From positions 32,474 to 96,473 of the IMG/VR virus record IMGVR_UViG_3300010883_007299: DNA of 64,000 bases, one strand, 5' to 3'. Source of the DNA: a virus. Position 1 is the first letter of the stretch. Each line of letters begins with the position of its first letter. The notes beneath the pieces were generated by a model. That model was given only the letters and a program-made list of their open reading frames with translations, did no database searches and was not told the origin of the DNA. A program made the position numbers and the translations under genes. Shown piece by piece: positions 1-64,000 of this stretch.

Positions 1-2721
1 ACCATCTACATAGAGGTTTCTCCATTCTTGAGTCGTTGTACCTAAATCATATGCATCATCCGTATTTGGTATGATATTGGAGTTTACGTCTGCACCAAAT
101 ACCACATTGTCTGTAGCAGCATCACCAAGTTGTAGTGTGCCTCCATTCAGAGTTGATAGTCCTTCGACAGTAAGATTACCACTTACTAATGCATCACCAG
201 TAACAGTTAAGTTATCGTTGATAGTAGTTTCGGATGTAGTATGTCCAATAGATATACCATTTGAAGCTTCTGTAGAAATCTTTAGTATGCCCGCATCATT
301 AGTTATGTACGAATCTGTACCATTATGATAAAGTTGTAAATCATCACCAGTACCCAATTTGACATGAGCATTATCAGGCATATCAATATGACTTGTCTGA
401 TTAAGAGCGCCTGTAATAGAAAAGTCTCCTGTTACATTTGCACTACCAAGTACAGCCAAATCAGCATCAAGTGTGGTGTTGCCCGTTACATCTAATGTAC
501 CAGCAATATCTGTATTACCAGTTGCAGAAGCAATAGTGAATTTATTTGTTGCTATATCAAAGTCACCATCTATACCCGTGTTACCTGTGACGTCCAGTGT
601 AGAACTTAACGTTGTAGCACCAGTGACTCCTAATGTATTGTTTAACGTTGTGGCAGCAGTAACACCCAATGTCGAACTTAATGTCGTAGCACCAGTAACT
701 CCTAATGTACCGGCAACTGTAGCATTCTCATCAACATCCAATGTATCAATATGAGCTGTGCCATCTAAATATAAATCTTTCCATTCTTGTGTAGTAGTAC
801 CTAAATCATATGTACCATCTGTGTTAGGTATAATGTTTGAATTAACATCAGCACCAAATACCACGTTGTCTGTGGCTGAATCACCAAGTTGTAGTGTGCC
901 ACCATTAAGAGTTGACAATCCTTCTACTGTTAAACTGCCACTAACTAAAGCATCTCCCTGTACAGTTAGGTTATCTGCTATTGTTGTTTCAGATGTAGTA
1001 TGTCCAATTACAACAGGAACACCAGATGTTTCTGTTGCAACTTTTAAAGAACCTGTCTTATTTGTAATAAAAGAATCTGTAGCATCATGGTAAAGAGATA
1101 GATCATTACCTGTACCTACATGAATCTCTGTGTCATCTGGTAGATGTATAAACGAACTTGCACCCGCTATCTCAACAGGAGCATTAACATTTAACTGGTC
1201 GTTTAATGTTGTAACGCCAGTAACACCCAATGTACTATTTAATGTTGTAGCATCAGTAACACCTAAAGTAGAATTAAATGTTGCTGTACCAGTAACTCCT
1301 AGAGTACCAGTAATTGTAGCATTTTCATCTATATCCAATGTATCTATATGAGCAGTACCGTCTATGAAGATATTTCTCCATTCTTGTGAAGCAGTACCCA
1401 AATCATATGCATCATCAGTATTGGGAATAATATTAGAATTAACATCAGCACCAAACACCACATTATCTGTAGCTGCATCACCAAGTGTTAATGTGCCACC
1501 ATTAAGAGTCGAAAGTCCTTCGACTGTAAGATTACCAGCAATATCTACATTTCCACTAATATCTACATTAGCATCTACATCTAAATTTTTAAGAAACTGT
1601 ATTTTTTCTCCGGCGTCTGTAGTATGATATACTGTATAATTTGTAGCGCCTTCTGAAATTGTAAGAGCCGTAGCATTATTATCAATAATATTGATGTCTG
1701 TGGCTTGAGTAGATGTATCTATATTAGCAGAATTAAAATCTATATCTCCATCTAGAGTTGTTGTTCCTGCAACAATAAGATTTCCAGAATCAATATCAAT
1801 GCCTTGGTTAAAATGCCATCGGTCATCTGTGTTCGACCAAGCAATAGTTTTATCCGTGGCGCCTTTAAGAGTAAGGCCACCACCATCAGCTGTAACATCA
1901 GTTGGAGTTGTAACTGAACCTAATTCTATATTTTTATCATCAACTGAAATGGTAGCAACATTAAGAGTTGTTTGTGTACCATTGACAATCAAATCTCCTG
2001 TAACTGTTAGGTTGTCATTGACGGTTGTTTCTGATGTTGTATGTCCAATTGAAATTACTCCGCCACTATTGGATGTACCCAACTGTAAAGCATTAACGCC
2101 AGTAGGATCTATCGACAATATACCAGTGGTGGATGTTATAGCATTAGAATTTAAATTTATATTATCAACATCAAGGTCACCTGTAATATCTACTTCACCA
2201 GAAAGGGCTAAATCACCAGAAAAGAGAGAATTGCCAAAAACTGACAAATCTCCAGTAATGGATAAATTATCATTAATGGTTGTTTCAGATACAGCATTAC
2301 CTATACTAACAACAGAACCACTAGTAAGTGTTCCGAGATTTAGATTTTGTGTGCCTTGTGCATCAACATTTAAATGGCCATTTGAAGTATACTCATGGAA
2401 GATACCTACATTATTTCCATCAAGAGTTACTCTATCAACTCGCCATTCATCTACCTTTTTATCTTCATCTACTAGTACAGCAGAGTCAGCTGTTATTTGA
2501 CCATGCAAATGGTCCAACATATCTGTGTAATATTTACCACCTAGTTCTTGTAAGAATTCAGCAACACCACTGTATTCGTCTCCAGCACCTATAAAAAGTC
2601 TATCGCCTTTATTCGTATGTGTACCTGCACCATACGTTAAAGCCAATTCACCTGTAGCCAAATCTGTGGGTGCAACTACACCCCCTGATCTTTTAATTTT
2701 AAATTTTGAAATGGTAGGCAT
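1..2721 (-). CDS. Repetitive tail-fibre-like virion protein (3' end outside window)
   Basis: The minus-strand frame is open from an ATG at 2721 to the left edge: 907 codons with no stop, so the C-terminus is missing. The N-terminus (MPTISKFKIKRSGG, then LATGELALTYG) resembles the start of virion fibre proteins of marine T4-like phages. The rest is low-complexity beta-type sequence: short GTLGVTGATTL-like units alternate with longer blocks. One block (VVFGADVNSNIIPNTD, followed by YDLGT..QEW) recurs at about 62-130, 790-890 and 1380-1490. Such repeats suggest an elongated beta-structured fibre or adhesin (inference). The ATG overlaps the stop of the upstream 77-residue gene by one base (TAATG), implying translational coupling. 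I do not recognise a receptor-binding domain; it may lie beyond the window. Confidence 0.8.
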   Translation of the reverse strand, partial: MPTISKFKIKRSGGVVAPTDLATGELALTYGAGTHTNKGDRLFIGAGDEYSGVAEFLQELGGKYYTDMLDHLHGQITADSAVLVDEDKKVDEWRVDRVTLDGNNVGIFHEYTSNGHLNVDAQGTQNLNLGTLTSGSVVSIGNAVSETTINDNLSITGDLSVFGNSLFSGDLALSGEVDITGDLDVDNINLNSNAITSTTGILSIDPTGVNALQLGTSNSGGVISIGHTTSETTVNDNLTVTGDLIVNGTQTTLNVATISVDDKNIELGSVTTPTDVTADGGGLTLKGATDKTIAWSNTDDRWHFNQGIDIDSGNLIVAGTTTLDGDIDFNSANIDTSTQATDINIIDNNATALTISEGATNYTVYHTTDAGEKIQFLKNLDVDANVDISGNVDIAGNLTVEGLSTLNGGTLTLGDAATDNVVFGADVNSNIIPNTDDAYDLGTASQEWRNIFIDGTAHIDTLDIDENATITGTLGVTGTATFNSTLGVTDATTLNSTLGVTGVTTLNDQLNVNAPVEIAGASSFIHLPDDTEIHVGTGNDLSLYHDATDSFITNKTGSLKVATETSGVPVVIGHTTSETTIADNLTVQGDALVSGSLTVEGLSTLNGGTLQLGDSATDNVVFGADVNSNIIPNTDGTYDLGTTTQEWKDLYLDGTAHIDTLDVDENATVAGTLGVTGATTLSSTLGVTAATTLNNTLGVTGATTLSSTLDVTGNTGIDGDFDIATNKFTIASATGNTDIAGTLDVTGNTTLDADLAVLGSANVTGDFSITGALNQTSHIDMPDNAHVKLGTGDDLQLYHNGTDSYITNDAGILKISTEASNGISIGHTTSETTINDNLTVTGDALVSGNLTVEGLSTLNGGTLQLGDAATDNVVFGADVNSNIIPNTDDAYDLGTTTQEWRNLYVDG

Positions 2722-2954
2722 TAGAATGTTCCTCCATCAAAAAGGATTGTTCCTGAAGAATCTAAAACTGTATAATCAACATCAGTAATTAAGTCTTTTA
2801 ATTCCCAACTATCTGATGTTGAATTATAAAAAATAACTTTTCCATTCTGGGCCGCTGATAGTGTTCCAAAATTTGAATCGGTCAGTGTTCTCAATTTTAA
2901 TTGAGATTTCACCACCTTCGCTTTTAAAGTAGTCCCACTTGAACTAATAGCCAT
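2721..2954 (-). CDS. Small virion-associated protein, unknown function
   Basis: A 77-residue protein starting MAISSSGTTLKAKVV. Its C-terminal half (KVIFYNSTSDSWELK, then VLDSSGTILFDGG) looks like the short beta-strand modules of phage fibre and neck accessory proteins. The ending recalls the C-terminal ends of the two paralogues at 33520-34880, which also carry an aspartate, serine or alanine, glycine-rich SVL turn. It sits between a 117-residue structural-type gene and the repetitive fibre and overlaps the fibre start by one base. A GAGGGAG-type Shine-Dalgarno lies just upstream of the ATG. No enzymatic motif is visible. A small virion attachment protein is an inference from position and composition. 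Confidence 0.7.
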   Translation of the reverse strand: MAISSSGTTLKAKVVKSQLKLRTLTDSNFGTLSAAQNGKVIFYNSTSDSWELKDLITDVDYTVLDSSGTILFDGGTF

Positions 2955-2966
2955 TTATAACTCCCT

Positions 2967-3320
2967 CTACACTCTAGAAACGGAAGGCAATACTGTTAAT
3001 CTTCCCTCTAAAGTTCTTGTTTTATTTCCCGCGGCATCGGTTAATTGTAAGTCCCAAACAAATCTCCCATCTTTAAGGGTTCCTGTTTGAACGTCAGTCA
3101 ATTCAAGAGCTATCTTACCACTAGTCCTGTCTGCCGTAAAGGCAACAGTAAATGTTTCCGAAACACTACCAGAACCGTAGCGTTTCCTTATTTGTGCAAG
3201 AGCCGTATATCCAGTTAAGTCTAGTGTGGTAAGATTACCATCCGCATCTTCATTGGTTAGTTCTACAGTAACCGTAAAATCTGCATTAGCTTCAACTAGC
3301 AAGTTATTAATTAATGCCAT
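2967..3320 (-). CDS. Small beta-rich virion protein (baseplate or fibre accessory type)
   Basis: A 117-residue protein. The sequence alternates strands and turns: FTVTVELTNEDADGNLTTLD, TALAQIRKRYGS, then FTADRTSGKIALELTD and GRFVWDLQLTDAAG. This pattern of a bounded linear combination of inputs followed by 'GRFVWDLQL' is typical of phage proteins with an immunoglobulin-like or BppU-N-like fold. That fold assignment is by eye only. The gene has its own late promoter (TATAAATA, 3345-3352) and a GGAG ribosome binding site. It begins the small operon that ends in the repetitive fibre, so it is probably a virion component expressed late. Confidence 0.7.
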   Translation of the reverse strand: MALINNLLVEANADFTVTVELTNEDADGNLTTLDLTGYTALAQIRKRYGSGSVSETFTVAFTADRTSGKIALELTDVQTGTLKDGRFVWDLQLTDAAGNKTRTLEGRLTVLPSVSRV

Positions 3321-3329
3321 ATAAACTCC

Positions 3330-3359
3330 GATCTTTTATACTCCTATTTATAAAAGATC
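3330..3359 (-). promoter_or_regulatory. Late promoter inside a perfect hairpin
   Basis: TATAAATA reads on the minus strand at 3352-3345, about 25 bases before the ATG at 3320, matching the T4 late promoter box. It sits inside a perfect inverted repeat: 11-base arms at 3330-3340 and 3349-3359 around an 8-base loop. The right arm touches the stop codon of the upstream oxygenase gene. The hairpin could act as a terminator for that gene, or could simply frame the promoter. Confidence 0.65.
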
Positions 3360-3957
3360 AGAAGTTATAGCCCAATATTCCCGCCACAATATGCACTCTA
3401 TTTTGTTCACCACCATTAAAAAAGTTGTGATATACCGTATTATTTGTGATCCAAACAGAACCATCGGCCGGCATATGTCTACATTCATCACCAATTACCA
3501 TACGGCAACCTAGATTAGTAACAATAGGAACGTGCAAACGTGGTTCAGGATCCCTATGCCAACTCAAACAAGACCTAGGTTGTTTCAATAACAAACGAAC
3601 TCTACCTAGTTTAAAGCGACTGGTTAACGTTTCATATACTTCTTTAAAATAAGTATTTTCATACTTGGGGATAAATTCTGTGTAAAGATGTTCTTCTACA
3701 TAGACATCTCTTTCTACTTCTTTGCCATCGGAGTCTGGAATAGTCCAATACTTAGCTCGTATTTTATTTCCTTCTACGGAACTTGGATCTCCGGGAATTC
3801 TATTTAATGGTATAGCACCAAAGTTAGTTACACCTGGGGTCTCAAACTGTTGTTTAGATAACACATCCGTTAGAGCACCTTGCAACTTAGCTATATCAAA
3901 TTTGAAATCGAACAGATGATGATAATTACCATAATCTATATAAGTTTCTATATTCAT
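3358..3957 (-). CDS. 2-oxoglutarate/Fe(II)-dependent oxygenase (aspartyl/asparaginyl or prolyl hydroxylase-like)
   Basis: A 199-residue protein. The C-terminal half shows the double-stranded beta-helix iron site: H134 and D136 (WHRDPEPRLHVPI), distal H177 (VYHNFFNGG) and R187 (NRVHI), the arginine expected to hold 2-oxoglutarate. Proteins of this type hydroxylate protein side chains or small molecules and are common in T4-like marine phages. The substrate cannot be told from sequence. The gene follows hemC in the same direction but has its own late promoter (3980-3987) and an AAGGAA ribosome binding site, so it need not be part of the pigment operon. A link to tetrapyrrole chemistry is possible but unsupported. 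Confidence 0.8.
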   Translation of the reverse strand: MNIETYIDYGNYHHLFDFKFDIAKLQGALTDVLSKQQFETPGVTNFGAIPLNRIPGDPSSVEGNKIRAKYWTIPDSDGKEVERDVYVEEHLYTEFIPKYENTYFKEVYETLTSRFKLGRVRLLLKQPRSCLSWHRDPEPRLHVPIVTNLGCRMVIGDECRHMPADGSVWITNNTVYHNFFNGGEQNRVHIVAGILGYNF

Positions 3958-3962
3958 TTTAG

Positions 3963-3987
3963 TGTTCCTTTAAAGGAACTATTTATC
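3963..3987 (-). promoter_or_regulatory. Late promoter (GATAAATA) with adjacent 16-base palindrome
   Basis: GATAAATA reads on the minus strand at 3987-3980, between hemC and the oxygenase gene. Immediately downstream (3964-3979) lies the perfect 16-base palindrome GTTCCTTTAAAGGAAC, which would overlap the predicted transcription start. Its right half also supplies the AAGGAA ribosome binding site of the oxygenase gene. The palindrome could be a protein binding site or fold around the ribosome binding site. Confidence 0.6.
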
Positions 3988-3991
3988 TAAA

Positions 3992-4801
3992 TTATACATC
4001 CAATCCTTCTCTTAACTTCTGAGCCATATCCCAACCACCAAAAGGTCTTTCTAATTCAATGATACCTGAATGTTTACCATCTTCAAACATTTCAGCTTTA
4101 AATATCATTTCTGTTGCATGGCCTGCTAATGCGGTGTGGCAATCTCCACCTATTTCTACTAATAGTTCCCTTTCCATTAAAGCATTAAGCCATGTCTCAT
4201 AGTGATTAAATTTAATCATTTCATGTTTCCGATTTTGGTCATCTTCTCTAACTTGTATTGCAATAATGCCTTGACATATAGCAGGGATGGTATCTAAAGG
4301 TTTTTGTCCCACATCTATATTCAACAAATTTAATCCAGCTGAAGCCAACACGATAGCATCATATTCTCCATCTCGCCACTTATCTATTCTAGTTTCAACA
4401 TTACCTCTAATGTCTTTTACTTCAACATCTTTAAACTTATTTTTTATTTGAGCCTTACGTCGAGGCGAACTTGTACCTACAACACAACCAGGAGTAATTT
4501 CTCCTATTAAACAATCTGTAGGATCATTTCTCGGCAATACTGCCACAACAAGCAAACCTTCAGTTTTTTCGCTAGGCATATCCTTAAAACTATGAACTGC
4601 CACATCTATATTTTCATTCAACAATTCTTTTTCAACAGCATTACAAAATACAGCCTTGCCACCCATTTCCGCTATAGGAGTCTTTTGATCTTCATCACCC
4701 TCTGTAGTTATAATCTCACGGTCAAATGACATCGCTGCCGTTTTCTCAAACAAATCTACTTGTGCTAAAGACAAAGCACTGCCTCTCGATCCTACTATCA
4801 T
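3992..4801 (-). CDS. hemC: Hydroxymethylbilane synthase (porphobilinogen deaminase)
   Basis: The enzyme condenses four porphobilinogens into hydroxymethylbilane, the first linear tetrapyrrole. Family motifs are in order: GSRGSALSLAQ near the N-terminus, VAVHSFKDMPSE with the catalytic aspartate, VGTSSPRRKAQ, DIRGNVETR, ICQGIIAIQVRE, and GGDCHTALAGHA with the cysteine that binds the dipyrromethane cofactor. I chose the ATG at 4801 (269 residues), with GAGGTG 8 bases upstream, over the in-frame GTG at 4807. The protein is shorter than typical HemC (about 310 residues), mainly at the C-terminus, yet keeps the key residues. It is the last gene of the heme oxygenase-pcyX-hemE-hemC operon, 37 bases after hemE. 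No HemD (uroporphyrinogen III synthase) is visible in the window. Confidence 0.93.
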   Translation of the reverse strand: MIVGSRGSALSLAQVDLFEKTAAMSFDREIITTEGDEDQKTPIAEMGGKAVFCNAVEKELLNENIDVAVHSFKDMPSEKTEGLLVVAVLPRNDPTDCLIGEITPGCVVGTSSPRRKAQIKNKFKDVEVKDIRGNVETRIDKWRDGEYDAIVLASAGLNLLNIDVGQKPLDTIPAICQGIIAIQVREDDQNRKHEMIKFNHYETWLNALMERELLVEIGGDCHTALAGHATEMIFKAEMFEDGKHSGIIELERPFGGWDMAQKLREGLDV

Positions 4802-4838
4802 TTCCACTTCACCTCTTTGTTATCTAGTTTCGTAATTA

Positions 4839-5792
4839 TCATTGAAATCTTTTCCTAATAGTATCAATAAAAAGATGTACATTTGCTTCAGGAGTTTCTT
4901 TATCTATACCATGTCCTAAACCACATACCCAACCGAGTCTATTTCGTAGTTGCATATAATCACAAAACGTATCAATTTTTTCTCGCAGTTCTTTTTTAGG
5001 TAACAGTAAATACTTTTCTTTAAAGTTACCCTGTACAAATCCCTTATCACGACTCATCAATACTTTAGACATACTTTGAGATCCATCTATACCAACACCG
5101 CCCCAAGGATAATGAGTTGCTTTTAAAATATCTCTATTCTTACAGTAGTATCCAACATTATCTCCCACTAAAGGTTTCAATAAAGGTATGTACTTCTTTT
5201 CCCAAAACCATTGGTTCATTATATCTAAAGTACTATCAAATATCATTACCTTTTCAGCACCCGCTTCTAATTGTAAATCTATATTTGCTTTCAATATAGG
5301 CACCATAATATTTTCTAACCATTCTAAAGGTTTGTCTTGAATACCTGGAACAAACGTTCTTTTCATTAACTGTGCCGTTATAGTATAAGGCCCACCAACA
5401 AATCCTATTAAACTTACATTGTTATCTAATCTTTCTCTAGTTGCTTTTATTACATCAGCTTGAAATTTCATATGTTCAATAGCTTTTTGAACATTGCCGT
5501 GTATGCTGCCACCAGTAAATTTAGGACCTGGATCAAATTGTAATTCCATTCCCAATCCTTCCAATACAAACAATATATCAGAAAACATAATAGCAACATC
5601 TAGATCAAACTCCTTTACTGGGCCACAAGCTACCTCAGCAGCAAGCTCAGGAGTTTTACATAGTTGTTCAAATGTATATGTTTTTTTTAGTTCTTTGTAA
5701 TGAGTATGATATCTTCCTGCTTGACGCATATACCATATAGGGGGTGTGTTTTGTTCGATTCGTTCACAAGCATTATAAAAAGTTTTATTCAT
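4839..5792 (-). CDS. hemE: Uroporphyrinogen decarboxylase
   Basis: A 317-residue cytosolic enzyme that removes four carboxyl groups from uroporphyrinogen III to give coproporphyrinogen III on the path to heme. The signature PPIWYMRQAGRYHTHY is near the N-terminus, where both arginines bind substrate. It is followed by AIMFSDILFVLEGLG with the catalytic aspartate, GFVGGPYTITAQLM, and VCGLGHGIDKETPEANV with the conserved histidine near the C-terminus. It is slightly shorter than bacterial HemE (about 350). The ATG overlaps the TGA of pcyX (ATGA), so the two are probably translationally coupled. With hemC downstream, it suggests that the phage raises flux into tetrapyrrole synthesis to feed the heme oxygenase and bilin reductase encoded upstream. 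Confidence 0.93.
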   Translation of the reverse strand: MNKTFYNACERIEQNTPPIWYMRQAGRYHTHYKELKKTYTFEQLCKTPELAAEVACGPVKEFDLDVAIMFSDILFVLEGLGMELQFDPGPKFTGGSIHGNVQKAIEHMKFQADVIKATRERLDNNVSLIGFVGGPYTITAQLMKRTFVPGIQDKPLEWLENIMVPILKANIDLQLEAGAEKVMIFDSTLDIMNQWFWEKKYIPLLKPLVGDNVGYYCKNRDILKATHYPWGGVGIDGSQSMSKVLMSRDKGFVQGNFKEKYLLLPKKELREKIDTFCDYMQLRNRLGWVCGLGHGIDKETPEANVHLFIDTIRKRFQ

Positions 5793-6469
5793 AGTTCTAC
5801 TTTAGGAAAAAGCATATCAGAACAAAATAAGTCTACATCATTTTCGTCTAGACCTAAAGACTTCATTACCCTTGGTGTATGTGGGTTCTGTCTTTGGTTA
5901 TCACAATAATAATTTTGACGTTCTAATACTTCTTCCTTATCTCCGTCCCCATGTGTTTCAGTCACATGGTCAAAATAATAATTAAGGTTTTTTAATGTTA
6001 GTTGTATAATATCTAAAGACTCTCCTTCCGTCTTTACATTACTAGCAGCAATCATAGAAGGAGAAAATATATTTAAAGCCCATTCTGGCAACTCTCTCCT
6101 TTTAGTAGGAATAAAATCTTCTACTGATTCAGCAAACCACTGTATCATAAAATGATTCTTATCCACTGTTGCAGAAAAGTCGTGAAATGCTCCAGTAAAC
6201 TTTCTTTGGCCAGATATAACATCAAAGCCAAAAATAGGACTGGTGTTAGTTAGATCAGGAAAAATGCAAACGTGCATCATCCATAATTTCTTTGTATCAC
6301 GAACATCCACAACATCTATATGGCAACGTCTGGTCGATTCGGTTTGCCATACTCTATTCATCCATCCAGATTGGTTAAAATGATCCATACCAGGTTCAAA
6401 AATTTCAACACCCACATCATTAAATTTTCTTATAAATTCATTCTGTAAGTTAATAAGATTATCCCACAT
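5789..6469 (-). CDS. pcyX: Ferredoxin-dependent bilin reductase, PcyX-like
   Basis: A 226-residue member of the ferredoxin-dependent bilin reductase family, which reduces biliverdin to open-chain pigments. The core MMHVCIFPDL...PIFGFDVISG...FTGAFHDFS matches the family. H66 and D83 have the 17-residue spacing of the PcyA active-site pair His88/Asp105 (my alignment). The C-terminal block YYCDNQRQNPHTPR is also typical. Virus-encoded PcyX from uncultured oceanic phages has been shown to make phycoerythrobilin from biliverdin, and it occurs next to a phage heme oxygenase, as here. PebS, the cyanophage enzyme, is the main alternative; the histidine and the gene context favour PcyX. Electrons would come from host or phage ferredoxin. 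It starts 4 bases after the heme oxygenase stop and overlaps hemE. Confidence 0.88.
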   Translation of the reverse strand: MWDNLINLQNEFIRKFNDVGVEIFEPGMDHFNQSGWMNRVWQTESTRRCHIDVVDVRDTKKLWMMHVCIFPDLTNTSPIFGFDVISGQRKFTGAFHDFSATVDKNHFMIQWFAESVEDFIPTKRRELPEWALNIFSPSMIAASNVKTEGESLDIIQLTLKNLNYYFDHVTETHGDGDKEEVLERQNYYCDNQRQNPHTPRVMKSLGLDENDVDLFCSDMLFPKVEL

Positions 6470-6473
6470 CTAT

Positions 6474-7091
6474 CTAACTCGATGGATCTAAATCATTGCC
6501 CATCATAAGTTGTGAATGGGTGTCTTGCCAATCTTTAAGTTCATCAAACAAAGATTGTGCAAACATAAAACTCATTCTAGCTTCAGATTCCATATTATCA
6601 TTCAATCTAGATTCAAGTTCTTTTATAGATTTTTTAAGATCAACAAAATCAAATACTGTTGCTTTACCTGGCACCAAATCTTTAATCATCTGACCACCAT
6701 ATAGATCACCACCATGTCTCACATAGATATGAGCCATAAGTTTATCATCATCATTATTGATTCTCATAATTCTATCAATGTGGCTTCTAGTTGAAACGAA
6801 TGTGGGAGGTTCTGCTTCCATATCTTCTTCGTAGATTTCATCCCACAATTCCAAATAATCATTATAAAGTCTGATAGCTCTACAAGTATCTGGGTCAATA
6901 AGATTTCTCTCAACAGCAAATCTTTCCATCACATCGTATATTAAATGTAGATTAAAACAATATACGGCATAGACTTCAGCATCCATACCTTTTACTAATG
7001 TCATTGCCATGGGGTGTCGTTCTGTTTCCATGTGTATATCTCTAAGAGATGTCCGCAGGTTATCAGTACGCTCTGATTTAATATCATTCAT
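6474..7091 (-). CDS. hemO: Heme oxygenase
   Basis: It cleaves heme to biliverdin IX-alpha, CO and iron. I chose the ATG at 7091 (205 residues) because a strong GGAGG lies 9 bases upstream; a longer in-frame start at 7124 lies inside the upstream hairpin and promoter. H20, in a context H-M-E-T-E, sits 15 residues before the conserved KG and is the likely proximal heme ligand. The distal helix signature AHIYVRHGGDLYGGQ is clear. This is the first gene of the pigment operon, directly behind a late promoter box (7111-7118). Its product would be the substrate of the PcyX-like protein encoded 4 bases downstream, so the pair makes a heme to bilin route. Confidence 0.93.
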   Translation of the reverse strand: MNDIKSERTDNLRTSLRDIHMETERHPMAMTLVKGMDAEVYAVYCFNLHLIYDVMERFAVERNLIDPDTCRAIRLYNDYLELWDEIYEEDMEAEPPTFVSTRSHIDRIMRINNDDDKLMAHIYVRHGGDLYGGQMIKDLVPGKATVFDFVDLKKSIKELESRLNDNMESEARMSFMFAQSLFDELKDWQDTHSQLMMGNDLDPSS

Positions 7092-7110
7092 TATGTAATA
7101 CCTCCACCAA

Positions 7111-7118
7111 TATTTATC
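7111..7118 (-). promoter_or_regulatory. Late promoter of the tetrapyrrole operon
   Basis: GATAAATA reads on the minus strand at 7118-7111, followed by TTGGTGGAGG, which holds the Shine-Dalgarno of the heme oxygenase gene. The predicted start of transcription, near 7105, would leave a very short leader. The box is embedded in the 3' arm of the hairpin at 7114-7149. Late timing of the pigment genes is inferred from this box. Confidence 0.65.
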
Positions 7119-7149
7119 GGGCAATATCCAGAAGGATATTACCCGATAA
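7114..7149 (-). terminator. Strong hairpin before the tetrapyrrole operon
   Basis: The arms at 7114-7129 and 7134-7149 pair over 16 bases around a 4-base loop. The single non-Watson-Crick position is a G-U pair in minus-strand RNA but a C-A mismatch in plus-strand RNA, so the structure belongs to the minus transcript. It could end the RCC1 transcript arriving from the right. It lacks a clean U tract, so termination is uncertain. Its distal arm contains the late promoter. Confidence 0.55.
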
Positions 7150-7169
7150 TCAAAAGAAATAAAATGTGA

Positions 7170-9434
7170 TTAGTCTGTAGGACCAGAGTGCATACAGTAA
7201 ACATCACGGTGGTTATCATTTCTATTCCATTGGAACCAACTGTAATGATAACAACTTCTGTTAGTTCTATCATACCCAGCCCACATGACCTTACCTCTAT
7301 CATCTAGGTAAGCCATATTGGGATAGTGTCCAGAACCAAAAGCCATTAGATTAACAAGTCTAGTACCTGACGGCCAAAAAGACTTTCTCTTATTCTCAAA
7401 GTTCAAGCCTTCAAATCCTGCATCGGACGTTGCCGGCCAGTTATGACTGTTCCAACCAGTATCATTTCCACCATGTTGAAACCATCGAGAAGTATAACCA
7501 TCTTCGCCTCTACCACCAGAATATATAGAACCATTATAATCCAAATACATCGGGTCACTATACTGGTATGAAGCATCACCACGATCCGAGTTCCATCCAG
7601 AAACCCATTTAACGTGTTGTGGACCTTTAATCATTGTAAACATATTCTGAATACCACCAGAAGTATACCAGTAGTTATTTGCTGTGACAGAACTACCTCT
7701 ACCACCGTTTGCATAGCCACCATTCATTTCCCAAGTAGCACCTGTACTCTTCTGTCGCATGGCGATCCAATCATCTTCGTTATCACCTCCGATCCAGAAC
7801 TCATCAACATCTCCGTTCGGTCGGAAGTTCAATTTCTTAAATGATCCAAACTGGTGAGCTCCTTGATAACCAATCGGCGCCCAACCTGGCCAGTAACTCT
7901 GATCTTCATAACCACAAGCCCATAGCCAACCATCATTGGTTAAGATCCATGTTGAACCCCAGGTGTTGCCATCCATGACAGCAAACTGTTTGATTCCACC
8001 ATAGTCATTCCAATCAATACCAACTCGTCTTGGATTGTAGGTGTGATATGTACCATTTCTATGACCAAGTCCTAATTCACCGTTATAGTTGTGACCCCAG
8101 GACCATAAGAAACCTTCTTCATCCATTGCATAGAATCTACCTTGTGTCGCACCGCCGGACCATATATCAATAATCATCTTACCATCAAACATTGATTGCG
8201 GAATCCGGAAAGGACGATTAAAATGTGAACTATACCAACCCCAAGGCCAAACAGATGTTCCAGTTTGGTTACCAACAACTTCTCTGGTACCCATTGTAAA
8301 GTCTAGACCATCTGGACCTAAAGAAGTAGTACCTGACCAGTTGCCATCATTCTTAACGTGTGGGTTACCAAAACCAAGTTGACCTTCGTTATTGTATCCC
8401 CACATCCAAACAGAACCATCTTCACCGATAGCACCGGTTGAAGTTGAACCTGTATCTGTAGCAGAACCAGTATTAGTAACTTTAACAATCTTCGTTTGGT
8501 TAAAAGTTTTAGTAGGATTACCAAGCCAATCAGTTGTATCGTTAGCTGTGACTCTTTCTGTCCATGGTCTGGAACTTGTATGCCAAGATCCCATCTGACC
8601 ATGTCCATTATATCCTGCAGAATAAACTTCACCATTATTCATTACGAAATAAGAAGTATCATGTCCATTTACTATTTGCATAGTACGAGGACATTCTCCA
8701 TCAGGAGTAGGTAATCCTTTATCATCTGTATAGGTGTTAGGATTAAAACTGGAACAATCAGAACTCATCAACCAATCTGTGAATGTAAATCCTGTATATC
8801 TGTGTTTACCATAACCATGGCCACCGATCTGACTTTCTCCAAGTCCAGATTTGGATCCGTTATCATCTCCACCAATATGCATTACTGTTCCATCGGAACA
8901 AAGAGCCATACAATCGTGATACCATTGATGTTGGAAAGACCTAGCATCAATACCCATATTGTATCTCCAACCTAATGGGGCGAAGCCGGCAAAAGTAATA
9001 ACTTCGTGACGACCATCTCTGCCACGACGAGATTCAAATACCTTTGTCCAATACTCTGATTCTTCAACCCAAGTATTTCTAAACCTAGTCTGTTTAATAC
9101 ACTGGTAAAATTTACCATTTGCTTTACAGAATTCACCAGGCTCATATTGGCGATGGTAGTCCCAAAGCGCACAATCAGGTGCACCTCTCATGTGTAGTGC
9201 CCAGTAAGTTCTATTATCTGGACGATAACTTCTTTGGACTGCTTCTGGATGTTCAAACGCATAGTTAGTTGTATTAACTGTACCCTCATTGTAGATTACA
9301 AAGTCTACAGGACAGTCCCTAATACAACGATAACTCTTACCGTGCCACTGTACAACATCATTCTTGCTGTAAGCTTTACGAGGTCGCCATCTAGATTTCC
9401 AATTAAGTCTTAATTTACTAGTGTCTAAAGCCAT
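7170..9434 (-). CDS. RCC1-repeat propeller protein with N-terminal carbohydrate-binding-like module
   Basis: A 754-residue protein, the first of three related genes. The N-terminus has two modules resembling type 5/12 carbohydrate-binding domains (RPRKAYSKNDVVQWHGKSYR; EPGEFCKANGKFYQCI). The middle and C-terminal parts carry RCC1-type beta-propeller blades: GEDGSVWMWGYNNEGQLGFG and GFLWSWGHNYNGELGLGH are the clearest. In eukaryotes RCC1 domains bind proteins or DNA. In a phage adhesin block, a host-surface recognition or virion decoration role is more likely (inference). Tryptophan, glycine and asparagine are very frequent. It is the last gene before the hairpin that separates this block from the pigment operon. 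Confidence 0.8.
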   Translation of the reverse strand: MALDTSKLRLNWKSRWRPRKAYSKNDVVQWHGKSYRCIRDCPVDFVIYNEGTVNTTNYAFEHPEAVQRSYRPDNRTYWALHMRGAPDCALWDYHRQYEPGEFCKANGKFYQCIKQTRFRNTWVEESEYWTKVFESRRGRDGRHEVITFAGFAPLGWRYNMGIDARSFQHQWYHDCMALCSDGTVMHIGGDDNGSKSGLGESQIGGHGYGKHRYTGFTFTDWLMSSDCSSFNPNTYTDDKGLPTPDGECPRTMQIVNGHDTSYFVMNNGEVYSAGYNGHGQMGSWHTSSRPWTERVTANDTTDWLGNPTKTFNQTKIVKVTNTGSATDTGSTSTGAIGEDGSVWMWGYNNEGQLGFGNPHVKNDGNWSGTTSLGPDGLDFTMGTREVVGNQTGTSVWPWGWYSSHFNRPFRIPQSMFDGKMIIDIWSGGATQGRFYAMDEEGFLWSWGHNYNGELGLGHRNGTYHTYNPRRVGIDWNDYGGIKQFAVMDGNTWGSTWILTNDGWLWACGYEDQSYWPGWAPIGYQGAHQFGSFKKLNFRPNGDVDEFWIGGDNEDDWIAMRQKSTGATWEMNGGYANGGRGSSVTANNYWYTSGGIQNMFTMIKGPQHVKWVSGWNSDRGDASYQYSDPMYLDYNGSIYSGGRGEDGYTSRWFQHGGNDTGWNSHNWPATSDAGFEGLNFENKRKSFWPSGTRLVNLMAFGSGHYPNMAYLDDRGKVMWAGYDRTNRSCYHYSWFQWNRNDNHRDVYCMHSGPTD

Positions 9435-9461
9435 TTGCTTATTACCTTAATTTAATTTGTT

Positions 9462-9875
9462 TTAGAATCCAAGCGCTGTAATGTGAGCTGCTTTATCTGT
9501 TTCTACTTGTGCCAAGCCATCAACAATTGCCGTTGTTCCCGCAGAAACACCAGCCAGGATTTCAACTTGTGATTTGCCAGTCATAAAAGCATCTTCCATT
9601 GCTTGTAGTTCCTGCCTTAACTGACCTTGTGACATTGCCTCAACCTTGACTGCATCAAGGACTGCTTGATCGTCTGCTACTCCCTTATCATATACTTTAA
9701 CTTCGTAGTCTCCCTGAGGCGCCACTACAGTTACATTACTGTCATCGTAAGAAAAGAACTCTTTGTCATCATATGATAACAAGAAAACAGGTGTATCAGC
9801 TACATCAGAATACGCAGGTTGCACATAATCGTTATTGAGGGCAGTAGCCTTGTGACTATAAATTTTCGCTGCCAT
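9462..9875 (-). CDS. Hypothetical protein in the adhesin block
   Basis: A 137-residue protein. It has a beta-rich N-terminal half (PVFLLSYDDKEFFSYDDSN, then DYEVKVYDKGV) and a helical C-terminal half (QGQLRQELQAMEDAFMTGKS). I do not recognise the family. It has a strong late promoter 44 bases upstream and lies between two RCC1-repeat genes, so it is probably made late. It may be a chaperone or a small partner of the propeller proteins (inference from position only). Confidence 0.7.
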   Translation of the reverse strand: MAAKIYSHKATALNNDYVQPAYSDVADTPVFLLSYDDKEFFSYDDSNVTVVAPQGDYEVKVYDKGVADDQAVLDAVKVEAMSQGQLRQELQAMEDAFMTGKSQVEILAGVSAGTTAIVDGLAQVETDKAAHITALGF

Positions 9876-9918
9876 TTTATTTTATCTCCGTTATAAAAAA
9901 TATTTTGTTTTGTTGTAC

Positions 9919-9926
9919 TATTTATA
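9919..9926 (-). promoter_or_regulatory. Late promoter TATAAATA
   Basis: TATAAATA reads on the minus strand at 9926-9919, just past the stop of the 921-residue RCC1 gene and 44 bases before the ATG at 9875. A CGGAG ribosome binding site follows. It probably drives the 137-residue gene and the RCC1 gene behind it. Confidence 0.65.
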
Positions 9927-9929
9927 TAG

Positions 9930-12695
9930 TTATCGGCCTATGCCTGGGTTAATCATTTGACCATTATTGTGACTGTTGTAAGTCCAATCATTATGTCCAC
10001 CAGCATGGTTTCCATCATTACTACTATGGCCACTGAATCCGATTACTAATTGTTGTCCATCTTCTGTGATGAACCAAGGCATCATACCATACCAACTGGC
10101 AGCTTGATGACCTCCTTGTGGTATAATATGTGAAATCTTAGTGCCAGCAGGTTGATAAACATGGTAAGGTTTATAAGTTCCATCTTCACCCGTCCAGTTA
10201 TCGGCAGCATGAGGATTAGCACAACTTTTATAATTGTTTCGACCCTGTGTAAAGCATTCGCCTTCATCCGTAAGCCAATAACCCATATTGCCATCAGAAT
10301 ACGTACCGCAATAATAAACTTCTTTCAGGTTCTTAATCTTACCAATGAGTACAGGCGGATAGTTATTGCCTGTGCCACCATCACCAGAAGCATAATAAGT
10401 TCCAGAAAATCCAGCATGGTAAGTATCACCATTCTGAGTTCTCATCCACAAACCGTGGTAAGAGTTAAAGTGTTGTCCCCAAATGTCAACAATATTACCA
10501 TTAGGCGGACTTGTCATTTTTGTAGGACTGTCTTGATGGTTAGTTGTATCCGCACCACTAGCGTTACCATAACCGTTATAGCCACCATGCCACACAAAGC
10601 CGTTGCCGTCTAATATATAAACACATGTGTTACTGGAATATCCAGCAATTTGCCAAGCGGCGATACCATTATTAGCAACAGGATCCCACGGTGTAGTAGA
10701 TCCACCACCCCACTTCACAGGACGCCAATAGTCAGTTGTGTTATTCTGATTGAACCAACCAGAGTTATTACTACCCCAACAATAGAGTTGATCGTCTGCT
10801 GTTCTTGCCCAACAACCTTGATAGTTGTCTCCGCAAGTAGCAATATCTACTATTCGTTTGTTCTCAAAGTATTCTTGAGGAATCTTATATGGAGCACCCC
10901 AACTTTCTGTACGTCCATTTCCTAACTGACCGTAACCATTGTAACCCCATGTCCAAACCTGACCCTTATCATCAAGAGCCATACAAGTATGTGTATCGGT
11001 CTCTTGCTGAGTACCAGTAGAAATCTTGATGATGTGAACACCTTCCAAGTTTTGTACGGGTTGCGGAACTGGATGATTTGTGAATTGTCCACCACCAGCC
11101 TGACCGTGGCCACCATAACCTTTATGGTGTACTTCGCCATTATCAAACAGCCAGTAATGAAAACCCCAACCTCTTTCTATCTGTACACATTTAGGTGTAT
11201 GGAATTTACCAACTCGGTTTGTATGCCTTCCTCTCCATTCGCCACCTTTAATGCCAGAATCGTGAGCACCAAACCAGTTCTTATCTTCTGACTCATGCCA
11301 ATCACGGAACTGGAAGTCCATTTCCATCCAGTAACCAATTCCATCATCGGTGTGGCCATTCCAAGCTTCTGCGCCAGCAGTTGGGCCCCGTCCTAGATTC
11401 CATACCGTTCCGTTCTTATCAATCATAGCACGTGAACGATAGGTTTCAAAGTTACTATTGTTTACGTTCTTATAGGGCCAATTCATTCTGCCCATGTTGT
11501 TCGCCCAAATAGTAGCCTGTTGGTTTGTATTACCACCCGAAAGGTTTTCCCATCTCTGATCGAAACCTTGATTTTCTTCTGGAACACCTCGGTGATCCAA
11601 TGCAGTTCCTATACCAGAAGTATTTGTAGTATCTTTAGCACTCTCTACCAATGGTCCGCCATGTCCACCTGTCTTACCCATATCAACTGACATAAGTTTT
11701 GAACGTGTCCTTTCCATTGATTGACTTGTCTGCGGCGGTGTACCGCTAGTATCAGCCAAAGCCCTATAGAATCCAACTGTAGAATATGAACGTTGGTCAG
11801 GCACGTTTAGGTTTGTTTGTGGTGTACCACCTGTACCAGTGTGGTGTCTATAAGAAACTAGATCACCCCAATAATACTGTTTACTTGCTTCCCATACGCC
11901 TCGATAAGTTAGACCAGGCATTGTCATTAGATCCCAATATGAATGTCCTATCCAACCTTGTTCAATAATGAGTCCTTTATCATACCACATATCAGCAGTA
12001 GCAACACTAAAGGGATAAACTCGTTCTTCTCCAGCAGGGACATGGAGCTCGACACGACGATGCCTATTAGCCATTGTGTTAAACAATGTTGCTGTTGCCA
12101 TAGAAGCAACATAAGCTGTCTGTGTAACTTCTTTTCTATTCAAGTAATATTTTAAAGGCGAATCAACAGTACTGTTCCAAATAGTTGTTCCAGAACCATG
12201 AGTACCATCAGCCGCTAAACTGAAGTCTAAAGCATAACCTTGGTTAGTGCTGTGGTTCTGATAAAAACTAAAATGACCACACTCATAGAAGTATGGTAGA
12301 CTCTCAGAATTCATTGCATTACCACTAACACCAGCAATTTTAAATCGCTGAGTGGTTTCTAGTTCTGTTTCAACCTCGTAATTATTTTCTACGGGTTTGA
12401 GGTTGTAATGAAAATTGCCATCGTCAGTCAAAGAATGATATGCATTAATATCTATATCAGATTCTAAACGACCCTTGGCCATATTTTCCCGTGTGTTCCA
12501 TATAGTTCTATGATTTTTATATCCTAGACCTTTGTCGCCCGGAGCGAATGTTTCAAACCCATTAGCGAGATAACCCTGAGTATTAATCCACAACTTACCA
12601 CCCCACTGAACTACATCGTCCAATTCGTAGGTAATATTGGGATCCCATTCTCCTTCAAATGCGAGTTTAATTTTTCCTAAATCAATTTTAGCCAT
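9930..12695 (-). CDS. RCC1-repeat propeller protein
   Basis: A 921-residue paralogue of the proteins at 7170 and 12719. The N-terminus shows the carbohydrate-binding-like module (DPNITYELDDVVQWGGKLW), with a second copy near residue 270 (WEASKQYYWGDLVSY). RCC1 blades occupy the C-terminal two thirds, for example ALDDKGQVWTWGYNGYGQLG, then RTADDQLYCWGSNNSGWF and VYILDGNGFVWHGGYNGYG. The Shine-Dalgarno is AGGGA. A role as a virion-surface or receptor-binding protein is inferred from its neighbours, the large fibre and the other two propellers. No catalytic motif is seen. The protein keeps an open frame over 2.7 kb, so it is under selection and not a decayed copy. Confidence 0.8.
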   Translation of the reverse strand: MAKIDLGKIKLAFEGEWDPNITYELDDVVQWGGKLWINTQGYLANGFETFAPGDKGLGYKNHRTIWNTRENMAKGRLESDIDINAYHSLTDDGNFHYNLKPVENNYEVETELETTQRFKIAGVSGNAMNSESLPYFYECGHFSFYQNHSTNQGYALDFSLAADGTHGSGTTIWNSTVDSPLKYYLNRKEVTQTAYVASMATATLFNTMANRHRRVELHVPAGEERVYPFSVATADMWYDKGLIIEQGWIGHSYWDLMTMPGLTYRGVWEASKQYYWGDLVSYRHHTGTGGTPQTNLNVPDQRSYSTVGFYRALADTSGTPPQTSQSMERTRSKLMSVDMGKTGGHGGPLVESAKDTTNTSGIGTALDHRGVPEENQGFDQRWENLSGGNTNQQATIWANNMGRMNWPYKNVNNSNFETYRSRAMIDKNGTVWNLGRGPTAGAEAWNGHTDDGIGYWMEMDFQFRDWHESEDKNWFGAHDSGIKGGEWRGRHTNRVGKFHTPKCVQIERGWGFHYWLFDNGEVHHKGYGGHGQAGGGQFTNHPVPQPVQNLEGVHIIKISTGTQQETDTHTCMALDDKGQVWTWGYNGYGQLGNGRTESWGAPYKIPQEYFENKRIVDIATCGDNYQGCWARTADDQLYCWGSNNSGWFNQNNTTDYWRPVKWGGGSTTPWDPVANNGIAAWQIAGYSSNTCVYILDGNGFVWHGGYNGYGNASGADTTNHQDSPTKMTSPPNGNIVDIWGQHFNSYHGLWMRTQNGDTYHAGFSGTYYASGDGGTGNNYPPVLIGKIKNLKEVYYCGTYSDGNMGYWLTDEGECFTQGRNNYKSCANPHAADNWTGEDGTYKPYHVYQPAGTKISHIIPQGGHQAASWYGMMPWFITEDGQQLVIGFSGHSSNDGNHAGGHNDWTYNSHNNGQMINPGIGR

Positions 12696-12718
12696 TGCTT
12701 TTTTCCCTGTTTAAATTT

Positions 12719-15313
12719 TTATCCAATAGGTGGCGGAGACATAACGTTTTCTCTGCTATTTCTCATGCCGCCATCCATATAATGTGATTCGTACCCACAA
12801 TGTAGGAACCTGTTTCTATCTGTAATTATACTACAACGCCAATAGTGATTGGTTGTATCATTAGATGTATAACCAAAAGGCCTAATACTTCTAATATGTC
12901 CTTGACAATCATTCATCAGTCGAGGCATCTGGGCATAACCATTACTCCTATCTTCAATTCCGTTTGGTCTATCTTGACTTGCATTAGCATAAGTGTCAGA
13001 CCAACCCATTGAAGATGAACCACGACTATTTCTTCCACCCACAAACATATGTCCACCGTTTGTTAAGATAAAGACATTATGATAATCATAACCACTCATG
13101 CCCCATACACCCTTAATGTCTTTCATGGATACACCAAGGTTTGTGCCACCTACACTAAACTGTGGTATAACCGGAGCGTTTGTGTTTGAAGCACTTCCGT
13201 TACATAATTGATAATTTTGATTACTACCACAAGCCTGCATATTTCCATCATCGCCTTTAACGTATATGGAACCATATTGGCCACATCCAATTAACCAGAA
13301 GTTTGCAGCTGTACCTGTACCAGAACCATAACCCAAAGAAGCTTGAGTAAATATATTCTGTTGACTTGTCGTTCCTGACATAGCCCAACCTCTACCATTA
13401 TATCCAGTGGTATAAATCTTCCCAGCAGATGTAAGAGCACAAGCCCTTCCATATGAAGCTCGTTCATCACACCAGAATTTTACAATAGTTTCACCCACAC
13501 CCAATTCTAGATGTGCGCCACTACCATCCTCACCAATAGCAAGTAATGGAGCTGTAGCCTGTGATGTACTATTAATTCCTAACTGACCGTAACCATTATA
13601 ACCGCAACTGTAAATTCTACCCTGTGCAGTATAGAAATAACTGGATCCATATGAACCACCACACATCCACATATCTCTAATTTTCTGCAAGTTAAAGAAA
13701 GCGTTGTTAATCTTCTGAGGTCTATTATGGTTAGTTGTACTACCAATTCCTAACTGACCGTAACCATTGTAGCCCCACATCCAAACATCACCATTCTCGT
13801 CAATAGCACCACAGTGGTGTGTACTATCACCTTCACTAGACCAGTTAGAAAGATGAATGTCAGACATTCTTAAATCTCTCCAAACGTGTGTTGCTGTGTT
13901 TGTAGCGTCATAAATTTCTTGATATGTACCACCAACTCGTTGCGGAAAACTTCTACTTGAGTTTGCCGCATCTCCATTCTGTCCATGTCCACCATAACCC
14001 CAGTGATACACTTCGCCATTGTTCATCAAGACCAAACCAGTTTCGTAACCTACCTGATACTTAATAACTTTAGGAGCTTTTCCATCTGGAGTATTATGTA
14101 CACCTGTTCCACCATGATCTGTAGAACGGTACCAATCCAAAAATGGAAAGTTTACATTACTCATTGTCATCATAGTTTGGTTGTGAGCATTCTGACCCGT
14201 AGAAGATGAACCCTGGACCATAATGTTACCACGACCACCAATGAATGTTGGAAAGTTATGAGCCTCATATTTCTGATAGTTATTACCCAATCGTCGTGTT
14301 GGGTTATCCATACCCAAGACAGTTTCATGCATAGGTTGTTCTATCGCTTCGATATAGTCACCAGTAAATGTTGCAATCTGTCCTTGTGCCTTATCAGAAG
14401 CAATAACACTGTCATCAAAATCTTCATCAGAAGATACTAGATCCCAGTTAGCATTGTTGTTCCAAGGCAATGTGGTATTTGTTCCATCAGCTTGATGATC
14501 CTGTACACAAATGTAATTCGCCTTTGTTGTTCTTACCTGGTCATGCATCAAGAAGCCTGAGCCTCCAGTAGCATCACCACCAGAAAACTGTGAACCACCT
14601 AGTGTGTTATCATAAGGAACATCAATATGAACTACATCGTTTACATAGTACTGTGTGGTTGCTGTATTAACGTGTGCTCCCTTCCAATCAAGACTTTCTC
14701 TAACAGTTCGCCAGTACATTGTAGCATTAGTAACTGTAATTTCGTTACCCATGCCTGTACCGTGGACGCCACAATGATACCAAAGGTCTGCAGGTGATCC
14801 ACCTGCAGGTGCAGTATCATGTACACTAATTTCTATTCGTCTTGTTGTAGCAGCATTAAAGTTTGTAACATTTTCGTACTGTGCCTGTGATTTCAACCTA
14901 CCATCAAGATAGTAACGAACTCCTTTTGCATAATCTGCTACTGAAACATTACCGTTTGTTCCAAATAGCATCGGATGTCCGTCATTTGTAGAATCATCTT
15001 GATTAAAATGATGAAGTTCACCCCGTTTGAAAGTTAATGCTGGGTTAGTTATAGCAGCCGCATTTTGCATACCTTGACCAGCAAGAAAGAAAGTGTTTCC
15101 TGATCCACTTGGATATGTTGTACCAGCAGCGACAGTAACTAGATAATCAACTTCCCTGGGAATAGAGGGTAAGTTACCTGTACTTGGAGCAACACAAACA
15201 AAATCAGTGTTTCCTCTCTGCACTACATCGTCAATGACATAAGCGGTACCAGCGTTGTAATCGCCCTTATAATTGAAATGCAAATTTCCTATATTTGTTG
15301 TTGTGACTGACAT
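12719..15313 (-). CDS. RCC1-repeat propeller protein
   Basis: An 864-residue protein, the third RCC1-type paralogue. The N-terminal module NYKGDYNAGTAYVIDDVVQ resembles the carbohydrate-binding-like units in the fibre encoded immediately upstream (15338-20443). The blades are clearest at IDENGDVWMWGYNGYGQLGI and RIYSCGYNGYGQLGI. A GAGGA ribosome binding site precedes the ATG at 15313. The shared N-terminal module suggests that these proteins attach to, or share a docking site with, the long fibre (inference). Confidence 0.8.
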   Translation of the reverse strand: MSVTTTNIGNLHFNYKGDYNAGTAYVIDDVVQRGNTDFVCVAPSTGNLPSIPREVDYLVTVAAGTTYPSGSGNTFFLAGQGMQNAAAITNPALTFKRGELHHFNQDDSTNDGHPMLFGTNGNVSVADYAKGVRYYLDGRLKSQAQYENVTNFNAATTRRIEISVHDTAPAGGSPADLWYHCGVHGTGMGNEITVTNATMYWRTVRESLDWKGAHVNTATTQYYVNDVVHIDVPYDNTLGGSQFSGGDATGGSGFLMHDQVRTTKANYICVQDHQADGTNTTLPWNNNANWDLVSSDEDFDDSVIASDKAQGQIATFTGDYIEAIEQPMHETVLGMDNPTRRLGNNYQKYEAHNFPTFIGGRGNIMVQGSSSTGQNAHNQTMMTMSNVNFPFLDWYRSTDHGGTGVHNTPDGKAPKVIKYQVGYETGLVLMNNGEVYHWGYGGHGQNGDAANSSRSFPQRVGGTYQEIYDATNTATHVWRDLRMSDIHLSNWSSEGDSTHHCGAIDENGDVWMWGYNGYGQLGIGSTTNHNRPQKINNAFFNLQKIRDMWMCGGSYGSSYFYTAQGRIYSCGYNGYGQLGINSTSQATAPLLAIGEDGSGAHLELGVGETIVKFWCDERASYGRACALTSAGKIYTTGYNGRGWAMSGTTSQQNIFTQASLGYGSGTGTAANFWLIGCGQYGSIYVKGDDGNMQACGSNQNYQLCNGSASNTNAPVIPQFSVGGTNLGVSMKDIKGVWGMSGYDYHNVFILTNGGHMFVGGRNSRGSSSMGWSDTYANASQDRPNGIEDRSNGYAQMPRLMNDCQGHIRSIRPFGYTSNDTTNHYWRCSIITDRNRFLHCGYESHYMDGGMRNSRENVMSPPPIG

Positions 15314-15337
15314 CGTTATTCGTCCTCTATCCTTTTA

Positions 15338-18300
15338 TTATGATACGTTCATTTGTAGATGCCCATTAGCATCAATTTCTAATGTGGCAGCTTCACCAGC
15401 GGCAAACCAGAAAGCAGCGTTTCCGAAAGTAGCTGTTTGTGATGGAACATTATAGTTTGTGGATACAACGTGTGACAATCCACCTGTCTCACTATTATAA
15501 ACCAATGCAGTAGCCGCAGGAGCGTCATACTTATCTGCATATGTTTTATTAACTATATCGGCATCAACTGTCGGCACAATTGCAGTTTGTGTCTGGGCTT
15601 CTAGTAAAATCTTACCAGTTCCATTTGTCTGCACTTTCAAATCACCGTCTGTAACCGTGGTGATAAGAATATTACTATGTAGTTTTAACTGACCAACAAG
15701 AATTTCGTTGACTGTCAAGTTGTTACTACCACCACCCAACTGGGTCTCAACATACGTTCTAATTGCTTTCTCTGTTACAAGAGCATTATCTGAATTTCCT
15801 GACAATGTTCCATCTGTTGAGAATTCTGAAACTGTAGCCCCAAAACTTCCCAGAGCAACAGATCCCAGTGACAATTCTTGTAGACCTGAAAGGTCAAAAC
15901 TCTCAGCATTAAGTGTAGCCTTACCTGTGGCCTGATGTACTTTAAATAGGTCACCAACTCTGTAGTTACCATCTTGGTCAGTCGATGTGTAGAATACTCT
16001 ACCACGATCTAACTCAACAACTTCATCGTCAGCATCAGATGCCTGTAATGGTTCTTCAGTCGGATAGTTGGTGTCTGCAAAACTACCAGTACCAATATCC
16101 AAGAAGTCATGTCCAGTCATTCTGATGTTAGAGTACTTATCCCTAAACGTAATGGCTGTATTGTCAGGCGGAGTTAATGACTTTGTTATAAGCGGCGAAC
16201 ACTGAATTGTTGCCTGTCCAAGACCACCTGTAACTGCATTGGCCGTAGAACTAACAAACAAGTGTGCTGTTGTATTCGATGATACACCAACATTCACAGT
16301 AAGCGTTGTTGCAGCTATTGCTGTGATGGACAATGATTTTCCTGATGCAGGATCACTGGCCCTTGGATATGTATGGTTACTACCATGACTATCATGAGCA
16401 CAAGTAAATGTTAAACTGTTATTTACAATCTCTATCGTTTGACCAACTGTCAAAGTGTGTGTTCCAACAGTCAATACTAATACACCTGTTATGGGATCAT
16501 ATGTTGCCGCAGACGGAGTAAACTTCGACTGGCCCTGGTAATTAGTAGCTGCAACAACCAAGTAACTTGTATTGCTGTCATGTGCAAACTGAAAACTAGC
16601 TCCTTCTTTAGGTGCCTTAGATAGACCATCAGCAACAAAACTGTTACCCACTGGGTTGATGTTTGAATAACCATCACCACTTACGGTTCCTGTTGTTGTT
16701 GCAGTCTTATATCCTGTACCACCCACAGTAATAGTTGATTGGCCAATTACTCCATTACCTATTACAGGAGTTGCAGTTCCTAATGTTGTTGCATTGGGGT
16801 CAGTAATTATTGCTGTTGGTGCAGAACTATATCCTGCTCCGGTATCAAGAATAAAGATTTTCTGAATCTTCGATGATTTAACCGACACTCTAGCCAAAGC
16901 AGTTCTAGTAGGTGAACCACCGCCTGTAAAATGAATTCGTGGTTCAATTTCATAAGTCGTTGTGGCATTTAGTGATGTCTCAGCAGATGATCTGCCTCCA
17001 AAATAATCCCAACCAGAACTTGCAACTTCATTAACCATTGTACAGACTTTAGTTGATCCGTTATGGGCCTGAATAACGCCTGTCTGACCACAACCAGTAC
17101 CATCGGTAATAGTCAATCTCATTCCATTATAGAAACCAGTTACATTTGTATCTGACAGAGCAAGAGTAATAGTTGTTGCAGTACCAGTCTGAGCAGATGA
17201 TGTAGTTGTTATATGGTTCTCACCAACTGTTGTAACATCAACGTGTCTAACACCACCATCATTGATAGCAAGTGTAGCAGCCCCACTAGCGCCTGCACCC
17301 GAAAATGCGATTGTAGCGGTTTCTATAGTAGCAACATTAAATGTTAGTGCAGGTGCACCGCCGCCTCCCAACTGAGAGTCGTTGATACTAATTGTATCAG
17401 CTGCGACATGAGCATCACCACCACTAATTAGGAGATGAGCCGTTACTTGACCAGAACTACCAATATCTATATTAACTATTAAGCCAGTACCAGAACCTGT
17501 TGTAGCGTCTTGAGTACAAGCAACATAAGAACCTTGAGTTCGTGAAGCGTGAGCCGCACCAAAAGTACCTAGTGTAGCGCCAACGCCATGGTTATAATTA
17601 TTACCAGCGTATTCAAATTCGATTCTCTGTATAGCACCTGTGCCTGCAGTATTATGTCCTGCAAGTACTCGTCCCACTACAGCCTGTTGGCTTAAGTTAT
17701 TAACAGTACCTGTTGCAGGTACTTCAAGTGGGTCTACACCAGAAGATACAGCTCCGTATTCTCCGTATGAGTTATTACAGTTTGCAGCTCGAATTGTACC
17801 ACCCGAATCTGCAAGGTAACCCATGTGACAGTAGTATGTAAATACAGAAACAATTTCTGATCTACCAGCATTTTTCATCCATACGCCAACACCATCGTCA
17901 CATATTTGTGTGAAGTCATTAGAAAGAATAGAATCATAACCCATGGGTTGTAATCCACCATCGACTTTAATACCTACAGCGCCCGAATAACTAACGTGTA
18001 CTGCGTTCTGAACAAACGGTGACTGTAGATAAACAAGTCCGTTTGGATTAAGAGCAACAGCAACACCAGACCTTGTAGCGCCTGCTGTTTCTGTCGGTCG
18101 TTGTAGACCATCAGATGAAGCAGAAGCCAACTGACCGATAAGACCATTCATGGACACGCCACGAATAGTAGTCTTTTCGGTCATCTGGAACATATCAGAA
18201 CGGTTGTTAGGTGTTGTACTATCGTCAGAAGTTCCTGGTCCAGGCCTGACTGTAACACTTCTCATCTCATCACCCATAACAGCAACACCTTCTGGTATTG

Positions 18301-20443
18301 CCATGGGTAACTGTTCGTCATATGTACCTGACTTGATAAACAAAGTACGACTCGGCATGATTGGCAATGATCGGGCAGGCAATGTACTTAAATTACTTAC
18401 CAAAGCATTTGTTTCAATCAACACATGAGCGGTGATGAATTCATCAGCCGCACCCTCAGCATTATTACCAGTCGTTGTCTGTGTAGTAATTACTGGTGAC
18501 TGTAATGAACTATAAGCTGAATTTGTAAAGATGTAATTATTAATAACATCTCTTAATTTATTATGAATATCAACCTCGACCTGTCGAGCATTGTTATTTG
18601 CAGTAGCGCCGCCACCCTTATATGTATCACCACTTGGGCCGCCGACGTATGTATCATTCGCCCAGAACATATGAGTAAAAGCTCGAATCCAACAGTTACC
18701 ACCATAAGTCATATCGTGGTCTAGAGCATCAATCATATAACCAATGTCTCTTTCGCACTTGGCGACATCGTATGTAAATCCGTACCAGATTGAACCTGAG
18801 GTAGATGCGTTAATAGCAACTTGCTGTGCAGCATAAGCAACCATTTCATCTTTCAACCACTCTTTATTAGCGCTCAACAAGGCGTGTGCATATGCTGGAA
18901 CACCACCCTTAATAGCATTTGAAGTAGCACTAACAAATGTATGTGCATGAGTAATAGGTGCAACACCGACATTTATTGTAATTGTTGTTGCCGATACGGC
19001 ATCAACAGCGATAGGTTTATTATAATGCGGATCAGTTGATCTCGGATATGAATGGTTTGAAGCATGACTATCTTGAGCACAAGTAAATGTTACAGCGCCT
19101 GAGTCCATTGTAATGTAAGAACCAGCAAGTATACTATGTGATCCTACAGTCAATTCCATAACACCAGATGTAGGTTCGTATGTTGCACCTGTTGTTGTAA
19201 GGAATGTTAAAGGATTACATTGTGCAGCCGCTTCTAATCGTACTAGGGCATACTTAATCGTAAGCCAAGGTTTGTCTAAAGAAGTTCCTCGTCCAGTTTG
19301 GGTATCATCTAAGCCGTTTTTGCTAACATAAAATATGTTAGGAACAACGCCCGAATATCCCCATTCAGGATCAAGACCCTCAGCATTAACTTTAAGTACT
19401 TGTCCTGAAGGACCTATCGGCAAACGAAAGTTAGCAGTAGCATTTCTGGAGAGTATATCACCCCGTGTGGATAATACTGCCGCAGAATCACCTTCAGCAA
19501 CTAGGTCCCAATATACGCCAGCGGCATCTGTTACTGGATCATTGGTTGCAGATGCAGAGGTGTGAGTTAATTTACAACGATATGAATTAGCAATGTGACC
19601 GACAACATCACCAGGACTATATACTGTAGCATTGGACCATGCATCTTTCCATGTCAAGCCTTCTACAACGAGTTCCCAATGTGTCGTCGAGTCTGGTGCA
19701 TTACCTGTAGTATCAATCTTGGCGGCAAAAGAGTGGCCACCGTAGATTACTAAATCGCCCGGATTATAAGCCGTAGCGTTGTTATATGCACCTTTCTGTT
19801 TAAATCCTGTAGATAAAATATCCCAATCTAGGGTATTGTTATAAGGAACAACACCAATATTCTGTCTTATCGCAACATAGTTATAACCGCCGTAGGTTAC
19901 AACATCACCCTGTTGGTAGTTTGAGCCCACTACCCACGAATCTTCAAATTCTAAACCTGAAGCAAATAGTGCCCAGTTAGCATCTGTTAATGTGGCTCCA
20001 CCAGTATGTTGTGTTGTACAAATGTAAGTTGAGGGACCATACTTAACTACATCATTAAGTTTATATGCGGTAGCATTTGCATAGTTACCTTTCCATGCAA
20101 AACCAGAGTTATACTCTGTCCATTTTGCTGTATCGTCATATAGACTAGCCTGTGATGTATGACCAGTATTACAAATATAATTCTTACCACCCCAAGATAC
20201 TACTTCATCTACTTTGTAATACGTTGTTCCACCCCAAGCGCCTTTAAATTCTTGACCACTTGTAAACTTTTCAGTTTTACTAGCGGCAAGGTCTACATAA
20301 AAGTCCGCGTTGGCGGTATGGTTCTCTTTTACGACATAAACGTTACCACCGTACTTTACACAATCGTCTTTGATGTATACAGTACCGGTAACCCAGTCGC
20401 CTTTAAAATGGAATCTTAGTCTTCCTAATACAAAATCTGCCAT
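15338..20443 (-). CDS. Giant tail fibre with repeated carbohydrate-binding-like modules and beta-helix region
   Basis: A 1701-residue protein. Residues 1 to about 310 hold six or seven repeats of a roughly 45-residue unit with pattern W..A..Y..GDVV.YGG..Y, like chitin or carbohydrate-binding modules. A pectin-lyase-like opening follows (NIFYVSKNGLDDTQTGRGTS), then a long region with turns typical of right-handed beta-helices (YDEQLPMAIPEGVAVMGDEM, RSVTVRPGPG). The C-terminal part (GNYRVGDLFKVHQATGKATL, ALVTEKAIRTYVETQL) is characteristic of large fibre proteins of marine T4-like phages. Its probable job is reversible binding to host surface glycans. The stop at 15338 lies close to the next ATG, so the genes are likely co-transcribed. 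Confidence 0.85.
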   Translation of the reverse strand: MADFVLGRLRFHFKGDWVTGTVYIKDDCVKYGGNVYVVKENHTANADFYVDLAASKTEKFTSGQEFKGAWGGTTYYKVDEVVSWGGKNYICNTGHTSQASLYDDTAKWTEYNSGFAWKGNYANATAYKLNDVVKYGPSTYICTTQHTGGATLTDANWALFASGLEFEDSWVVGSNYQQGDVVTYGGYNYVAIRQNIGVVPYNNTLDWDILSTGFKQKGAYNNATAYNPGDLVIYGGHSFAAKIDTTGNAPDSTTHWELVVEGLTWKDAWSNATVYSPGDVVGHIANSYRCKLTHTSASATNDPVTDAAGVYWDLVAEGDSAAVLSTRGDILSRNATANFRLPIGPSGQVLKVNAEGLDPEWGYSGVVPNIFYVSKNGLDDTQTGRGTSLDKPWLTIKYALVRLEAAAQCNPLTFLTTTGATYEPTSGVMELTVGSHSILAGSYITMDSGAVTFTCAQDSHASNHSYPRSTDPHYNKPIAVDAVSATTITINVGVAPITHAHTFVSATSNAIKGGVPAYAHALLSANKEWLKDEMVAYAAQQVAINASTSGSIWYGFTYDVAKCERDIGYMIDALDHDMTYGGNCWIRAFTHMFWANDTYVGGPSGDTYKGGGATANNNARQVEVDIHNKLRDVINNYIFTNSAYSSLQSPVITTQTTTGNNAEGAADEFITAHVLIETNALVSNLSTLPARSLPIMPSRTLFIKSGTYDEQLPMAIPEGVAVMGDEMRSVTVRPGPGTSDDSTTPNNRSDMFQMTEKTTIRGVSMNGLIGQLASASSDGLQRPTETAGATRSGVAVALNPNGLVYLQSPFVQNAVHVSYSGAVGIKVDGGLQPMGYDSILSNDFTQICDDGVGVWMKNAGRSEIVSVFTYYCHMGYLADSGGTIRAANCNNSYGEYGAVSSGVDPLEVPATGTVNNLSQQAVVGRVLAGHNTAGTGAIQRIEFEYAGNNYNHGVGATLGTFGAAHASRTQGSYVACTQDATTGSGTGLIVNIDIGSSGQVTAHLLISGGDAHVAADTISINDSQLGGGGAPALTFNVATIETATIAFSGAGASGAATLAINDGGVRHVDVTTVGENHITTTSSAQTGTATTITLALSDTNVTGFYNGMRLTITDGTGCGQTGVIQAHNGSTKVCTMVNEVASSGWDYFGGRSSAETSLNATTTYEIEPRIHFTGGGSPTRTALARVSVKSSKIQKIFILDTGAGYSSAPTAIITDPNATTLGTATPVIGNGVIGQSTITVGGTGYKTATTTGTVSGDGYSNINPVGNSFVADGLSKAPKEGASFQFAHDSNTSYLVVAATNYQGQSKFTPSAATYDPITGVLVLTVGTHTLTVGQTIEIVNNSLTFTCAHDSHGSNHTYPRASDPASGKSLSITAIAATTLTVNVGVSSNTTAHLFVSSTANAVTGGLGQATIQCSPLITKSLTPPDNTAITFRDKYSNIRMTGHDFLDIGTGSFADTNYPTEEPLQASDADDEVVELDRGRVFYTSTDQDGNYRVGDLFKVHQATGKATLNAESFDLSGLQELSLGSVALGSFGATVSEFSTDGTLSGNSDNALVTEKAIRTYVETQLGGGSNNLTVNEILVGQLKLHSNILITTVTDGDLKVQTNGTGKILLEAQTQTAIVPTVDADIVNKTYADKYDAPAATALVYNSETGGLSHVVSTNYNVPSQTATFGNAAFWFAAGEAATLEIDANGHLQMNVS

Positions 20444-20447
20444 TGTT

Positions 20448-20876
20448 TTATCCTATCCAGTTTTCTGTAGCGCCGTCTTGAGCAGCGGCATATGTAAAGT
20501 TATGTTGATATCGAGCTACGATATTTCCATCACTGTTCAAAAAGTATGTTAATTTGTTCTTATCAAATCTCATTTGTTCATAAGCCCTATCACCAGAATT
20601 TGTCTGATGTTGTAATCTTCCTGACTCATATAGGCCATATTGTGATTCGTTTATATTATTATTGCCTGCGTCCGTATTTGTTTCTAATTCTTCTATACCG
20701 CCGAACGCATATCCTTCCCCACTATTTATCGAAATTGCATCTGTACCATTAAAGTAAACTTTCTTATATGTAAGCAATCCCGTATCATCTCTATGCAAAA
20801 CATGAAGTGCATATTCATCCGTAATATCTTTTTCTCGGCTCTCATCTCGAGCCGCAGCACTAATTAGCATCGGCAT
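20448..20876 (-). CDS. Hypothetical virion-associated protein
   Basis: A 142-residue protein starting MPMLISAAARDESREKDITDEY. It is composed of short strands and turns with a repeated theme of displaying a value (LTYKKVYFNGTDAISINSGE; KLTYFLNSDGNIVARYQHNF). The ATG overlaps the last base of the upstream gene's stop (TAATG arrangement at 20876). It lies directly before the giant fibre gene, so a fibre-attachment or fibre-assembly role is possible. I do not recognise the family. Confidence 0.65.
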   Translation of the reverse strand: MPMLISAAARDESREKDITDEYALHVLHRDDTGLLTYKKVYFNGTDAISINSGEGYAFGGIEELETNTDAGNNNINESQYGLYESGRLQHQTNSGDRAYEQMRFDKNKLTYFLNSDGNIVARYQHNFTYAAAQDGATENWIG

Positions 20877-21214
20877 TAGCTAACCTCCAATACACTTAAA
20901 AAACATTCTAGGTGGTTGACATCTCCAACAACTCTTATTTTATCCCCAGCCCCCAAATTAACTGGCTTATCCAGTATCAAAGTATTTTGAGCTGCAATCT
21001 CTAAAGATTTACCTATATGTCTAAACGTTGTACCACCATCTACTGTTACTTTAACATCAACATTACCCACACTTGATAAATCTAAATTTGAAATATAAAC
21101 AGCGTGCAATATAGCTCTAGAAGATGTCGGACTTGCTGGACAAGTATAGATATCCGCTGTACTGTTATCTATCTGTGCTACTGCCGCACCTGCGTTTTTA
21201 AAATTACTTGCCAT
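20876..21214 (-). CDS. Small virion protein, paralogue of the 35120-35446 product
   Basis: A 112-residue protein beginning MASNFKNAGAAVAQIDNST. It aligns by eye with the 108-residue product at 35120-35446 (MANEFKNATAQNIAVDSGT). Both share the N-terminal F-K-N-A motif, the cluster of Y-T-C/T-PAS, the pattern VKVTVDGGTTF versus VTVKLDSIFLV, and a late VVGDVNHLECFLSVLEV-like strand. Proteins of this type are common in marine T4-like phages near fibre and neck genes. A beta-sandwich virion decoration or adaptor role is inferred. It is packed between two other small structural genes. Confidence 0.7.
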   Translation of the reverse strand: MASNFKNAGAAVAQIDNSTADIYTCPASPTSSRAILHAVYISNLDLSSVGNVDVKVTVDGGTTFRHIGKSLEIAAQNTLILDKPVNLGAGDKIRVVGDVNHLECFLSVLEVS

Positions 21215-21217
21215 ATA

Positions 21218-21592
21218 TTATAACGCAATAGCAAATGCTATTATGTCTCCATCAGTAGCTAATGTTCCATCTGCATTAGGTAAGGTTAATACTCTATCAA
21301 CATCTGGATCTTGGACAGTAAGTGTTAGCTCTGCCGCATCAGGTGTTGAACCTTCAAACACTATATTTGAACCATCTAAATGTATATCATTTGAAGTTGA
21401 ATTGTTTGCTTGTGTTACATCATGGAGTGTGACACCAACCGCACCACCGACTTCCTTGATGTTATTACTACTATCTTTAATATAGAGTTTTTGGTCAGCG
21501 GTATTGATTGCAATTTCGCCAACTTCTAAATCACCAGTACCAGGAGGGGTACTAGCAATTTCGTTACGTTTTACCTTGATTACTTGAGGCAT
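21218..21592 (-). CDS. Small fibre-type virion protein
   Basis: A 124-residue protein. The N-terminus (VIKVKRNEIASTPPGTGDLE, then VGEIAINTADQKLYIKDSS) is the attachment-type start seen in many phage fibres, where the phrase 'GELAINTADGKLYIKD' is recurrent. The rest is short beta-strand sequence ending in RVLTLPNADGTLATDGD. It is a short stand-alone form of that module. A GAGGG ribosome binding site and two late boxes (21621 and 21654) lie upstream. It is first in the operon that leads to the giant fibre. Confidence 0.7.
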   Translation of the reverse strand: MPQVIKVKRNEIASTPPGTGDLEVGEIAINTADQKLYIKDSSNNIKEVGGAVGVTLHDVTQANNSTSNDIHLDGSNIVFEGSTPDAAELTLTVQDPDVDRVLTLPNADGTLATDGDIIAFAIAL

Positions 21593-21620
21593 AAATTACC
21601 CTCTATGGTTATTATATATC

Positions 21621-21628
21621 TATTTATA
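21621..21628 (-). promoter_or_regulatory. Late promoter TATAAATA
   Basis: TATAAATA reads on the minus strand at 21628-21621, 28 bases before the ATG at 21592. It probably drives the 124-, 112- and 142-residue genes and the giant fibre. Confidence 0.65.
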
Positions 21629-21653
21629 CAAAAAACCATCTTATCCACTGGTT

Positions 21654-21665
21654 TATTTATAAATA
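21654..21665. promoter_or_regulatory. Palindromic bidirectional late promoter
   Basis: The 12-base perfect palindrome TATTTATAAATA places a TATAAATA box on the plus strand (21658-21665) and another on the minus strand (21661-21654). The plus box is followed by 5 bases and the ATG of a plus-strand gene at 21671. With T4 spacing, transcription would begin at the start codon itself. The minus box adds to the one at 21621. Confidence 0.6.
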
Positions 21666-21670
21666 CTTTC

Positions 21671-21826
21671 ATGTCACAAAAATTAAAACAAAGTAGGCGT
21701 GTAGGAAAGAAACTTATAATAGTAATGCCGGCCAGTTCAGCTGAACGTCACAATGGATGGCCACCAGATAGACAATCTCGTAAGAAAGAACCAAAATTAA
21801 AAATACTATTTAAACATATCAAATAA
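21671..21826 (+). CDS. Small basic protein, unknown, plus strand
   Basis: A 51-residue protein (MSQKLKQSRRVGKKLIIVMP...KEPKLKILFKHIK), one of only two convincing genes on the plus strand. It is rich in lysine and arginine, with a short hydrophobic segment (LIIVMP) and a central ERHNGWPPDRQ. No family is recognised. I chose the ATG at 21671 because a TATAAATA box on the same strand ends 5 bases upstream; there is no Shine-Dalgarno. Its 3' end overlaps the end of the convergent radical SAM gene by 21 bases. It could be a small regulator, a nucleic-acid binding protein or a peptide substrate of the neighbouring modification enzymes. None of these is demonstrated. Confidence 0.5.
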   Translation: MSQKLKQSRRVGKKLIIVMPASSAERHNGWPPDRQSRKKEPKLKILFKHIK

Positions 21827-23815
21827 CAATGGATCTCCTCTTTTAAATGTTGTTGCTATTACATCTCTAATATATGTTTCAGTTCGTTTGTCTCCACTAT
21901 AATCTAACCATTTAAATTTAGATAACGTAGATGCATGATTGCCTGTCGTTTGCAATATGTCTTTAGAAACCTTTATTCTCTCAGGTTCATCCATTGGTTC
22001 GCTCCACCAATTAGATTTTGCTACTTTAAAATACTCTTGCCAATCATGTTCCATGGTAAATACAAACCCTTTAGTATAATCGTAATCCGGGGTTACTATT
22101 AAATCTAGATTAAATTTCATTATACTATATAAGTTTTTTACGTCATAAGTATTTCGCATATATTGTTTTAATTCTTTTCTATATTCTGCAAAGTTAAGTA
22201 ACAATAAAATTGTAATATATTCTTCAACATCGTACATAGGTTTTAATGTTGGCACTTCTTCAACTTCATATTCCCAAAACCAATCATTTTCCAAATCAAA
22301 TATAAAGTTATTGATATGTTCATTTATTTTTGAATATATAGAATATACTGTGGGATATTTTGGATTCATAAAAAAGTTATTATGAAAATCTCTATAAAAA
22401 TCTTCATATGATATATTGTGTGTGAGCTTTAAATAAATCGAAATGTATCGTGTAAATCCAAATCCATGAAAACTTCTTATCATAGCTGAAAAATTATATA
22501 TATCTATATAATCTAATCTACTATATGTAGAAGTAGATATAACAAATTCGCCTGACGAGGTTACCTCTTTTGGATTATCTTTCTTTCGGCGTCGTTGTTG
22601 TGGGTGTCGTTCTATTGTTTCTATCTGCCATTTCTTTTTATAAGCTGGTTCATTGGCTGGTGAATTTGGTAAAATTTGGAAATGAAATACTATAAAGTTT
22701 TCTAGTATACCTTCATTCATTACATCAAAAAAGTTTTGTTGCCATCTATCATAATTATCTCCTGGCAGTCCCATTATAAAACAAGATTCAATAGGTATAT
22801 TGTGATTACCAGTTTCTTTTGCTAATTTAATTAGTTCTTTATGAGGAATATTTTTCCGGTCAATAGCTTTTAATACAACATCGGATGTTGATTGTAAAGG
22901 TAATACACAAGTGGTTAACATCTCAGCGTCCCTAGCAATTTTTAATATTTCTTTTGTATAGTCCAATTTAGTTTTAGTGTGTTGTAAAAAAATTCTTGGT
23001 GGGTAACCACTCCTTTCTTTAACTTCTGCCATCTTGGATGTTATGTCTATATCTCTAGGAAAAATTCCAAAGTTAGCATTAATAACATCTATGAATCCAA
23101 TGCCAGCTTCCCCAGCAAACTCTATATCTTTATACACCACTTCTAAAGGAATCTTTCTAATTTTTTGTAGAGTAGCACTACCCCAATCACAGAATGTACA
23201 ACCAAATGGACAACCCCTATCACTTTCTAACATGAGAGCAGTATTGTCTGAACTATGACAAAACTTTTTACTATCATGTGCAAGTTCCATAAATTCTTCA
23301 GCATAATCATGGAAATATGATTTAGTAAACTCTTTTTTTAATATTGGCATACCAGTATCACCACCATTCTTTAAAACCAATCCAGGAATATCCTCAAAAT
23401 CCATAGTGCCTAATACAACTTCTTCAACTATTCTAGGAAAGGAATACTCACCTTCATGTTTAACAACAATATCTATTTGTGGATTTTTATAGAAAAACTC
23501 TATGTCTCTGTAATAAGGTTCTGGTCCTCCTACAACGACAAGACAATTCGGGTTTTCTTTTTTTATTTCGGCTGCTAGATTATAATTAGTTTCCCTGTTC
23601 CAGGTATAAACAGAACAAGCAAAAATGTTTAGATTTTTTAAATCATATCTAGATAATTTAATATGGTTCTTCCTATAGTATATCGGTTTATACCAATTAA
23701 CTTCATCACCCAAACCAGGAACATCATCAACAGACCCTTTAAGAATTCCATGTATATATGGTAGATATTCAAAAGAGGTATATGAACATGGATTACTATA
23801 TAATATATCAATCAT
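21806..23815 (-). CDS. Radical SAM protein with B12-binding-like N-terminal domain
   Basis: A 669-residue protein. Residues 1 to about 140 form a Rossmann-type domain like the B12-binding domain of class B radical SAM enzymes (CLVVVGGPEPYY, GEYSFPRIV), though no clear DxHxxG cobalamin-ligand motif is visible. The radical SAM core begins at RGCPFGCTFCDWG, with C202, C206 and C209 in CxxxCxxC spacing to bind the 4Fe-4S cluster. FIMGLPGD is the typical glycine-rich strand. The C-terminal 250 residues are unassigned. Such enzymes methylate or rearrange unreactive carbons. The substrate is unknown. The start overlaps the SET-domain gene by 8 bases, so the two are probably made together. Confidence 0.85.
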   Translation of the reverse strand: MIDILYSNPCSYTSFEYLPYIHGILKGSVDDVPGLGDEVNWYKPIYYRKNHIKLSRYDLKNLNIFACSVYTWNRETNYNLAAEIKKENPNCLVVVGGPEPYYRDIEFFYKNPQIDIVVKHEGEYSFPRIVEEVVLGTMDFEDIPGLVLKNGGDTGMPILKKEFTKSYFHDYAEEFMELAHDSKKFCHSSDNTALMLESDRGCPFGCTFCDWGSATLQKIRKIPLEVVYKDIEFAGEAGIGFIDVINANFGIFPRDIDITSKMAEVKERSGYPPRIFLQHTKTKLDYTKEILKIARDAEMLTTCVLPLQSTSDVVLKAIDRKNIPHKELIKLAKETGNHNIPIESCFIMGLPGDNYDRWQQNFFDVMNEGILENFIVFHFQILPNSPANEPAYKKKWQIETIERHPQQRRRKKDNPKEVTSSGEFVISTSTYSRLDYIDIYNFSAMIRSFHGFGFTRYISIYLKLTHNISYEDFYRDFHNNFFMNPKYPTVYSIYSKINEHINNFIFDLENDWFWEYEVEEVPTLKPMYDVEEYITILLLLNFAEYRKELKQYMRNTYDVKNLYSIMKFNLDLIVTPDYDYTKGFVFTMEHDWQEYFKVAKSNWWSEPMDEPERIKVSKDILQTTGNHASTLSKFKWLDYSGDKRTETYIRDVIATTFKRGDPLLFDMFK

Positions 23816-24470
23816 TGATTAGGGCCTCGTATTCTTTTTTTAATAACTCTGATTTATTTAAATCTATTTTCTGTAATCTTTTAAACTGTTCTAGTTTAGC
23901 TTGGTCGTTAGTACCTTTTATTTTTTCAAATAAATGTAAAGTAAATCGGTTAGCTTTCTGAAAATCTGATGAGAGCCAATCTTTACCAGTAACATATGTT
24001 CTACATTCAACAAATCCACATTGACAATTTTCAAATTGCAGAACATCATCGTCATGTATAGTACCATAGTCTACAGATAGTTCCTCATCCTTTTTAATAT
24101 TTGTTAGTGTTTTAATACACATTTGTCCACTAACATAGCAATTAGGTTTACAAGTATGATTGATAGTAGCGGCATATTTATCCGTACCCATTTGTAATAA
24201 CATATGATTAGGATCAATCTGAACACCAGTTGCAAAGTTCCATCTTGATTTAACAGCGTTATATTCTTCAACTGTAAGTACTATACCACCTGCTAATACA
24301 ACTGTTTCTCCAGCACCTATATCTTCTATAGCAAATCTACCATTGCCTGCATTAGGAATTAATGATGGCCTTACTTCTGTTTGTGGTGACATCCAAGATA
24401 GACCAATTGGATTTTTATCCAACCAATCAATCAATTCGTTTATTCTGGAAATTTTCATATAAGTGTTCAT
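23808..24470 (-). CDS. SET-domain protein (lysine methyltransferase-like)
   Basis: A 220-residue protein. The SET core is visible: GNGRFAIEDIGAGETV near residue 43, the pseudoknot motif INHTCKPNCYV (residues 103-113, canonical NHSCxPN), and EELSVDYG with the catalytic-type tyrosine at 135. A post-SET CQCGFVECR follows, whose cysteines with C107 could bind zinc. These enzymes transfer a methyl group from SAM to protein lysines. They are common in eukaryotes and rare in phages. The start is uncertain: ATGs at 24470 and 24458 both lie inside the end of the upstream gene. It is part of the accessory modification island, so a phage virion protein or another island product could be the substrate (inference). 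Confidence 0.82.
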   Translation of the reverse strand: MNTYMKISRINELIDWLDKNPIGLSWMSPQTEVRPSLIPNAGNGRFAIEDIGAGETVVLAGGIVLTVEEYNAVKSRWNFATGVQIDPNHMLLQMGTDKYAATINHTCKPNCYVSGQMCIKTLTNIKKDEELSVDYGTIHDDDVLQFENCQCGFVECRTYVTGKDWLSSDFQKANRFTLHLFEKIKGTNDQAKLEQFKRLQKIDLNKSELLKKEYEALIND

Positions 24471-25416
24471 ACCCTATTGTTAAAGTTTTCACTTGTTCAT
24501 CATAATCTGTCCAAAGTTCTTGAACATTTCCCCAATGCGCTTGGAATTCGGTTCGCAGTTCATGTTCCAACTGCATCTCTGGTTTTGGGATATATTCAAA
24601 TCCAGTATAGTCTGTATACCATCTTCCTTTACGGCACCAACTTACAATTCTAGGACGTGGTTTTAAATTAGGGAAATGTGATATGTACATTTCATTTTTA
24701 TTATACTGCATGGCAACATCAGTATGTTCTATGTTATTAGCAAATTTAATTGTTTCCCAATCTAAAAATTGACTAGTCTTTAACTCTGGTGTATATTTAA
24801 AAAACGACCCAGCACCATTTCTATTTTTATGTCTCAAATATCGTTCTTGACATCTTAATATTTCTGTATCTATATTCCAAGATTTGGTTGCTATTTTTTT
24901 ATTTCTATTTAAATCAGCTTCTCCATATCCAATTACAGGAAAACCATCAACTAGTTCCATTGCCCATGGAAGAATACAAAATTGAGGAGTCCAAGATTGT
25001 ATTAACGATCCAATATCCCATGCTTCATTTTCTAAAAATTTCATATAATCTAAATCTAGAATAAGTGGTTCTATATTATATTCATCACACCACTCTACAG
25101 CAAATTTCATATCATGCCAATTCCAAGAATCAGTCAATCTAATAATAACTATTTTAAAAGGCACACCCGATAATCTAAATGATTCTGCTACTACAGCAGA
25201 GTCCATACCTCCACTAAAATAGATAGTGGGTATTTCTCCGTTAGCTTCATCATATATAAGTTTTGCTGTTGCTATACATTCTTCACGCCAAGGTAATGGT
25301 TCTCTAGTTAATCTTCCATACCTTACAAAAAATTCATCACTATCCTTTTCACGAAATGAAAATGGAATATCATTATAACCCCATACAAATGTATTTCTAT
25401 AATTCACGAAAGACAT
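24427..25416 (-). CDS. Asparagine synthase-like PP-loop ATP pyrophosphatase
   Basis: A 329-residue protein. The PP-loop IPTIYFSGGMDSAVVAES (SGGMDS at residues 68-73) binds ATP and drives adenylation of an acid. IGYGEADL later in the protein fits the second conserved loop of the asparagine synthase C-terminal domain. There is no N-terminal glutaminase domain, so nitrogen would have to come from ammonia or a partner, or the enzyme forms amides by another route. In natural-product pathways such proteins make beta-lactams, lasso peptides or aminoacyl amides. The surrounding SET, GNAT and radical SAM genes suggest work on a shared substrate. A GGGAG Shine-Dalgarno supports the ATG at 25416. It overlaps the acetyltransferase gene by 20 bases. 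Confidence 0.8.
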   Translation of the reverse strand: MSFVNYRNTFVWGYNDIPFSFREKDSDEFFVRYGRLTREPLPWREECIATAKLIYDEANGEIPTIYFSGGMDSAVVAESFRLSGVPFKIVIIRLTDSWNWHDMKFAVEWCDEYNIEPLILDLDYMKFLENEAWDIGSLIQSWTPQFCILPWAMELVDGFPVIGYGEADLNRNKKIATKSWNIDTEILRCQERYLRHKNRNGAGSFFKYTPELKTSQFLDWETIKFANNIEHTDVAMQYNKNEMYISHFPNLKPRPRIVSWCRKGRWYTDYTGFEYIPKPEMQLEHELRTEFQAHWGNVQELWTDYDEQVKTLTIGYEHLYENFQNKRID

Positions 25417-25843
25417 AACAATTTACTCCCCAATCAGCCTGTTCAAATTCAGACTCTTTAGTAAATCCAGCTCGAATATATAAAGGCAGTACTGCTTCGT
25501 TAGGATAACCCCACACACCATCGCCACCTAAATCTTTTGCTGTTTGTATTGTTTGATCCAATAACAATTTGCCAAAACCTTTGCGTCTATATTCTGACAA
25601 AACATAAAATGATCGAACACGATATAGGTTATTAGGAGTTAAATATACACTGAGAGTACCGCAAAGTTTAAATCCTATATACACTCCAAAGAATGTTACC
25701 TTTACTTCATCGTCAGATAAAGTCCACTTTGCATCTTTTTTGTAACTCATTTTTGCATATTTTTTATGTTCTCTGCCAGGATGTAATAACTCTATCAATG
25801 GTAATGTATCTTTAAACTCCACTGTCCTCATGTCATAATTCAT
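25397..25843 (-). CDS. GNAT-family N-acetyltransferase
   Basis: A GNAT fold protein. Motif A is clear: RVRSFYVLSEYRRKGFGKLL, with the R-x-x-G-x-G acetyl-CoA loop, followed by AVLPLYIRAGFTKES (motif B). It should transfer an acyl group from acyl-CoA to an amine. The start is open: GTG at 25867, ATG at 25843 (chosen, 148 residues) or ATG at 25831. The ATG at 25843 lies 8 bases after a GATAAATA box, giving an almost leaderless messenger. It starts the minus-strand arm of the accessory island and diverges from the plus-strand radical SAM gene. Confidence 0.8.
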   Translation of the reverse strand: MNYDMRTVEFKDTLPLIELLHPGREHKKYAKMSYKKDAKWTLSDDEVKVTFFGVYIGFKLCGTLSVYLTPNNLYRVRSFYVLSEYRRKGFGKLLLDQTIQTAKDLGGDGVWGYPNEAVLPLYIRAGFTKESEFEQADWGVNCYVFREL

Positions 25844-25845
25844 AG

Positions 25846-25859
25846 TATAAATATTTATC
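25846..25859. promoter_or_regulatory. Palindromic bidirectional late promoter
   Basis: TATAAATATTTATA (25846-25859 region) carries TATAAATA on the plus strand (25846-25853) and GATAAATA on the minus strand (25859-25852). The plus box stands 6 bases before the radical SAM ATG at 25860. The minus box stands 8 bases before the GNAT ATG at 25843. The two genes therefore start back to back from overlapping promoters with almost no leader. Confidence 0.65.
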
Positions 25860-26858
25860 ATGGCCACCTATGAAGAAAAAATGTATGCTGCACTATCTAG
25901 AGATAAAATAAATTTAGATATACACAGTAAGTGTACTTTAAAATGTAGTGGTTGTGCTAGAAAACAATATAATGATTATAAAATAAAAGTACCCGGCGAA
26001 AGAATGTCTATAGAATGTTTTAAAAAAATCATAGAATTTTTTGTTTGTGTAAATTTTTGTGGCCAAATATCAGATCCTATATTACATCCAAAATTTCCTG
26101 AATTTTTAAAACTTACTTATGAAAAAGGAACCGAGGCCAGAGTGGCCACTGCTGCTTCTCACAAACCTTTATCTTGGCATAAAAAATGTTATGAAGCAAA
26201 TCCAAAGGCAAGATGGATATTTGGTATAGATGGTCTTCCAGAAGAAAGCCATAAGTATAGAGTTAATCAAGATGGTATAAAGGAATTTGAAAGAATGAAG
26301 TTATGTGCTGAAATGGGATTAGATACTTTGTGGCAATATATAATTTTTGATTATAATGAAAATCATGTAGATGAAGCCAGACAAATGGCTACCGATATTG
26401 GTGTTTGGTTTGTAGAGTTACGATCTACAAGGTGGAATAAACAAACCATACATTTAAAACCTAAACAAGAAGATTCTTTTGGAGAAAAAAATCTTATAGA
26501 AAAATTACGTCCAAAATGTATAGAAAAATTAGATAAACTTAAACCAGAAAGTTTGGCTAGACATGGACCAAAACAATTAGGTCATTCATCACTTGGATAT
26601 CTTCTTCCTTGTTGTTGGCAAGATCCATCAGCTATTAGAATTAAAGAAACTGAAGATATAAAAGATTTATTTCAAGATCATTTAAAAATAGAGAATGTAG
26701 ATACTATAGAAGAAATTTTATTTTCTGATGAATGGATAAACTTTTTTAAAGTATTGGTAACTGATCCAGAAAATGCTCCATCTAGCTGTCAAAGACGTTG
26801 TAAGGAGTTGGTAGTTGATGAACATGACCGTATAATAACAAATGTAATAGTCAAATAA
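25860..26858 (+). CDS. Radical SAM protein (plus strand)
   Basis: A 332-residue protein. The cluster-binding motif is SKCTLKCSGCARK (C25, C29, C32). The C-terminal third contains further cysteines (LLPCCWQDP and SSCQRRCKE) reminiscent of a SPASM-type auxiliary cluster region. Proteins of this architecture modify peptides, proteins or sugars by radical chemistry. It is transcribed against the rest of the island from a palindromic late promoter. Its stop overlaps the stop of the convergent glycosyltransferase gene by 8 bases. ATG at 25860 is nearly leaderless; ATG at 25881 (M8), after GAAGAAAA, is an alternative start. The substrate is unknown. Confidence 0.82.
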   Translation: MATYEEKMYAALSRDKINLDIHSKCTLKCSGCARKQYNDYKIKVPGERMSIECFKKIIEFFVCVNFCGQISDPILHPKFPEFLKLTYEKGTEARVATAASHKPLSWHKKCYEANPKARWIFGIDGLPEESHKYRVNQDGIKEFERMKLCAEMGLDTLWQYIIFDYNENHVDEARQMATDIGVWFVELRSTRWNKQTIHLKPKQEDSFGEKNLIEKLRPKCIEKLDKLKPESLARHGPKQLGHSSLGYLLPCCWQDPSAIRIKETEDIKDLFQDHLKIENVDTIEEILFSDEWINFFKVLVTDPENAPSSCQRRCKELVVDEHDRIITNVIVK

Positions 26859-27564
26859 ATAAATGATAATCTTTCCAATCGTGTGGTCTATTTTCGGATC
26901 GTGTGAAGTGTACCATTTTAATAAGTGGGAAAAATTCTCCACCTAGATAAATGTGATCGTAGCCAGTAACATCATTCCATTTTTTAGTAATACTCTCTTG
27001 CCACATCCAAGAGTTACTGCCTGCGGGCCCGTAGGCTGAAAAGTCAACATGAGCATTCCATCTAGTAAACCATTCGTCTGGTAAAGTAATCAACTCTAGA
27101 CGTTTCTTAACTTGATCTTCCACAAAATACTGTTCACCATTTACAGGCCCCACAGTTGTACCATTTTTAATATAGTGTCTTTGCCACTTCATGGGATCTG
27201 ACATAAATTCTTCCCAAATATACTTACACTCTTTTGGATAGTACTTAAAAAATCCACCGTTAATCTTATAGTCACCTTTAAGAGCTCCACCCCACCAACC
27301 AGGCATAGCAAGAAATTGGCCATGTTCTATTGGATACTCAAACACTTCTTTATAGTCATTCACCAAAAGAATATCAATGTCCATAACACAGATAGGTTCA
27401 TTGGTATCTATATTCATGCCTATCATTTTATTCCATTGAAGCCATACATCATCTTGTATAGGTACTCGTATCCAAATGATTTCGTAATCCGATAACTTTT
27501 TCTCTAGGTAGGTCTCATATTCAGGACCATACTTATCACCTATTCTAACTATTATTATTTTCAT
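26851..27564 (-). CDS. Glycosyltransferase-like protein
   Basis: I start it at the ATG at 27564 (237 residues), with GGAAAGA just upstream; an in-frame TTG at 27576 is less likely. The N-terminus MKIIIVRIGDKYGPEY and the PICVMDIDILLVNDYKEVFE segment give a GT-A fold with a DxD metal and nucleotide-sugar motif. INGGFFKYYP fits the acceptor-side loop of capsule or LPS-type transferases. It is the last gene of the minus-strand glycosylation group and ends convergent to the radical SAM gene. The start overlaps the upstream transferase stop by one base (TAATG). The acceptor could be a virion protein or a host glycan. Confidence 0.75.
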   Translation of the reverse strand: MKIIIVRIGDKYGPEYETYLEKKLSDYEIIWIRVPIQDDVWLQWNKMIGMNIDTNEPICVMDIDILLVNDYKEVFEYPIEHGQFLAMPGWWGGALKGDYKINGGFFKYYPKECKYIWEEFMSDPMKWQRHYIKNGTTVGPVNGEQYFVEDQVKKRLELITLPDEWFTRWNAHVDFSAYGPAGSNSWMWQESITKKWNDVTGYDHIYLGGEFFPLIKMVHFTRSENRPHDWKDYHLFI

Positions 27565-28424
27565 TAATCTTTCCAATACATACTAAAACGTTTATTAATC
27601 ATGTGGTATAATTTAACATCTGGATTTAATTCTACATCTATTTTTAAAACTCTAGCGTGCCAATAATAATCTAAAAGAGATATTGGTACATTATTCTCAA
27701 TAACTCTATATCCAAAAACAGTTTCATTATCGAAACCAAAGTTTTGTCTTATGTCTATAGGGTACATACTATATTCATCTTCTTGGAGTTCTTTCATATA
27801 CTCCATCAAATTTTCAAAGTCATCAAAGTAATGTAACTTAGCTATAGCATCTTTTGTGCCACCCATGATTGCTGTATTCCAAGCCCTAACATCCAAAGTT
27901 TCGTATTCTCTATAAGCTAACATAGCATGAGCATTCCAATATTTGGAGATAGGATTTCTATTGTCATGTGAGTCCATTCTACCAATCATTAAATTAAAAC
28001 GAGCGTCTTGTTCCGAATCTGCTAAACAAACAGTATCTTCCACATTCCAAACATCAAAAAAATCTTCTGTGGTATTTGGTATTACGTCAAAGTCCAAATA
28101 CAAAACCTTTTCATACTTCTTTGCTGTTTCTACAAACAACCAAATCTTATAAAAATTTAAAATGTCATAATGAGACATTGTTGGTTGAAGTTTATGCAAC
28201 CAATCATAAAATTCTCTATACTCTTTATCATCTCCAAATAGAATATAGTCTGCTCCAATAGCTTTAGCATACTCTAGATGAGCTGCAGATAACTTATTAG
28301 CATACTTCTTTAACTCTAATCGAGTACGTTCACTTTTATTAATAGTATCCCAAGAGTAAGGTTTCTGTTCATCAATCTCACCAGGAGGAATATCTATGTA
28401 AAGACTATAAACTAATTTATTCAT
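27564..28424 (-). CDS. Glycosyltransferase, GT8-like
   Basis: A 286-residue protein. VLYLDFDVIPNTTEDFFDVW contains the DxD motif of GT-A transferases. The N-terminus (KLVYSLYIDIP), an LHKLQPTMSHYDILNFYKIW segment and AWNTAIMGGTKDAIAKL are shared with the product at 29281-30132, so the two are paralogues. The C-terminal YHMINKRFSMYWKD also matches (MIHVINKRFEDVL). The paralogue pair probably adds sugars to similar acceptors. It overlaps its upstream neighbour by 8 bases and the downstream transferase by one. Confidence 0.78.
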   Translation of the reverse strand: MNKLVYSLYIDIPPGEIDEQKPYSWDTINKSERTRLELKKYANKLSAAHLEYAKAIGADYILFGDDKEYREFYDWLHKLQPTMSHYDILNFYKIWLFVETAKKYEKVLYLDFDVIPNTTEDFFDVWNVEDTVCLADSEQDARFNLMIGRMDSHDNRNPISKYWNAHAMLAYREYETLDVRAWNTAIMGGTKDAIAKLHYFDDFENLMEYMKELQEDEYSMYPIDIRQNFGFDNETVFGYRVIENNVPISLLDYYWHARVLKIDVELNPDVKLYHMINKRFSMYWKD

Positions 28425-28653
28425 CTGGTCTTTCCAATTCAGCTTCTATTAAATGTTTAATAAATTGTTGAGGAGTAATTTCACTTTGGACTGCAGCAAT
28501 AATAAATTCTGCCATATGTATTTCTTTTTCAATCCAAAACTTCTTTCTTATTAAATCTTCTAGTTGAATTTCATAACCTTCCAGTTCCTTTTGTTTCCGA
28601 ACTTTGTTTTCTATGATGTCCGTAATCGAAATAATATTAGTTTTATTATCCAT
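28417..28653 (-). CDS. Small coiled-coil protein, unknown
   Basis: A 78-residue protein, predicted to be almost entirely helical with a charged amphipathic pattern (IIENKVRKQKELEGYEIQLE, then DLIRKKFWIEKEIHMAEFII). No family is recognised. It overlaps both neighbours by 8 bases, between a sulfotransferase-like and a glycosyltransferase gene, so it is produced with them. It may be an assembly or regulatory partner. Confidence 0.65.
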   Translation of the reverse strand: MDNKTNIISITDIIENKVRKQKELEGYEIQLEDLIRKKFWIEKEIHMAEFIIAAVQSEITPQQFIKHLIEAELERPDE

Positions 28654-29284
28654 TTAATTTATTCTCAAAAAAAACTTTCCACTGGTCAACATCTTCTATA
28701 TACTTTTCATAATTTATATTCATCGGTTCAAAATTACTATGAGGTGTATCGACACTAAAAAATTTATTCAAATAAGTTTCATTTAAATCTTCATATTGTA
28801 AAATAGTATGTACTTGTTCTTCCAAAATAGTATTGATTAAATCTACCTTTTTTTTAAAATCGTCAATAAACTTCATCACCGAAACATCATCAACTATTAT
28901 TTTAAAATCATCAGGAATAATAATTTCTTTACCCGTGTAGTTGAGAAATGTATTTGTTTGATTCGCATACCGATGACTTATAAACATATCCCAAGGGTTT
29001 CTTTTAATAGTTAGTATGTGGTATCCTCTAAAATGTCGTATTAATTTTTCAATAAAATCAGGATCATCTGCTACAAATTGATCTAGAATATTAACTATAA
29101 TTGGATGATGGTTTCCCATACTCTTTTCATTTCTAAGCCAAGTCCACATTTCTTCATCGGTAACACCTAGTTTAGTCACACGCAAATGTGGTAAAAAGTA
29201 TTCTCCAATATGTATATCTCCTTTAGTGTAAGTATAAAGATAGTGAGTTCCCGTCCTACTCTGTGAAAGTATTTGATAAGTCAC
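28646..29284 (-). CDS. Sulfotransferase-like protein
   Basis: A 212-residue protein. QSRTGTHYL (residues 8-16) fits the 5'-phosphosulfate loop of PAPS-dependent sulfotransferases. YHILTIKRNPWDMFISHRYA, with R95 and S103, fits the 3'-phosphate-binding R...S motif. Such enzymes move sulfate from PAPS to a hydroxyl or amine of a sugar or peptide. It starts with GTG at 29284, supported by a GTGA overlap with the upstream transferase. The presence of a sulfotransferase among glycosyltransferases suggests a sulfated glycan or sulfated protein decoration. Host supply of PAPS would be needed. Confidence 0.72.
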   Translation of the reverse strand: MTYQILSQSRTGTHYLYTYTKGDIHIGEYFLPHLRVTKLGVTDEEMWTWLRNEKSMGNHHPIIVNILDQFVADDPDFIEKLIRHFRGYHILTIKRNPWDMFISHRYANQTNTFLNYTGKEIIIPDDFKIIVDDVSVMKFIDDFKKKVDLINTILEEQVHTILQYEDLNETYLNKFFSVDTPHSNFEPMNINYEKYIEDVDQWKVFFENKLNG

Positions 29285-30132
29285 AATACATCTTCAAACC
29301 TTTTATTGATAACATGAATCATGCGTGCTAAAGGATTGAGATCACCTATCCTTTCTTGGTCATATATGTGATGCCAGTTATCATCCATAATGTGAACATT
29401 TATATTTTTACTATAGGTTAGGTATGACATTATAGATTCATTGTTTATACTGAAACTTTCTCTAAGATCATTTTTTCCATATTTAGCTACCGTTCTTTTC
29501 CATACTATATCTTTACACATCGGCCAAAAGTAATCTCCAAAATAATCTAATTTATTTACATGATCTCTATTGATAGCTATTATCCCAGTATTCCATATCT
29601 CTGGGTCCATATCATTATTTAACAATTCTTTTGTAATAGCATATTTCATTAACGGCGATCTAGATGATGGTTTATATGTTGCTAAAAAATTACGTTCTTG
29701 AGTTTTATACAAATACTTTTCTCTCATTTCATCCAGGCCCGTAGCATTCTGCGGTGCTAAACATATGCCATTGGACAAATCAAACTCCTCAAAAATATTT
29801 TCATCAGTATTTACCAGAACATCAGAATCTAAATATAGTATTTCGTCATAATCATATTTGAGTTTATCTAAACATAGTATCTTAAAATTATTGATTGTTT
29901 GGTAATGTGTTACTTCTGGATCTATGTTTTTTAATTTCTGATAAAATTCATCATACCATGGAGCGTCACGTTGTATTATAACATAATTAGCATCACACTT
30001 CCATGCATAATCTTCCTGATTATGCCGTATAATATCATGGTACTCTTTGATTTTAGGAAAGTAATCTTTACCCCACGGTTCATCATCATACTCAGATAAA
30101 TCTATATAAACAGAAAAGACAACCCGTTTCAT
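29281..30132 (-). CDS. Glycosyltransferase, GT8-like
   Basis: A 283-residue protein, paralogue of the 27564-28424 product. EILYLDSDVLVNTDENIFEE has the DxD motif. ATYKPSSRSPLMKYAITKEL and DPEIWNTGIIAINRDHVNKL form the acceptor and sugar-binding part, and MIHVINKRFEDVL ends the protein. A GT-A fold retaining transferase is likely. The ATG overlaps the upstream methyltransferase stop by 4 bases (ATGA). Its tight coupling to the sulfotransferase-like gene suggests consecutive steps on one acceptor. Confidence 0.78.
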   Translation of the reverse strand: MKRVVFSVYIDLSEYDDEPWGKDYFPKIKEYHDIIRHNQEDYAWKCDANYVIIQRDAPWYDEFYQKLKNIDPEVTHYQTINNFKILCLDKLKYDYDEILYLDSDVLVNTDENIFEEFDLSNGICLAPQNATGLDEMREKYLYKTQERNFLATYKPSSRSPLMKYAITKELLNNDMDPEIWNTGIIAINRDHVNKLDYFGDYFWPMCKDIVWKRTVAKYGKNDLRESFSINNESIMSYLTYSKNINVHIMDDNWHHIYDQERIGDLNPLARMIHVINKRFEDVL

Positions 30133-30791
30133 TTTTTAATTCCAAATGACATATATCTTTCATGGTCTCCCATAGAAGTGGGCCACGGTTTTGTCAAAGA
30201 AACATATTCATCAAAGTGCCAATGGTATCTATCATTAAATTCTTCTTCTGATTCCGAACAGTTTATATGTTCTTGCAAACCAAAGAAATTATTGCTCTGA
30301 AAAATAAATATAGTTCCAGACTCAGCTGTATCTATTGTATGATTTACTATTTCTTGTTCCATATGTTCTGTTGATGTGTTTATAATTATATCATAAGAAT
30401 CATCAAAATTTATTTCAGCAACATCTTTTATACGAAATTTAATAATATCTTTATCCAACGGTTGAAATCCTTTGTCGGATCCCACTCCATGTAGTATTTT
30501 TCCTACTTTCTTTGTCATATAATCCATATCAAAAGACTCTATTAGTTTTATTTCAACTCCTAATTCCTCTATAAGAATATGGGCTAATAAACCATACCAC
30601 CCACCCAACAAAGCAATGATATAAGAACCATCACGTTTACCATGTTTATAAAGATACAAGTTAAGTTCTTCTGCTAACCATCTCTTACTTAGCCATTGTG
30701 TTTCATTACAACTATTAAGATAATCCAATACTCTACCTGGATATTTTCTTATTAATTCTTGTAATGCTTTTGTATTTTCAAAATCAATCAT
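30129..30791 (-). CDS. SAM-dependent methyltransferase-like protein
   Basis: I start it at the ATG at 30791 (MIDFENTKALQELI, 220 residues), which overlaps the upstream stop by 8 bases; a longer frame to 30857 lacks support. IIALLGGWYGLLAHILIEEL is a glycine-rich nucleotide-binding strand-turn-helix. KLIESFDMDY gives the acidic residue after strand 2, and YDIIINTSTEHM is a plausible strand 4 with a catalytic loop. This fits a class I methyltransferase, but the match is weak enough that another Rossmann enzyme is possible. It is embedded between two glycosyltransferase-like genes. Confidence 0.65.
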   Translation of the reverse strand: MIDFENTKALQELIRKYPGRVLDYLNSCNETQWLSKRWLAEELNLYLYKHGKRDGSYIIALLGGWYGLLAHILIEELGVEIKLIESFDMDYMTKKVGKILHGVGSDKGFQPLDKDIIKFRIKDVAEINFDDSYDIIINTSTEHMEQEIVNHTIDTAESGTIFIFQSNNFFGLQEHINCSESEEEFNDRYHWHFDEYVSLTKPWPTSMGDHERYMSFGIKK

Positions 30792-31395
30792 AACGTTGGT
30801 TCCATAAAAATATAGGTGCTTCGTCATTTGGTTCTTCTTGTTGCCAACTAGCAACATGAATATCTTTTAAAAGTTTATAAGATACATTTTCATTATAGAT
30901 AAAACCATCTATGCCTTTATACAACCGCAAATAGGTATCACGATTGGACATAAACTGTTTAAAAATAGATTCAGAACTCCACCATCTCATAAAAGAACTA
31001 TTAATTCTAGTATCATTGTACAATCTAAAACGAAAAATATCTTTATCAAACACAGTAGCTACATGAAGTTCATCACACCGTTTTGATTTCCATCTTGAAG
31101 AATCTATTAAAGTAAATTCTTGAAAATCTGTAAACAAGAAATCTATATTCTTTTTTATCTCAATATCTAAATCAAAAAAGATAGATGGCCCAGTAAATTC
31201 TAAAAGAGCTAGTTTATGCCATACACCTCTCAAGTAAGGATACTTAACAGGTATATCATATTCACTTTCTGGCTGGTCAGTATAACACCAAAATTTTATA
31301 TCTAATGTGGTATTAGATTCTACGTTATCTTTTAAACGTGTTACAAAATCTCGGTTATACTTATCACCCCACTTAACACAATAAACATTATACAT
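30784..31395 (-). CDS. Glycosyltransferase-like protein
   Basis: A 203-residue protein. GPSIFFDLDIEIKKNIDFLF carries a DxD motif at the end of a hydrophobic strand. The N-terminus (MYNVYCVKWGDKYNRDFVTR) is the usual first strand and helix of this kind of transferase. It is shorter than its neighbours, perhaps a minimal GT-A core. The start overlaps the coiled-coil gene upstream by 8 bases. It opens the glycosylation part of the island. Confidence 0.7.
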   Translation of the reverse strand: MYNVYCVKWGDKYNRDFVTRLKDNVESNTTLDIKFWCYTDQPESEYDIPVKYPYLRGVWHKLALLEFTGPSIFFDLDIEIKKNIDFLFTDFQEFTLIDSSRWKSKRCDELHVATVFDKDIFRFRLYNDTRINSSFMRWWSSESIFKQFMSNRDTYLRLYKGIDGFIYNENVSYKLLKDIHVASWQQEEPNDEAPIFLWNQRYD

Positions 31396-32473
31396 TCAAT
31401 TTATCAAATTCTACAAGTACTTTAAGTTTGTTTGGAGCTTTTCTTATCTTGGCTTTTTGTTCTTTATTTTTATTCTTCTTCACTTTTTCCATTTCAAAAA
31501 TAGCCAATTTTAATTTAAACAATTCTTCTTTAGCAGCTTCAGATTCATTATCCATAACAACTTCTAAAAGGTTAGAATCAATTTTTTTATGTGCAGCTAA
31601 AGCAGCAACAGTATTACTTTGTATAATATCCTTAACAATATCATTTGCTACATCAGAAGCCTCTCGACCTTGTATCACTTGTGATGTAGTTCTTTTTAAA
31701 AGATCCTCAACATAACTGGGATAATTAAAACCAATATTATTTTTTAAATCTTCAGCATTACTTTTTAATTCTTTATAATGTTCTACCATTTGTCGATACT
31801 GTTCTTCTATTTCGTCTTTACTCACGTTAGGATCAGATTCAAATGTTTGTTTAAATTTTTCAGATTGTTCTTTCAAAAAATCTTCAAAATTGCTAGCAAC
31901 TTCTTCTAATTTTTTCATAGTGGTTTTGTGTTCCTTTTCCAAACCCTTATGAGATTTGTCTGTTTCAGTCCACACCACTTTCATTTTTTCTTCTGTTTGT
32001 TTAGCATGAGTCCAAGCCTTATCAATTTCATCCCATTTCTTTTTTAATTTCTTCCACTCTTTAGCTATTTCTTTTTTTTCTTTTTCTAAAATTTTATATT
32101 GTTCTTCTAAAGACTCACCATATATTTCTGTATAATATCTTTCACGTTCTTTAATCCAATTGTCTTTAAACTCATCAAGGTCTTTTTCTATCTGTTCTTT
32201 TCTTTCTTTGAATTCAGTTTCCATATAAACAGACACAGCATGGTTAACTGCGTTGCCGAATGTTTCTGATTGTTGTTTTAGACGTTGATTGGTATTCTTA
32301 TCAAGCTGGTCTAAACTTACTTCTTCAAGTAAATCTTTAAAATCTGGGTGCTCGAAATCAACCTGAATAGCATAAGCAATATGCTTGTCGCCTTGGGTAT
32401 AGATAATTTCTACATCAGTCTTTTCTGGATTAATGTAGTATGCTGTTTCAATCTTATCGCTGAACAAAGCCAT
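31388..32473 (-). CDS. Long coiled-coil protein, unknown
   Basis: A 361-residue protein. After a beta-type N-terminal 60 residues (ETAYYINPEKTDVEIIYTQ), residues of about 65-250 are a nearly continuous charged coiled coil (EYKILEKEKKEIAKEWKKLK-type heptads). The C-terminus is helical with a basic tail (KKNKNKEQKAKIRKAPNK). I do not recognise it. It sits between the structural genes and the accessory island, with its own late promoter (32500-32507) and a GAGGAG ribosome binding site. It may be a fibre-related or scaffold-type protein. No signal peptide is seen. Confidence 0.7.
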   Translation of the reverse strand: MALFSDKIETAYYINPEKTDVEIIYTQGDKHIAYAIQVDFEHPDFKDLLEEVSLDQLDKNTNQRLKQQSETFGNAVNHAVSVYMETEFKERKEQIEKDLDEFKDNWIKERERYYTEIYGESLEEQYKILEKEKKEIAKEWKKLKKKWDEIDKAWTHAKQTEEKMKVVWTETDKSHKGLEKEHKTTMKKLEEVASNFEDFLKEQSEKFKQTFESDPNVSKDEIEEQYRQMVEHYKELKSNAEDLKNNIGFNYPSYVEDLLKRTTSQVIQGREASDVANDIVKDIIQSNTVAALAAHKKIDSNLLEVVMDNESEAAKEELFKLKLAIFEMEKVKKNKNKEQKAKIRKAPNKLKVLVEFDKLNV

Positions 32474-32491
32474 GATATAATTTTCTCCTCA

Positions 32492-33520
32492 CTATGCTTT
32501 ATTTATCTTTAGATAATACGTGCCTAATGTAGTTGGTGAACCAGAAGGAAACTTTTGTGCTCTATAGTCATCTGGTCCCACTTGATGGGTAGCGTAGGTC
32601 TGACTATTCAATTTTGTATCGGTCATACCAGAACCTCTATTAGCCCCACCAATGTTTATATTGTATCTGAGTTTATATCCATTTACATCATTAACAGCAC
32701 ACCACTTTATAAGATTTTGTAAATCGGTATGAAAAGTAATACCATATTCTTGAATATCTGTACCATCAACATTAGTATGACATGGATATTCTGTAATGGT
32801 TTGTGTTGCTTCATCTATTCTCCAGAGATAGAATGATTCAACAGTACTGGGTTGATCTCTAGTTTCTGGAATGTTAGCTGCTGCATATGCTGATGCATCC
32901 GCTCTAGTATCTATATAGACAGGCGTAGCATCAACCAAAGTAGAACCTGCAACACCACTATTTGCAGTATTGATATGGTATGTACCATTCTGTTCATCAC
33001 CAATAGAACCCAATACAAGTTTATCTATAGCGGGGTATATAAACGTGTCTAACATATCCTGTGTTGACATGGATTGTAATGTTGGGTTGTCTATTTGTTC
33101 TTGTTGTACATGGTCATCATCTTGGTGTAGAACATAACCCATATCATCTTCCAATATGATTCTTACACTATCGTTCCAATATAAAGGATATTCAACATTA
33201 TTTGTATCAACCGGAACCGAAGCGCCAGGCCCGGACAAGTCCTCTATCATACGTTGATACTGTACAGTAATATCGCTAGTATCAGAAACTGTTCCTTCAG
33301 CAGGAAAAGCCGAAGCACTAGATGCAGATGATCCCGCCTGTAGTCTTGTATCTGTTTGTGAGTCTAAACTACCACCCGTAGAAACTACTCGTAAAGTAAC
33401 AGAAGGATCATTACCATACTGCTTAGTGGCATAATCAACAATAGAGTCTATCTGTGCTGGCGTTAGTTGCCTTAAATTGTTATTTGATGTTTCATCAATA
33501 TAAAGAGGAATCCGTATCAT
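32492..33520 (-). CDS. Virion structural protein, unknown family
   Basis: A 342-residue protein starting MIRIPLYIDETSNNNLRQLT. It is rich in serine, threonine and aspartate, with beta-strand stretches and a C-terminal block (DYRAQKFPSGSPTTLGTYYL). This style is common in T4-like marine phage neck and fibre accessory proteins. The start overlaps by one base the paralogue at 33520. No catalytic motif is visible. Its gene ends in a sequence that also serves as the late promoter for the coiled-coil gene downstream. Confidence 0.7.
   Translation of the reverse strand: MIRIPLYIDETSNNNLRQLTPAQIDSIVDYATKQYGNDPSVTLRVVSTGGSLDSQTDTRLQAGSSASSASAFPAEGTVSDTSDITVQYQRMIEDLSGPGASVPVDTNNVEYPLYWNDSVRIILEDDMGYVLHQDDDHVQQEQIDNPTLQSMSTQDMLDTFIYPAIDKLVLGSIGDEQNGTYHINTANSGVAGSTLVDATPVYIDTRADASAYAAANIPETRDQPSTVESFYLWRIDEATQTITEYPCHTNVDGTDIQEYGITFHTDLQNLIKWCAVNDVNGYKLRYNINIGGANRGSGMTDTKLNSQTYATHQVGPDDYRAQKFPSGSPTTLGTYYLKINKA
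32500..32507 (-). promoter_or_regulatory. Late promoter GATAAATA within the end of a structural gene
   Basis: GATAAATA reads on the minus strand at 32507-32500, inside the last codons of the 342-residue gene. It lies 27 bases before the ATG at 32473, which has a GAGGAG ribosome binding site. It would drive the coiled-coil gene and the glycosylation genes that follow. Confidence 0.6.
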
Positions 33521-34209
33521 TATGAACCTGCCCCATACATTGTAAACAAAACAGAACCAGCTGCATCATATACAATTAAGTCATTAACATCTTTTAGTTT
33601 AGTAGAGTCTACTGCATCATCGGCAAATGCTTCTAGAGGTACTTGTATCTCGGCTACTGTACCTGACGTTGTTGCACCAAGGACTCTGCCAGCAGTAACA
33701 ACATCTTGCATTTTATCATACGTTACAACATCTGGTTGTATAACTGTTGCTAAAACAGTACCGCCCACGTCACCCGATACAGGAGGATTTATGCCCGATA
33801 AGAAATTACCATATGTTACCTTATTACAAACATCACCACCATCATAATCTGATAGTGCCATATCATCATCATTATCGGGTTGTGCTGATAAAGGAGTTTG
33901 GTCAGTTACTTGAGATTTAGCCCAACCGGGATTAGTTCTTAAAGTTTCTAACCAACGTATTTCAGAACTGCCTGTTCTCGCAGATTTTATAGTTATTCGT
34001 TTAACTATAAAAGAACCAGGATCCCTATCTAAAACAAAATCAACACCTGGTTGCATTACCTGACCATCGACACAAACCAATAATTCAGCAGTATCTCTAG
34101 TTGTATATTTTAGAATTAATAGTTGTGAACCAGAACCATCAGCTGTAAAGTCTTGTTTATGGATTACTCCATACTGTGGACCTTGTCCCCAATAACTTTG
34201 ACCAGACAT
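33520..34209 (-). CDS. Fibre-type virion protein, tandem paralogue A
   Basis: A 229-residue protein. It shares with the next gene the start (MSGQSYWGQGPQYGVIHKQD versus MSTESYIGKSPVYGIFQKQD), the FTADGSGSQ segment and the phrase VVTAGRVLGATTSG near the centre. It also shares the ending SVLFTMYGAGS versus SVLETIYGAGS. The N-terminal domain resembles the beta-sandwich attachment modules of marine T4-like phage fibres. The two genes abut with one-base overlaps, so they arose by tandem duplication. They probably form mixed or stacked virion appendages. Confidence 0.72.
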   Translation of the reverse strand: MSGQSYWGQGPQYGVIHKQDFTADGSGSQLLILKYTTRDTAELLVCVDGQVMQPGVDFVLDRDPGSFIVKRITIKSARTGSSEIRWLETLRTNPGWAKSQVTDQTPLSAQPDNDDDMALSDYDGGDVCNKVTYGNFLSGINPPVSGDVGGTVLATVIQPDVVTYDKMQDVVTAGRVLGATTSGTVAEIQVPLEAFADDAVDSTKLKDVNDLIVYDAAGSVLFTMYGAGS

Positions 34210-34880
34210 TATGAACCTGCCCCATAAATGGTCTCCAATACCGAGCCTGAGGAATCTCTAATATCTAATGCAACAACCGCAGTAAGTTTTGTTTGGTCTA
34301 CTGCATCATCAGCTATCATAGCGGTTTGTATTTGAGTTTCAATTATTGTGCCAGACGTTACTGCACCAAGTACACGATTAGCTGTTACTATATCTTGCAT
34401 CTTATCATATGTTACTGTATCTGGTTGAATAACATTTGAAGCAAGACCACCAGCAACATCTCCTGCTAGTGTTGGGTTAATACCAGATTCTATATTTGCA
34501 TAACTAACTTTCTTTAATAAATCATCACTTGTATCATAGATAACAAATTGATCCTGAGAAACAGGAGGTCCACCCAAAGCTGCTAGTTCATCAATACTAG
34601 CTTTAGTCATTTTAGGTCCAGATATTCTATGACCTAACCAAATAATCCAAGAGACACCAGTAGAGGTTGCACTTATTGTAAGTGTTGTGCCTATATCATC
34701 TAGAGTATAGTCCGTTACTGGTTGTAATACTGCACCCGCAACAACTATCAATAGTTGGTGAGTATCACCTGCAGCATAATTTAAAGATACTGTTTGACTG
34801 CCTGTACCACTAGCTGTGAAGTCTTGCTTTTGGAAGATCCCATAAACTGGAGATTTTCCTATATAACTTTCTGTTGACAT
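34209..34880 (-). CDS. Fibre-type virion protein, tandem paralogue B
   Basis: A 223-residue paralogue of the product at 33520-34209. The N-terminal domain (QKQDFTASGTGSQTVSLNYA; VVAGAVLQPVTDYTLDDIGT) is followed by a central region ending in YDKMQDIVTANRVLGAVTSG and an ending SVLETIYGAGS. It appears to be a structural protein with no enzymatic motif. The start overlaps nothing upstream; a short gap separates it from the 75-residue gene. Confidence 0.72.
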   Translation of the reverse strand: MSTESYIGKSPVYGIFQKQDFTASGTGSQTVSLNYAAGDTHQLLIVVAGAVLQPVTDYTLDDIGTTLTISATSTGVSWIIWLGHRISGPKMTKASIDELAALGGPPVSQDQFVIYDTSDDLLKKVSYANIESGINPTLAGDVAGGLASNVIQPDTVTYDKMQDIVTANRVLGAVTSGTIIETQIQTAMIADDAVDQTKLTAVVALDIRDSSGSVLETIYGAGS

Positions 34881-34892
34881 AGTTCAATCTCT

Positions 34893-35120
34893 TTAATGTA
34901 GGTCTACCCATGCACCATTAGCGTATCCTTGGAATTTATTATCTGTAGAATTATAAACTATCCAACCATTACTTGGTGACAAGGCATCTCTTTCTGATGT
35001 AGTATATGATCCAGCAGCTATAGCTCCCGATAACTTTGTTACCGTTACTATACCATCTGCAATAGAATCATTTGTCGGGTCTCGGTCAGCCGGGCCCGTT
35101 CCTAAATAACCTGCAGGCAT
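34893..35120 (-). CDS. Small fibre-type virion protein
   Basis: A 75-residue protein (MPAGYLGTGPADRDPTNDSI...). The ending GWIVYNSTDNKFQGYANGAW is the 'YNSTDNK..GY..G.W' module found at the ends of many phage fibres, where it packs as a trimeric beta structure. It starts one base after the stop of the next gene upstream. Likely a short decoration or adaptor protein. Confidence 0.7.
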   Translation of the reverse strand: MPAGYLGTGPADRDPTNDSIADGIVTVTKLSGAIAAGSYTTSERDALSPSNGWIVYNSTDNKFQGYANGAWVDLH

Positions 35121-35446
35121 TAATTAACGTCCTCTAATAGTGAACATATTGCATCAGCTGAACTAGCAACACTAGCAGCGACTGTGAGTACTTCATTTTC
35201 TTCCAAAACTACTTTCTGTCCCGACACTGCTTTTAGTGTACCACCGAAAGGTACTGGTGCAGCCTTAACTAGAAAAATACTATCTAACTTTACGGTCACC
35301 GTAATATCACTAGAAGCATGAGTGTTAGCAATATCAAGTTCCAAAAGAACAGTAGTTTTACTTGCTGGTGTTGTATACAGTGTTGTATACGTTCCAGAAT
35401 CTACTGCAATATTTTGTGCAGTTGCGTTTTTAAATTCATTTGCCAT
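35120..35446 (-). CDS. Small virion protein, paralogue of the 20876-21214 product
   Basis: A 108-residue protein with MANEFKNATAQNIAVDSGTY at its start and TVTVKLDSIFLVKAAPVPFG in the middle. It resembles the 112-residue protein near the giant fibre, so the phage keeps two related copies 14 kb apart. Each lies among fibre-type genes. It is probably a beta-sandwich virion component. The stop overlaps the next ATG by one base. Confidence 0.7.
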   Translation of the reverse strand: MANEFKNATAQNIAVDSGTYTTLYTTPASKTTVLLELDIANTHASSDITVTVKLDSIFLVKAAPVPFGGTLKAVSGQKVVLEENEVLTVAASVASSADAICSLLEDVN

Positions 35447-35458
35447 AATTTTTACCTT

Positions 35459-35653
35459 TTATCCTAACGCTACAGCCAAAGCTATAGACATCTTTCTAGT
35501 AACTTTAGAATTAACACTCTCTACCAAATCGGTAGGAGTACCATTAAATTCTATATTTAAATTTGTTATGTCTCCAATATCTACAGCTGTCGAGTTGTAA
35601 GCATCTCTCCAAGTAGCAAAAGTATCTGTGTCGTTTACGTTTCTGTCTGCCAT
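35459..35653 (-). CDS. Small virion protein, tandem paralogue
   Basis: A 64-residue protein (MADRNVNDTDTFATWRDAYN...). It aligns with the next gene (MTDRNATLANTVEDWRQTYN...), both containing DIGDITNLNIEF or DVGEISNLNILF, then TPTDLVE and an asparagine-lysine segment. Tandem duplication is evident. Such short proteins occur near fibre and DUF4815 genes in marine T4-like phages. Function unknown. Confidence 0.7.
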   Translation of the reverse strand: MADRNVNDTDTFATWRDAYNSTAVDIGDITNLNIEFNGTPTDLVESVNSKVTRKMSIALAVALG

Positions 35654-35657
35654 AATT

Positions 35658-35864
35658 CTACTCTACATCGTTTGTCATAACAAAGATCCACTTTAACAGT
35701 TCGCCTTTGTCAATTTTGTTATTAGCTGCTTCTACTAAATCTGTAGGAGTTTCATCAAACAAAATATTTAAATTTGATATTTCTCCTACATCTTGAGAAG
35801 AAAGATTATATGTTTGTCTCCAATCTTCTACAGTATTGGCCAACGTTGCGTTTCTATCTGTCAT
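35658..35864 (-). CDS. Small virion protein, tandem paralogue
   Basis: A 68-residue paralogue of the 64-residue gene at 35459. The shared core is DRNA..., WRQTYNLSSQDVGEISNLNI and TPTDLVEAANNKI. The C-terminus (LLKWIFVMTNDVE) differs. The start overlaps the upstream gene by 11 bases, which fits translational coupling. Function unknown. Confidence 0.7.
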   Translation of the reverse strand: MTDRNATLANTVEDWRQTYNLSSQDVGEISNLNILFDETPTDLVEAANNKIDKGELLKWIFVMTNDVE

Positions 35865-36072
35865 CTACTAACGTCCTTAACATAGTTTTAATTTCTGATA
35901 TTTCTTCTTTAATGGTATTTATGTCATTAGTATTATTTCTTAATTCTTCCTTAGCTATCTGTCGAGCTTTATTAGAACTCACAGCAGCCTGATGAGAATT
36001 AGCATCTATATTAATAATAGCTCTAGAATTCGGGTCTCTTACAATATCCGTTCTTCCTTCTACTACGTCCAT
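35854..36072 (-). CDS. Small neck- or baseplate-associated protein
   Basis: A 72-residue protein. It starts [20 protein letters not shown] with an INIDAN segment, then a helical C-terminus (DINTIKEEISEIKTMLRTLV) that looks like a short coiled coil. I have seen this type of start in short T4-like marine phage structural proteins, but I cannot name a T4 counterpart. The ATG overlaps the stop of the giant DUF4815 gene by one base (TAATG). Confidence 0.7.
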   Translation of the reverse strand: MDVVEGRTDIVRDPNSRAIINIDANSHQAAVSSNKARQIAKEELRNNTNDINTIKEEISEIKTMLRTLVDDR

Positions 36073-39000
36073 TATGTCGCCAACGCTATTGCTCTAAAAT
36101 CTTTAAGAACAGGAGGCAAAGCACTATTAGTTCCTTGCATTACTATTTTAACAGCAAAAGATGTAAATTCATCTAAAGATTCTCCCAAACCATTTTCCTT
36201 CTTACCATCAAAATAAGTATACTCCTTAAAGTCACTTCTATTTTTTGAAACAGGTACTGCCTTATCTGGAGAACCATCAGTATTAAAATATGTCCAACCC
36301 ATATCTTCAAACGGAACAGAAGCATCAGCCCGTTGTATTTTATATAGTACCTTAATAGTAGATTCTGACATATTAATAGCATCAAAATATACTTTAAGAG
36401 CAGTAGCACCATTAGCTAATGAAATTTTCTTTGTAACATAAATAGCAACATTATTATCTCCCTGAGCTTCTGTAACATCTTTAAAATTACTTAAAGCTCC
36501 TATATCCGCTTTCGTATCTATCTTATTTAATCTTGAGCTTACACAAATAACTCCCATTCTTTGAGTATCTATAACAGGACTTAAATGATCTTGTGTTGAA
36601 TTTAATGTCATTGTATTTCTATAAGACTTATTACCAGACAATTCATTTGTTTCGTTAATTTGTGAAGCTATAAGTTTTGGATAATCCCAATAGTAATCAG
36701 CGTTTAGAGGAATGTCTATAGCATTGGATGTTGACAACCTAGAGTAAGCATTTTGTGTTGTAGAACTAACACTTCTAGCACTTGTAACTTGAACAGCAGA
36801 TGTTACCTTTGTATTAGGCAACTCCATAGTTTGTATAATAGGATGCATAACATCAGCAATAACGTTTTTCGTTATTTTAACATTATCACCACCAGCAGCC
36901 ACCGTTGCTGTTGCACCTGCTGAAGTTATTATAGTAAAAGAATCCACTTCTATATCAGAAAGAGCCGTGTGAGTTTTATTAATATCTATTAACGGAATAC
37001 CAGCAAACAAATAAAGTGCTACAATACTATCATTATCATGTGTATCTGCGGTAGTATTAGTACCATCACCATTAACTGTACCTCTTGTTAAACCTGTCAA
37101 TTCTGTTGTACCATTCTTACCAGTATAAGTAATAAGTTCATTATCAATCCTTACTGTACCTGTTGTCGGGAAATTACTTACATCATCACAAGTAGCAGTA
37201 ACATCTCCAGTCGATAAAGAACCATTTAATGCTGTATTGCCAATATCAGATTTAACCCCAGCAATTATAACGTTACTATCAACATCTGTATTTCCATGGT
37301 TCAAGAAATTAATCTTAACCTTTTGTATTGCTGTAGGTACAGTAATACTTACAGTTGGATCCGATGTGTAGCCTGCACCTCCAGTATCTACTGTTATAGC
37401 AGTCACAACTCCGCCAACAATTGTTGCAGTAGCTGTTGCATCTGTAGTAGCACCACCCCCAGTTATTGTTACTGTAGGAGCTGAAGTATATTCTGTACCA
37501 CCACCAACCACTGTTATGGCTGTAACCACACCACCACCCTGTGCAGCAGTAGCTGTTGCTGTAACACCTTCTAACGACTCTATTGGATTGTTAGGTAGAG
37601 TTGGAATTAATCCATTACCATCATCAACATCTTCTGTCATTTCTACATTATGAACTACAACAGTAGCGTTTTTGGTAATATCGAATTTAGCTCGTCTTAA
37701 TGTGAATTTTAAATCTTCATATTGTGATGCAGTCCATGTAGAAGCGTTCTGTGACTTGAACAATGAACCCAGTGTTGGTTGTGTAGAAATAGCTCTTGAA
37801 CCACCAATATCCAATTCTCCCAATCTAGATATCCATACTTTATAATTTGGAGAGTGTGAAGCAACTACAAGAGCATACTCCTGTCCTTCTTGTAAATAAA
37901 CAAGTCCATTAAAACTAAATTTTGTAGCAGTTGTTCCATCTGTAGGATTCACACCTACCTCAGAAGATTCTAAAGATGTTTTGGAGAATGGCAAAATTTC
38001 CTGTGAAGGATATCCATTCTTAACTGTTCTAACTTCCATCCATACAGGTAAGGTATCATCTTTATGTGAAAAGTATAAATCACAACTGCTCAGGAAAATA
38101 CCACCAGTCTTTTCACACATAATTGTTTGTGCTAATGGATCAAACCAAGCACCAACATTTTCTCCTCCACCAGATTGTCTTTGAACAGTTCTAGCTTCTT
38201 GTACAGCTGCAGTACCTATCTGTCCATTTCTAGTAGCAAGAATAAGTTCCTGTTTAGTCTGTTTATGACCTATGGCCAAGTAAGTAGTTTCTGCTGAAGT
38301 ATTAACAAATCCTCCAATCTGACTATTAGTATCACTATCAGTTAATCGAAACATTCTACGGCCAACTCGGAATCTTTTTGTATCGGTATTGGGTACTTTA
38401 AAACGTCCTTCCAATCTTCCTAATTCATCTGTAACCATTGCTGTTCCATAAGTCTGATTACTTACCGGAGTTGCACCTGCTAACCAGTTTTGTGGCTCAT
38501 CATATTGATTACCTGTATTTCTTGTTACACCAGTAAATGTTGTAGCAGTTTTACCAGTATATGTCATCTGTTCCTGTTGTACAAAGCCTATACCAAAAGG
38601 ATTGATCTCTGTAGTATCTCCAATTCCTATAGTACCTGTATTTGGAAAACCTGTTGTAGATGTAACACTAACTGTTGTATCTGTTTTAGCTAAATTACCC
38701 GTCAGTATTGTATTAACAGCATTTATGCCTCTTGGTTTAACATCTATATTAACATCCACTTTATCAAAGAAAGCATAAACCCGTGTACTGGGTTTTAAAT
38801 TGGTAACACTAAAGTTTACATCTCTTGCTCGCATCCAAGGAACAATTTCAATATTAGTTACACGATCTCCAGCAGAAATATTATCAATACGTTCTACTAA
38901 TCGTGTTTCTGTTCCTGTTCTTGCCTGTCCCACCGTAGTAGAAAAGGTAGCATCCCAGGTTATATCCCTAATAAGGTTTCTTGCACCTCCACTACCATTT

Positions 39001-42000
39001 GCATTTGTTTCTCGTCTACTACCTCCACCTCCTGACTGTACAGTGGCACCTGTCCACGTATCATTCCAGGAATTCCAAATAGTACCTAAAGCACCAGCTT
39101 CTCTAGCTTCTCGTAACAACTGTTCGTAGTTACCTTCAACATTAATCGTTAGTGATGGAATTCTATCATCTGCCATCCACACATCTGTTTCTGGTTCTAG
39201 TCTTAAATGTCCAACCCATTCAATAACACTATATGGGTTAACACTCTCAACTCTACTTGCATAAATTTGTTCTGTCTGTACTATTTCAGAATAAGGAAGA
39301 GTAATTAAATCTCCTGTTTTTATATAGTGGTCACTTGTTCTAGCTGTATCTGTGGTATTTTCTTCAATAAGGTCCACAAACTGTTGTACACCTACAGGAC
39401 GTAAGTGACCTTTACCTGGATCAACAGAAACGGAATAATCTTCATGCATAATATTCCCTACATTATGACCATAAAAATTATCAACTATAAATCCAGACTT
39501 AAATCTATTAAGTCCATCAGCATCCAAAATCATATAAGAATCTGTTTCTCTTTCTAACAGACCAAGTGTTGTTGAATATTCTAGTTTGGCAATTCTCCTT
39601 TCAAGTTTGCCAATGTCTTTCATTGTATAACCTTTATTATTAATATACTCAACGTGTATGTCTGTAGGATCATATGTATATGGTAAAATTTCCAATCTAG
39701 CAATTAACATATTGAGATTATCTATTGATGGAAATGGAGGAGTTTCTCCAGGTATTCCTGATTGTAATGAAAAATTTCCATTTCTATCAAGTAATAACAA
39801 ATCTCTACGGCCGAGATAGAAGTCATAATCCAATGTTATGTTTCCATCTGGTTCTACCATGTTACCATTTACTGATCCAGCATCTTCAAAATTCTTCATT
39901 ATGAAAGCAAAAGGACTAGATGTAAGTGATCCAGCTTGTGGTTGATCTTTTACTCTTGGTCTAAAATCTAATGCATCTCTTAATTCATATTGACCAACAG
40001 GAGCTCTAGATTCTGGGTCTACTTTAGAAGCAACATATCTAGGAATATTTCCATAGTCTACTTGACCTGTATAAGAGTCAACAGAAAAATAATCACCTGT
40101 ACCATGTGTAAAATAATCAAACACCGCTAGTAATTGTCCGGCCGGCGTTTGTGCATTTGGTTTTCTAACTAGTCTACCAATATCATAATAGGAATCTCGT
40201 TGGCCTGTGTCTAACAAAAAACTAGTAAGTATATTTCTATCACCAACAGTGGTCTCTGTCACTTTAGCTGTATATGCTGTAGTGCCACCAGTAATTATAT
40301 CTAGTGTAGTAAATGTTCCAGAAATACCAACATACTTCATCACTCCAGCAACAAGAGAAATAATACGACCTATAGCATCACTATTGCTACCTGTAATAAG
40401 TTCTCCTGCAATTAATACTCCAGTAGCATCTGTAATCGTTAATGTTGGAGTTACTGGTGTTGTACCAATAGCTGTTGATTCATATACAGCGTGTAACTTG
40501 TGAACGTCTGCATATGATAGTGAAAGTTCTTTATCACCAACTCTTTCTCCATAAATATCTGGATATGCAGCAGCAATAACTTTTTCTGTCATCTTCTGTG
40601 CGGCTTTAGTTCTATGGGTAGCTTGTGAAGCATTTATAGTGGCCATCAATTCCACATCTGTATTTGGACCCATAACAGTCGCATCAGCAATTTCTAAAGT
40701 AATTGTTCCAGAACCTGTAGCTGTCGATGAAATATCTACAACATCTCCTTGGAGTGCTGAACCACTTGGTGAAGAATCAACCACAGTTAATGTGAAATTT
40801 CTTCCCAAAGAAGGAGATGCCCACGATTCTCCTGCAGCCAAAGTAAATGTAGCTACACCAGCAGCTGTTGATGTTGTTCTAAATTGTTTTCTGTAAGAAT
40901 AATTTGTATCTGTATTAAGACCAATATCCAATAATGTCTTAACATCGGTTTTGGGCATTTTATAAACTAGTACAGTTTCTTCTTCTTCAGCAATTTTTCC
41001 TCTCAACCTTTTCATTGATGAAGAAGTAAGAGCATTACTTAAAGCTGAATCTATTTCAATTCCAGTATTACCTGTTTTAGTAACAACTCGTCTTTCCTCT
41101 TGAGCAGCAGCTACACCACTTGGGAAAGCAACAATATCACCAACAACCAAATCACCACTAAACTCTGTATTATTACCAGTAATAGTTGTACCACTTCCAG
41201 AATAAGTAACTTGGCCACCTAATGTTCCAATTTGATCCATATTAACATCAGCAGTATAATCTAAACCTGTAGATGTATCCATAAAGAGCGACCTTACATC
41301 TTTAGAGAAACTTTTGCTTGATGTGGATACTATTGTGCCTATAGCATTATCTGATGTGACACTACTAGTAAAATTTTCGCCAGGTAAAAAATCACCTGTT
41401 ACTTGCATAAGTTGAAATTCTGTTGCGCCCGAAATAGCAGCAACAACCACACCCGTAGCACCACTACTTGAACCTGTTACTACTGCATGAGCTGATAGTG
41501 TTGAATTAGTAGAAACTGTAACAGTATGGAACATAGTAAGATCAAAAAGATAATGATAAAATACTGCTGCAGTAGCACCAGTATGTGTTCCTATAGTTCC
41601 AGTATTATATTCAAAAGCTCTTGATCTAGCATAACCAGTCCAAGCACCAGAAGGTGTTCCTCTAGTTACTGTTCGTTGGTCATATAATTTTACTTCCTTA
41701 AATGGGTCTAAAATAGAACCATCTTCTGTAAGGTCTGGTTGATTAAAAACATTTTGTACTTTTACATAGTTACCCATATTAAAAGGTATAGAATCATTTT
41801 GAACATTTTGTGTTGTTCTAGATTTATCCATCTCCACAATGGTGGGTGCTTGAATGTCTATTTCATATCCATCCACATAAGCTTTACCCGATCCAACAAC
41901 CAAAGCAATTTTAGATTCTAATCCGCCTTGTGTAGTTGTGTAAATGCCTCTATTAGTTCCATCATTAAAATGTTCTCTAGATTCAATATCAAAATGATTT

Positions 42001-42932
42001 ACTATATAATTTCCAGACTCGTCATTAGTTCGTCTAGCAATCATATCAGCAACTATACTATACTCTGTATACTTAAGCCGTTTTACAATTTTACCTTCTT
42101 CTACTCTAGCCAATTCTACAAAATTAGAATCAGCTGTATCCGTTAAAGCTTTCTTCGTAAGAGTAAGACTTATCTGAAATCTATGGGCTCCTTTAGCCGC
42201 ATAGTTAGTTGTGCCTTGTGCATTGTCAACAAGTTCAGAATCTGCTTCAGGTGTAACTAATGTTTCGGCTATCTCCCAACCAACACGAAAACTAACATTA
42301 GTAGAATACTTGTCCAGTATAACAGTCTGCAAAGTATTCTTTACCATAAAACCACGAATAAAATATATACCTTCTAATACTGTAACAGCACTACCTGTAA
42401 AGGTTGCACTGGTAGCTTCTAATTGTGCAGATGCAGTTCCAGAAGTGTGAGAAGAAATAACTTTATTAGCAGTGATATATTCACCATCAGAAAAAGTTAT
42501 TTGTGAATTATCAACTGTGCTCGAACCCAAATACTTTACAAACAACGTATCTGGTTCATCTGTGGTAGAATCTGCTTTTGAATAGTTTATAACCTGTGCG
42601 GTAATTCCAGATGTTGCACCTGTAATAATAGAACCCACATATTGGTCAATATAATCACTAACTGTTCCTGCACCAATTCCTGTAGATGACGCTTGCAACC
42701 TAACAGCAAAATACTTATCATCATAACCAACACTGCCTGGTATAACAATAGTGCCTTCTTTAAAGACATGGTTACCAAATTGTTCTATTTGGTTTTGTAG
42801 AATTGTTTGTAGTTGTGTTAATTCTCTTGCCTGTACAGCAAATCCTGGACGAAATAAAATACGATAAAAATTATCAGTATCTGCAAAATCGTCCCAATAA
42901 GGAGTTACATTAAAATCAGTTTTGGCTGGCAT
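36072..42932 (-). CDS. Giant DUF4815-domain virion protein
   Basis: A 2286-residue protein. The N-terminal 300 residues ([40 protein letters not shown]) match the DUF4815 family, a large structural protein of T4-like marine phages encoded after the gp8-like wedge gene. Residues of about 600-900 and 1750-1900 have strand-turn repeats of the style SGTGTITL and [18 protein letters not shown]. The tail resembles a beta-rich receptor or fibre portion. It is the largest gene in the window. No late box precedes it, so it is probably transcribed from the gp8 region. Function as a baseplate or fibre network protein is inferred. Confidence 0.85.
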
Positions 42933-42942
42933 ATTTTATACT

Positions 42943-44355
42943 CTAAAATTCTATGATTAACTTTATGTTTTCTGTTTGGTCTGCAGCCCTAGTAATGGGT
43001 GCTCTATTTTCAACATATATTACATCACCAGAATAAAAATCAATTTCTGGAGATGCGAGAGTATCTATATCTCCCGTAGCAGAACTTGTTGATGTAATAC
43101 TTTCATTTGTTTGGAACTCTACTAGATTACCAAAACCAACACCAATGGTTGTTGATACTCCAGTCCACTGTGTTTGTGCATACTTTAAAACTCTACTTGT
43201 TGAATCCCAATGTACAACAACTCCTCTAGCGCCTGATGTTCCTCCAGCAATTACTTCGTCTATAACAAATGATCCAGGTGTTGGTGAAGTTTTTAATGTC
43301 ATACTTTTTAAACCACTTAAAGTATCAGATGTAGAAACAGTCACACTTCCATAGTTATAAGGATTTCTTACTAAACCAATTCGTCTAAAATCCTGGTCTA
43401 CAATAAAGTCTCCAGAACCAGCGGTACCTGCAATTGATGTATTTGTAATTACAAAGAATCCACCCAATTCTTTAGTTGCATCAGAACCATGACCTCCTTT
43501 TGGAGAAATCATTGGAACTATAACTGCACTTGTTGATGGTGACCCAACACCACTAATTTCATCTATAGATAAATCTGCAAAAGTATATCCTGAACCAGCA
43601 TCAACTGGTACTATTGATGTAACAGAGTTACCACTTACTGTAACATTAAATGTTGCATTTGTTGTTCCATCACCTTTAACTATCTGAGAAGTATAAGTGC
43701 CGTTGTTATAACCCGCACCACCATTAGCAATAATATAGTGTCTGATTTCTCCCTGTACAGCAACAGCTGATACTGTGCTATCTGTATGTACTGGCATAAA
43801 GTCTGTTGTTAGAAAATCTGTAATTTCTGTAGTGGTTAATGTATACATATATTTCCACACATAACCATCCGCAGTAGATAGTTCAGCAGTACCTGTGCCG
43901 GAAGGTTCTTGTGTAGATGCAGTACCACCATCGTTCCACAAACATTTATAAACGTTATTTTCAGAATTTAAAACCCACATCCTTGAAGTGGCTGCAAATG
44001 GATCTATACTACCATTAACTGTTCTTATTACTGCAGCGTTAACCGTTTCGCCATAATCTCCTCTGTACATATCATATACAGTACCCGTTACCCAATTATG
44101 TCGAGTAATCGCAAAAGATATGGCACTAGCTGTTATGCGTTTTGCGGCAAACATATCCCTAAAATACATACGTTCATCATTAACGTTGTCTAAAGGGGTT
44201 GGAGGAGAAGCATCTGTTCCACCTCCTGTTGATGCTGAATAGGGTTGGTGCCTACCCACAAAAAGGTAATATTTTGTAGAAGCAGTTTCACTAAATGATT
44301 CGTGGAACTGTTCAGCATTATTAAGTCTAAAGTTATTTGTAATTATAGCTGCCAT
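42943..44355 (-). CDS. gp8: Baseplate wedge protein gp8-like
   Basis: A 470-residue protein. The first 180 residues match marine T4-like gp8 (YYLFVGRHQPYS..., DMFAAKRITASAISFAITRH, VYKCLWNDGG, ADGYVWKYMYTL). T4 gp8 has 334 residues; this one is longer, with an extra beta-rich C-terminal part. In T4, gp8 dimers join the wedge between gp7 and gp10. The gene has a TATAAATA box 31 bases upstream of its ATG and an AGGAAAA ribosome binding site. Order gp6-gp7-gp8 is as in T4. Confidence 0.85.
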   Translation of the reverse strand: MAAIITNNFRLNNAEQFHESFSETASTKYYLFVGRHQPYSASTGGGTDASPPTPLDNVNDERMYFRDMFAAKRITASAISFAITRHNWVTGTVYDMYRGDYGETVNAAVIRTVNGSIDPFAATSRMWVLNSENNVYKCLWNDGGTASTQEPSGTGTAELSTADGYVWKYMYTLTTTEITDFLTTDFMPVHTDSTVSAVAVQGEIRHYIIANGGAGYNNGTYTSQIVKGDGTTNATFNVTVSGNSVTSIVPVDAGSGYTFADLSIDEISGVGSPSTSAVIVPMISPKGGHGSDATKELGGFFVITNTSIAGTAGSGDFIVDQDFRRIGLVRNPYNYGSVTVSTSDTLSGLKSMTLKTSPTPGSFVIDEVIAGGTSGARGVVVHWDSTSRVLKYAQTQWTGVSTTIGVGFGNLVEFQTNESITSTSSATGDIDTLASPEIDFYSGDVIYVENRAPITRAADQTENIKLIIEF

Positions 44356-44385
44356 AGCATTTTTTCCTGATTATAGTATCTCTAT

Positions 44386-44393
44386 TATTTATA
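44386..44393 (-). promoter_or_regulatory. Late promoter TATAAATA of the gp8-like gene
   Basis: TATAAATA reads on the minus strand at 44393-44386, close to the stop of the gp7-like gene at 44401 and 31 bases before the gp8-like ATG. Confidence 0.65.
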
Positions 44394-44400
44394 AGACTTA

Positions 44401-47400
44401 TTAGGACTTATAAATCATTACTTCGCTTGGAGGACTAATATTATTTTTGTATTCTGGATGATTGATAAGATTATCCAAAGTTATATCTTGTCCATATTGG
44501 TCTTTCACCCAATCTTTAATTCTATACCCAGTAGTAGTATCTTGTTTAGGCACCCACTGTACAACATATACGCTATCTCCTGATGAATGAGGAGCCGCAG
44601 TCGAACTCATTGCACCTCTAGTTCCTGCTCCACTACAATCCAACACACCACCAACAGCACTAATATAATCTAGATATTCGTTACCTATCAGCACTGTACC
44701 CACACTTGGGAAACCAGTAGTATTACTAATTATAAAAGTTTCTACACTAGCATTAATATTACTTGGTAATGTTGCCAAAGGCATTAAGAATCTATACACT
44801 GGGTGTCCTCTAAATGTAAAAGATTCTGCATGGGATGTTTCTTGACTTGGTGCAAATTTGTAAGCATCTCCACTTCCATAATTAGGACTGAAGCCATAGA
44901 AAAGTCCGTTATCAGTAGTTCTCTGAGTGTGTATCCTAATATACATCTCATGTCTTAACGTGACATCTCTCTCACCTTCCAATCCATATACATTCATTAC
45001 TGTGGCCGTTGTTCCACTAGGCACACCTGTTATTGTATCAGCCGTGGTGAAGATTCCAGTATCCGGCCTATACGTTATAGTCCTTTGTCCAGAATCGTCT
45101 ACCAGGTCTGTTACAATCTGTCCTGTAGCGCCTGAAGAACTACCTGTGATAATATCTACTTCACCAAATATTCCTGTACCAGAGACCTCTAGTCTAGTAG
45201 CATAGTAAGGTTCGCCTGAAGGTTCATTTGCGGGCAACATTGGATTTGGGTTAAGTGGAATTTGGTCCGTAGTGCCCAAACGTCTACCAATAATATTAGC
45301 AAAGACAACTTTATACAATGCACCCAAAGCAACAACAGCAGTTTCCGAAATACTAGCAATTTTAGCAGTAGATTTAATTTTACTGGCAATATCTACTTGT
45401 CCAAATACAGCCCAACCGGCTGGGTGTACTGTAGATAACAAGTCATCTCTCCACTGAACAATAGATTGTGAAGCTTTTACAACATATGAAAAGTCTTGCC
45501 AATAGTAACTGTCTTGAATCTTTTTACTGGCTTCACTTATAAAACCTTTATCTGAAATATAACGACCAGATTTCTTAACTAGTGTTCCTGTAGATCCTGG
45601 TAGGTTAGTTCTTTTAAAGGAATGTACTGTAGCTGTTTTTCCAGAAGAATCTCCTTCTATTGTTTCCCCCACATCAAATGATCTAGCACCCAACCAGCTA
45701 ACTTTAAAAACACCTATATCATTATTTTGAGAAAGAATTTTAGCAGTAGAACCTGAAGTTAATCCTCTTAGTGTTTCTTCAAAAGTAAAAATTCCAGAAA
45801 CATCAGTACACAATATATTAGTATTAGCTTGAAATAATATATCATCATTGGTATAATGTGAACCGTGCATAACCATTTGTATGCCAGCAATATTACCGAC
45901 ATTTGTACCTATAGCTTTAACTAATCCAGAACCACTTGGTAGTGATAGTGTCGGTAATGATGTATAACCAAATCCCTGGGAAGTTACTCTAATATCTGTA
46001 ATATCTCCTGTACCTGTTCCAATTTCTTGAACCATAGCATCACCGGTATAACTATCACCTCTTAAAGTTTCATCTTCCAATATAAATCTATCTGTACTGG
46101 ACATTCCCAAATCATCTTCATAGGCCATGTATATGTTTTCTGTATCTATTATTACTTTAACAGTATATCCATTAACAGAACCTCTTACAGTTTCTCCAAT
46201 AGCAAAAGAAGAAACTCCAGTTTTATTATATTGTACTACTTTAACATCTAATTGATTTCTAACAACATCACCTGTAGCTCCAGAATCAAGACCCGTTATC
46301 GTTTCTCCTATATCAAATGTTCCTGTTGGAATTTCATAAGAAAATTCAGACGTTTCAGAAAGAAATTCTCCAACTTCATTTTCTAAAGAGGATCTAAAAT
46401 TGCCAGTAAGACTATCATCCTCTGCACCAAATCCCCCATTAACAATTGATACTCTAGCAGCAAGGTTAATACCATTTGTATTTGTGTTATTAACAGTTAT
46501 AAGTTCACCACCTACATATCCAGAACCTCCATTATCAACAACAACATCTTTTATAGTTCCTGTTGAAAGTTCACTAATTCTAGCTGTACCAAAATCACCA
46601 GTGTTAGAAGTTATTGTAACCTTATCTTCTATATCATAATATTCACTTGTCTGAAAATCAGGATGATTTAAACCAGCATCTTTTGCAATTGGAACAACTT
46701 TAGCTTCTATTTCTGTTGTTTGGTCAATATTACTTAAACCTCTAATTGTTCTACCAGGCAAAAATGTTCCTTCAACGCTTTCACTATTTAAAACTAATTC
46801 TGTAACAAATTCTCCGCCAAAATTATATTTAAATAGTGTATCAACAACAGCATTAGTACCGTCTGCTGAAGCTTGTGTTATTACCTGTCCTACAAGTTGT
46901 GAGAAATCAGCTAAACCTGTTACAGTATCCTCTAACACAATATTAGTGCCATCTTCAAATTCTAAAAGCTCTTCTATAGCAAGATAAGAATTTTCACCAA
47001 CCAACAAATCATTTTTTTGTATTACTGTTACTATAGTATCTTCAGACCAAACACCATCAGAAACCCTATATAGATTTTTTGTTGGGTACTCAATTTCAAC
47101 TTCTTCTCCCAAAAGAATTCTAAAGAATAGTTTATGACCCAATTTAGTACCTTTGGCTCTATAAAGGTCTTTAATATGTTTCAAAAGTGTTTTATGATCC
47201 AAACCCGTAATTAATTTTTTGGGTATGCTTCTCATAAAAGAATCTTTAAATTGTATAAAGAAAGAATCTATAGTTTCATCAACATCACTATACTCTAAAA
47301 GGTCTTGTACATTTTGTACCGGGTTAGCTGTATAGTTTGTTATAAACCCAGTTGCACCAGAACTCTGGCCTACAATTTGTTCTCCCAAAACAAATTTATT

Positions 47401-47769
47401 TTGTGAAGATATAAACAAACGAGAATTGGAGTTTATATCTTCAACTTTAATAACTGCTGTTGCTTTAGAAGTTTGACCAATAATGGTTTCAGTATTTACA
47501 AAAGCTCCATTTGGAGTATCTTCTGCAAGAATTCTATTTGACTGATCTGTTCTATAGAAGTTTTTATCCTCTAAAAGTAAAAGATTAGTAGAACCTTCTT
47601 CAGTTAAAAGAGCACCTTTAGAACCTAAATTTACTAATGTAAGTTCTGCTGATTCCAAAAATTCATAATACGTCTTTAAAAATTCCACAAATATAGGATG
47701 GTCGCCCGACACAAACTCGGGAACCATACTAGGTACATGAACAGAAATTTTATTTTTTAAAGTTGCCAT
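44401..47769 (-). CDS. gp7: Baseplate wedge protein gp7-like
   Basis: An 1122-residue protein, close in size to T4 gp7 (1032). The N-terminal part (PEFVSGDHPIFVEFLKTYYE, FLESAELTLVNLGS) and the segment DLLEYSDVDETIDSFFIQFK then KKLITGLDHKTLLKHIKDLY are as in gp7 of marine T4-like phages. The middle is a series of short repeats of the style IVGQSSGATGFI, each about 60-70 residues. The position between gp6 and gp8 supports the call. It overlaps the gp6 stop by one base. Confidence 0.85.
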   Translation of the reverse strand: MATLKNKISVHVPSMVPEFVSGDHPIFVEFLKTYYEFLESAELTLVNLGSKGALLTEEGSTNLLLLEDKNFYRTDQSNRILAEDTPNGAFVNTETIIGQTSKATAVIKVEDINSNSRLFISSQNKFVLGEQIVGQSSGATGFITNYTANPVQNVQDLLEYSDVDETIDSFFIQFKDSFMRSIPKKLITGLDHKTLLKHIKDLYRAKGTKLGHKLFFRILLGEEVEIEYPTKNLYRVSDGVWSEDTIVTVIQKNDLLVGENSYLAIEELLEFEDGTNIVLEDTVTGLADFSQLVGQVITQASADGTNAVVDTLFKYNFGGEFVTELVLNSESVEGTFLPGRTIRGLSNIDQTTEIEAKVVPIAKDAGLNHPDFQTSEYYDIEDKVTITSNTGDFGTARISELSTGTIKDVVVDNGGSGYVGGELITVNNTNTNGINLAARVSIVNGGFGAEDDSLTGNFRSSLENEVGEFLSETSEFSYEIPTGTFDIGETITGLDSGATGDVVRNQLDVKVVQYNKTGVSSFAIGETVRGSVNGYTVKVIIDTENIYMAYEDDLGMSSTDRFILEDETLRGDSYTGDAMVQEIGTGTGDITDIRVTSQGFGYTSLPTLSLPSGSGLVKAIGTNVGNIAGIQMVMHGSHYTNDDILFQANTNILCTDVSGIFTFEETLRGLTSGSTAKILSQNNDIGVFKVSWLGARSFDVGETIEGDSSGKTATVHSFKRTNLPGSTGTLVKKSGRYISDKGFISEASKKIQDSYYWQDFSYVVKASQSIVQWRDDLLSTVHPAGWAVFGQVDIASKIKSTAKIASISETAVVALGALYKVVFANIIGRRLGTTDQIPLNPNPMLPANEPSGEPYYATRLEVSGTGIFGEVDIITGSSSGATGQIVTDLVDDSGQRTITYRPDTGIFTTADTITGVPSGTTATVMNVYGLEGERDVTLRHEMYIRIHTQRTTDNGLFYGFSPNYGSGDAYKFAPSQETSHAESFTFRGHPVYRFLMPLATLPSNINASVETFIISNTTGFPSVGTVLIGNEYLDYISAVGGVLDCSGAGTRGAMSSTAAPHSSGDSVYVVQWVPKQDTTTGYRIKDWVKDQYGQDITLDNLINHPEYKNNISPPSEVMIYKS

Positions 47770-49661
47770 TAATTATAAGAGGTTGTTGTGGAGTATTGTG
47801 TGCCGCCATCAGAAGAACCTGCAGCTATAATATCAGTTTTTCCTGAAACATATATATTAATATTGTCTATTTCTAATACTTGGTTTCTTACAGGCACAAT
47901 ATCATTAGATGATGGTTTTGTTGTAATGCGAATTTCTGTTTGTGTTAATCCGTCATAAGTTATAACAGAACCAAAATTCTCTTTTGTTATAACTATTTTT
48001 CCAAGTCCGTAATCTACTGTTCCTATTGGTGACGCTTTATAAACTTTATTGCTACTTGAAATATAAAATGCGTTTAAATTTCCTTTTCCATCATCTTCTA
48101 AATAATAGTTATTAGTATCTCCTGTAAAGGTAAAGGGAGTTGAAGATACAACTCCACTAGATTCTATACCAGATGAAGCATCCAAATATCCTTCATAAGG
48201 ATGGTAGAAAGCATTATTAAATTCTATTGTATATTGAGAAGCTGAACCAATAGCCGGCTTAAAAACTTTGCTCATAGTGATAGTTGAAATGTTAGAAAGA
48301 ATAGCAGTATCAGCTTCATCTACCAATTGCACAAAAGGAGAATATCTAAATAACGCTTCGTGTTTTTCTAAATTATTATTTGACCAATTTTTAATATTAG
48401 TTTTAATAATTGTACTAATATCTTCTGAACTTTTATCTGTTACAGAATCATTAAATTTAAAATTAACATTAGGTATAATCTTTGTTATTTCTGGAGCCAG
48501 TACTACTGGAGTAATAGATGCAACATTATAATTTTGTAACTGTGTAATAATATCTAATTTTGCACCTTCTGTTAAATTATAACCCGACTTTGTTTTAATA
48601 CTAATAAACACTTTACCATAAACAGCTGGACTAGCAAACTCTCCACCCCACACCGCTATAGATTCTACATTAGGATATATTTTTGGAACTATCACCGCAT
48701 AATCTTTTGCAGTAACAGCTCTGTTCTGTGCAGCATAACTGAATGGTGCATTATATTTAATAGATTCATCATTTTCTTTAGTTGCACCTCCAGAAGAAAC
48801 ACTCATAGTTGTTATTGTAATATTATGAAACCCACTAATACTAGCTGATGGTGAAAACACATTAGCCCCATTAGCCTCTGTAACATTTGTAATTATATAT
48901 TTCAAAATTACAATATTGCCATCCTCAAGAGCTCTACCAACCACATCGTCCCCAAAATAAATCTCCCAATTATTATCTACAGTCTCTTGGCAAAAATATG
49001 TTGTTGTGTCTGATTTAATACTAACTAAAGAATCTGCTTTAGTATATGTTAATGTTAAAGGATCCGATGAACTATTTTGTATTAAAACTTTTAAACTAGA
49101 AAGATCAGCATTTTTATTTGGTATAATATATCGTTGGTCTACATCAGATGTGTTTACTGTATATTCTGTTGTTGTCCAAGTACCTTCGTAAATTGGAATA
49201 CCAGATGCCGATCCAAATACATATTGTCCTGCTATTGGGTTAACTGTTCTATCTTCTATATTAACAAATTGATAATCCACTCCATTAATAGCAGTGGAGA
49301 AAACATAACCCTCTGGTAAAGTTACTGTTGAAGTATTTGCATCATTAATTTCTATCTTGATGTTAGCAGTAGGAGCTTTTACTGATGTTGGTGTATATCC
49401 CAAAGCCTTAGCATGAGAAGTCACAGAGTTTCTTTTCTGTGCAGTATCTAGGAACATTTCATTAGCCAACATATTTGTATAAAATGCATTATAGTGAGTA
49501 TTGTAGGCTAAAACATCTAACAAAATATTCATACCAGAACCTTCAAAATCATAGTCAGTAAAATTTGACTGTCCCTTTAAATAGGTTTTTAGATTAGATT
49601 TAATATCATCAAAATCTAATCCAGTGATTTCCATTTTTCCTTTTGTTGTTAATCCGGCCAT
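47769..49661 (-). CDS. gp6: Baseplate wedge protein gp6-like
   Basis: A 630-residue protein (T4 gp6 has 660). The N-terminal FDDIKSNLKTYLKGQSNFTD followed by YDFEGSGMNILLDVLAYNTH is the recognised start of T4-like gp6. RAVTAKDYAVIVPKIYPNVE fits the J-like baseplate domain. In T4, gp6 dimers form the inner ring of the baseplate. Only 1 base separates it from gp25, so translation is likely coupled. Confidence 0.88.
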   Translation of the reverse strand: MAGLTTKGKMEITGLDFDDIKSNLKTYLKGQSNFTDYDFEGSGMNILLDVLAYNTHYNAFYTNMLANEMFLDTAQKRNSVTSHAKALGYTPTSVKAPTANIKIEINDANTSTVTLPEGYVFSTAINGVDYQFVNIEDRTVNPIAGQYVFGSASGIPIYEGTWTTTEYTVNTSDVDQRYIIPNKNADLSSLKVLIQNSSSDPLTLTYTKADSLVSIKSDTTTYFCQETVDNNWEIYFGDDVVGRALEDGNIVILKYIITNVTEANGANVFSPSASISGFHNITITTMSVSSGGATKENDESIKYNAPFSYAAQNRAVTAKDYAVIVPKIYPNVESIAVWGGEFASPAVYGKVFISIKTKSGYNLTEGAKLDIITQLQNYNVASITPVVLAPEITKIIPNVNFKFNDSVTDKSSEDISTIIKTNIKNWSNNNLEKHEALFRYSPFVQLVDEADTAILSNISTITMSKVFKPAIGSASQYTIEFNNAFYHPYEGYLDASSGIESSGVVSSTPFTFTGDTNNYYLEDDGKGNLNAFYISSSNKVYKASPIGTVDYGLGKIVITKENFGSVITYDGLTQTEIRITTKPSSNDIVPVRNQVLEIDNINIYVSGKTDIIAAGSSDGGTQYSTTTSYN

Positions 49662-49662
49662 T

Positions 49663-50124
49663 TTATCTTACTCTCTTTAAAAGAACCTCGACGGCTTCTA
49701 CTGTGGCCGGGGCATTTATTATTACAAATTCTATTTTTATACCTAAAGTGTTATTATCCATTCTATGAAAACCGGGGTCTGCAAAACCAACCTTATGCAC
49801 TTTTACTCTAGGTTCCCATCTTTCTATAGCTCTAATTATTTTATTTCTTAAATTTACAATAACTGGAGGTGTAAAATTCTCAAACAATGCAGCTCTAACG
49901 TTAGTACCTATTTCTGGATGAAAAGGTTTATCCCAGGTATTTAATAAAACTATATTACGAACAGCACGTTTAATATCCTGAATATCTGAAACTATAGAAA
50001 TATCTCCAGAAACAGGATTCTTTGTGAAAAACAAATTCAAATCCTTATAAACGAAATTACTTCTAGAACTATTATTTACAGATTCGTCATCATCGAATCC
50101 TGCATTGTATGTTGTTATAGGCAT
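49663..50124 (-). CDS. gp25: Baseplate wedge protein gp25-like
   Basis: A 153-residue protein (T4 gp25 has 132) with the GPW/gp25 family core: IKRAVRNIVLLNTWDKPFHP, EIGTNVRAALFENFTPPVIV, then NKIIRAIERWEPRVKV. In contractile tails, gp25 interacts with the sheath and the inner baseplate. The only plausible start is ATG at 50124, which lacks a Shine-Dalgarno. A GATAAATA box ends exactly 6 bases upstream, so the messenger from this promoter would have almost no leader. Confidence 0.9.
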   Translation of the reverse strand: MPITTYNAGFDDDESVNNSSRSNFVYKDLNLFFTKNPVSGDISIVSDIQDIKRAVRNIVLLNTWDKPFHPEIGTNVRAALFENFTPPVIVNLRNKIIRAIERWEPRVKVHKVGFADPGFHRMDNNTLGIKIEFVIINAPATVEAVEVLLKRVR

Positions 50125-50130
50125 ATCTAA

Positions 50131-50138
50131 TATTTATC
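50131..50138 (-). promoter_or_regulatory. Late promoter GATAAATA at the gp25 start
   Basis: GATAAATA reads on the minus strand at 50138-50131, ending 6 bases before the gp25 ATG. Its first base lies in the stop codon of the 47-residue gene. With T4 spacing, transcription would begin about one base before the start codon. Confidence 0.6.
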
Positions 50139-50281
50139 TATTTACCTTGGCCTCTATACTTTTTCCAAGTTCTTTTTTTGTTTTTATTCTTTGGTCTAGA
50201 CCTTGGAGAATCTCCAATAGAAGTTCTCTTTCTAACCGATTCTATTCTTGAGGTTAATAGTCCTTTTGCTTTCTTAGCCAT
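50138..50281 (-). CDS. Small basic protein between gp25 and the membrane protein gene
   Basis: A 47-residue protein (MAKKAKGLLTSRIESVRKRT...). It is strongly basic, ending KNKNKKRTWKKYRGQGK. The ATG at 50281 overlaps the stop of the 78-residue gene by 8 bases (ATGGCTAA), and the frame ends just before the gp25 late promoter. Small arginine and lysine-rich proteins of this style occur near the baseplate genes of T4-like marine phages. The role is unknown; nucleic acid or anionic surface binding is possible. Confidence 0.65.
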   Translation of the reverse strand: MAKKAKGLLTSRIESVRKRTSIGDSPRSRPKNKNKKRTWKKYRGQGK

Positions 50282-50510
50282 TTTTTTTCTTTATTACCTT
50301 CTTTCTTTGTGTTTTGTTATGGTGGTGATGATGATGATGTTGTTCAGTTGGTTTCTCTTTCTCTCCATAAGCCTGATACAAACCATATACAATCAAACCT
50401 ATTCCACTTATTAACAGTTCAGATACTACCAATGAACCACCACTTACTACCATTACCGCACCTAATATAACATCTTTATTTTTCAATTGTTCTTTCAAAT
50501 TTACAAACAT
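50274..50510 (-). CDS. Small membrane protein with natural histidine tract
   Basis: A 78-residue protein. Residues of about 14-45 form one or two hydrophobic segments (VILGAVMVVSGGSLVVSELL, ISGIGLIVYGLYQAYG). A hydrophilic tail with seven consecutive histidines and a basic end (KTQRKKVIKKKNG) follows. The tract is encoded by alternating gatgatgatg-like bases on the plus strand. It may bind metal ions. Location next to PAAR and gp25 genes suggests a virion or infection-stage membrane role, but this is speculation. Confidence 0.65.
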   Translation of the reverse strand: MFVNLKEQLKNKDVILGAVMVVSGGSLVVSELLISGIGLIVYGLYQAYGEKEKPTEQHHHHHHHNKTQRKKVIKKKNG

Positions 50511-50529
50511 TTTATTTTCTCCTAAAATT

Positions 50530-50835
50530 TTAACTTCCTACAAACACATCAGGCGACCCTTCTGTTGTAGATGGTCCACAATGAGGACCTCCTATAGGTA
50601 TACATAAAGCATCAGCCGCAGCTGTTGCGAGATGACCAACTACTAATATATTATGTACATAAACATTATCAGCATTTGCATTTAGTGCTCCGGCACCGTC
50701 TGTACATATATCTCCATGTGAAGCTACAAGTAAATTATTTGCAAATACAGTATCTTGATTCATTGCAGTACCTGTTGTAGCGCTACAAGCCCTTTCATCA
50801 GTGTGTCTATGTGTTGGTAATACTGGTAATCCCAT
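50530..50835 (-). CDS. PAAR-type tail spike tip protein
   Basis: A 101-residue protein. It carries PAAR-like histidine- and glycine-rich repeats: LPVLPTHRHTDERACSATTG, VASHGDICTDG and VHNILVVGHLAT, then IPIGGPHCGPSTTEGSPDVF. PAAR proteins cap the central spike of contractile tails, often with a metal ion bound by histidines and a cysteine, and sharpen it for membrane puncture. It follows gp5 and the 328-residue protein, a suitable place for the spike tip. Confidence 0.78.
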   Translation of the reverse strand: MGLPVLPTHRHTDERACSATTGTAMNQDTVFANNLLVASHGDICTDGAGALNANADNVYVHNILVVGHLATAAADALCIPIGGPHCGPSTTEGSPDVFVGS

Positions 50836-50847
50836 TTATATTATCTC

Positions 50848-51834
50848 CTAAAAAGAAGTACCTGGACCATCAGGCCTAACACCAGCAGCATCAATCATTG
50901 AATCTGTAAAGCCTGCAGCTGCATAACCAGCAGAATAAGCAGTATCCATAAGACCCGGTTGAGATGGATCAAAAAAAGGAGTATTTTTAGATTTAGGATT
51001 AGTACCATTTGGTGTTGTTGTAGCCATACCATCGTGGGCCAACGCTATAAGCCCATTCGCTGGAGGAGGAACTGACAGCCCTGTATTTGGATTTATCCAG
51101 TTGTTAGGACCATATGTCGTATGAGGATTAGCAGGTGTCTTTACAGGAATCCCACTCATTGAAGCTTCACCGGATGTACCACCAGCATTACCTCTTCCTT
51201 CTGCTGCTGGTAAACTTTTTAATGCAATAGAATTACTACCACCAATATATGTTCCATTAATCATTGATGTTGCCATATTAACACCTACTGTCATATGTTC
51301 ACCAACTGATCTTAAACTTATACTAGTAGGTATTGTCTGTCCCAAAAGCGCCTGAGCATTAATGGCAGCTGAAACTGTAGCCTTATTACCTGAACTATTA
51401 TTTAAAGATAAACTTATAGGACCTAAATTAAGATTTGCGCCAAACCCCAATCCAGCACCAGCAGGAATAGCAAGATTAAATGAAGCTTTTGCTACAAGGG
51501 GACCTAAAGCTCCACTAAGCGTAGCATTCATATTACCCAATATAGAACCAGCTGCACTTAAAGCTGCTCCGAATGGATTAGCCATAATATTAATAGCAGT
51601 TTTCCAAGCAGCAGGTAACATACCACCAATGCCCAATTGTAATGATAATCCTAATCCACGACCTATATTAAGATTTGCTTGAAGTCCACTAAAAGCACCA
51701 CCAAGTTTACCAGCAGCCATATTAGCTGCCGTTGTAATTTGGGAACCTATACTTGTAACAGCTGATGATAAAGCGCCAACCGCCGACGAAGCAAAAGAGG
51801 ATATAGCTCCACCAATTGAACCAAACCAACTCAT
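50848..51834 (-). CDS. Glycine- and alanine-rich protein between gp5 and PAAR, unknown
   Basis: A 328-residue protein. The first 110 residues are amphipathic and small-residue rich (MSWFGSIGGAISSFASSAVG, ALSSAVTSIGSQ), like a pore-forming or membrane-inserting helix region. The middle (KASFNLAIPAGAGLGFGANL, NLGPISLSLNNSS) is glycine-rich beta-type. The C-terminus has proline-rich turns (GLSVPPPANGLIALAHDGMA). I do not recognise a family. Its position between the spike (gp5) and the tip (PAAR) is notable, and a role in the spike cargo or membrane penetration is an inference. Confidence 0.65.
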   Translation of the reverse strand: MSWFGSIGGAISSFASSAVGALSSAVTSIGSQITTAANMAAGKLGGAFSGLQANLNIGRGLGLSLQLGIGGMLPAAWKTAINIMANPFGAALSAAGSILGNMNATLSGALGPLVAKASFNLAIPAGAGLGFGANLNLGPISLSLNNSSGNKATVSAAINAQALLGQTIPTSISLRSVGEHMTVGVNMATSMINGTYIGGSNSIALKSLPAAEGRGNAGGTSGEASMSGIPVKTPANPHTTYGPNNWINPNTGLSVPPPANGLIALAHDGMATTTPNGTNPKSKNTPFFDPSQPGLMDTAYSAGYAAAGFTDSMIDAAGVRPDGPGTSF

Positions 51835-51845
51835 TTATTTTCTCC

Positions 51846-54800
51846 TTACCATGCTGTATTACTCTTACCGGCAATAATATCATTAATTGTGTCGTGTGTT
51901 ACTCGGATGTTTTCTCCACCGTAACCACCACCAGGCGATCCTGGATCGTTTGCATTTAAGCCAAGACCAATACCAGAAGCAGGTGCAGGATCTGGTATAT
52001 CAATAGGAAGAACATCTATTGTAGGTGCCATGCTAGACATCAACGCAGGAGTCGGCCAACTAGGAGCTAGTGCTTGTGCTTCAGTAGCTTGTACAGCAGT
52101 ATCAGCAGGATCAGCAAGTGCCGACCAAAGGGCTTCCGGCCCATTCATATGAATCTCAGTTGCAGTTTCAATAATATTGCCACCAGCCAGATTATAAAAA
52201 TCCAAGGTCGACTCCACATAATGGCTGATGGCAGCGTGACTATATACATTTGATGTAACAGATTGGAGATATAAACTTGTCTGAGATTTTACATGAATGC
52301 TTTTCGATGCTGCTTGAAGGAATATATTTTCATCAAGAGATTTTACATTTATATCTGTCTTAGCTTCTATATTTATAACTGTATCCAACGCTTTAATATC
52401 TACTCTTTCCTTTCCGGTAATCATTACATCATCATTAGCATAAGCAATAATATCATCTGTAGCATACATCATTATATCATCAGCAGCAAACATTTGAATA
52501 TCATCTGATAGTGCGGATATCCTAACTTGAGCAGCATCAGCAATAATTTTAATATCTCCGGTAAGTGCTTCTGCCTTAATTTCTCCAGCCGAAGCATATA
52601 TAGAAACATCTCCACCAATACTCAAATCTTCAACATTCATCATAGAAGTTCTAGCATTCCACATAACTGAATACTCGTTTATAGAACCTTGAGCTGTTGT
52701 ATAATTATCACCGTAAGTAAATTCGTGAATATCAGTTCCTGCTGTTAAGTAAATACTATCGGTTAAAGCCTTTATAGTGATTTCACTAATATCAGCTTGT
52801 ATCTTAATATTTTCTATAGCTTGTACTTGTATATGTCCAGTCTTTAAATTGAAATTGGATAATTCTTTACAGGGTCTTGTTCCTGCATGATATTTTGCTG
52901 ACGCTGGATCTAATGCAGTACCCAAGATATTCATATGACCATCATACTGCATATTAATATCACCAGAAGCCTTCATATTAATATTGCGTTTTGATGATAG
53001 GTCTAAATCACCACCTGAATGAATCTGTATCTTCCACTTTGCGGATATGTCCATTCTATCATTGGCTCGGATCCATACCTCATCATCGAAAGTCCAAGCA
53101 ACTTTGCCTTTAACATAAAGATAATCGTCAAAGATTCTAATGTTATAATTATCACCCTTTACATAATCAACCTTTGTACCTTGATGATCTACTTCATAAT
53201 AAGTTCCCGATCTATGGTACTCATGTATTCTTTCTGCACCAGGCGTATCATCAAATTCTTTAATGTGTCCTGACTCTGATTCATATACATGGTTAAATGG
53301 ATATTGTGAAGCCCAACGACTCGTTGGTTGATTCCAAAATCTAAAATTAATACCAGTATTCATTTCTGGATTGCCGATATTGATTTGACGTTCTCTGGTT
53401 TCTGCCTTTGCCCTAACCATCCAATGTGGATTAATTGATATAATACCACCACCAAGATATGCAGAATATTCAGCAGTATATTCTTTTTTCAATTCTACAG
53501 CATCTACAATAGAAGGTGTAGTAGATTCTGGACCTGAATATTCTATACTGCCCGGACCTGACCAAGGAATGCCGTCCATAGTTCCTAAGGTAATAGTGAA
53601 ACCAGAACCAGAACTAGATACATCCATTATTCGATATACACGTCCATTATATTCTTCTGAACCTCTACAACCGGATATCATTATCACATCACCCTTTTGT
53701 ACTTTAGGTTTAGTGTTTTTATTTTTATTTTCTTTTGCAGTAGCAAATGTAGTTGTACTATCTCCCCACAAACTAGACCTTGTAACAACCTTACTATCTG
53801 TAATACTCTTAATAGGAATGCCACCTTCAGCAAGTCTATTTGTATCTGATTCTGGTAATACTACCAAATCTGTTTCCTTTACATCTGCAAATTTAATATC
53901 TTTTCTAGTATCAGGTCCTTTTGGATCACTAACATTATAAATTCCTGTTCCATAATGACCATCATCAAATAATTCTTTTACTTCTTGTCTCTGTGTTGTT
54001 GCTAACTTACCCTTCTGTACATAAGGTGTTCTTGGATGTGTTAATCTAAATTCTTCTCCATCTAAACAGAAATATCCAATCTCTTGACCAGACTCTTGAC
54101 CCCATGATGCTCTGTTATCTAATGGGTCTATACCAGCAAGGCCTGCCGAGTCTGTACTAGATGTTGGTGTGTCTCTTGTGATTGGCCATGTAGGTGCATG
54201 AGTACCACCAGGCGAACCTGCTTCTTTATCAGCACGCCAATGGCCATCTTCTAAATAACCTGTTGATAGATTAACTCCTAAATGAGCTCTATATCCATAA
54301 GTTTGCACATCAGGCCATGCAAATGTTCCGAAATGAGTCCAATCACATTGCCTTAAATCAGCTGTAACCCTTCTCGTTGTACGATAAAGGTAATGTAAAA
54401 TATCCGAATGTGTTAATCTAGCAAACTTTGGTGCATAACCTTTAAGTTCTGGAAGCACCATCCATTTCTCATCATCACATTCATCTAAATCATTAGGTGC
54501 TAGACCTGCTGGTTTATAATTAGGTACTCGTTGTGTCTTTTCATATTTGTCATCAGGGAAATCTTCCGGTATCATATCGTGTTTAGATTTCGTTACACCG
54601 CAAGCAGCACCCGGACTGTTTACATAGTAAGACTGTGGTGTTTCAATAGAACTCTCATGCAATTCTGGATAATGTTCTCCAGGCCCGGCAGAATAATCAC
54701 CAAACTTCTGACTGTGACCTATTGTTACATCACTAGGAGGATAAGGAATGTTTCTTTGGTCTATAGTGGGATCCTGAAACCCATGTTCATAATCCAAATA

Positions 54801-55211
54801 ATCTTCAGAAGCATCTGGAATTTCTGATGAATATTCCTTTGTATACTTCTGCAGCATACCTCTTTGTTTTGCCCACTTTCTATTTAATTTACCAGCAAAT
54901 GATGTTCTTGTATTATTACCGGGCAGAGTGCCCATAATAATCCATTCTTGTAAAGTATCTTCTTTTGCAAAACCTACAACCCAAGTACCTTCTACTAGGT
55001 TTGTGGGTGAATCTCCAACACCAGCCATAGCACCTGCACTTACAGGTTGCATAACTTGAGACCAAGGTAAATCTTTAGTTAGAATCTTTTGTTTGTCGTC
55101 ATCATGTAAACCCAACCATCTTACTCGCACACGACCCAACTTCTCAGGATCAAATCTATCCTCGACAACACCAATGCCCCATTGAAAACCATCTTGTCCT
55201 AAAAATGCCAT
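51846..55211 (-). CDS. gp5: Baseplate hub/spike protein gp5-like
   Basis: An 1121-residue protein. The N-terminal 100 residues (GIGVVEDRFDPEKLGRVRVR, WLGLHDDDK) are the OB-fold domain of T4 gp5 and VgrG hubs. The last 400 residues are short beta-repeats (IKAEALTGDIKIIADAAQVR, DIMMYATDDIIAYANDDVMI) typical of a triple-stranded spike beta-helix. No lysozyme motif is obvious in the middle part, unlike T4 gp5 (575 residues). A cell-wall enzyme may be absent or located elsewhere. A TATAAATA box lies upstream (55232-55239) with AGAGAGGA as ribosome binding site. Confidence 0.85.
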   Translation of the reverse strand: MAFLGQDGFQWGIGVVEDRFDPEKLGRVRVRWLGLHDDDKQKILTKDLPWSQVMQPVSAGAMAGVGDSPTNLVEGTWVVGFAKEDTLQEWIIMGTLPGNNTRTSFAGKLNRKWAKQRGMLQKYTKEYSSEIPDASEDYLDYEHGFQDPTIDQRNIPYPPSDVTIGHSQKFGDYSAGPGEHYPELHESSIETPQSYYVNSPGAACGVTKSKHDMIPEDFPDDKYEKTQRVPNYKPAGLAPNDLDECDDEKWMVLPELKGYAPKFARLTHSDILHYLYRTTRRVTADLRQCDWTHFGTFAWPDVQTYGYRAHLGVNLSTGYLEDGHWRADKEAGSPGGTHAPTWPITRDTPTSSTDSAGLAGIDPLDNRASWGQESGQEIGYFCLDGEEFRLTHPRTPYVQKGKLATTQRQEVKELFDDGHYGTGIYNVSDPKGPDTRKDIKFADVKETDLVVLPESDTNRLAEGGIPIKSITDSKVVTRSSLWGDSTTTFATAKENKNKNTKPKVQKGDVIMISGCRGSEEYNGRVYRIMDVSSSGSGFTITLGTMDGIPWSGPGSIEYSGPESTTPSIVDAVELKKEYTAEYSAYLGGGIISINPHWMVRAKAETRERQINIGNPEMNTGINFRFWNQPTSRWASQYPFNHVYESESGHIKEFDDTPGAERIHEYHRSGTYYEVDHQGTKVDYVKGDNYNIRIFDDYLYVKGKVAWTFDDEVWIRANDRMDISAKWKIQIHSGGDLDLSSKRNINMKASGDINMQYDGHMNILGTALDPASAKYHAGTRPCKELSNFNLKTGHIQVQAIENIKIQADISEITIKALTDSIYLTAGTDIHEFTYGDNYTTAQGSINEYSVMWNARTSMMNVEDLSIGGDVSIYASAGEIKAEALTGDIKIIADAAQVRISALSDDIQMFAADDIMMYATDDIIAYANDDVMITGKERVDIKALDTVINIEAKTDINVKSLDENIFLQAASKSIHVKSQTSLYLQSVTSNVYSHAAISHYVESTLDFYNLAGGNIIETATEIHMNGPEALWSALADPADTAVQATEAQALAPSWPTPALMSSMAPTIDVLPIDIPDPAPASGIGLGLNANDPGSPGGGYGGENIRVTHDTINDIIAGKSNTAW

Positions 55212-55231
55212 ATAATAATATCCTCTCTTCC

Positions 55232-55239
55232 ATATTTAT
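55232..55239 (-). promoter_or_regulatory. Late promoter TATAAATA of the gp5-like gene
   Basis: TATAAATA reads on the minus strand at 55239-55232, between the tRNA gene and the gp5-like ATG at 55211. It is followed by an AGAGAGGA ribosome binding site. Confidence 0.65.
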
Positions 55240-55268
55240 ATGTGAAAAAAAGAATTAAAATAAATATA

Positions 55269-55357
55269 TGGCTCCGGAGGCTCGGATCGAACGAGCACGG
55301 TATCGAAATACCACCTAGTAAACGGCTAGGCGTGTCTACCACTTCCACCACTCCGGA
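55269..55357 (-). tRNA. Atypical class II tRNA with GUU anticodon
   Basis: The 89-base minus-strand sequence folds as a tRNA. The acceptor stem UCCGGAG pairs with CUCCGGA over seven bases, with G73 and encoded CCA. The D arm is Leu-like (GTGGAAGTGGTAGACAC). The anticodon stem CCUAG/CUAGG is perfect around a loop CCGUUUA. A long variable arm GGTAT-TTCG-ATACC and a T arm GCTCG-TTCGATC-CGAGC complete it. Read conventionally, the anticodon is GUU (asparagine), but position 33 is C, not the near-universal U, and position 37 is U, not a purine. U1-A72, G73 and GUU match bacterial tRNA-Asn, whereas the body is class II. The gene starts 6 bases after the synthetase-like gene. Leu or Ser identity remains possible. 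Confidence 0.8.
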
Positions 55358-55363
55358 ATTCTT

Positions 55364-56215
55364 TTACATAGACTGGATAACTCGTCTAACATCGTAATCA
55401 TTCATTGCAGAAAGTAGTCTGGTGATTCCAATTCCACCACCCACTCTTGGAAAGAAATCAAGTGATAGAAACTTATCTAGTTCCTTGTCAACTCTTTCTT
55501 TACCGAATAGGCCATACAACAGGTCAGCATACATACCATCAGATATTTCATGGAACATTCTAGACATCTCATCTGTATCAGAGGACCTTTCAGCTGAACC
55601 GATAGTCTCTTGACCTGAAATGATAACATCTATCTTGGCCGCTGTACCGTCGCCATTCTGTTTCATGTTCCAAAAAGGACTTGTGTAATTTGGAAAGTTC
55701 TTAATCATACAAACTCTACCTTGCCAACTCTTACACATTGCATCTTCATGTTTATGTTCTAGTTCTTCTACTTTAAAATAATCACACCATTCTAAATAAT
55801 CTTTATCTACAATACCATGTCCGTTACCGAATCCCATATGTTCGCATAACTCTCTTTCCATCTTTTCTAAATCGTGAACGTCACCTGGCATCTCAAATTC
55901 AAACATAGGAAAGATAATATCATGTCTACCCTCCGTAATGTTTTTCTCTTCCCGGTAGGATGTGGAGATACAAAAAAACCCGGGAATTTCCGGGTTATTT
56001 AATAATTCGTATTCGAGCCACATTTGGCCGGTTTGTGGAAGAGGCCATACTTCACCTGCATAATTATATGTTGCCACTGTAGTGGGATCTTCACAGGCTG
56101 CTAATATTGATAATCTGTTTTGTGTGTGTACTTCTTGAAAGCTACGGGCCAAAAAAAAGTCACGCAATAACGTGACCGCCTCTGTATACTTTCTTGGGTT
56201 AATTAATTGTGTCAT
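55364..56215 (-). CDS. Stand-alone class IIb aminoacyl-tRNA synthetase-like catalytic domain (Asn/Asp type)
   Basis: A 283-residue protein with only the catalytic part of an Asp/Asn/Lys-type synthetase. Motif 2 is FFCISTSYREEKN, with R88, followed by EGRHDIIFPMFEFEMPG. Motif 3 is VGGGIGITRLLSAM, with R266. There is no N-terminal OB anticodon-binding domain. Known relatives without that domain include AsnRS-related asparagine synthetases (AS-AR of archaea) and stand-alone paralogues that aminoacylate other targets. The protein could charge the adjacent GUU tRNA, make asparagine, or modify something else. The late promoter at 56240 is directly upstream. The neighbouring tRNA makes aminoacylation the leading idea, but this is unproven. 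Confidence 0.82.
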   Translation of the reverse strand: MTQLINPRKYTEAVTLLRDFFLARSFQEVHTQNRLSILAACEDPTTVATYNYAGEVWPLPQTGQMWLEYELLNNPEIPGFFCISTSYREEKNITEGRHDIIFPMFEFEMPGDVHDLEKMERELCEHMGFGNGHGIVDKDYLEWCDYFKVEELEHKHEDAMCKSWQGRVCMIKNFPNYTSPFWNMKQNGDGTAAKIDVIISGQETIGSAERSSDTDEMSRMFHEISDGMYADLLYGLFGKERVDKELDKFLSLDFFPRVGGGIGITRLLSAMNDYDVRRVIQSM

Positions 56216-56239
56216 AAAGTGTTTTCTCCAAATTTATAT

Positions 56240-56247
56240 TATTTATA
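56240..56247 (-). promoter_or_regulatory. Late promoter TATAAATA of the synthetase-tRNA pair
   Basis: TATAAATA reads on the minus strand at 56247-56240, right after the terminator at 56248-56279 and 25 bases before the synthetase-like ATG at 56215. A TTGGAG ribosome binding site follows. Promoter directly after terminator gives the pair its own late transcript. Confidence 0.65.
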
Positions 56248-56279
56248 CAAATAAAAAACCCCACCAGTGAGGTGGGGTT
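56248..56279 (-). terminator. Rho-independent terminator
   Basis: On the minus strand AACCCCACC and GGTGGGGTT pair over nine bases (56271-56279 with 56257-56265) around TCACT. They are followed by the U tract TTTTTTATTT. This is the clearest intrinsic terminator in the window. It ends transcripts coming from the early-type region on the right, including the unassigned 56280-56445 segment. Confidence 0.9.
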
Positions 56280-56445
56280 CTTCATGCTAACTGTCAGTCA
56301 GAGGATATCGGTTGAATCAGAGCCTTGTTCGTAACTATAGAGCGTTAGACTTTCTATATCATATATTCACTGGCGTCCCAGTGGCCTGATCTGTCATTGT
56401 CAGGACTTTATCTCCTATTATTTTACTGCTCTATTTTAATATCGT
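56280..56445 (-). ncRNA. Candidate structured RNA before the terminator
   Basis: A 166-base stretch with no credible gene. On the minus strand it contains a CACTGG-GACG-CCAGTG hairpin (56368-56383) and a CCTGA...TCAGG stem (56385-56404), and it ends in the strong terminator. The base composition is less AT-rich than its flanks. A 12-codon frame (56359-56397) starts MTDQATG but is too short to count. It may be a small RNA or a long 3' leader of the upstream transcript. No promoter was identified with certainty. Confidence 0.35.
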
Positions 56446-56673
56446 TCACGCTTTTTCATCTTTTTTCTCCAGAGGTTTAACTTTGGGGCCTTTAAAAACA
56501 TAACCCTTTCCTTCATTGCCTTCTGCAACAAATTTTTCCAGTTTACTTAAACTACAAAGTTTAGCAACATAAACATTTCTAGCAGTAACATCCTTAATCT
56601 TCTTTTTATCAAGATTCTCCAATCTCATTCTTTGAGATTCCAGTTTCGCTTTTATTTCGTCCTGTACTAACAT
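56446..56673 (-). CDS. Small charged helical protein, unknown
   Basis: A 75-residue protein (MLVQDEIKAKLESQRMRLEN...) with a helical N-terminal half and a basic-acidic tail (VKPLEKKDEKA). Not recognised. It overlaps by one base the upstream 64-residue gene (TAATG-like arrangement at 56673), so the two form an operon controlled by the early-type promoter at 56904-56932. Confidence 0.65.
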   Translation of the reverse strand: MLVQDEIKAKLESQRMRLENLDKKKIKDVTARNVYVAKLCSLSKLEKFVAEGNEGKGYVFKGPKVKPLEKKDEKA

Positions 56674-56867
56674 TATCCCTTATACTTCTCCACTTGTAAA
56701 ATCATACTTATACTTTTCTCTAAAGTATTCAAAGCATTCTTTATATGGTCATACTCCGTAACTTCAATCTGTTTAATATGTTTACGTTGACCCAACACTT
56801 CCACACAATCTTCTTTTAACTGTCTAGCTTTGTCTAGTAGGTCTTGTAACTGTTCATCTTGGTGCAT
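56673..56867 (-). CDS. Small coiled-coil protein, unknown
   Basis: A 64-residue protein from the ATG at 56867 (MHQDEQLQDLLDKARQLKED), with GAGGA 8 bases upstream; an in-frame TTG at 56882 is rejected. It is helical throughout, with heptad-like leucines. It is not recognised. The ribosome binding site lies inside the stem of the hairpin at 56868-56902, so its access may be controlled. Confidence 0.65.
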   Translation of the reverse strand: MHQDEQLQDLLDKARQLKEDCVEVLGQRKHIKQIEVTEYDHIKNALNTLEKSISMILQVEKYKG

Positions 56868-56902
56868 AAAAAAAGTCCTCAATAATGTTATTTACTGAGG
56901 AC
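56868..56902 (-). terminator. Terminator-like hairpin overlapping promoter and ribosome binding site
   Basis: On the minus strand GTCCTCA (56902-56896) pairs with TGAGGAC (56881-56875), followed by seven U (56874-56868) that run straight into the ATG at 56867. Read-through RNA from the ParB-like gene would form the full stem and stop. RNA starting from the promoter at 56904-56932 would begin inside the stem, near 56898, and form only a shortened stem. The GAGGA of the next gene is in the stem. Confidence 0.65.
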
Positions 56903-56903
56903 C

Positions 56904-56932
56904 AGCTTAACACAAATTTAATAATTTGTCAA
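56904..56932 (-). promoter_or_regulatory. Early-type promoter 1 (extended -10)
   Basis: On the minus strand TTGACA (56932-56927), a 17-base spacer, then TAAGCT (56909-56904) preceded by TGT. It is one of four promoters sharing TTGAC(A/G) and TGTTAAGCT. This one overlaps the end of the ParB-like gene and drives the two small genes at 56446-56867. Confidence 0.7.
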
Positions 56933-58179
56933 GCATTTCCCCACTGAACTTCTACTTTGCGTTTACCTTCAAACATTTCGCCCAACAAATATGTAGGTTT
57001 GAGTTTGTATAACTGTGCTAAAGAAATGACAGCATTTTTAGAATCCACTCTCCACTCTGATCCATCTACAGTAACCATCATAAATAAAAACTTACTAAAA
57101 TCATCAGTATGGCAGGCTACTATAAACTCTTGTGAAGGCATCTTACTACTACCAGGAGCTGAATAGATTTTGGTATTGCCAGCAGAACTATTAAACTCAC
57201 AAGCCTTTATTTCAAGTTGTGTATCAAAATATCTATCCTTGCTACCTTTTAATTTCTTGTTAGCCAAATCTGTTAAGAATTGAAATAAAATATCAGCATA
57301 AGTTTTATTTGATATTGCCCCAGCAGAAGCACACTGTAATTTCTTATCACCAGTGTTATTAAACCCCAAAGCGAAAGCCGACATTGTGGAATGAGATAAA
57401 AAGTTCGTTCTTGTGTTTCGTTCCCAACCAAGAACAGAATCACGAATAATGCCACCATGTACTGCCTCTATTTTTCGCACCATTGAAACAGATGTCTTAA
57501 TGGCAAATGGAACAATATCAGGATACTTTTTCAAGTCATCATAAAAGGTGTGTCTATTAGGATCAACAATCTCTTTTGGTGCCTGTATCGTAACCAACTT
57601 ATATGCTTTTCTAACAGTTATCTTATCTGCAACAATATCATCTACCAAGTCGGGTCGTTCTTCACCAATCACCACAAGTTTCTTAAAAATATCCTTATCA
57701 ATACGAGCATCGGTGGCAAAGTTGTTTCTGTCCTTATTAGAAAGTTCTTTGCCGTACTTATCAAAGTAAGCTTCAGATTCTTTAGTCCAGAGTCGTAATG
57801 CTGTCCTATAATTGGATTCGTTTCTTTTGCCGTCTTGATTAAATGATTTTAGGAATTGTATTTCTTCATATCTGTCGGCTTTAGGATCATAAGTACGTTC
57901 AGCACAATATACTGCTCTTACCTTTAGAAAGCCCAACAACTTAGCAACCCATACTCTAAAATTTCCGGAGTAAATAACACCAGTTTTGGGACAAACGGTA
58001 ATAGGTGTATGGTTTGCATCTCCATATTTGTCAAACCAGGCCTGCATCTTCGTTTTCAATAACTCAATATCATCCCCATGATTTGCTCTAGGATAGATTT
58101 CTTCGTTTAGGGGATGGAAGGTTAGATTAGCAACGATTGCATAACCATCTTCATCAATAAATTTCACTTTCTGTGTCAT
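56929..58179 (-). CDS. ParB-like N-terminal domain protein with possible PD-(D/E)xK region
   Basis: A 416-residue protein. Residues of about 20-95 resemble the ParB/Srx N-terminal domain: ELLKTKMQAWFDKYG, then TPITVCPKTGVIYSGNFRVW and VAKLLGFLKVRAVY, which matches the 'GHRRLRAAKLLG...V' pattern. This fold can bind CTP, cleave DNA or act in partition. The C-terminal part contains FDTQLEIKACEF, a possible D...ExK nuclease core, but this is weak. It begins with an ATGA overlap with the small gene upstream and an AAAGGAA ribosome binding site. The role could be host DNA degradation, transcription control or DNA packaging. The family assignment is moderate. Confidence 0.65.
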   Translation of the reverse strand: MTQKVKFIDEDGYAIVANLTFHPLNEEIYPRANHGDDIELLKTKMQAWFDKYGDANHTPITVCPKTGVIYSGNFRVWVAKLLGFLKVRAVYCAERTYDPKADRYEEIQFLKSFNQDGKRNESNYRTALRLWTKESEAYFDKYGKELSNKDRNNFATDARIDKDIFKKLVVIGEERPDLVDDIVADKITVRKAYKLVTIQAPKEIVDPNRHTFYDDLKKYPDIVPFAIKTSVSMVRKIEAVHGGIIRDSVLGWERNTRTNFLSHSTMSAFALGFNNTGDKKLQCASAGAISNKTYADILFQFLTDLANKKLKGSKDRYFDTQLEIKACEFNSSAGNTKIYSAPGSSKMPSQEFIVACHTDDFSKFLFMMVTVDGSEWRVDSKNAVISLAQLYKLKPTYLLGEMFEGKRKVEVQWGNA

Positions 58180-58331
58180 AATAATATTCCTTTAAAAAAA
58201 TTAAGGGGTAGGGTAGATGTGTTCTCTTTAATCAGGACTGCGACATAACCTGGAATCAAAGTTTTAACAGAGCCCTTCGGGGGAGCATCTCCAAGCTTCA
58301 GGTTGAGTCCCCAGGTTAACCCCAGGGACAT
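58176..58331 (-). CDS. Small hypothetical protein
   Basis: A 51-residue protein (MSLGLTWGLNLKLGDAPPKG...) from the ATG at 58331. The stop TGA overlaps the ATG of the ParB-like gene (ATGA), which argues that it is translated. The spacing of AAGGGG to this ATG is short, and a longer frame from 58385 would overlap the CobS-like gene, so the start is uncertain. No domain is recognised. Confidence 0.45.
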   Translation of the reverse strand: MSLGLTWGLNLKLGDAPPKGSVKTLIPGYVAVLIKENTSTLPLNFFKGILL

Positions 58332-58350
58332 ACCCCTTCGCTTCCAATAA

Positions 58351-59604
58351 TCAGAAGCCATCTTCCTCCTCTTGGTCATCGTCACCGACTTCCTCAGAGG
58401 CCGTCAAGGATTCTATGTCAGCGCCTGCATCTATCTTGGTGTACAGGTCAAGGAAAGAATCCTTCGTTTCGGCATCAAACCGATTCACAGTCAGCTCAAT
58501 CGCTTTCATTTTGTTATCAAAGATAGCAAAGGCATTTACGATATGCACAAGGCGACGAGTTGAAATGATTTCATCACAACCACCTTCTTCAAAGGTCTTG
58601 CGGATTACACCAGCCCACTTAACAAGATTGGTACCGAACTCGGAATCTTCCTTGCCATGTTTTGAAAATTCGTTGGTAAGAATTTTCTCTTCCATTTTAG
58701 CAGTCGGGTACTCCTGTTCGATGGTGACAGGAAAACGTTCCAAGAAAGCTTCGTTCAGCACGTTGGTGCCAATGAAGCGTCCATCTTCGGAACCCTGACC
58801 CTTGGTGTTAGCAGTAGCGATAACATTAAAGCCCGGTGTTGGGTGTACCCATTTGCCAATCTTCTTAATGTAGATTGACGAACCTTCCAAGACAGGCTGC
58901 AAGGCCATAATCTTATTTGAGGCAAGGTCGATCTCATCAAGGAGAAGAATCGCACCACGTTTCATGGCGGTCACAACAGGACCATCATGCCAGACGGTCT
59001 CACCATTCAGCAAACGAAAGCCACCAATCAGGTCGTCCTCGTCAGTTTCAATGGTAATGTTGGCACGGACATATTCTCGCTTTTGCCGAGCACACAATTC
59101 CTTGACCATCAAGGTTTTACCGTTACCAGACAATCCGGTGATAAACATCGGATAGAAAATTCTAGACTTAATAACATCCTTCACGGTGTTAAAATTACCG
59201 TAAGGAACATATCCCAAGAATTTTTCAGGCACATAACTGTCTTGGTTATCCATTACACCGATAGCACTGGGTGCCATCATCACGGCGGCAGTCGCCGAAG
59301 CGTTTGAGACAGTTGCCGGCACGTTTGTGACAGTCGCCGAAGCGTTTGAGACAGTTGCCGGCACGTTTGTGACAGTCGCCACGCCATTGTACATACCATT
59401 ATTGTCGGGCAAGTGGTACAAACCTCGCTCAATCTTCAAAGCATCCTTATTGACCAACCAAGTCGGCCAAGAATGTACTCTTGGTTCCACATCCACGATG
59501 GATTGCAGTTCCCGACGAGTAACGGTAACCCGGTCTTTACCGAATTCCTCTCTGACCGCTTTAACCAGAGCAACCCGTTTCTCGTTCATTTTCACATCTG
59601 ACAT
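58351..59604 (-). CDS. cobS: AAA+ ATPase, CobS-like
   Basis: A 417-residue protein from the ATG at 59604, chosen because GGAG lies 9 bases upstream. The Walker A is GLSGNGKTLMV, Walker B GAILLLDEIDLAS, and IATANTKG is the sensor region. Together they fit the MoxR/CobS AAA+ group. CobS is the motor of aerobic cobaltochelatase (with CobN and CobT). T4-like oceanic phages often carry a CobS homologue of debated function. A tandemly repeated linker (heptads TV(T/S)N(V/A)(P/S)A, 4 copies) sits before the AAA domain. The C-terminus is acidic. The CobT-like gene lies directly upstream, giving the usual AAA plus VWA pair. The gene has its own early-type promoter. Confidence 0.82.
   Translation of the reverse strand: MSDVKMNEKRVALVKAVREEFGKDRVTVTRRELQSIVDVEPRVHSWPTWLVNKDALKIERGLYHLPDNNGMYNGVATVTNVPATVSNASATVTNVPATVSNASATAAVMMAPSAIGVMDNQDSYVPEKFLGYVPYGNFNTVKDVIKSRIFYPMFITGLSGNGKTLMVKELCARQKREYVRANITIETDEDDLIGGFRLLNGETVWHDGPVVTAMKRGAILLLDEIDLASNKIMALQPVLEGSSIYIKKIGKWVHPTPGFNVIATANTKGQGSEDGRFIGTNVLNEAFLERFPVTIEQEYPTAKMEEKILTNEFSKHGKEDSEFGTNLVKWAGVIRKTFEEGGCDEIISTRRLVHIVNAFAIFDNKMKAIELTVNRFDAETKDSFLDLYTKIDAGADIESLTASEEVGDDDQEEEDGF
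59291..59374. repeat. Two identical 42-base tandem repeats in the CobS-like gene
   Basis: The 42-base unit occurs at 59291-59332 and again at 59333-59374 without a visible difference. Each unit is made of two similar 21-base halves. Together they encode four heptads in the linker between the N-terminal domain and the AAA core. Confidence 0.9.
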
Positions 59605-59643
59605 ATTATAAGTCTCCTGACTTTTTATCACTTTCCAAACAAT

Positions 59644-59672
59644 AGCTTAACATATTCCTAGGTCCCCGTCAA
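59644..59672 (-). promoter_or_regulatory. Early-type promoter 2 (extended -10)
   Basis: On the minus strand TTGACG (59672-59667), 17-base spacer, TAAGCT (59649-59644) with TGT before it. It lies 40 bases before the CobS-like ATG at 59604. It shares CCGTCAACCACCTATC (plus strand) with promoter 4. Confidence 0.7.
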
Positions 59673-59764
59673 CCACCTATCTAAGCTCTTGATTATATAC
59701 ACGTTTTTTCTGTTTTGGGGCTCCACTTGGCTTTGGAATTTGCCAATTTCGCCTCCAAAAAGTC

Positions 59765-59818
59765 TATATAAATCAATCACTTACGGTAGGTGGCCGGGGG
59801 TCGTTGTAAACCATTGAA
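59765..59818. repeat. Inverted pair of CAATGGTTTAC-type elements
   Basis: The plus strand has TATATAAATCAAT followed by CACTTACGGTAGG (59765-59791), an inverted relative, and then TCGTTGTAAACCATTGAA (59801-59818), a direct relative, of an element found seven times in this window. Here it lies between the CobT-like stop and promoter 2, in a 215-base gene-free stretch that otherwise shows only a short TTGGC...GCCAA hairpin. Confidence 0.6.
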
Positions 59819-59819
59819 A

Positions 59820-62117
59820 CTAAACAGCAATTATATCGGTCATTCTATTGACCAACATCTTGTTACCAAACTTCGTTTTTTGATTCTTAGCAAATACAGC
59901 TTTCATTTTACCAACACTCATACCTTCCTCTATATTAAGTTCGCCACCATCTTCACGAATTGTTCCAACGGGTACGATATAAAACTCATCATATGAAATT
60001 GTCTTAATTGGAGCAAACCCATGTTTACGGCAATGACTTCTCGCCTCTTTATGAGCAGCCTTGTTAAAGTATCTCTGACCAATCATAAGTTCTAAGGTTC
60101 TCATTGTTAGGCGTCGACCTTGGGCATTGCCGTCTAGGAAGATACCTACAACATTCAGATTATGGCGATCCTTCATCATTTGAATAATAGCACGGGTCTG
60201 AATATTACCCTCGTAAGCATATCCATCGCTCATCGAGGTGAACTCACCAAGCGAGTACTGCTTCTTGGTTATCGGGTCTTCCAGAAATGTCGATTTGCGG
60301 TTATAGTAACCTCTGATTGCACGGCTACGATTATAACCAACTCGTCGGTTCTGGCTAGATTCACTATAAACACTATCCATGGCAGTGTTACATTCACCAT
60401 CGGTTAGAATCATTAAATTGCAATTATCAATTCCATACTTGTTTATAAAATTCGGTAGAATCTTCTGAATCCCTACCAAGGCTTCAACCAACGGAGTTGA
60501 GGACATCTCATATGGGCCAAAGGCACCACGTCCACTACGTTGGCAATAACTAAACTTGAATAAGGTCTTAGCCATCAATGCGGACTGCTTAGCAGACATC
60601 CTGCTGGACATAATATTGAGCAAGCAGACATCGTTATGCAATGTACCGTTACCTTCTTTCAAATCCCAGACATCGGGCATATGCAGCTTCGCCGCTTCAT
60701 CTAAATCTACCTCATCATCACGCATCGCTTTGTGCCATGCGGTGTTGTGGTAACTATTGGTGAAGGCATAGACCTCAAAAGGTATATTGATTTTCTGACA
60801 GAACCACATGAGGTTAATAATCTGTTTCATGGTGTCGTACAGGTGAGGGGTCATAGAAGCAGACCAATCCAGTAACATCACCATTCCGTGATTCTTGCCA
60901 TCCGGCTTAATCGTATTACGGAGGAACAGGTCGTCATTGTATTTGTATGAAAACAATTTATTCACATCTAGCACACCAGTCTTAGCAACGGATTCTTTCC
61001 TGTATTCTGATGCTGCCTTCTTACGGTCAAATTCCTTTGCCATGTAATTAATGATTTTCTGAGACTGCCTACGGAACTTCTGGTAGTCCATATCGACTGC
61101 CGAATGCCTGGCACTGAATGCCGCATTACCTGGTGTGGGGCTGAGAACCTCATCCATAATCTTAGGTAGTTCTCGTAAGACTCGCTTATACGGAACGACC
61201 ATCCCTTTCAGGTTGGGGTCGGGAAGGGTAAAGTACACAAAAGCTTCCCGGCCATCTGAGTTTGGATTGATTAGACTATCCAACATACGGTCGAACTGGC
61301 CTTGAGTTTCTACCAGATCATCAGGTAACTCATCAGCAAAATCATCATCGCCGAACCTGGGATCAAACTCACCATCAGAATCTTCCTCATCGGAATCTCC
61401 GCCAGTTTGCTTAGTAGTATCAGATTCACCGTTGTCATTTTCGTCCTCATTATTGTCATAGCCATTGCCCGGTATAGGAATACCACCATCACTATCATCA
61501 CTATCCATGTTAAAGGAGTCGCCATTATAATCTATATCAGACTCTCCCCACATCTCCTCGATATTCTCCAGAACGTGATCCATCAAGGCTCGAGTGGTTT
61601 TCGTAACATCTCTCCACGATTCGCACGCCTCTACCATTAAAACCAGCTTTTCTTCCGAGGGATTTTTGAAAGGGATCCCAAAGGTTGCGCCGAGTTTACA
61701 ATGGAGATTAATACGATCCACAATATTCATCTGCTCGATATTCTGACCATCTTCAAAAAAGAAATTCTGATCTGCAAGGGTACGATAAGCAGAGATAAAG
61801 TCCTTAATTATCCCAGGGTACTTCCGCTTAATCTTTTTTTCTATACGAGCATCTTCCACGACATTCAGAATGCCCTTATGGAGACCATCCTTATTAATAG
61901 CTTTTGCCCAGTCCTCGAACCCCGTCCATATAGCATGACCAACTTCGTGACCAGTCATCATATCGGTGACCGCCTCGTTGTCCAATGCCCACCGTGGGAT
62001 TGTCAGAATTCGATCCTTGACATCAAAGGATGCTGTCGTAGCATTGACATCCACACGGATTGTAATATTCTCCGTGGAGAGTAACCTCGCCAACATCGTT
62101 TTACTTTGTACCGACAT
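59820..62117 (-). CDS. cobT: CobT-like protein with HExxH and VWA domains
   Basis: A 765-residue protein. The N-terminal part has a zinc peptidase-like motif, TGHEVGHAIWTG (H57, E58, H61), followed by NVVEDARIE with E88 as a possible third ligand. A long acidic region (residues of about 200-265) follows. The VWA domain begins at MVMLLDWSASMTPHL, the MIDAS start, with NLMILTDGECNTA later. CobT-type proteins pair with CobS as a metal chelatase partner. Phage versions have been annotated as peptidase or VWA proteins. The HExxH may be a structural remnant or active protease, which cannot be told here. It starts 1 base after the 45-residue gene. Confidence 0.8.
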   Translation of the reverse strand: MSVQSKTMLARLLSTENITIRVDVNATTASFDVKDRILTIPRWALDNEAVTDMMTGHEVGHAIWTGFEDWAKAINKDGLHKGILNVVEDARIEKKIKRKYPGIIKDFISAYRTLADQNFFFEDGQNIEQMNIVDRINLHCKLGATFGIPFKNPSEEKLVLMVEACESWRDVTKTTRALMDHVLENIEEMWGESDIDYNGDSFNMDSDDSDGGIPIPGNGYDNNEDENDNGESDTTKQTGGDSDEEDSDGEFDPRFGDDDFADELPDDLVETQGQFDRMLDSLINPNSDGREAFVYFTLPDPNLKGMVVPYKRVLRELPKIMDEVLSPTPGNAAFSARHSAVDMDYQKFRRQSQKIINYMAKEFDRKKAASEYRKESVAKTGVLDVNKLFSYKYNDDLFLRNTIKPDGKNHGMVMLLDWSASMTPHLYDTMKQIINLMWFCQKINIPFEVYAFTNSYHNTAWHKAMRDDEVDLDEAAKLHMPDVWDLKEGNGTLHNDVCLLNIMSSRMSAKQSALMAKTLFKFSYCQRSGRGAFGPYEMSSTPLVEALVGIQKILPNFINKYGIDNCNLMILTDGECNTAMDSVYSESSQNRRVGYNRSRAIRGYYNRKSTFLEDPITKKQYSLGEFTSMSDGYAYEGNIQTRAIIQMMKDRHNLNVVGIFLDGNAQGRRLTMRTLELMIGQRYFNKAAHKEARSHCRKHGFAPIKTISYDEFYIVPVGTIREDGGELNIEEGMSVGKMKAVFAKNQKTKFGNKMLVNRMTDIIAV

Positions 62118-62118
62118 T

Positions 62119-62256
62119 TTAGTTTATCACCAACAGAGGGAGATTAGGTTCAGCAACCAACAGATGGACATAGGCCGAAAAATCTTCAAGATCATCAGCT
62201 GTCTGGATATCGTGTTCTATAAGGAATTCAACCAGCAATTCTTCAGTAATGGGCAT
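62119..62256 (-). CDS. Small acidic protein, unknown
   Basis: A 45-residue protein (MPITEELLVEFLIEHDIQTA...) too short for most gene callers. It starts at the ATG at 62256, 33 bases after promoter 3 and close to its transcription start, and ends one base before the CobT-like ATG. The sequence is acidic and helical, with a DDLEDFSAYVHLLV stretch. It may be a regulator or partner of the CobT-like protein. A CGGA ribosome binding site is weak. Confidence 0.6.
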   Translation of the reverse strand: MPITEELLVEFLIEHDIQTADDLEDFSAYVHLLVAEPNLPLLVIN

Positions 62257-62288
62257 ATATAAATTTCCGTGACTTGATTTGAAACATA

Positions 62289-62318
62289 AGCTTAACATAT
62301 CCAGAGGGGGTATGTCAA
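62289..62318 (-). promoter_or_regulatory. Early-type promoter 3 (extended -10)
   Basis: On the minus strand TTGACA (62318-62313), 18-base spacer, TAAGCT (62294-62289) with TGT before it. It drives the 45-residue and CobT-like genes. An element copy (62322-62345) lies a few bases upstream of its -35 box. Confidence 0.7.
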
Positions 62319-62321
62319 ATA

Positions 62322-62345
62322 TCGTTGTAAACCATTGATTTGTAT
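62322..62345. repeat. CAATGGTTTAC-type element
   Basis: The plus strand reads TCGTTGTAAACCATTGAT then TTGTAT, directly upstream (in transcription sense) of promoter 3. The position next to the -35 box suggests an activator or enhancer-type site. Confidence 0.65.
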
Positions 62346-62350
62346 GGACA

Positions 62351-62590
62351 TTATATCCATGGTAAAAAGGGGTCTGGTGCCAAAATGGGCCTGAGAAAAC
62401 TTTTATAAATCAATGACTTAGAGGCAGCCAGCGAGGGTCGTTGTAAACCATTGATTTGTATAGGCCTGACCAATTTGGTCTGAATTTGGTCTGGATCCTG
62501 GGAGGAATTCCCTTGTATTTTTATGGCTAGGCGCATCGCATGGATCAGATCGGCCCGGCCCGGCTGCACCAACTGTTCTTCCGAGTCCAT
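62351..62590 (-). CDS. Small hypothetical protein across the repeat cluster
   Basis: A 79-residue frame (MDSEEQLVQPGRADLIHAMR...) beginning two bases after the stop of the 45-residue membrane gene at 62592. That spacing favours coupling. The C-terminal half (PIQINGLQRPSLAASKSLIY) is the translation of the repeated element and its inverted copy, so this portion may not be coding in a functional sense. Not recognised. The GC content is higher than elsewhere. Confidence 0.4.
   Translation of the reverse strand: MDSEEQLVQPGRADLIHAMRLAIKIQGNSSQDPDQIQTKLVRPIQINGLQRPSLAASKSLIYKSFLRPILAPDPFLPWI
62404..62461. repeat. Inverted pair of CAATGGTTTAC-type elements
   Basis: The plus strand has TATAAATCAATGACTTA (62404-62420) and, 17 bases later, TCGTTGTAAACCATTGAT with TTGTAT (62438-62461). 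The arrangement is the same as at 59765-59818, so the pair spacing is conserved. Confidence 0.65.
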
Positions 62591-62591
62591 A

Positions 62592-62729
62592 CTAACCGAG
62601 GCCCAGGGCTGCCATCAAATGGCCACCGCCACCCATGTGATCCGGCCAATTCATATCGGCTACTGCTAACACCGAGGCCCATACAGCTACGAAAATGAGG
62701 TAGCACCACTTATCTGATATTCTGTCCAT
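62592..62729 (-). CDS. Small single-pass membrane protein
   Basis: A 45-residue protein from the ATG at 62729 (MDRISDKWCYLIFVAVWASV...). One hydrophobic segment (CYLIFVAVWASVLAVADM) and a glycine-rich tail with histidines (HMGGGGHLMAALGLG) are present. The start follows the stop of the upstream gene with no gap (TAAATG), with GGAGG upstream. Function unknown; a holin-like or superinfection-exclusion type protein is possible but not shown. Confidence 0.6.
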   Translation of the reverse strand: MDRISDKWCYLIFVAVWASVLAVADMNWPDHMGGGGHLMAALGLG

Positions 62730-63056
62730 TTATCTGGACCTCCGTGATCGGTTAAAGATTCTGGTCTTACCGGGTTCACCGACTTGGCCATTAATGTGAC
62801 GTGGTACACCATAGCGGCCATCCATCGTCCATGTGTCAGTATGGTTACCGAATACATCCATCCGCTCTATACGGAGTGGTGTATCGAAGCCGCTGGTACG
62901 GTCTAACGTATTGAATACGGACACCGCCTGTAATAGGGTGGACTCCTTGAGAAAGGCCATCCTGTTACCACCACATATAGGCTCACGGTAGTATATGTTC
63001 CAACCACCCATGTCCATAGTGATAGGTGTGCCAGTGTTACCATATGATTTAGTCAT
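62730..63056 (-). CDS. Hypothetical protein in the early-type operon
   Basis: A 108-residue protein from the ATG at 63056 (MTKSYGNTGTPITMDMGGWN...), with AGGAGA 6 bases upstream. The in-frame start at 63095 is rejected. It includes GRYGVPRHINGQVGEPGKTR and a basic end (RIFNRSRRSR). No family is recognised. It is in the operon driven by promoter 4. Confidence 0.65.
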   Translation of the reverse strand: MTKSYGNTGTPITMDMGGWNIYYREPICGGNRMAFLKESTLLQAVSVFNTLDRTSGFDTPLRIERMDVFGNHTDTWTMDGRYGVPRHINGQVGEPGKTRIFNRSRRSR

Positions 63057-63098
63057 AAAAGGTCTCCTGTTAAAAGGGTAGAGGGTAAATACCAACGC

Positions 63099-63365
63099 TT
63101 ATTGGTATATGTTTTCATCGTCGTGCCAGTAGTTGACACCTGGCTTTACGGTTACATCCGAATCAGCTGGGCTGTAACCCATGACCTGGATGTGCTGACT
63201 AGGGGGGTTATGCATGGAACGGGTAGCATCATAGACCGCCTGCTCAAGCTCAATCACCAACTGGCTATGCTCTTGACCGGCCACATTCACGTCCTTGATT
63301 ACTATGGAGTCCTGTAGCCAATCTACCTTGTCCTCGTAATCTACTACCAAATCTATGCGTTTCAC
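63099..63365 (-). CDS. Hypothetical acidic protein
   Basis: An 88-residue protein (MKRIDLVVDYEDKVDWLQDS...), acidic, with alternating strands and helices (EHSQLVIELEQAVYDATRSM; SDVTVKPGVNYWHDDENIYQ). It is not recognised. It is the first gene after promoter 4, behind a leader of about 120 bases. Confidence 0.65.
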   Translation of the reverse strand: MKRIDLVVDYEDKVDWLQDSIVIKDVNVAGQEHSQLVIELEQAVYDATRSMHNPPSQHIQVMGYSPADSDVTVKPGVNYWHDDENIYQ

Positions 63366-63490
63366 TATTAGCGTTCTCTTATGTGGCCAGCCCTTTGCAG
63401 TTGGATTCTAGACTATTCCAGTTGCCAGTGGAGGCATTCAGTTGGTTTCTAATAGTCGCCAGTAAGGGCTGAACTTGATTTTGAAAACAT
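63366..63490 (-). other. Structured untranslated leader after promoter 4
   Basis: The 125 bases between promoter 4 and the gene at 63365 hold no gene beyond a 13-codon frame. On the minus strand GACTATT and AATAGTC can pair around an interior that contains a CCACTGGCAACTGG segment. It may be only a long leader, or it may regulate translation. Confidence 0.4.
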
Positions 63491-63520
63491 AGCTTAACAC
63501 GAAAAGCTGGTACCCGTCAA
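63491..63520 (-). promoter_or_regulatory. Early-type promoter 4 (extended -10)
   Basis: On the minus strand TTGACG (63520-63515), 18-base spacer, TAAGCT (63496-63491) with TGT before it. It drives the genes from 63365 leftwards. An element copy (63526-63551) lies a few bases upstream. Confidence 0.7.
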
Positions 63521-63525
63521 CCACC

Positions 63526-63551
63526 TATCGTAAACCATTGATTTATATAGG
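63526..63551. repeat. CAATGGTTTAC-type element
   Basis: The plus strand reads TATCGTAAACCATTGATT then TATATAGG, directly upstream of promoter 4, as for promoter 3. The flank CCACCTATCG is also shared with the inverted copy at 59765. Confidence 0.65.
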
Positions 63552-63599
63552 ATGGAGCTCGGTGGATATCCATGGTTTCGGTGACGACCCTCTCAAACC

Positions 63600-63624
63600 C
63601 ACCGTAAACCATTGAATTGATTGG
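63600..63624. repeat. CAATGGTTTAC-type element
   Basis: The plus strand reads CACCGTAAACCATTGAAT then TGATTGGG. It is the rightmost copy, within the 200-base stretch between promoter 4 and the 63752 gene that otherwise holds only the phased repeats. Confidence 0.6.
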
Positions 63625-63715
63625 GTTTCTGAAAGCGTCCAATGGGTGGTTGCAAAAAATCGTTGCCTATCGTATAAGGAACACAGGACGCCACGCTGTT
63701 TTAAAGTTTATTACT

Positions 63716-63755
63716 ACACAATTCGACACGATAATACACAATAAAACACAATTAA
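63716..63755. repeat. Four 10-base direct repeats (ACACAATTNN)
   Basis: The plus strand shows ACACAATTCG, ACACGATAAT, ACACAATAAA and ACACAATTAA end to end, with a period of exactly one helical turn. The block overlaps the last codon and stop of the 59-residue gene. The pattern fits a phased protein-binding site. Confidence 0.7.
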
Positions 63756-63931
63756 ATCAAAGGTTTAGAATGGAGTCTACGCAGGTCAGATATTACTCTT
63801 TCCGCCTGGTAATCCACTAGTGATACTGGATGGATCCATAGGTCATAAGCCCCCATTAATGCGGTACAGAATAGAGTACCTACGATAATCATACCAAATA
63901 CAATACGAAACAATTTGAATTTGTCTATCAT
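63752..63931 (-). CDS. Small single-pass membrane protein
   Basis: A 59-residue protein from the ATG at 63931 (MIDKFKLFRIVFGMIIVGTL...). One hydrophobic segment (IVFGMIIVGTLFCTALMGAY) is followed by a polar C-terminus (DYQAERVISDLRRLHSKPLI). GAGG lies 8 bases upstream, and a TATAAATA late box is at 63954-63961. It may be a holin-type or envelope protein, but length alone cannot decide. No homology is recognised. Confidence 0.65.
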   Translation of the reverse strand: MIDKFKLFRIVFGMIIVGTLFCTALMGAYDLWIHPVSLVDYQAERVISDLRRLHSKPLI

Positions 63932-63953
63932 TTGGATACCTCGTCTAGGGATT

Positions 63954-63961
63954 TATTTATA
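63954..63961 (-). promoter_or_regulatory. Late promoter TATAAATA of the 59-residue membrane protein
   Basis: TATAAATA reads on the minus strand at 63961-63954, 23 bases before the ATG at 63931. This is a late box in the otherwise early-type right region. Confidence 0.6.
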
Positions 63962-63964
63962 CAG

Positions 63965-63988
63965 ATAGTATTGTAGATACTATAGTAT
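63965..63988. repeat. Overlapping inverted repeats upstream of a late promoter
   Basis: ATAGTAT (63965-63971) pairs with ATACTAT (63977-63983), and ATACTATAGTAT (63977-63988) is itself a perfect 12-base palindrome. They lie next to the late box at 63954 and could be a binding site or an RNA hairpin. Confidence 0.5.
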
Positions 63989-64000
63989 TGGCGCACCCGA

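What the first reader, a model, noticed from the sequence alone, without database searches (positions are those of the whole stretch)
3992..7091. Phage operon for both ends of tetrapyrrole-to-bilin synthesis: heme oxygenase, PcyX-like reductase, HemE and HemC
The sequence shows four co-directional genes. The first two are 4 bases apart, pcyX and hemE overlap by 4 bases, and hemC follows 37 bases later, all behind one late promoter. Published work names PcyX as a virus enzyme making phycoerythrobilin from biliverdin, found next to a heme oxygenase. Adding HemC and HemE in the same operon is not something I know to be described. It would let the phage increase supply of heme precursors and then divert heme to an open-chain bilin in one programme. 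If the host is not a phycobilisome-bearing cyanobacterium, the pigment's use is unknown: an antioxidant, a chromophore for a bilin-binding protein, iron release, or a signal.
Basis: partly seen in the sequence, partly recalled or inferred. Interest (0 to 1): 0.92.

Follow-up and report, generated by a model that had tools for sequence, protein, structure and literature searches.

The report
Phage heme-to-bilin operon with hemE, hemC
A marine virus of probably non-photosynthetic bacteria carries, in one late-type gene cluster, two enzymes that help build heme and two that break heme down into a pigment; the pigment half was known in related viruses, but joining it to these two heme-building genes is new and suggests the virus wants the pigment.

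Summary
Four intact co-directional genes (- strand, 7091-3992) encode heme oxygenase, a PcyX-type bilin reductase, HemE and HemC, behind a T4-type late-promoter-like box. The record is a 96-kb T4-like myovirus syntenic with Pelagibacter phage Mosig (major capsid 71%). HO-PcyX is a known pelagimyophage cassette, sometimes with alaS. In the closest relatives (L002-L005) the slot after pcyX holds alaS; here it holds hemE-hemC-AAH, with collinear flanks. The exact order occurs only in this record among 80 other pcyX loci. HemE and HemC belong to phage-only clades: 114 hemE and 187 hemC relatives were detected in viral contigs, often in hemE-hemF-hemC-type operons near nrdAB or gp46/47, away from HO-PcyX. 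Three contigs carry AlaS, HemC, HemE, HemF and a bilin reductase. HemD was found in none of 50 contigs, ferrochelatase in one. Most likely reading: phage enzymes push the host heme pathway to feed a bilin (probably PEB) branch. Heme made de novo and then degraded is iron-neutral, so the coupling favours the bilin over iron as the wanted product. Bilin identity, its use, HemE activity (Tyr164 replaced by Gln) and the junction in a second genome remain unproven. New variant of a known kind.

The parts
6474..7091 (-). heme oxygenase (205 aa)
   Evidence: PF01126 2.7e-11; PDB heme oxygenases; proximal His conserved in 78/79 viral HOs, distal G-D-x-x-GG motif nearly invariant
5789..6469 (-). PcyX-type ferredoxin-dependent bilin reductase (226 aa)
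   Evidence: PF05996 6.5e-17; full-length match to solved PcyX_EBK42635 (5owg) 1.9e-77 versus about 1e-11 for PcyA; D52/H66/D83 invariant in 82/82
4839..5792 (-). hemE, uroporphyrinogen decarboxylase (317 aa), overlaps pcyX by 4 nt
   Evidence: PF01208 2.5e-57; AF2 model pLDDT 89.6, best PDB hits all UROD (TM 0.86); catalytic R,R,D,S,H kept but the Tyr164 equivalent is Gln141
3992..4807 (-). hemC, hydroxymethylbilane synthase (271 aa from GTG; 269 aa from ATG at 4801)
   Evidence: TIGR00212 over cut-off; catalytic Asp and cofactor Cys invariant in viral HemC; AF2 pLDDT 93.7, best PDB hits are PBG deaminases
7111..7118 (-). late-promoter-like GATAAATA 20 nt upstream of HO
   Evidence: motif strand bias and placement; not tested experimentally
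7113..7153 (-). strong hairpin upstream of HO (approximate bounds), overlapping the promoter-like box; no U-tract
   Evidence: RNA fold of 7088-7172: -29.3 kcal/mol, z -5.1
3358..3957 (-). Asp/Asn beta-hydroxylase-like 2OG-Fe(II) oxygenase, next gene downstream, with its own GATAAATA (3980-3987); probably outside the operon
   Evidence: PF05118 1.3e-9; promoter-like box

Best explanation
This is a late-expressed tetrapyrrole module of a T4-like pelagimyophage. HemC and HemE push host porphobilinogen towards the heme branch: HemC makes hydroxymethylbilane, host HemD closes it, and HemE decarboxylates uroporphyrinogen III to coproporphyrinogen III; host enzymes finish heme. The phage heme oxygenase opens heme to biliverdin IXalpha and the PcyX-type reductase converts that to a phycobilin, most likely phycoerythrobilin. 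Shown here: gene identities, folds, most catalytic residues, operon layout, membership in a wider phage tetrapyrrole gene set, and the slot swap with alaS. Inferred: co-transcription, catalysis, flux to the bilin, PEB as product, SAR11-type host. Unknown: what the bilin is for. Because de novo heme followed by heme oxygenase is iron-neutral, joining synthesis to breakdown points to the bilin (or CO), not iron, as the product gained.
For: Enzyme identities and folds. PcyX-type catalytic residues in 82/82. Tight gene packing with one promoter-like box. Slot swap: in close relatives L002-L005 (L003 compared in detail: gp13 79%, tail fibre 81%, PcyX 82%) the collinear region reads fibres-HO-small gene-PcyX-AlaS-tail genes; here AlaS is replaced by HemE-HemC-AAH. 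The published alaS-hemO-pcyA/X cassette (PMC11480375) makes this the second kind of heme-precursor gene set joined to the same cassette. Contigs G008, G072 and G081 carry AlaS, HemE, HemC, HemF and an FDBR. Host assignment: synteny and identity with Mosig, isolated on Pelagibacter HTCC1062.
Against: The exact four-gene order is in one record only, and no independent copy of the pcyX-hemE junction was found (the own record is left out of that scan). Most hemE/hemC contigs examined (40 of 50) show no FDBR, though many are fragments; the 110-kb G084 has hemE-hemC without FDBR, AlaS or HemF. Tyr164 of UROD is Gln in this HemE, alone among 19 viral HemE aligned, and HemE is below the NCBIfam equivalog cut-off. 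No AlaS, HemF, HemD or ferrochelatase in the 96-kb record. No phycobilisome-type acceptor protein in 41 FDBR records, and neither HO nor FDBR in 28 genomes of the HemE-related marine bacteria.
Confidence: 0.55

Rival explanations
1. Heme supply: HemC/HemE (with AlaS/HemF in relatives) keep up heme for respiration during infection; HO-PcyX trims or recycles heme, and the shared operon is regulatory convenience.
For: hemE/hemC/hemF operons are widespread in phages without an FDBR on the contig and often sit near nrdAB or gp46/47, i.e. with nucleotide and DNA metabolism. PMC11480375 proposes heme upkeep as a role of phage AlaS.
Against: In this genome hemE-hemC lie directly behind HO-PcyX in a late-type unit, where breakdown would undo the supply.
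Confidence: 0.25
2. Neutral cargo: the slot between pcyX and the tail genes collects metabolic genes by recombination; adjacency has no pathway meaning.
For: The slot differs between close relatives; AAH, an unrelated oxygenase, is there too; the order is unique.
Against: The enzymes found directly after pcyX in this lineage are both heme-pathway (AlaS; HemE-HemC). HemE and HemC have the same sister L091 in both trees, so they probably moved as a unit. Other pcyX loci have non-heme downstream genes, many unassigned.
Confidence: 0.12
3. Iron release: heme oxygenase frees Fe(II) for the many phage 2OG-Fe(II) oxygenases and ribonucleotide reductase; HemC/HemE refill the heme pool.
For: Mosig has several 2OG-Fe(II) oxygenase genes next to HO-PcyX; AAH follows here. 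Iron supply has been discussed for the cassette (PMC11480375).
Against: New heme costs one iron for each one released, so synthesis genes add no iron; PcyX is unnecessary for iron release.
Confidence: 0.05
4. Assembly chimera joining a hemE-hemC contig to a HO-pcyX contig.
For: Single record; no second copy of the junction found.
Against: 4-nt stop/start overlap at the junction, intact frames, flanks collinear with L003 on both sides; the nearest hemE/hemC relative found is only 57-61% identical, so no contig seen here is the source.
Confidence: 0.03

Closest known systems
hemO-pcyX cassette of marine phages; Pelagibacter phage Mosig EXVC030M (MT647606)
   Same: HO directly followed by a PcyX-type reductase, near neck/tail-fibre genes of a T4-like pelagimyophage
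   Different: no HemE in Mosig and none of the tested families AlaS, HemF, HemD or ferrochelatase; here hemE-hemC follow pcyX
alaS-hemO-pcyA/X cassettes (PMC11480375; alaS directly after pcyX in L002-L005)
   Same: heme-precursor gene joined to the same bilin cassette; in L003 the same genome slot
   Different: the position after pcyX holds HemE+HemC (middle of the pathway) instead of AlaS (first step)
Phage hemE-hemF-hemC / hemF-hemC-hemE operons (seen in this study; L091, L092, L113, L140 and others)
   Same: same HemE and HemC phage clades; L091 is sister of the window in both trees
   Different: these include hemF, often lie near nrdAB or gp46/47, and are not joined to HO-PcyX
Deep-ecotype pelagimyophages with coproporphyrinogen oxidase and porphobilinogen deaminase (PMC7029224)
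   Same: heme-synthesis genes in pelagimyophages
   Different: no heme oxygenase, bilin or uroporphyrinogen decarboxylase mentioned there

Membership tests
PcyX (viral four-electron bilin reductase) | sequence closer to characterised PcyX than to PcyA | tested here: met
   5owg 1.9e-77 over residues 1-224, PcyA entries about 1e-11
PcyX (viral four-electron bilin reductase) | Asp in place of PcyA Glu76 (probably the PcyX-specific Asp that PMC11480375 calls Asp55; that identification is my inference from the alignment) | tested here: met
   D52 aligned at that site; invariant in 82/82 viral sequences
PcyX (viral four-electron bilin reductase) | converts biliverdin IXalpha to phycoerythrobilin | not testable with these tools
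   needs enzyme assay
Heme oxygenase (PF01126) | family match, proximal His, distal G-D-x-x-GG helix motif | tested here: met
   2.7e-11, over cut-off; alignment to solved HOs; residues conserved
Uroporphyrinogen decarboxylase HemE | UROD fold and Pfam family | tested here: met
   2.5e-57; Foldseek top 24 hits all UROD
Uroporphyrinogen decarboxylase HemE | NCBIfam equivalog cut-off and full active site (Arg37, Arg41, Asp86, Tyr164, Ser219, His339, human numbering) | tested here: inconclusive
   183.8 bits versus cut-off 302.95; all residues but Tyr164 kept, Gln141 there
Hydroxymethylbilane synthase HemC | equivalog cut-off, catalytic Asp, cofactor-binding Cys | tested here: met
   238.8 versus 164; Asp and Cys invariant; fold
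Published alaS-hemO-pcyA/X three-gene cassette | alaS next to hemO and pcyA/X, or nearby | tested here: not met
   no AlaS in the 96-kb record; hemE-hemC in its place
Pelagimyophage (SAR11-infecting T4-like) | T4-like structural genes syntenic with Mosig | tested here: met
   MCP 71%, TerL 61%, portal 56%, same order
Pelagimyophage (SAR11-infecting T4-like) | infects SAR11 | not testable with these tools
   host inferred from Mosig only

The most novel reading that the evidence does not exclude
Marine T4-like phages of non-photosynthetic bacteria encode most of a virus-specified route from glycine and succinyl-CoA to a phycobilin (AlaS, HemC, HemE, HemF, heme oxygenase, PcyX), leaving HemD, ferrochelatase and perhaps HemB and protoporphyrinogen oxidase (the last two not tested) to the host; this window shows two of the synthesis genes built into the bilin operon, which would mean that the bilin itself is the selected product.
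Probability: 0.4. Interest if true: 0.78.

Novelty: new variant of a known kind. Interest (0 to 1): 0.62.

Why it matters
Why phages of bacteria without phycobilisomes carry hemO-pcyX is called still enigmatic in the 2024 paper (PMC11480375). Two different heme-precursor gene sets placed in the same slot of that cassette argue that the phage wants flux through heme into the bilin, not iron. The hemE gene, and the hemE-hemF-hemC operons shared by dozens of marine phage contigs, were not found in the literature searched; they turn a puzzle about one reductase into a testable pathway with a defined set of host-supplied steps.

Tried and rejected
Single-sequence HemE and HemC scans of viral contigs found nothing because they used idiosyncratic peptides; alignment queries fixed that. 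HemE/HemC hits in the phage record collection looked bacterial (records named as Salmonella genomes, a hemC-hemD neighbourhood, unverified wastewater and fecal contigs), so they were not counted as phage. The exact-junction scan found no second copy. A ferrochelatase in Mosig (its annotation) was rejected: no PF00762 or NCBIfam match. No phage HemD in 50 records. No phycobilisome-type protein in 41 FDBR records.

Full report
Observation. The four ORFs are real, intact and co-directional on the - strand: HO 7091-6474, PcyX 6469-5789, HemE 5792-4839, HemC 4807-3992. Spacing is 4 nt, a 4-nt overlap, and 31 nt (37 if HemC starts at the ATG at 4801). Family matches are far above chance. HemC passes its NCBIfam equivalog cut-off; HemE and the bilin reductase do not, and no NCBIfam model matches HO. 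[T/G]ATAAATA, the T4-type late promoter core, is strongly biased to the coding strand (16 versus 2) and 10 of 16 copies lie within 60 nt upstream of starts; one (GATAAATA) lies 20 nt upstream of HO, one upstream of the next gene (AAH), none upstream of pcyX, hemE or hemC. The HO copy overlaps a strong hairpin.

Enzymes. PcyX matches the solved viral PcyX (5owg) nearly end to end at 1.9e-77 and PcyA structures only at about 1e-11; at the PcyA Glu76 site it has Asp, as 5owg does, and D52/H66/D83 are invariant in 82 viral sequences. That fits PEB rather than PCB formation, by analogy with PMC11480375, which links a PcyX-specific Asp to the activity. HO keeps the proximal His and the distal glycine motif. 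HemC keeps the catalytic Asp and cofactor Cys and models as a PBG deaminase. HemE models as UROD (TM 0.86) and keeps Arg, Arg, Asp, Ser and His of the active site, but has Gln where UROD has Tyr164; the other 18 viral HemE aligned have Tyr. Human UROD Y164F was crystallised with coproporphyrinogen III (1r3w, listed), so this change need not abolish binding, but it lowers confidence in HemE activity.

Phage and host. The window is part of a 96,473-base IMG/VR virus record. Its structural genes match Pelagibacter phage Mosig in the same order (MCP 71%, TerL 61%, portal 56%, sheath 51%). Mosig was isolated on Candidatus Pelagibacter ubique HTCC1062. A SAR11-type host is therefore inferred, not shown.

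The cassette and the slot swap. Of 80 other viral pcyX loci, nearly all have HO just upstream. None has hemE or hemC within the at most 8 kb held on each side. The nearest PcyX relatives (L002-L005, 80-82%) have alaS directly after pcyX. L003 and the window are collinear gene by gene: RCC1-type fibre, HO, (a small gene in L003), PcyX, then AlaS in L003 or HemE-HemC-AAH in the window, then the same two small tail genes (78-82%), the long tail fibre (81%) and gp13 (79%). So a heme-precursor gene set of another kind occupies the position of alaS, the gene of the published cassette (PMC11480375).

A wider phage heme set. Alignment-based scans found 114 hemE and 187 hemC relatives in IMG/VR (best 80 each kept). 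Gene orders include hemE-hemF-hemC, hemF-hemC-hemE, hemC-hemE and hemE-hemC, some with alaS nearby. Phage nature is supported by neighbours: 124 of 162 hem loci carry another homologue of a Mosig marker gene, such as nrdA/nrdB, gp46/47 or portal. One AlaS and one HemF example exceed their NCBIfam cut-offs. In whole-contig searches of 50 records AlaS was found in 14, HemF in 16, ferrochelatase in 1, HemD in 0. Ten of 50 hemE/hemC contigs also carry an FDBR, but apart from hemE/hemC. Three contigs (G008, G072, G081) have AlaS, HemC, HemE, HemF and an FDBR. HemB and protoporphyrinogen oxidase were not searched.

Origin. Viral HemE form one clade (SH-aLRT 93), next to marine alphaproteobacterial single-cell genomes; viral HemC form one clade (89); the window's sister is L091 in both trees (95 and 98). 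hemE and hemC thus probably came together from a phage hemE-hemF-hemC operon, with hemF lost. The 28 related marine genomes tested have no FDBR, no HO and no recognisable HemD; their HemC sits in an open frame of about 500 aa, with an unassigned C-terminal part in those inspected.

Mechanism. Established pathway knowledge: HemC makes hydroxymethylbilane, HemD closes it to uroporphyrinogen III, and HemE commits it to coproporphyrinogen and hence heme rather than siroheme or B12. HO and PcyX then make biliverdin and a phycobilin, needing reduced ferredoxin (Mosig encodes a 2Fe-2S ferredoxin; no such gene was looked for in this record). Heme made de novo and then opened gives back the iron it consumed, so joining synthesis to breakdown favours the bilin (or CO) as the product gained. 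Without HemD, HemC and HemE would give type-I coproporphyrinogen, a dead end for heme; the phage must rely on host HemD. The use of the bilin is unknown: no phycobilisome-type acceptor was found in 41 FDBR records.

Novelty. Known: hemO-pcyX; alaS-hemO-pcyA/X (PMC11480375); PBG deaminase and coproporphyrinogen oxidase in one pelagimyophage group (PMC7029224). Not found in the literature searched (PMC open-licence papers only): phage HemE, phage hemE-hemF-hemC operons, and their fusion to HO-PcyX. Verdict: new variant of a known kind; the four-gene order itself rests on one record.

Noticed in passing
L091-L175 (e.g. L092:7995-10500, L140:7995-10497, L113:6383-8975): hemE-hemF-hemC and hemF-hemC-hemE operons in dozens of marine phage contigs, often beside nrdAB or gp46/47, sometimes with alaS; HemD never found.
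   Followed up: partly
L346-L372 (e.g. L348:787-2301): HemC of marine alphaproteobacterial, SAR86 and HIMB59-type genomes sits in a frame of about 500 aa with an unassigned C-terminal part of roughly 200 aa, and PF02602 HemD matches none of 28 such genomes: possibly a divergent HemC-HemD fusion; alaS lies beside it in several.
   Followed up: partly
L090:4354-5124 (Mosig_00059): 'Putative ferrochelatase' of Mosig has no ferrochelatase match in Pfam or NCBIfam; by eye it resembles a 2OG-Fe(II) oxygenase. Ferrochelatases reported in other pelagiphages next to 2OG-Fe oxygenases (PMC9599517) may deserve a recheck.
   Followed up: partly
window 55269-56215 (-): tRNA-Asn (gtt) directly beside a 283-aa class II tRNA-synthetase-like protein (AsnRS/AsnA-like, weak match).
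   Followed up: no
window 21806-23815 (-): B12-binding radical SAM protein, nearest KedN5-type C-methyltransferase (2e-45, below cut-off), near glycosyltransferase-like genes.
   Followed up: no
window 7170-15313 (-): Three long tail-region proteins; the one scanned (7170-9434) has RCC1-type beta-propeller repeats and the other two look alike by sequence.
   Followed up: no
L002:7581-7871: Small membrane-like protein with a weak NnrU match between HO and PcyX in the alaS-bearing relatives; absent from the window.
   Followed up: no
window 3318-3360 and 7113-7153 (-): Late-promoter-like boxes lie inside or at the edge of strong hairpins (z -4.5 and -5.1).
   Followed up: partly
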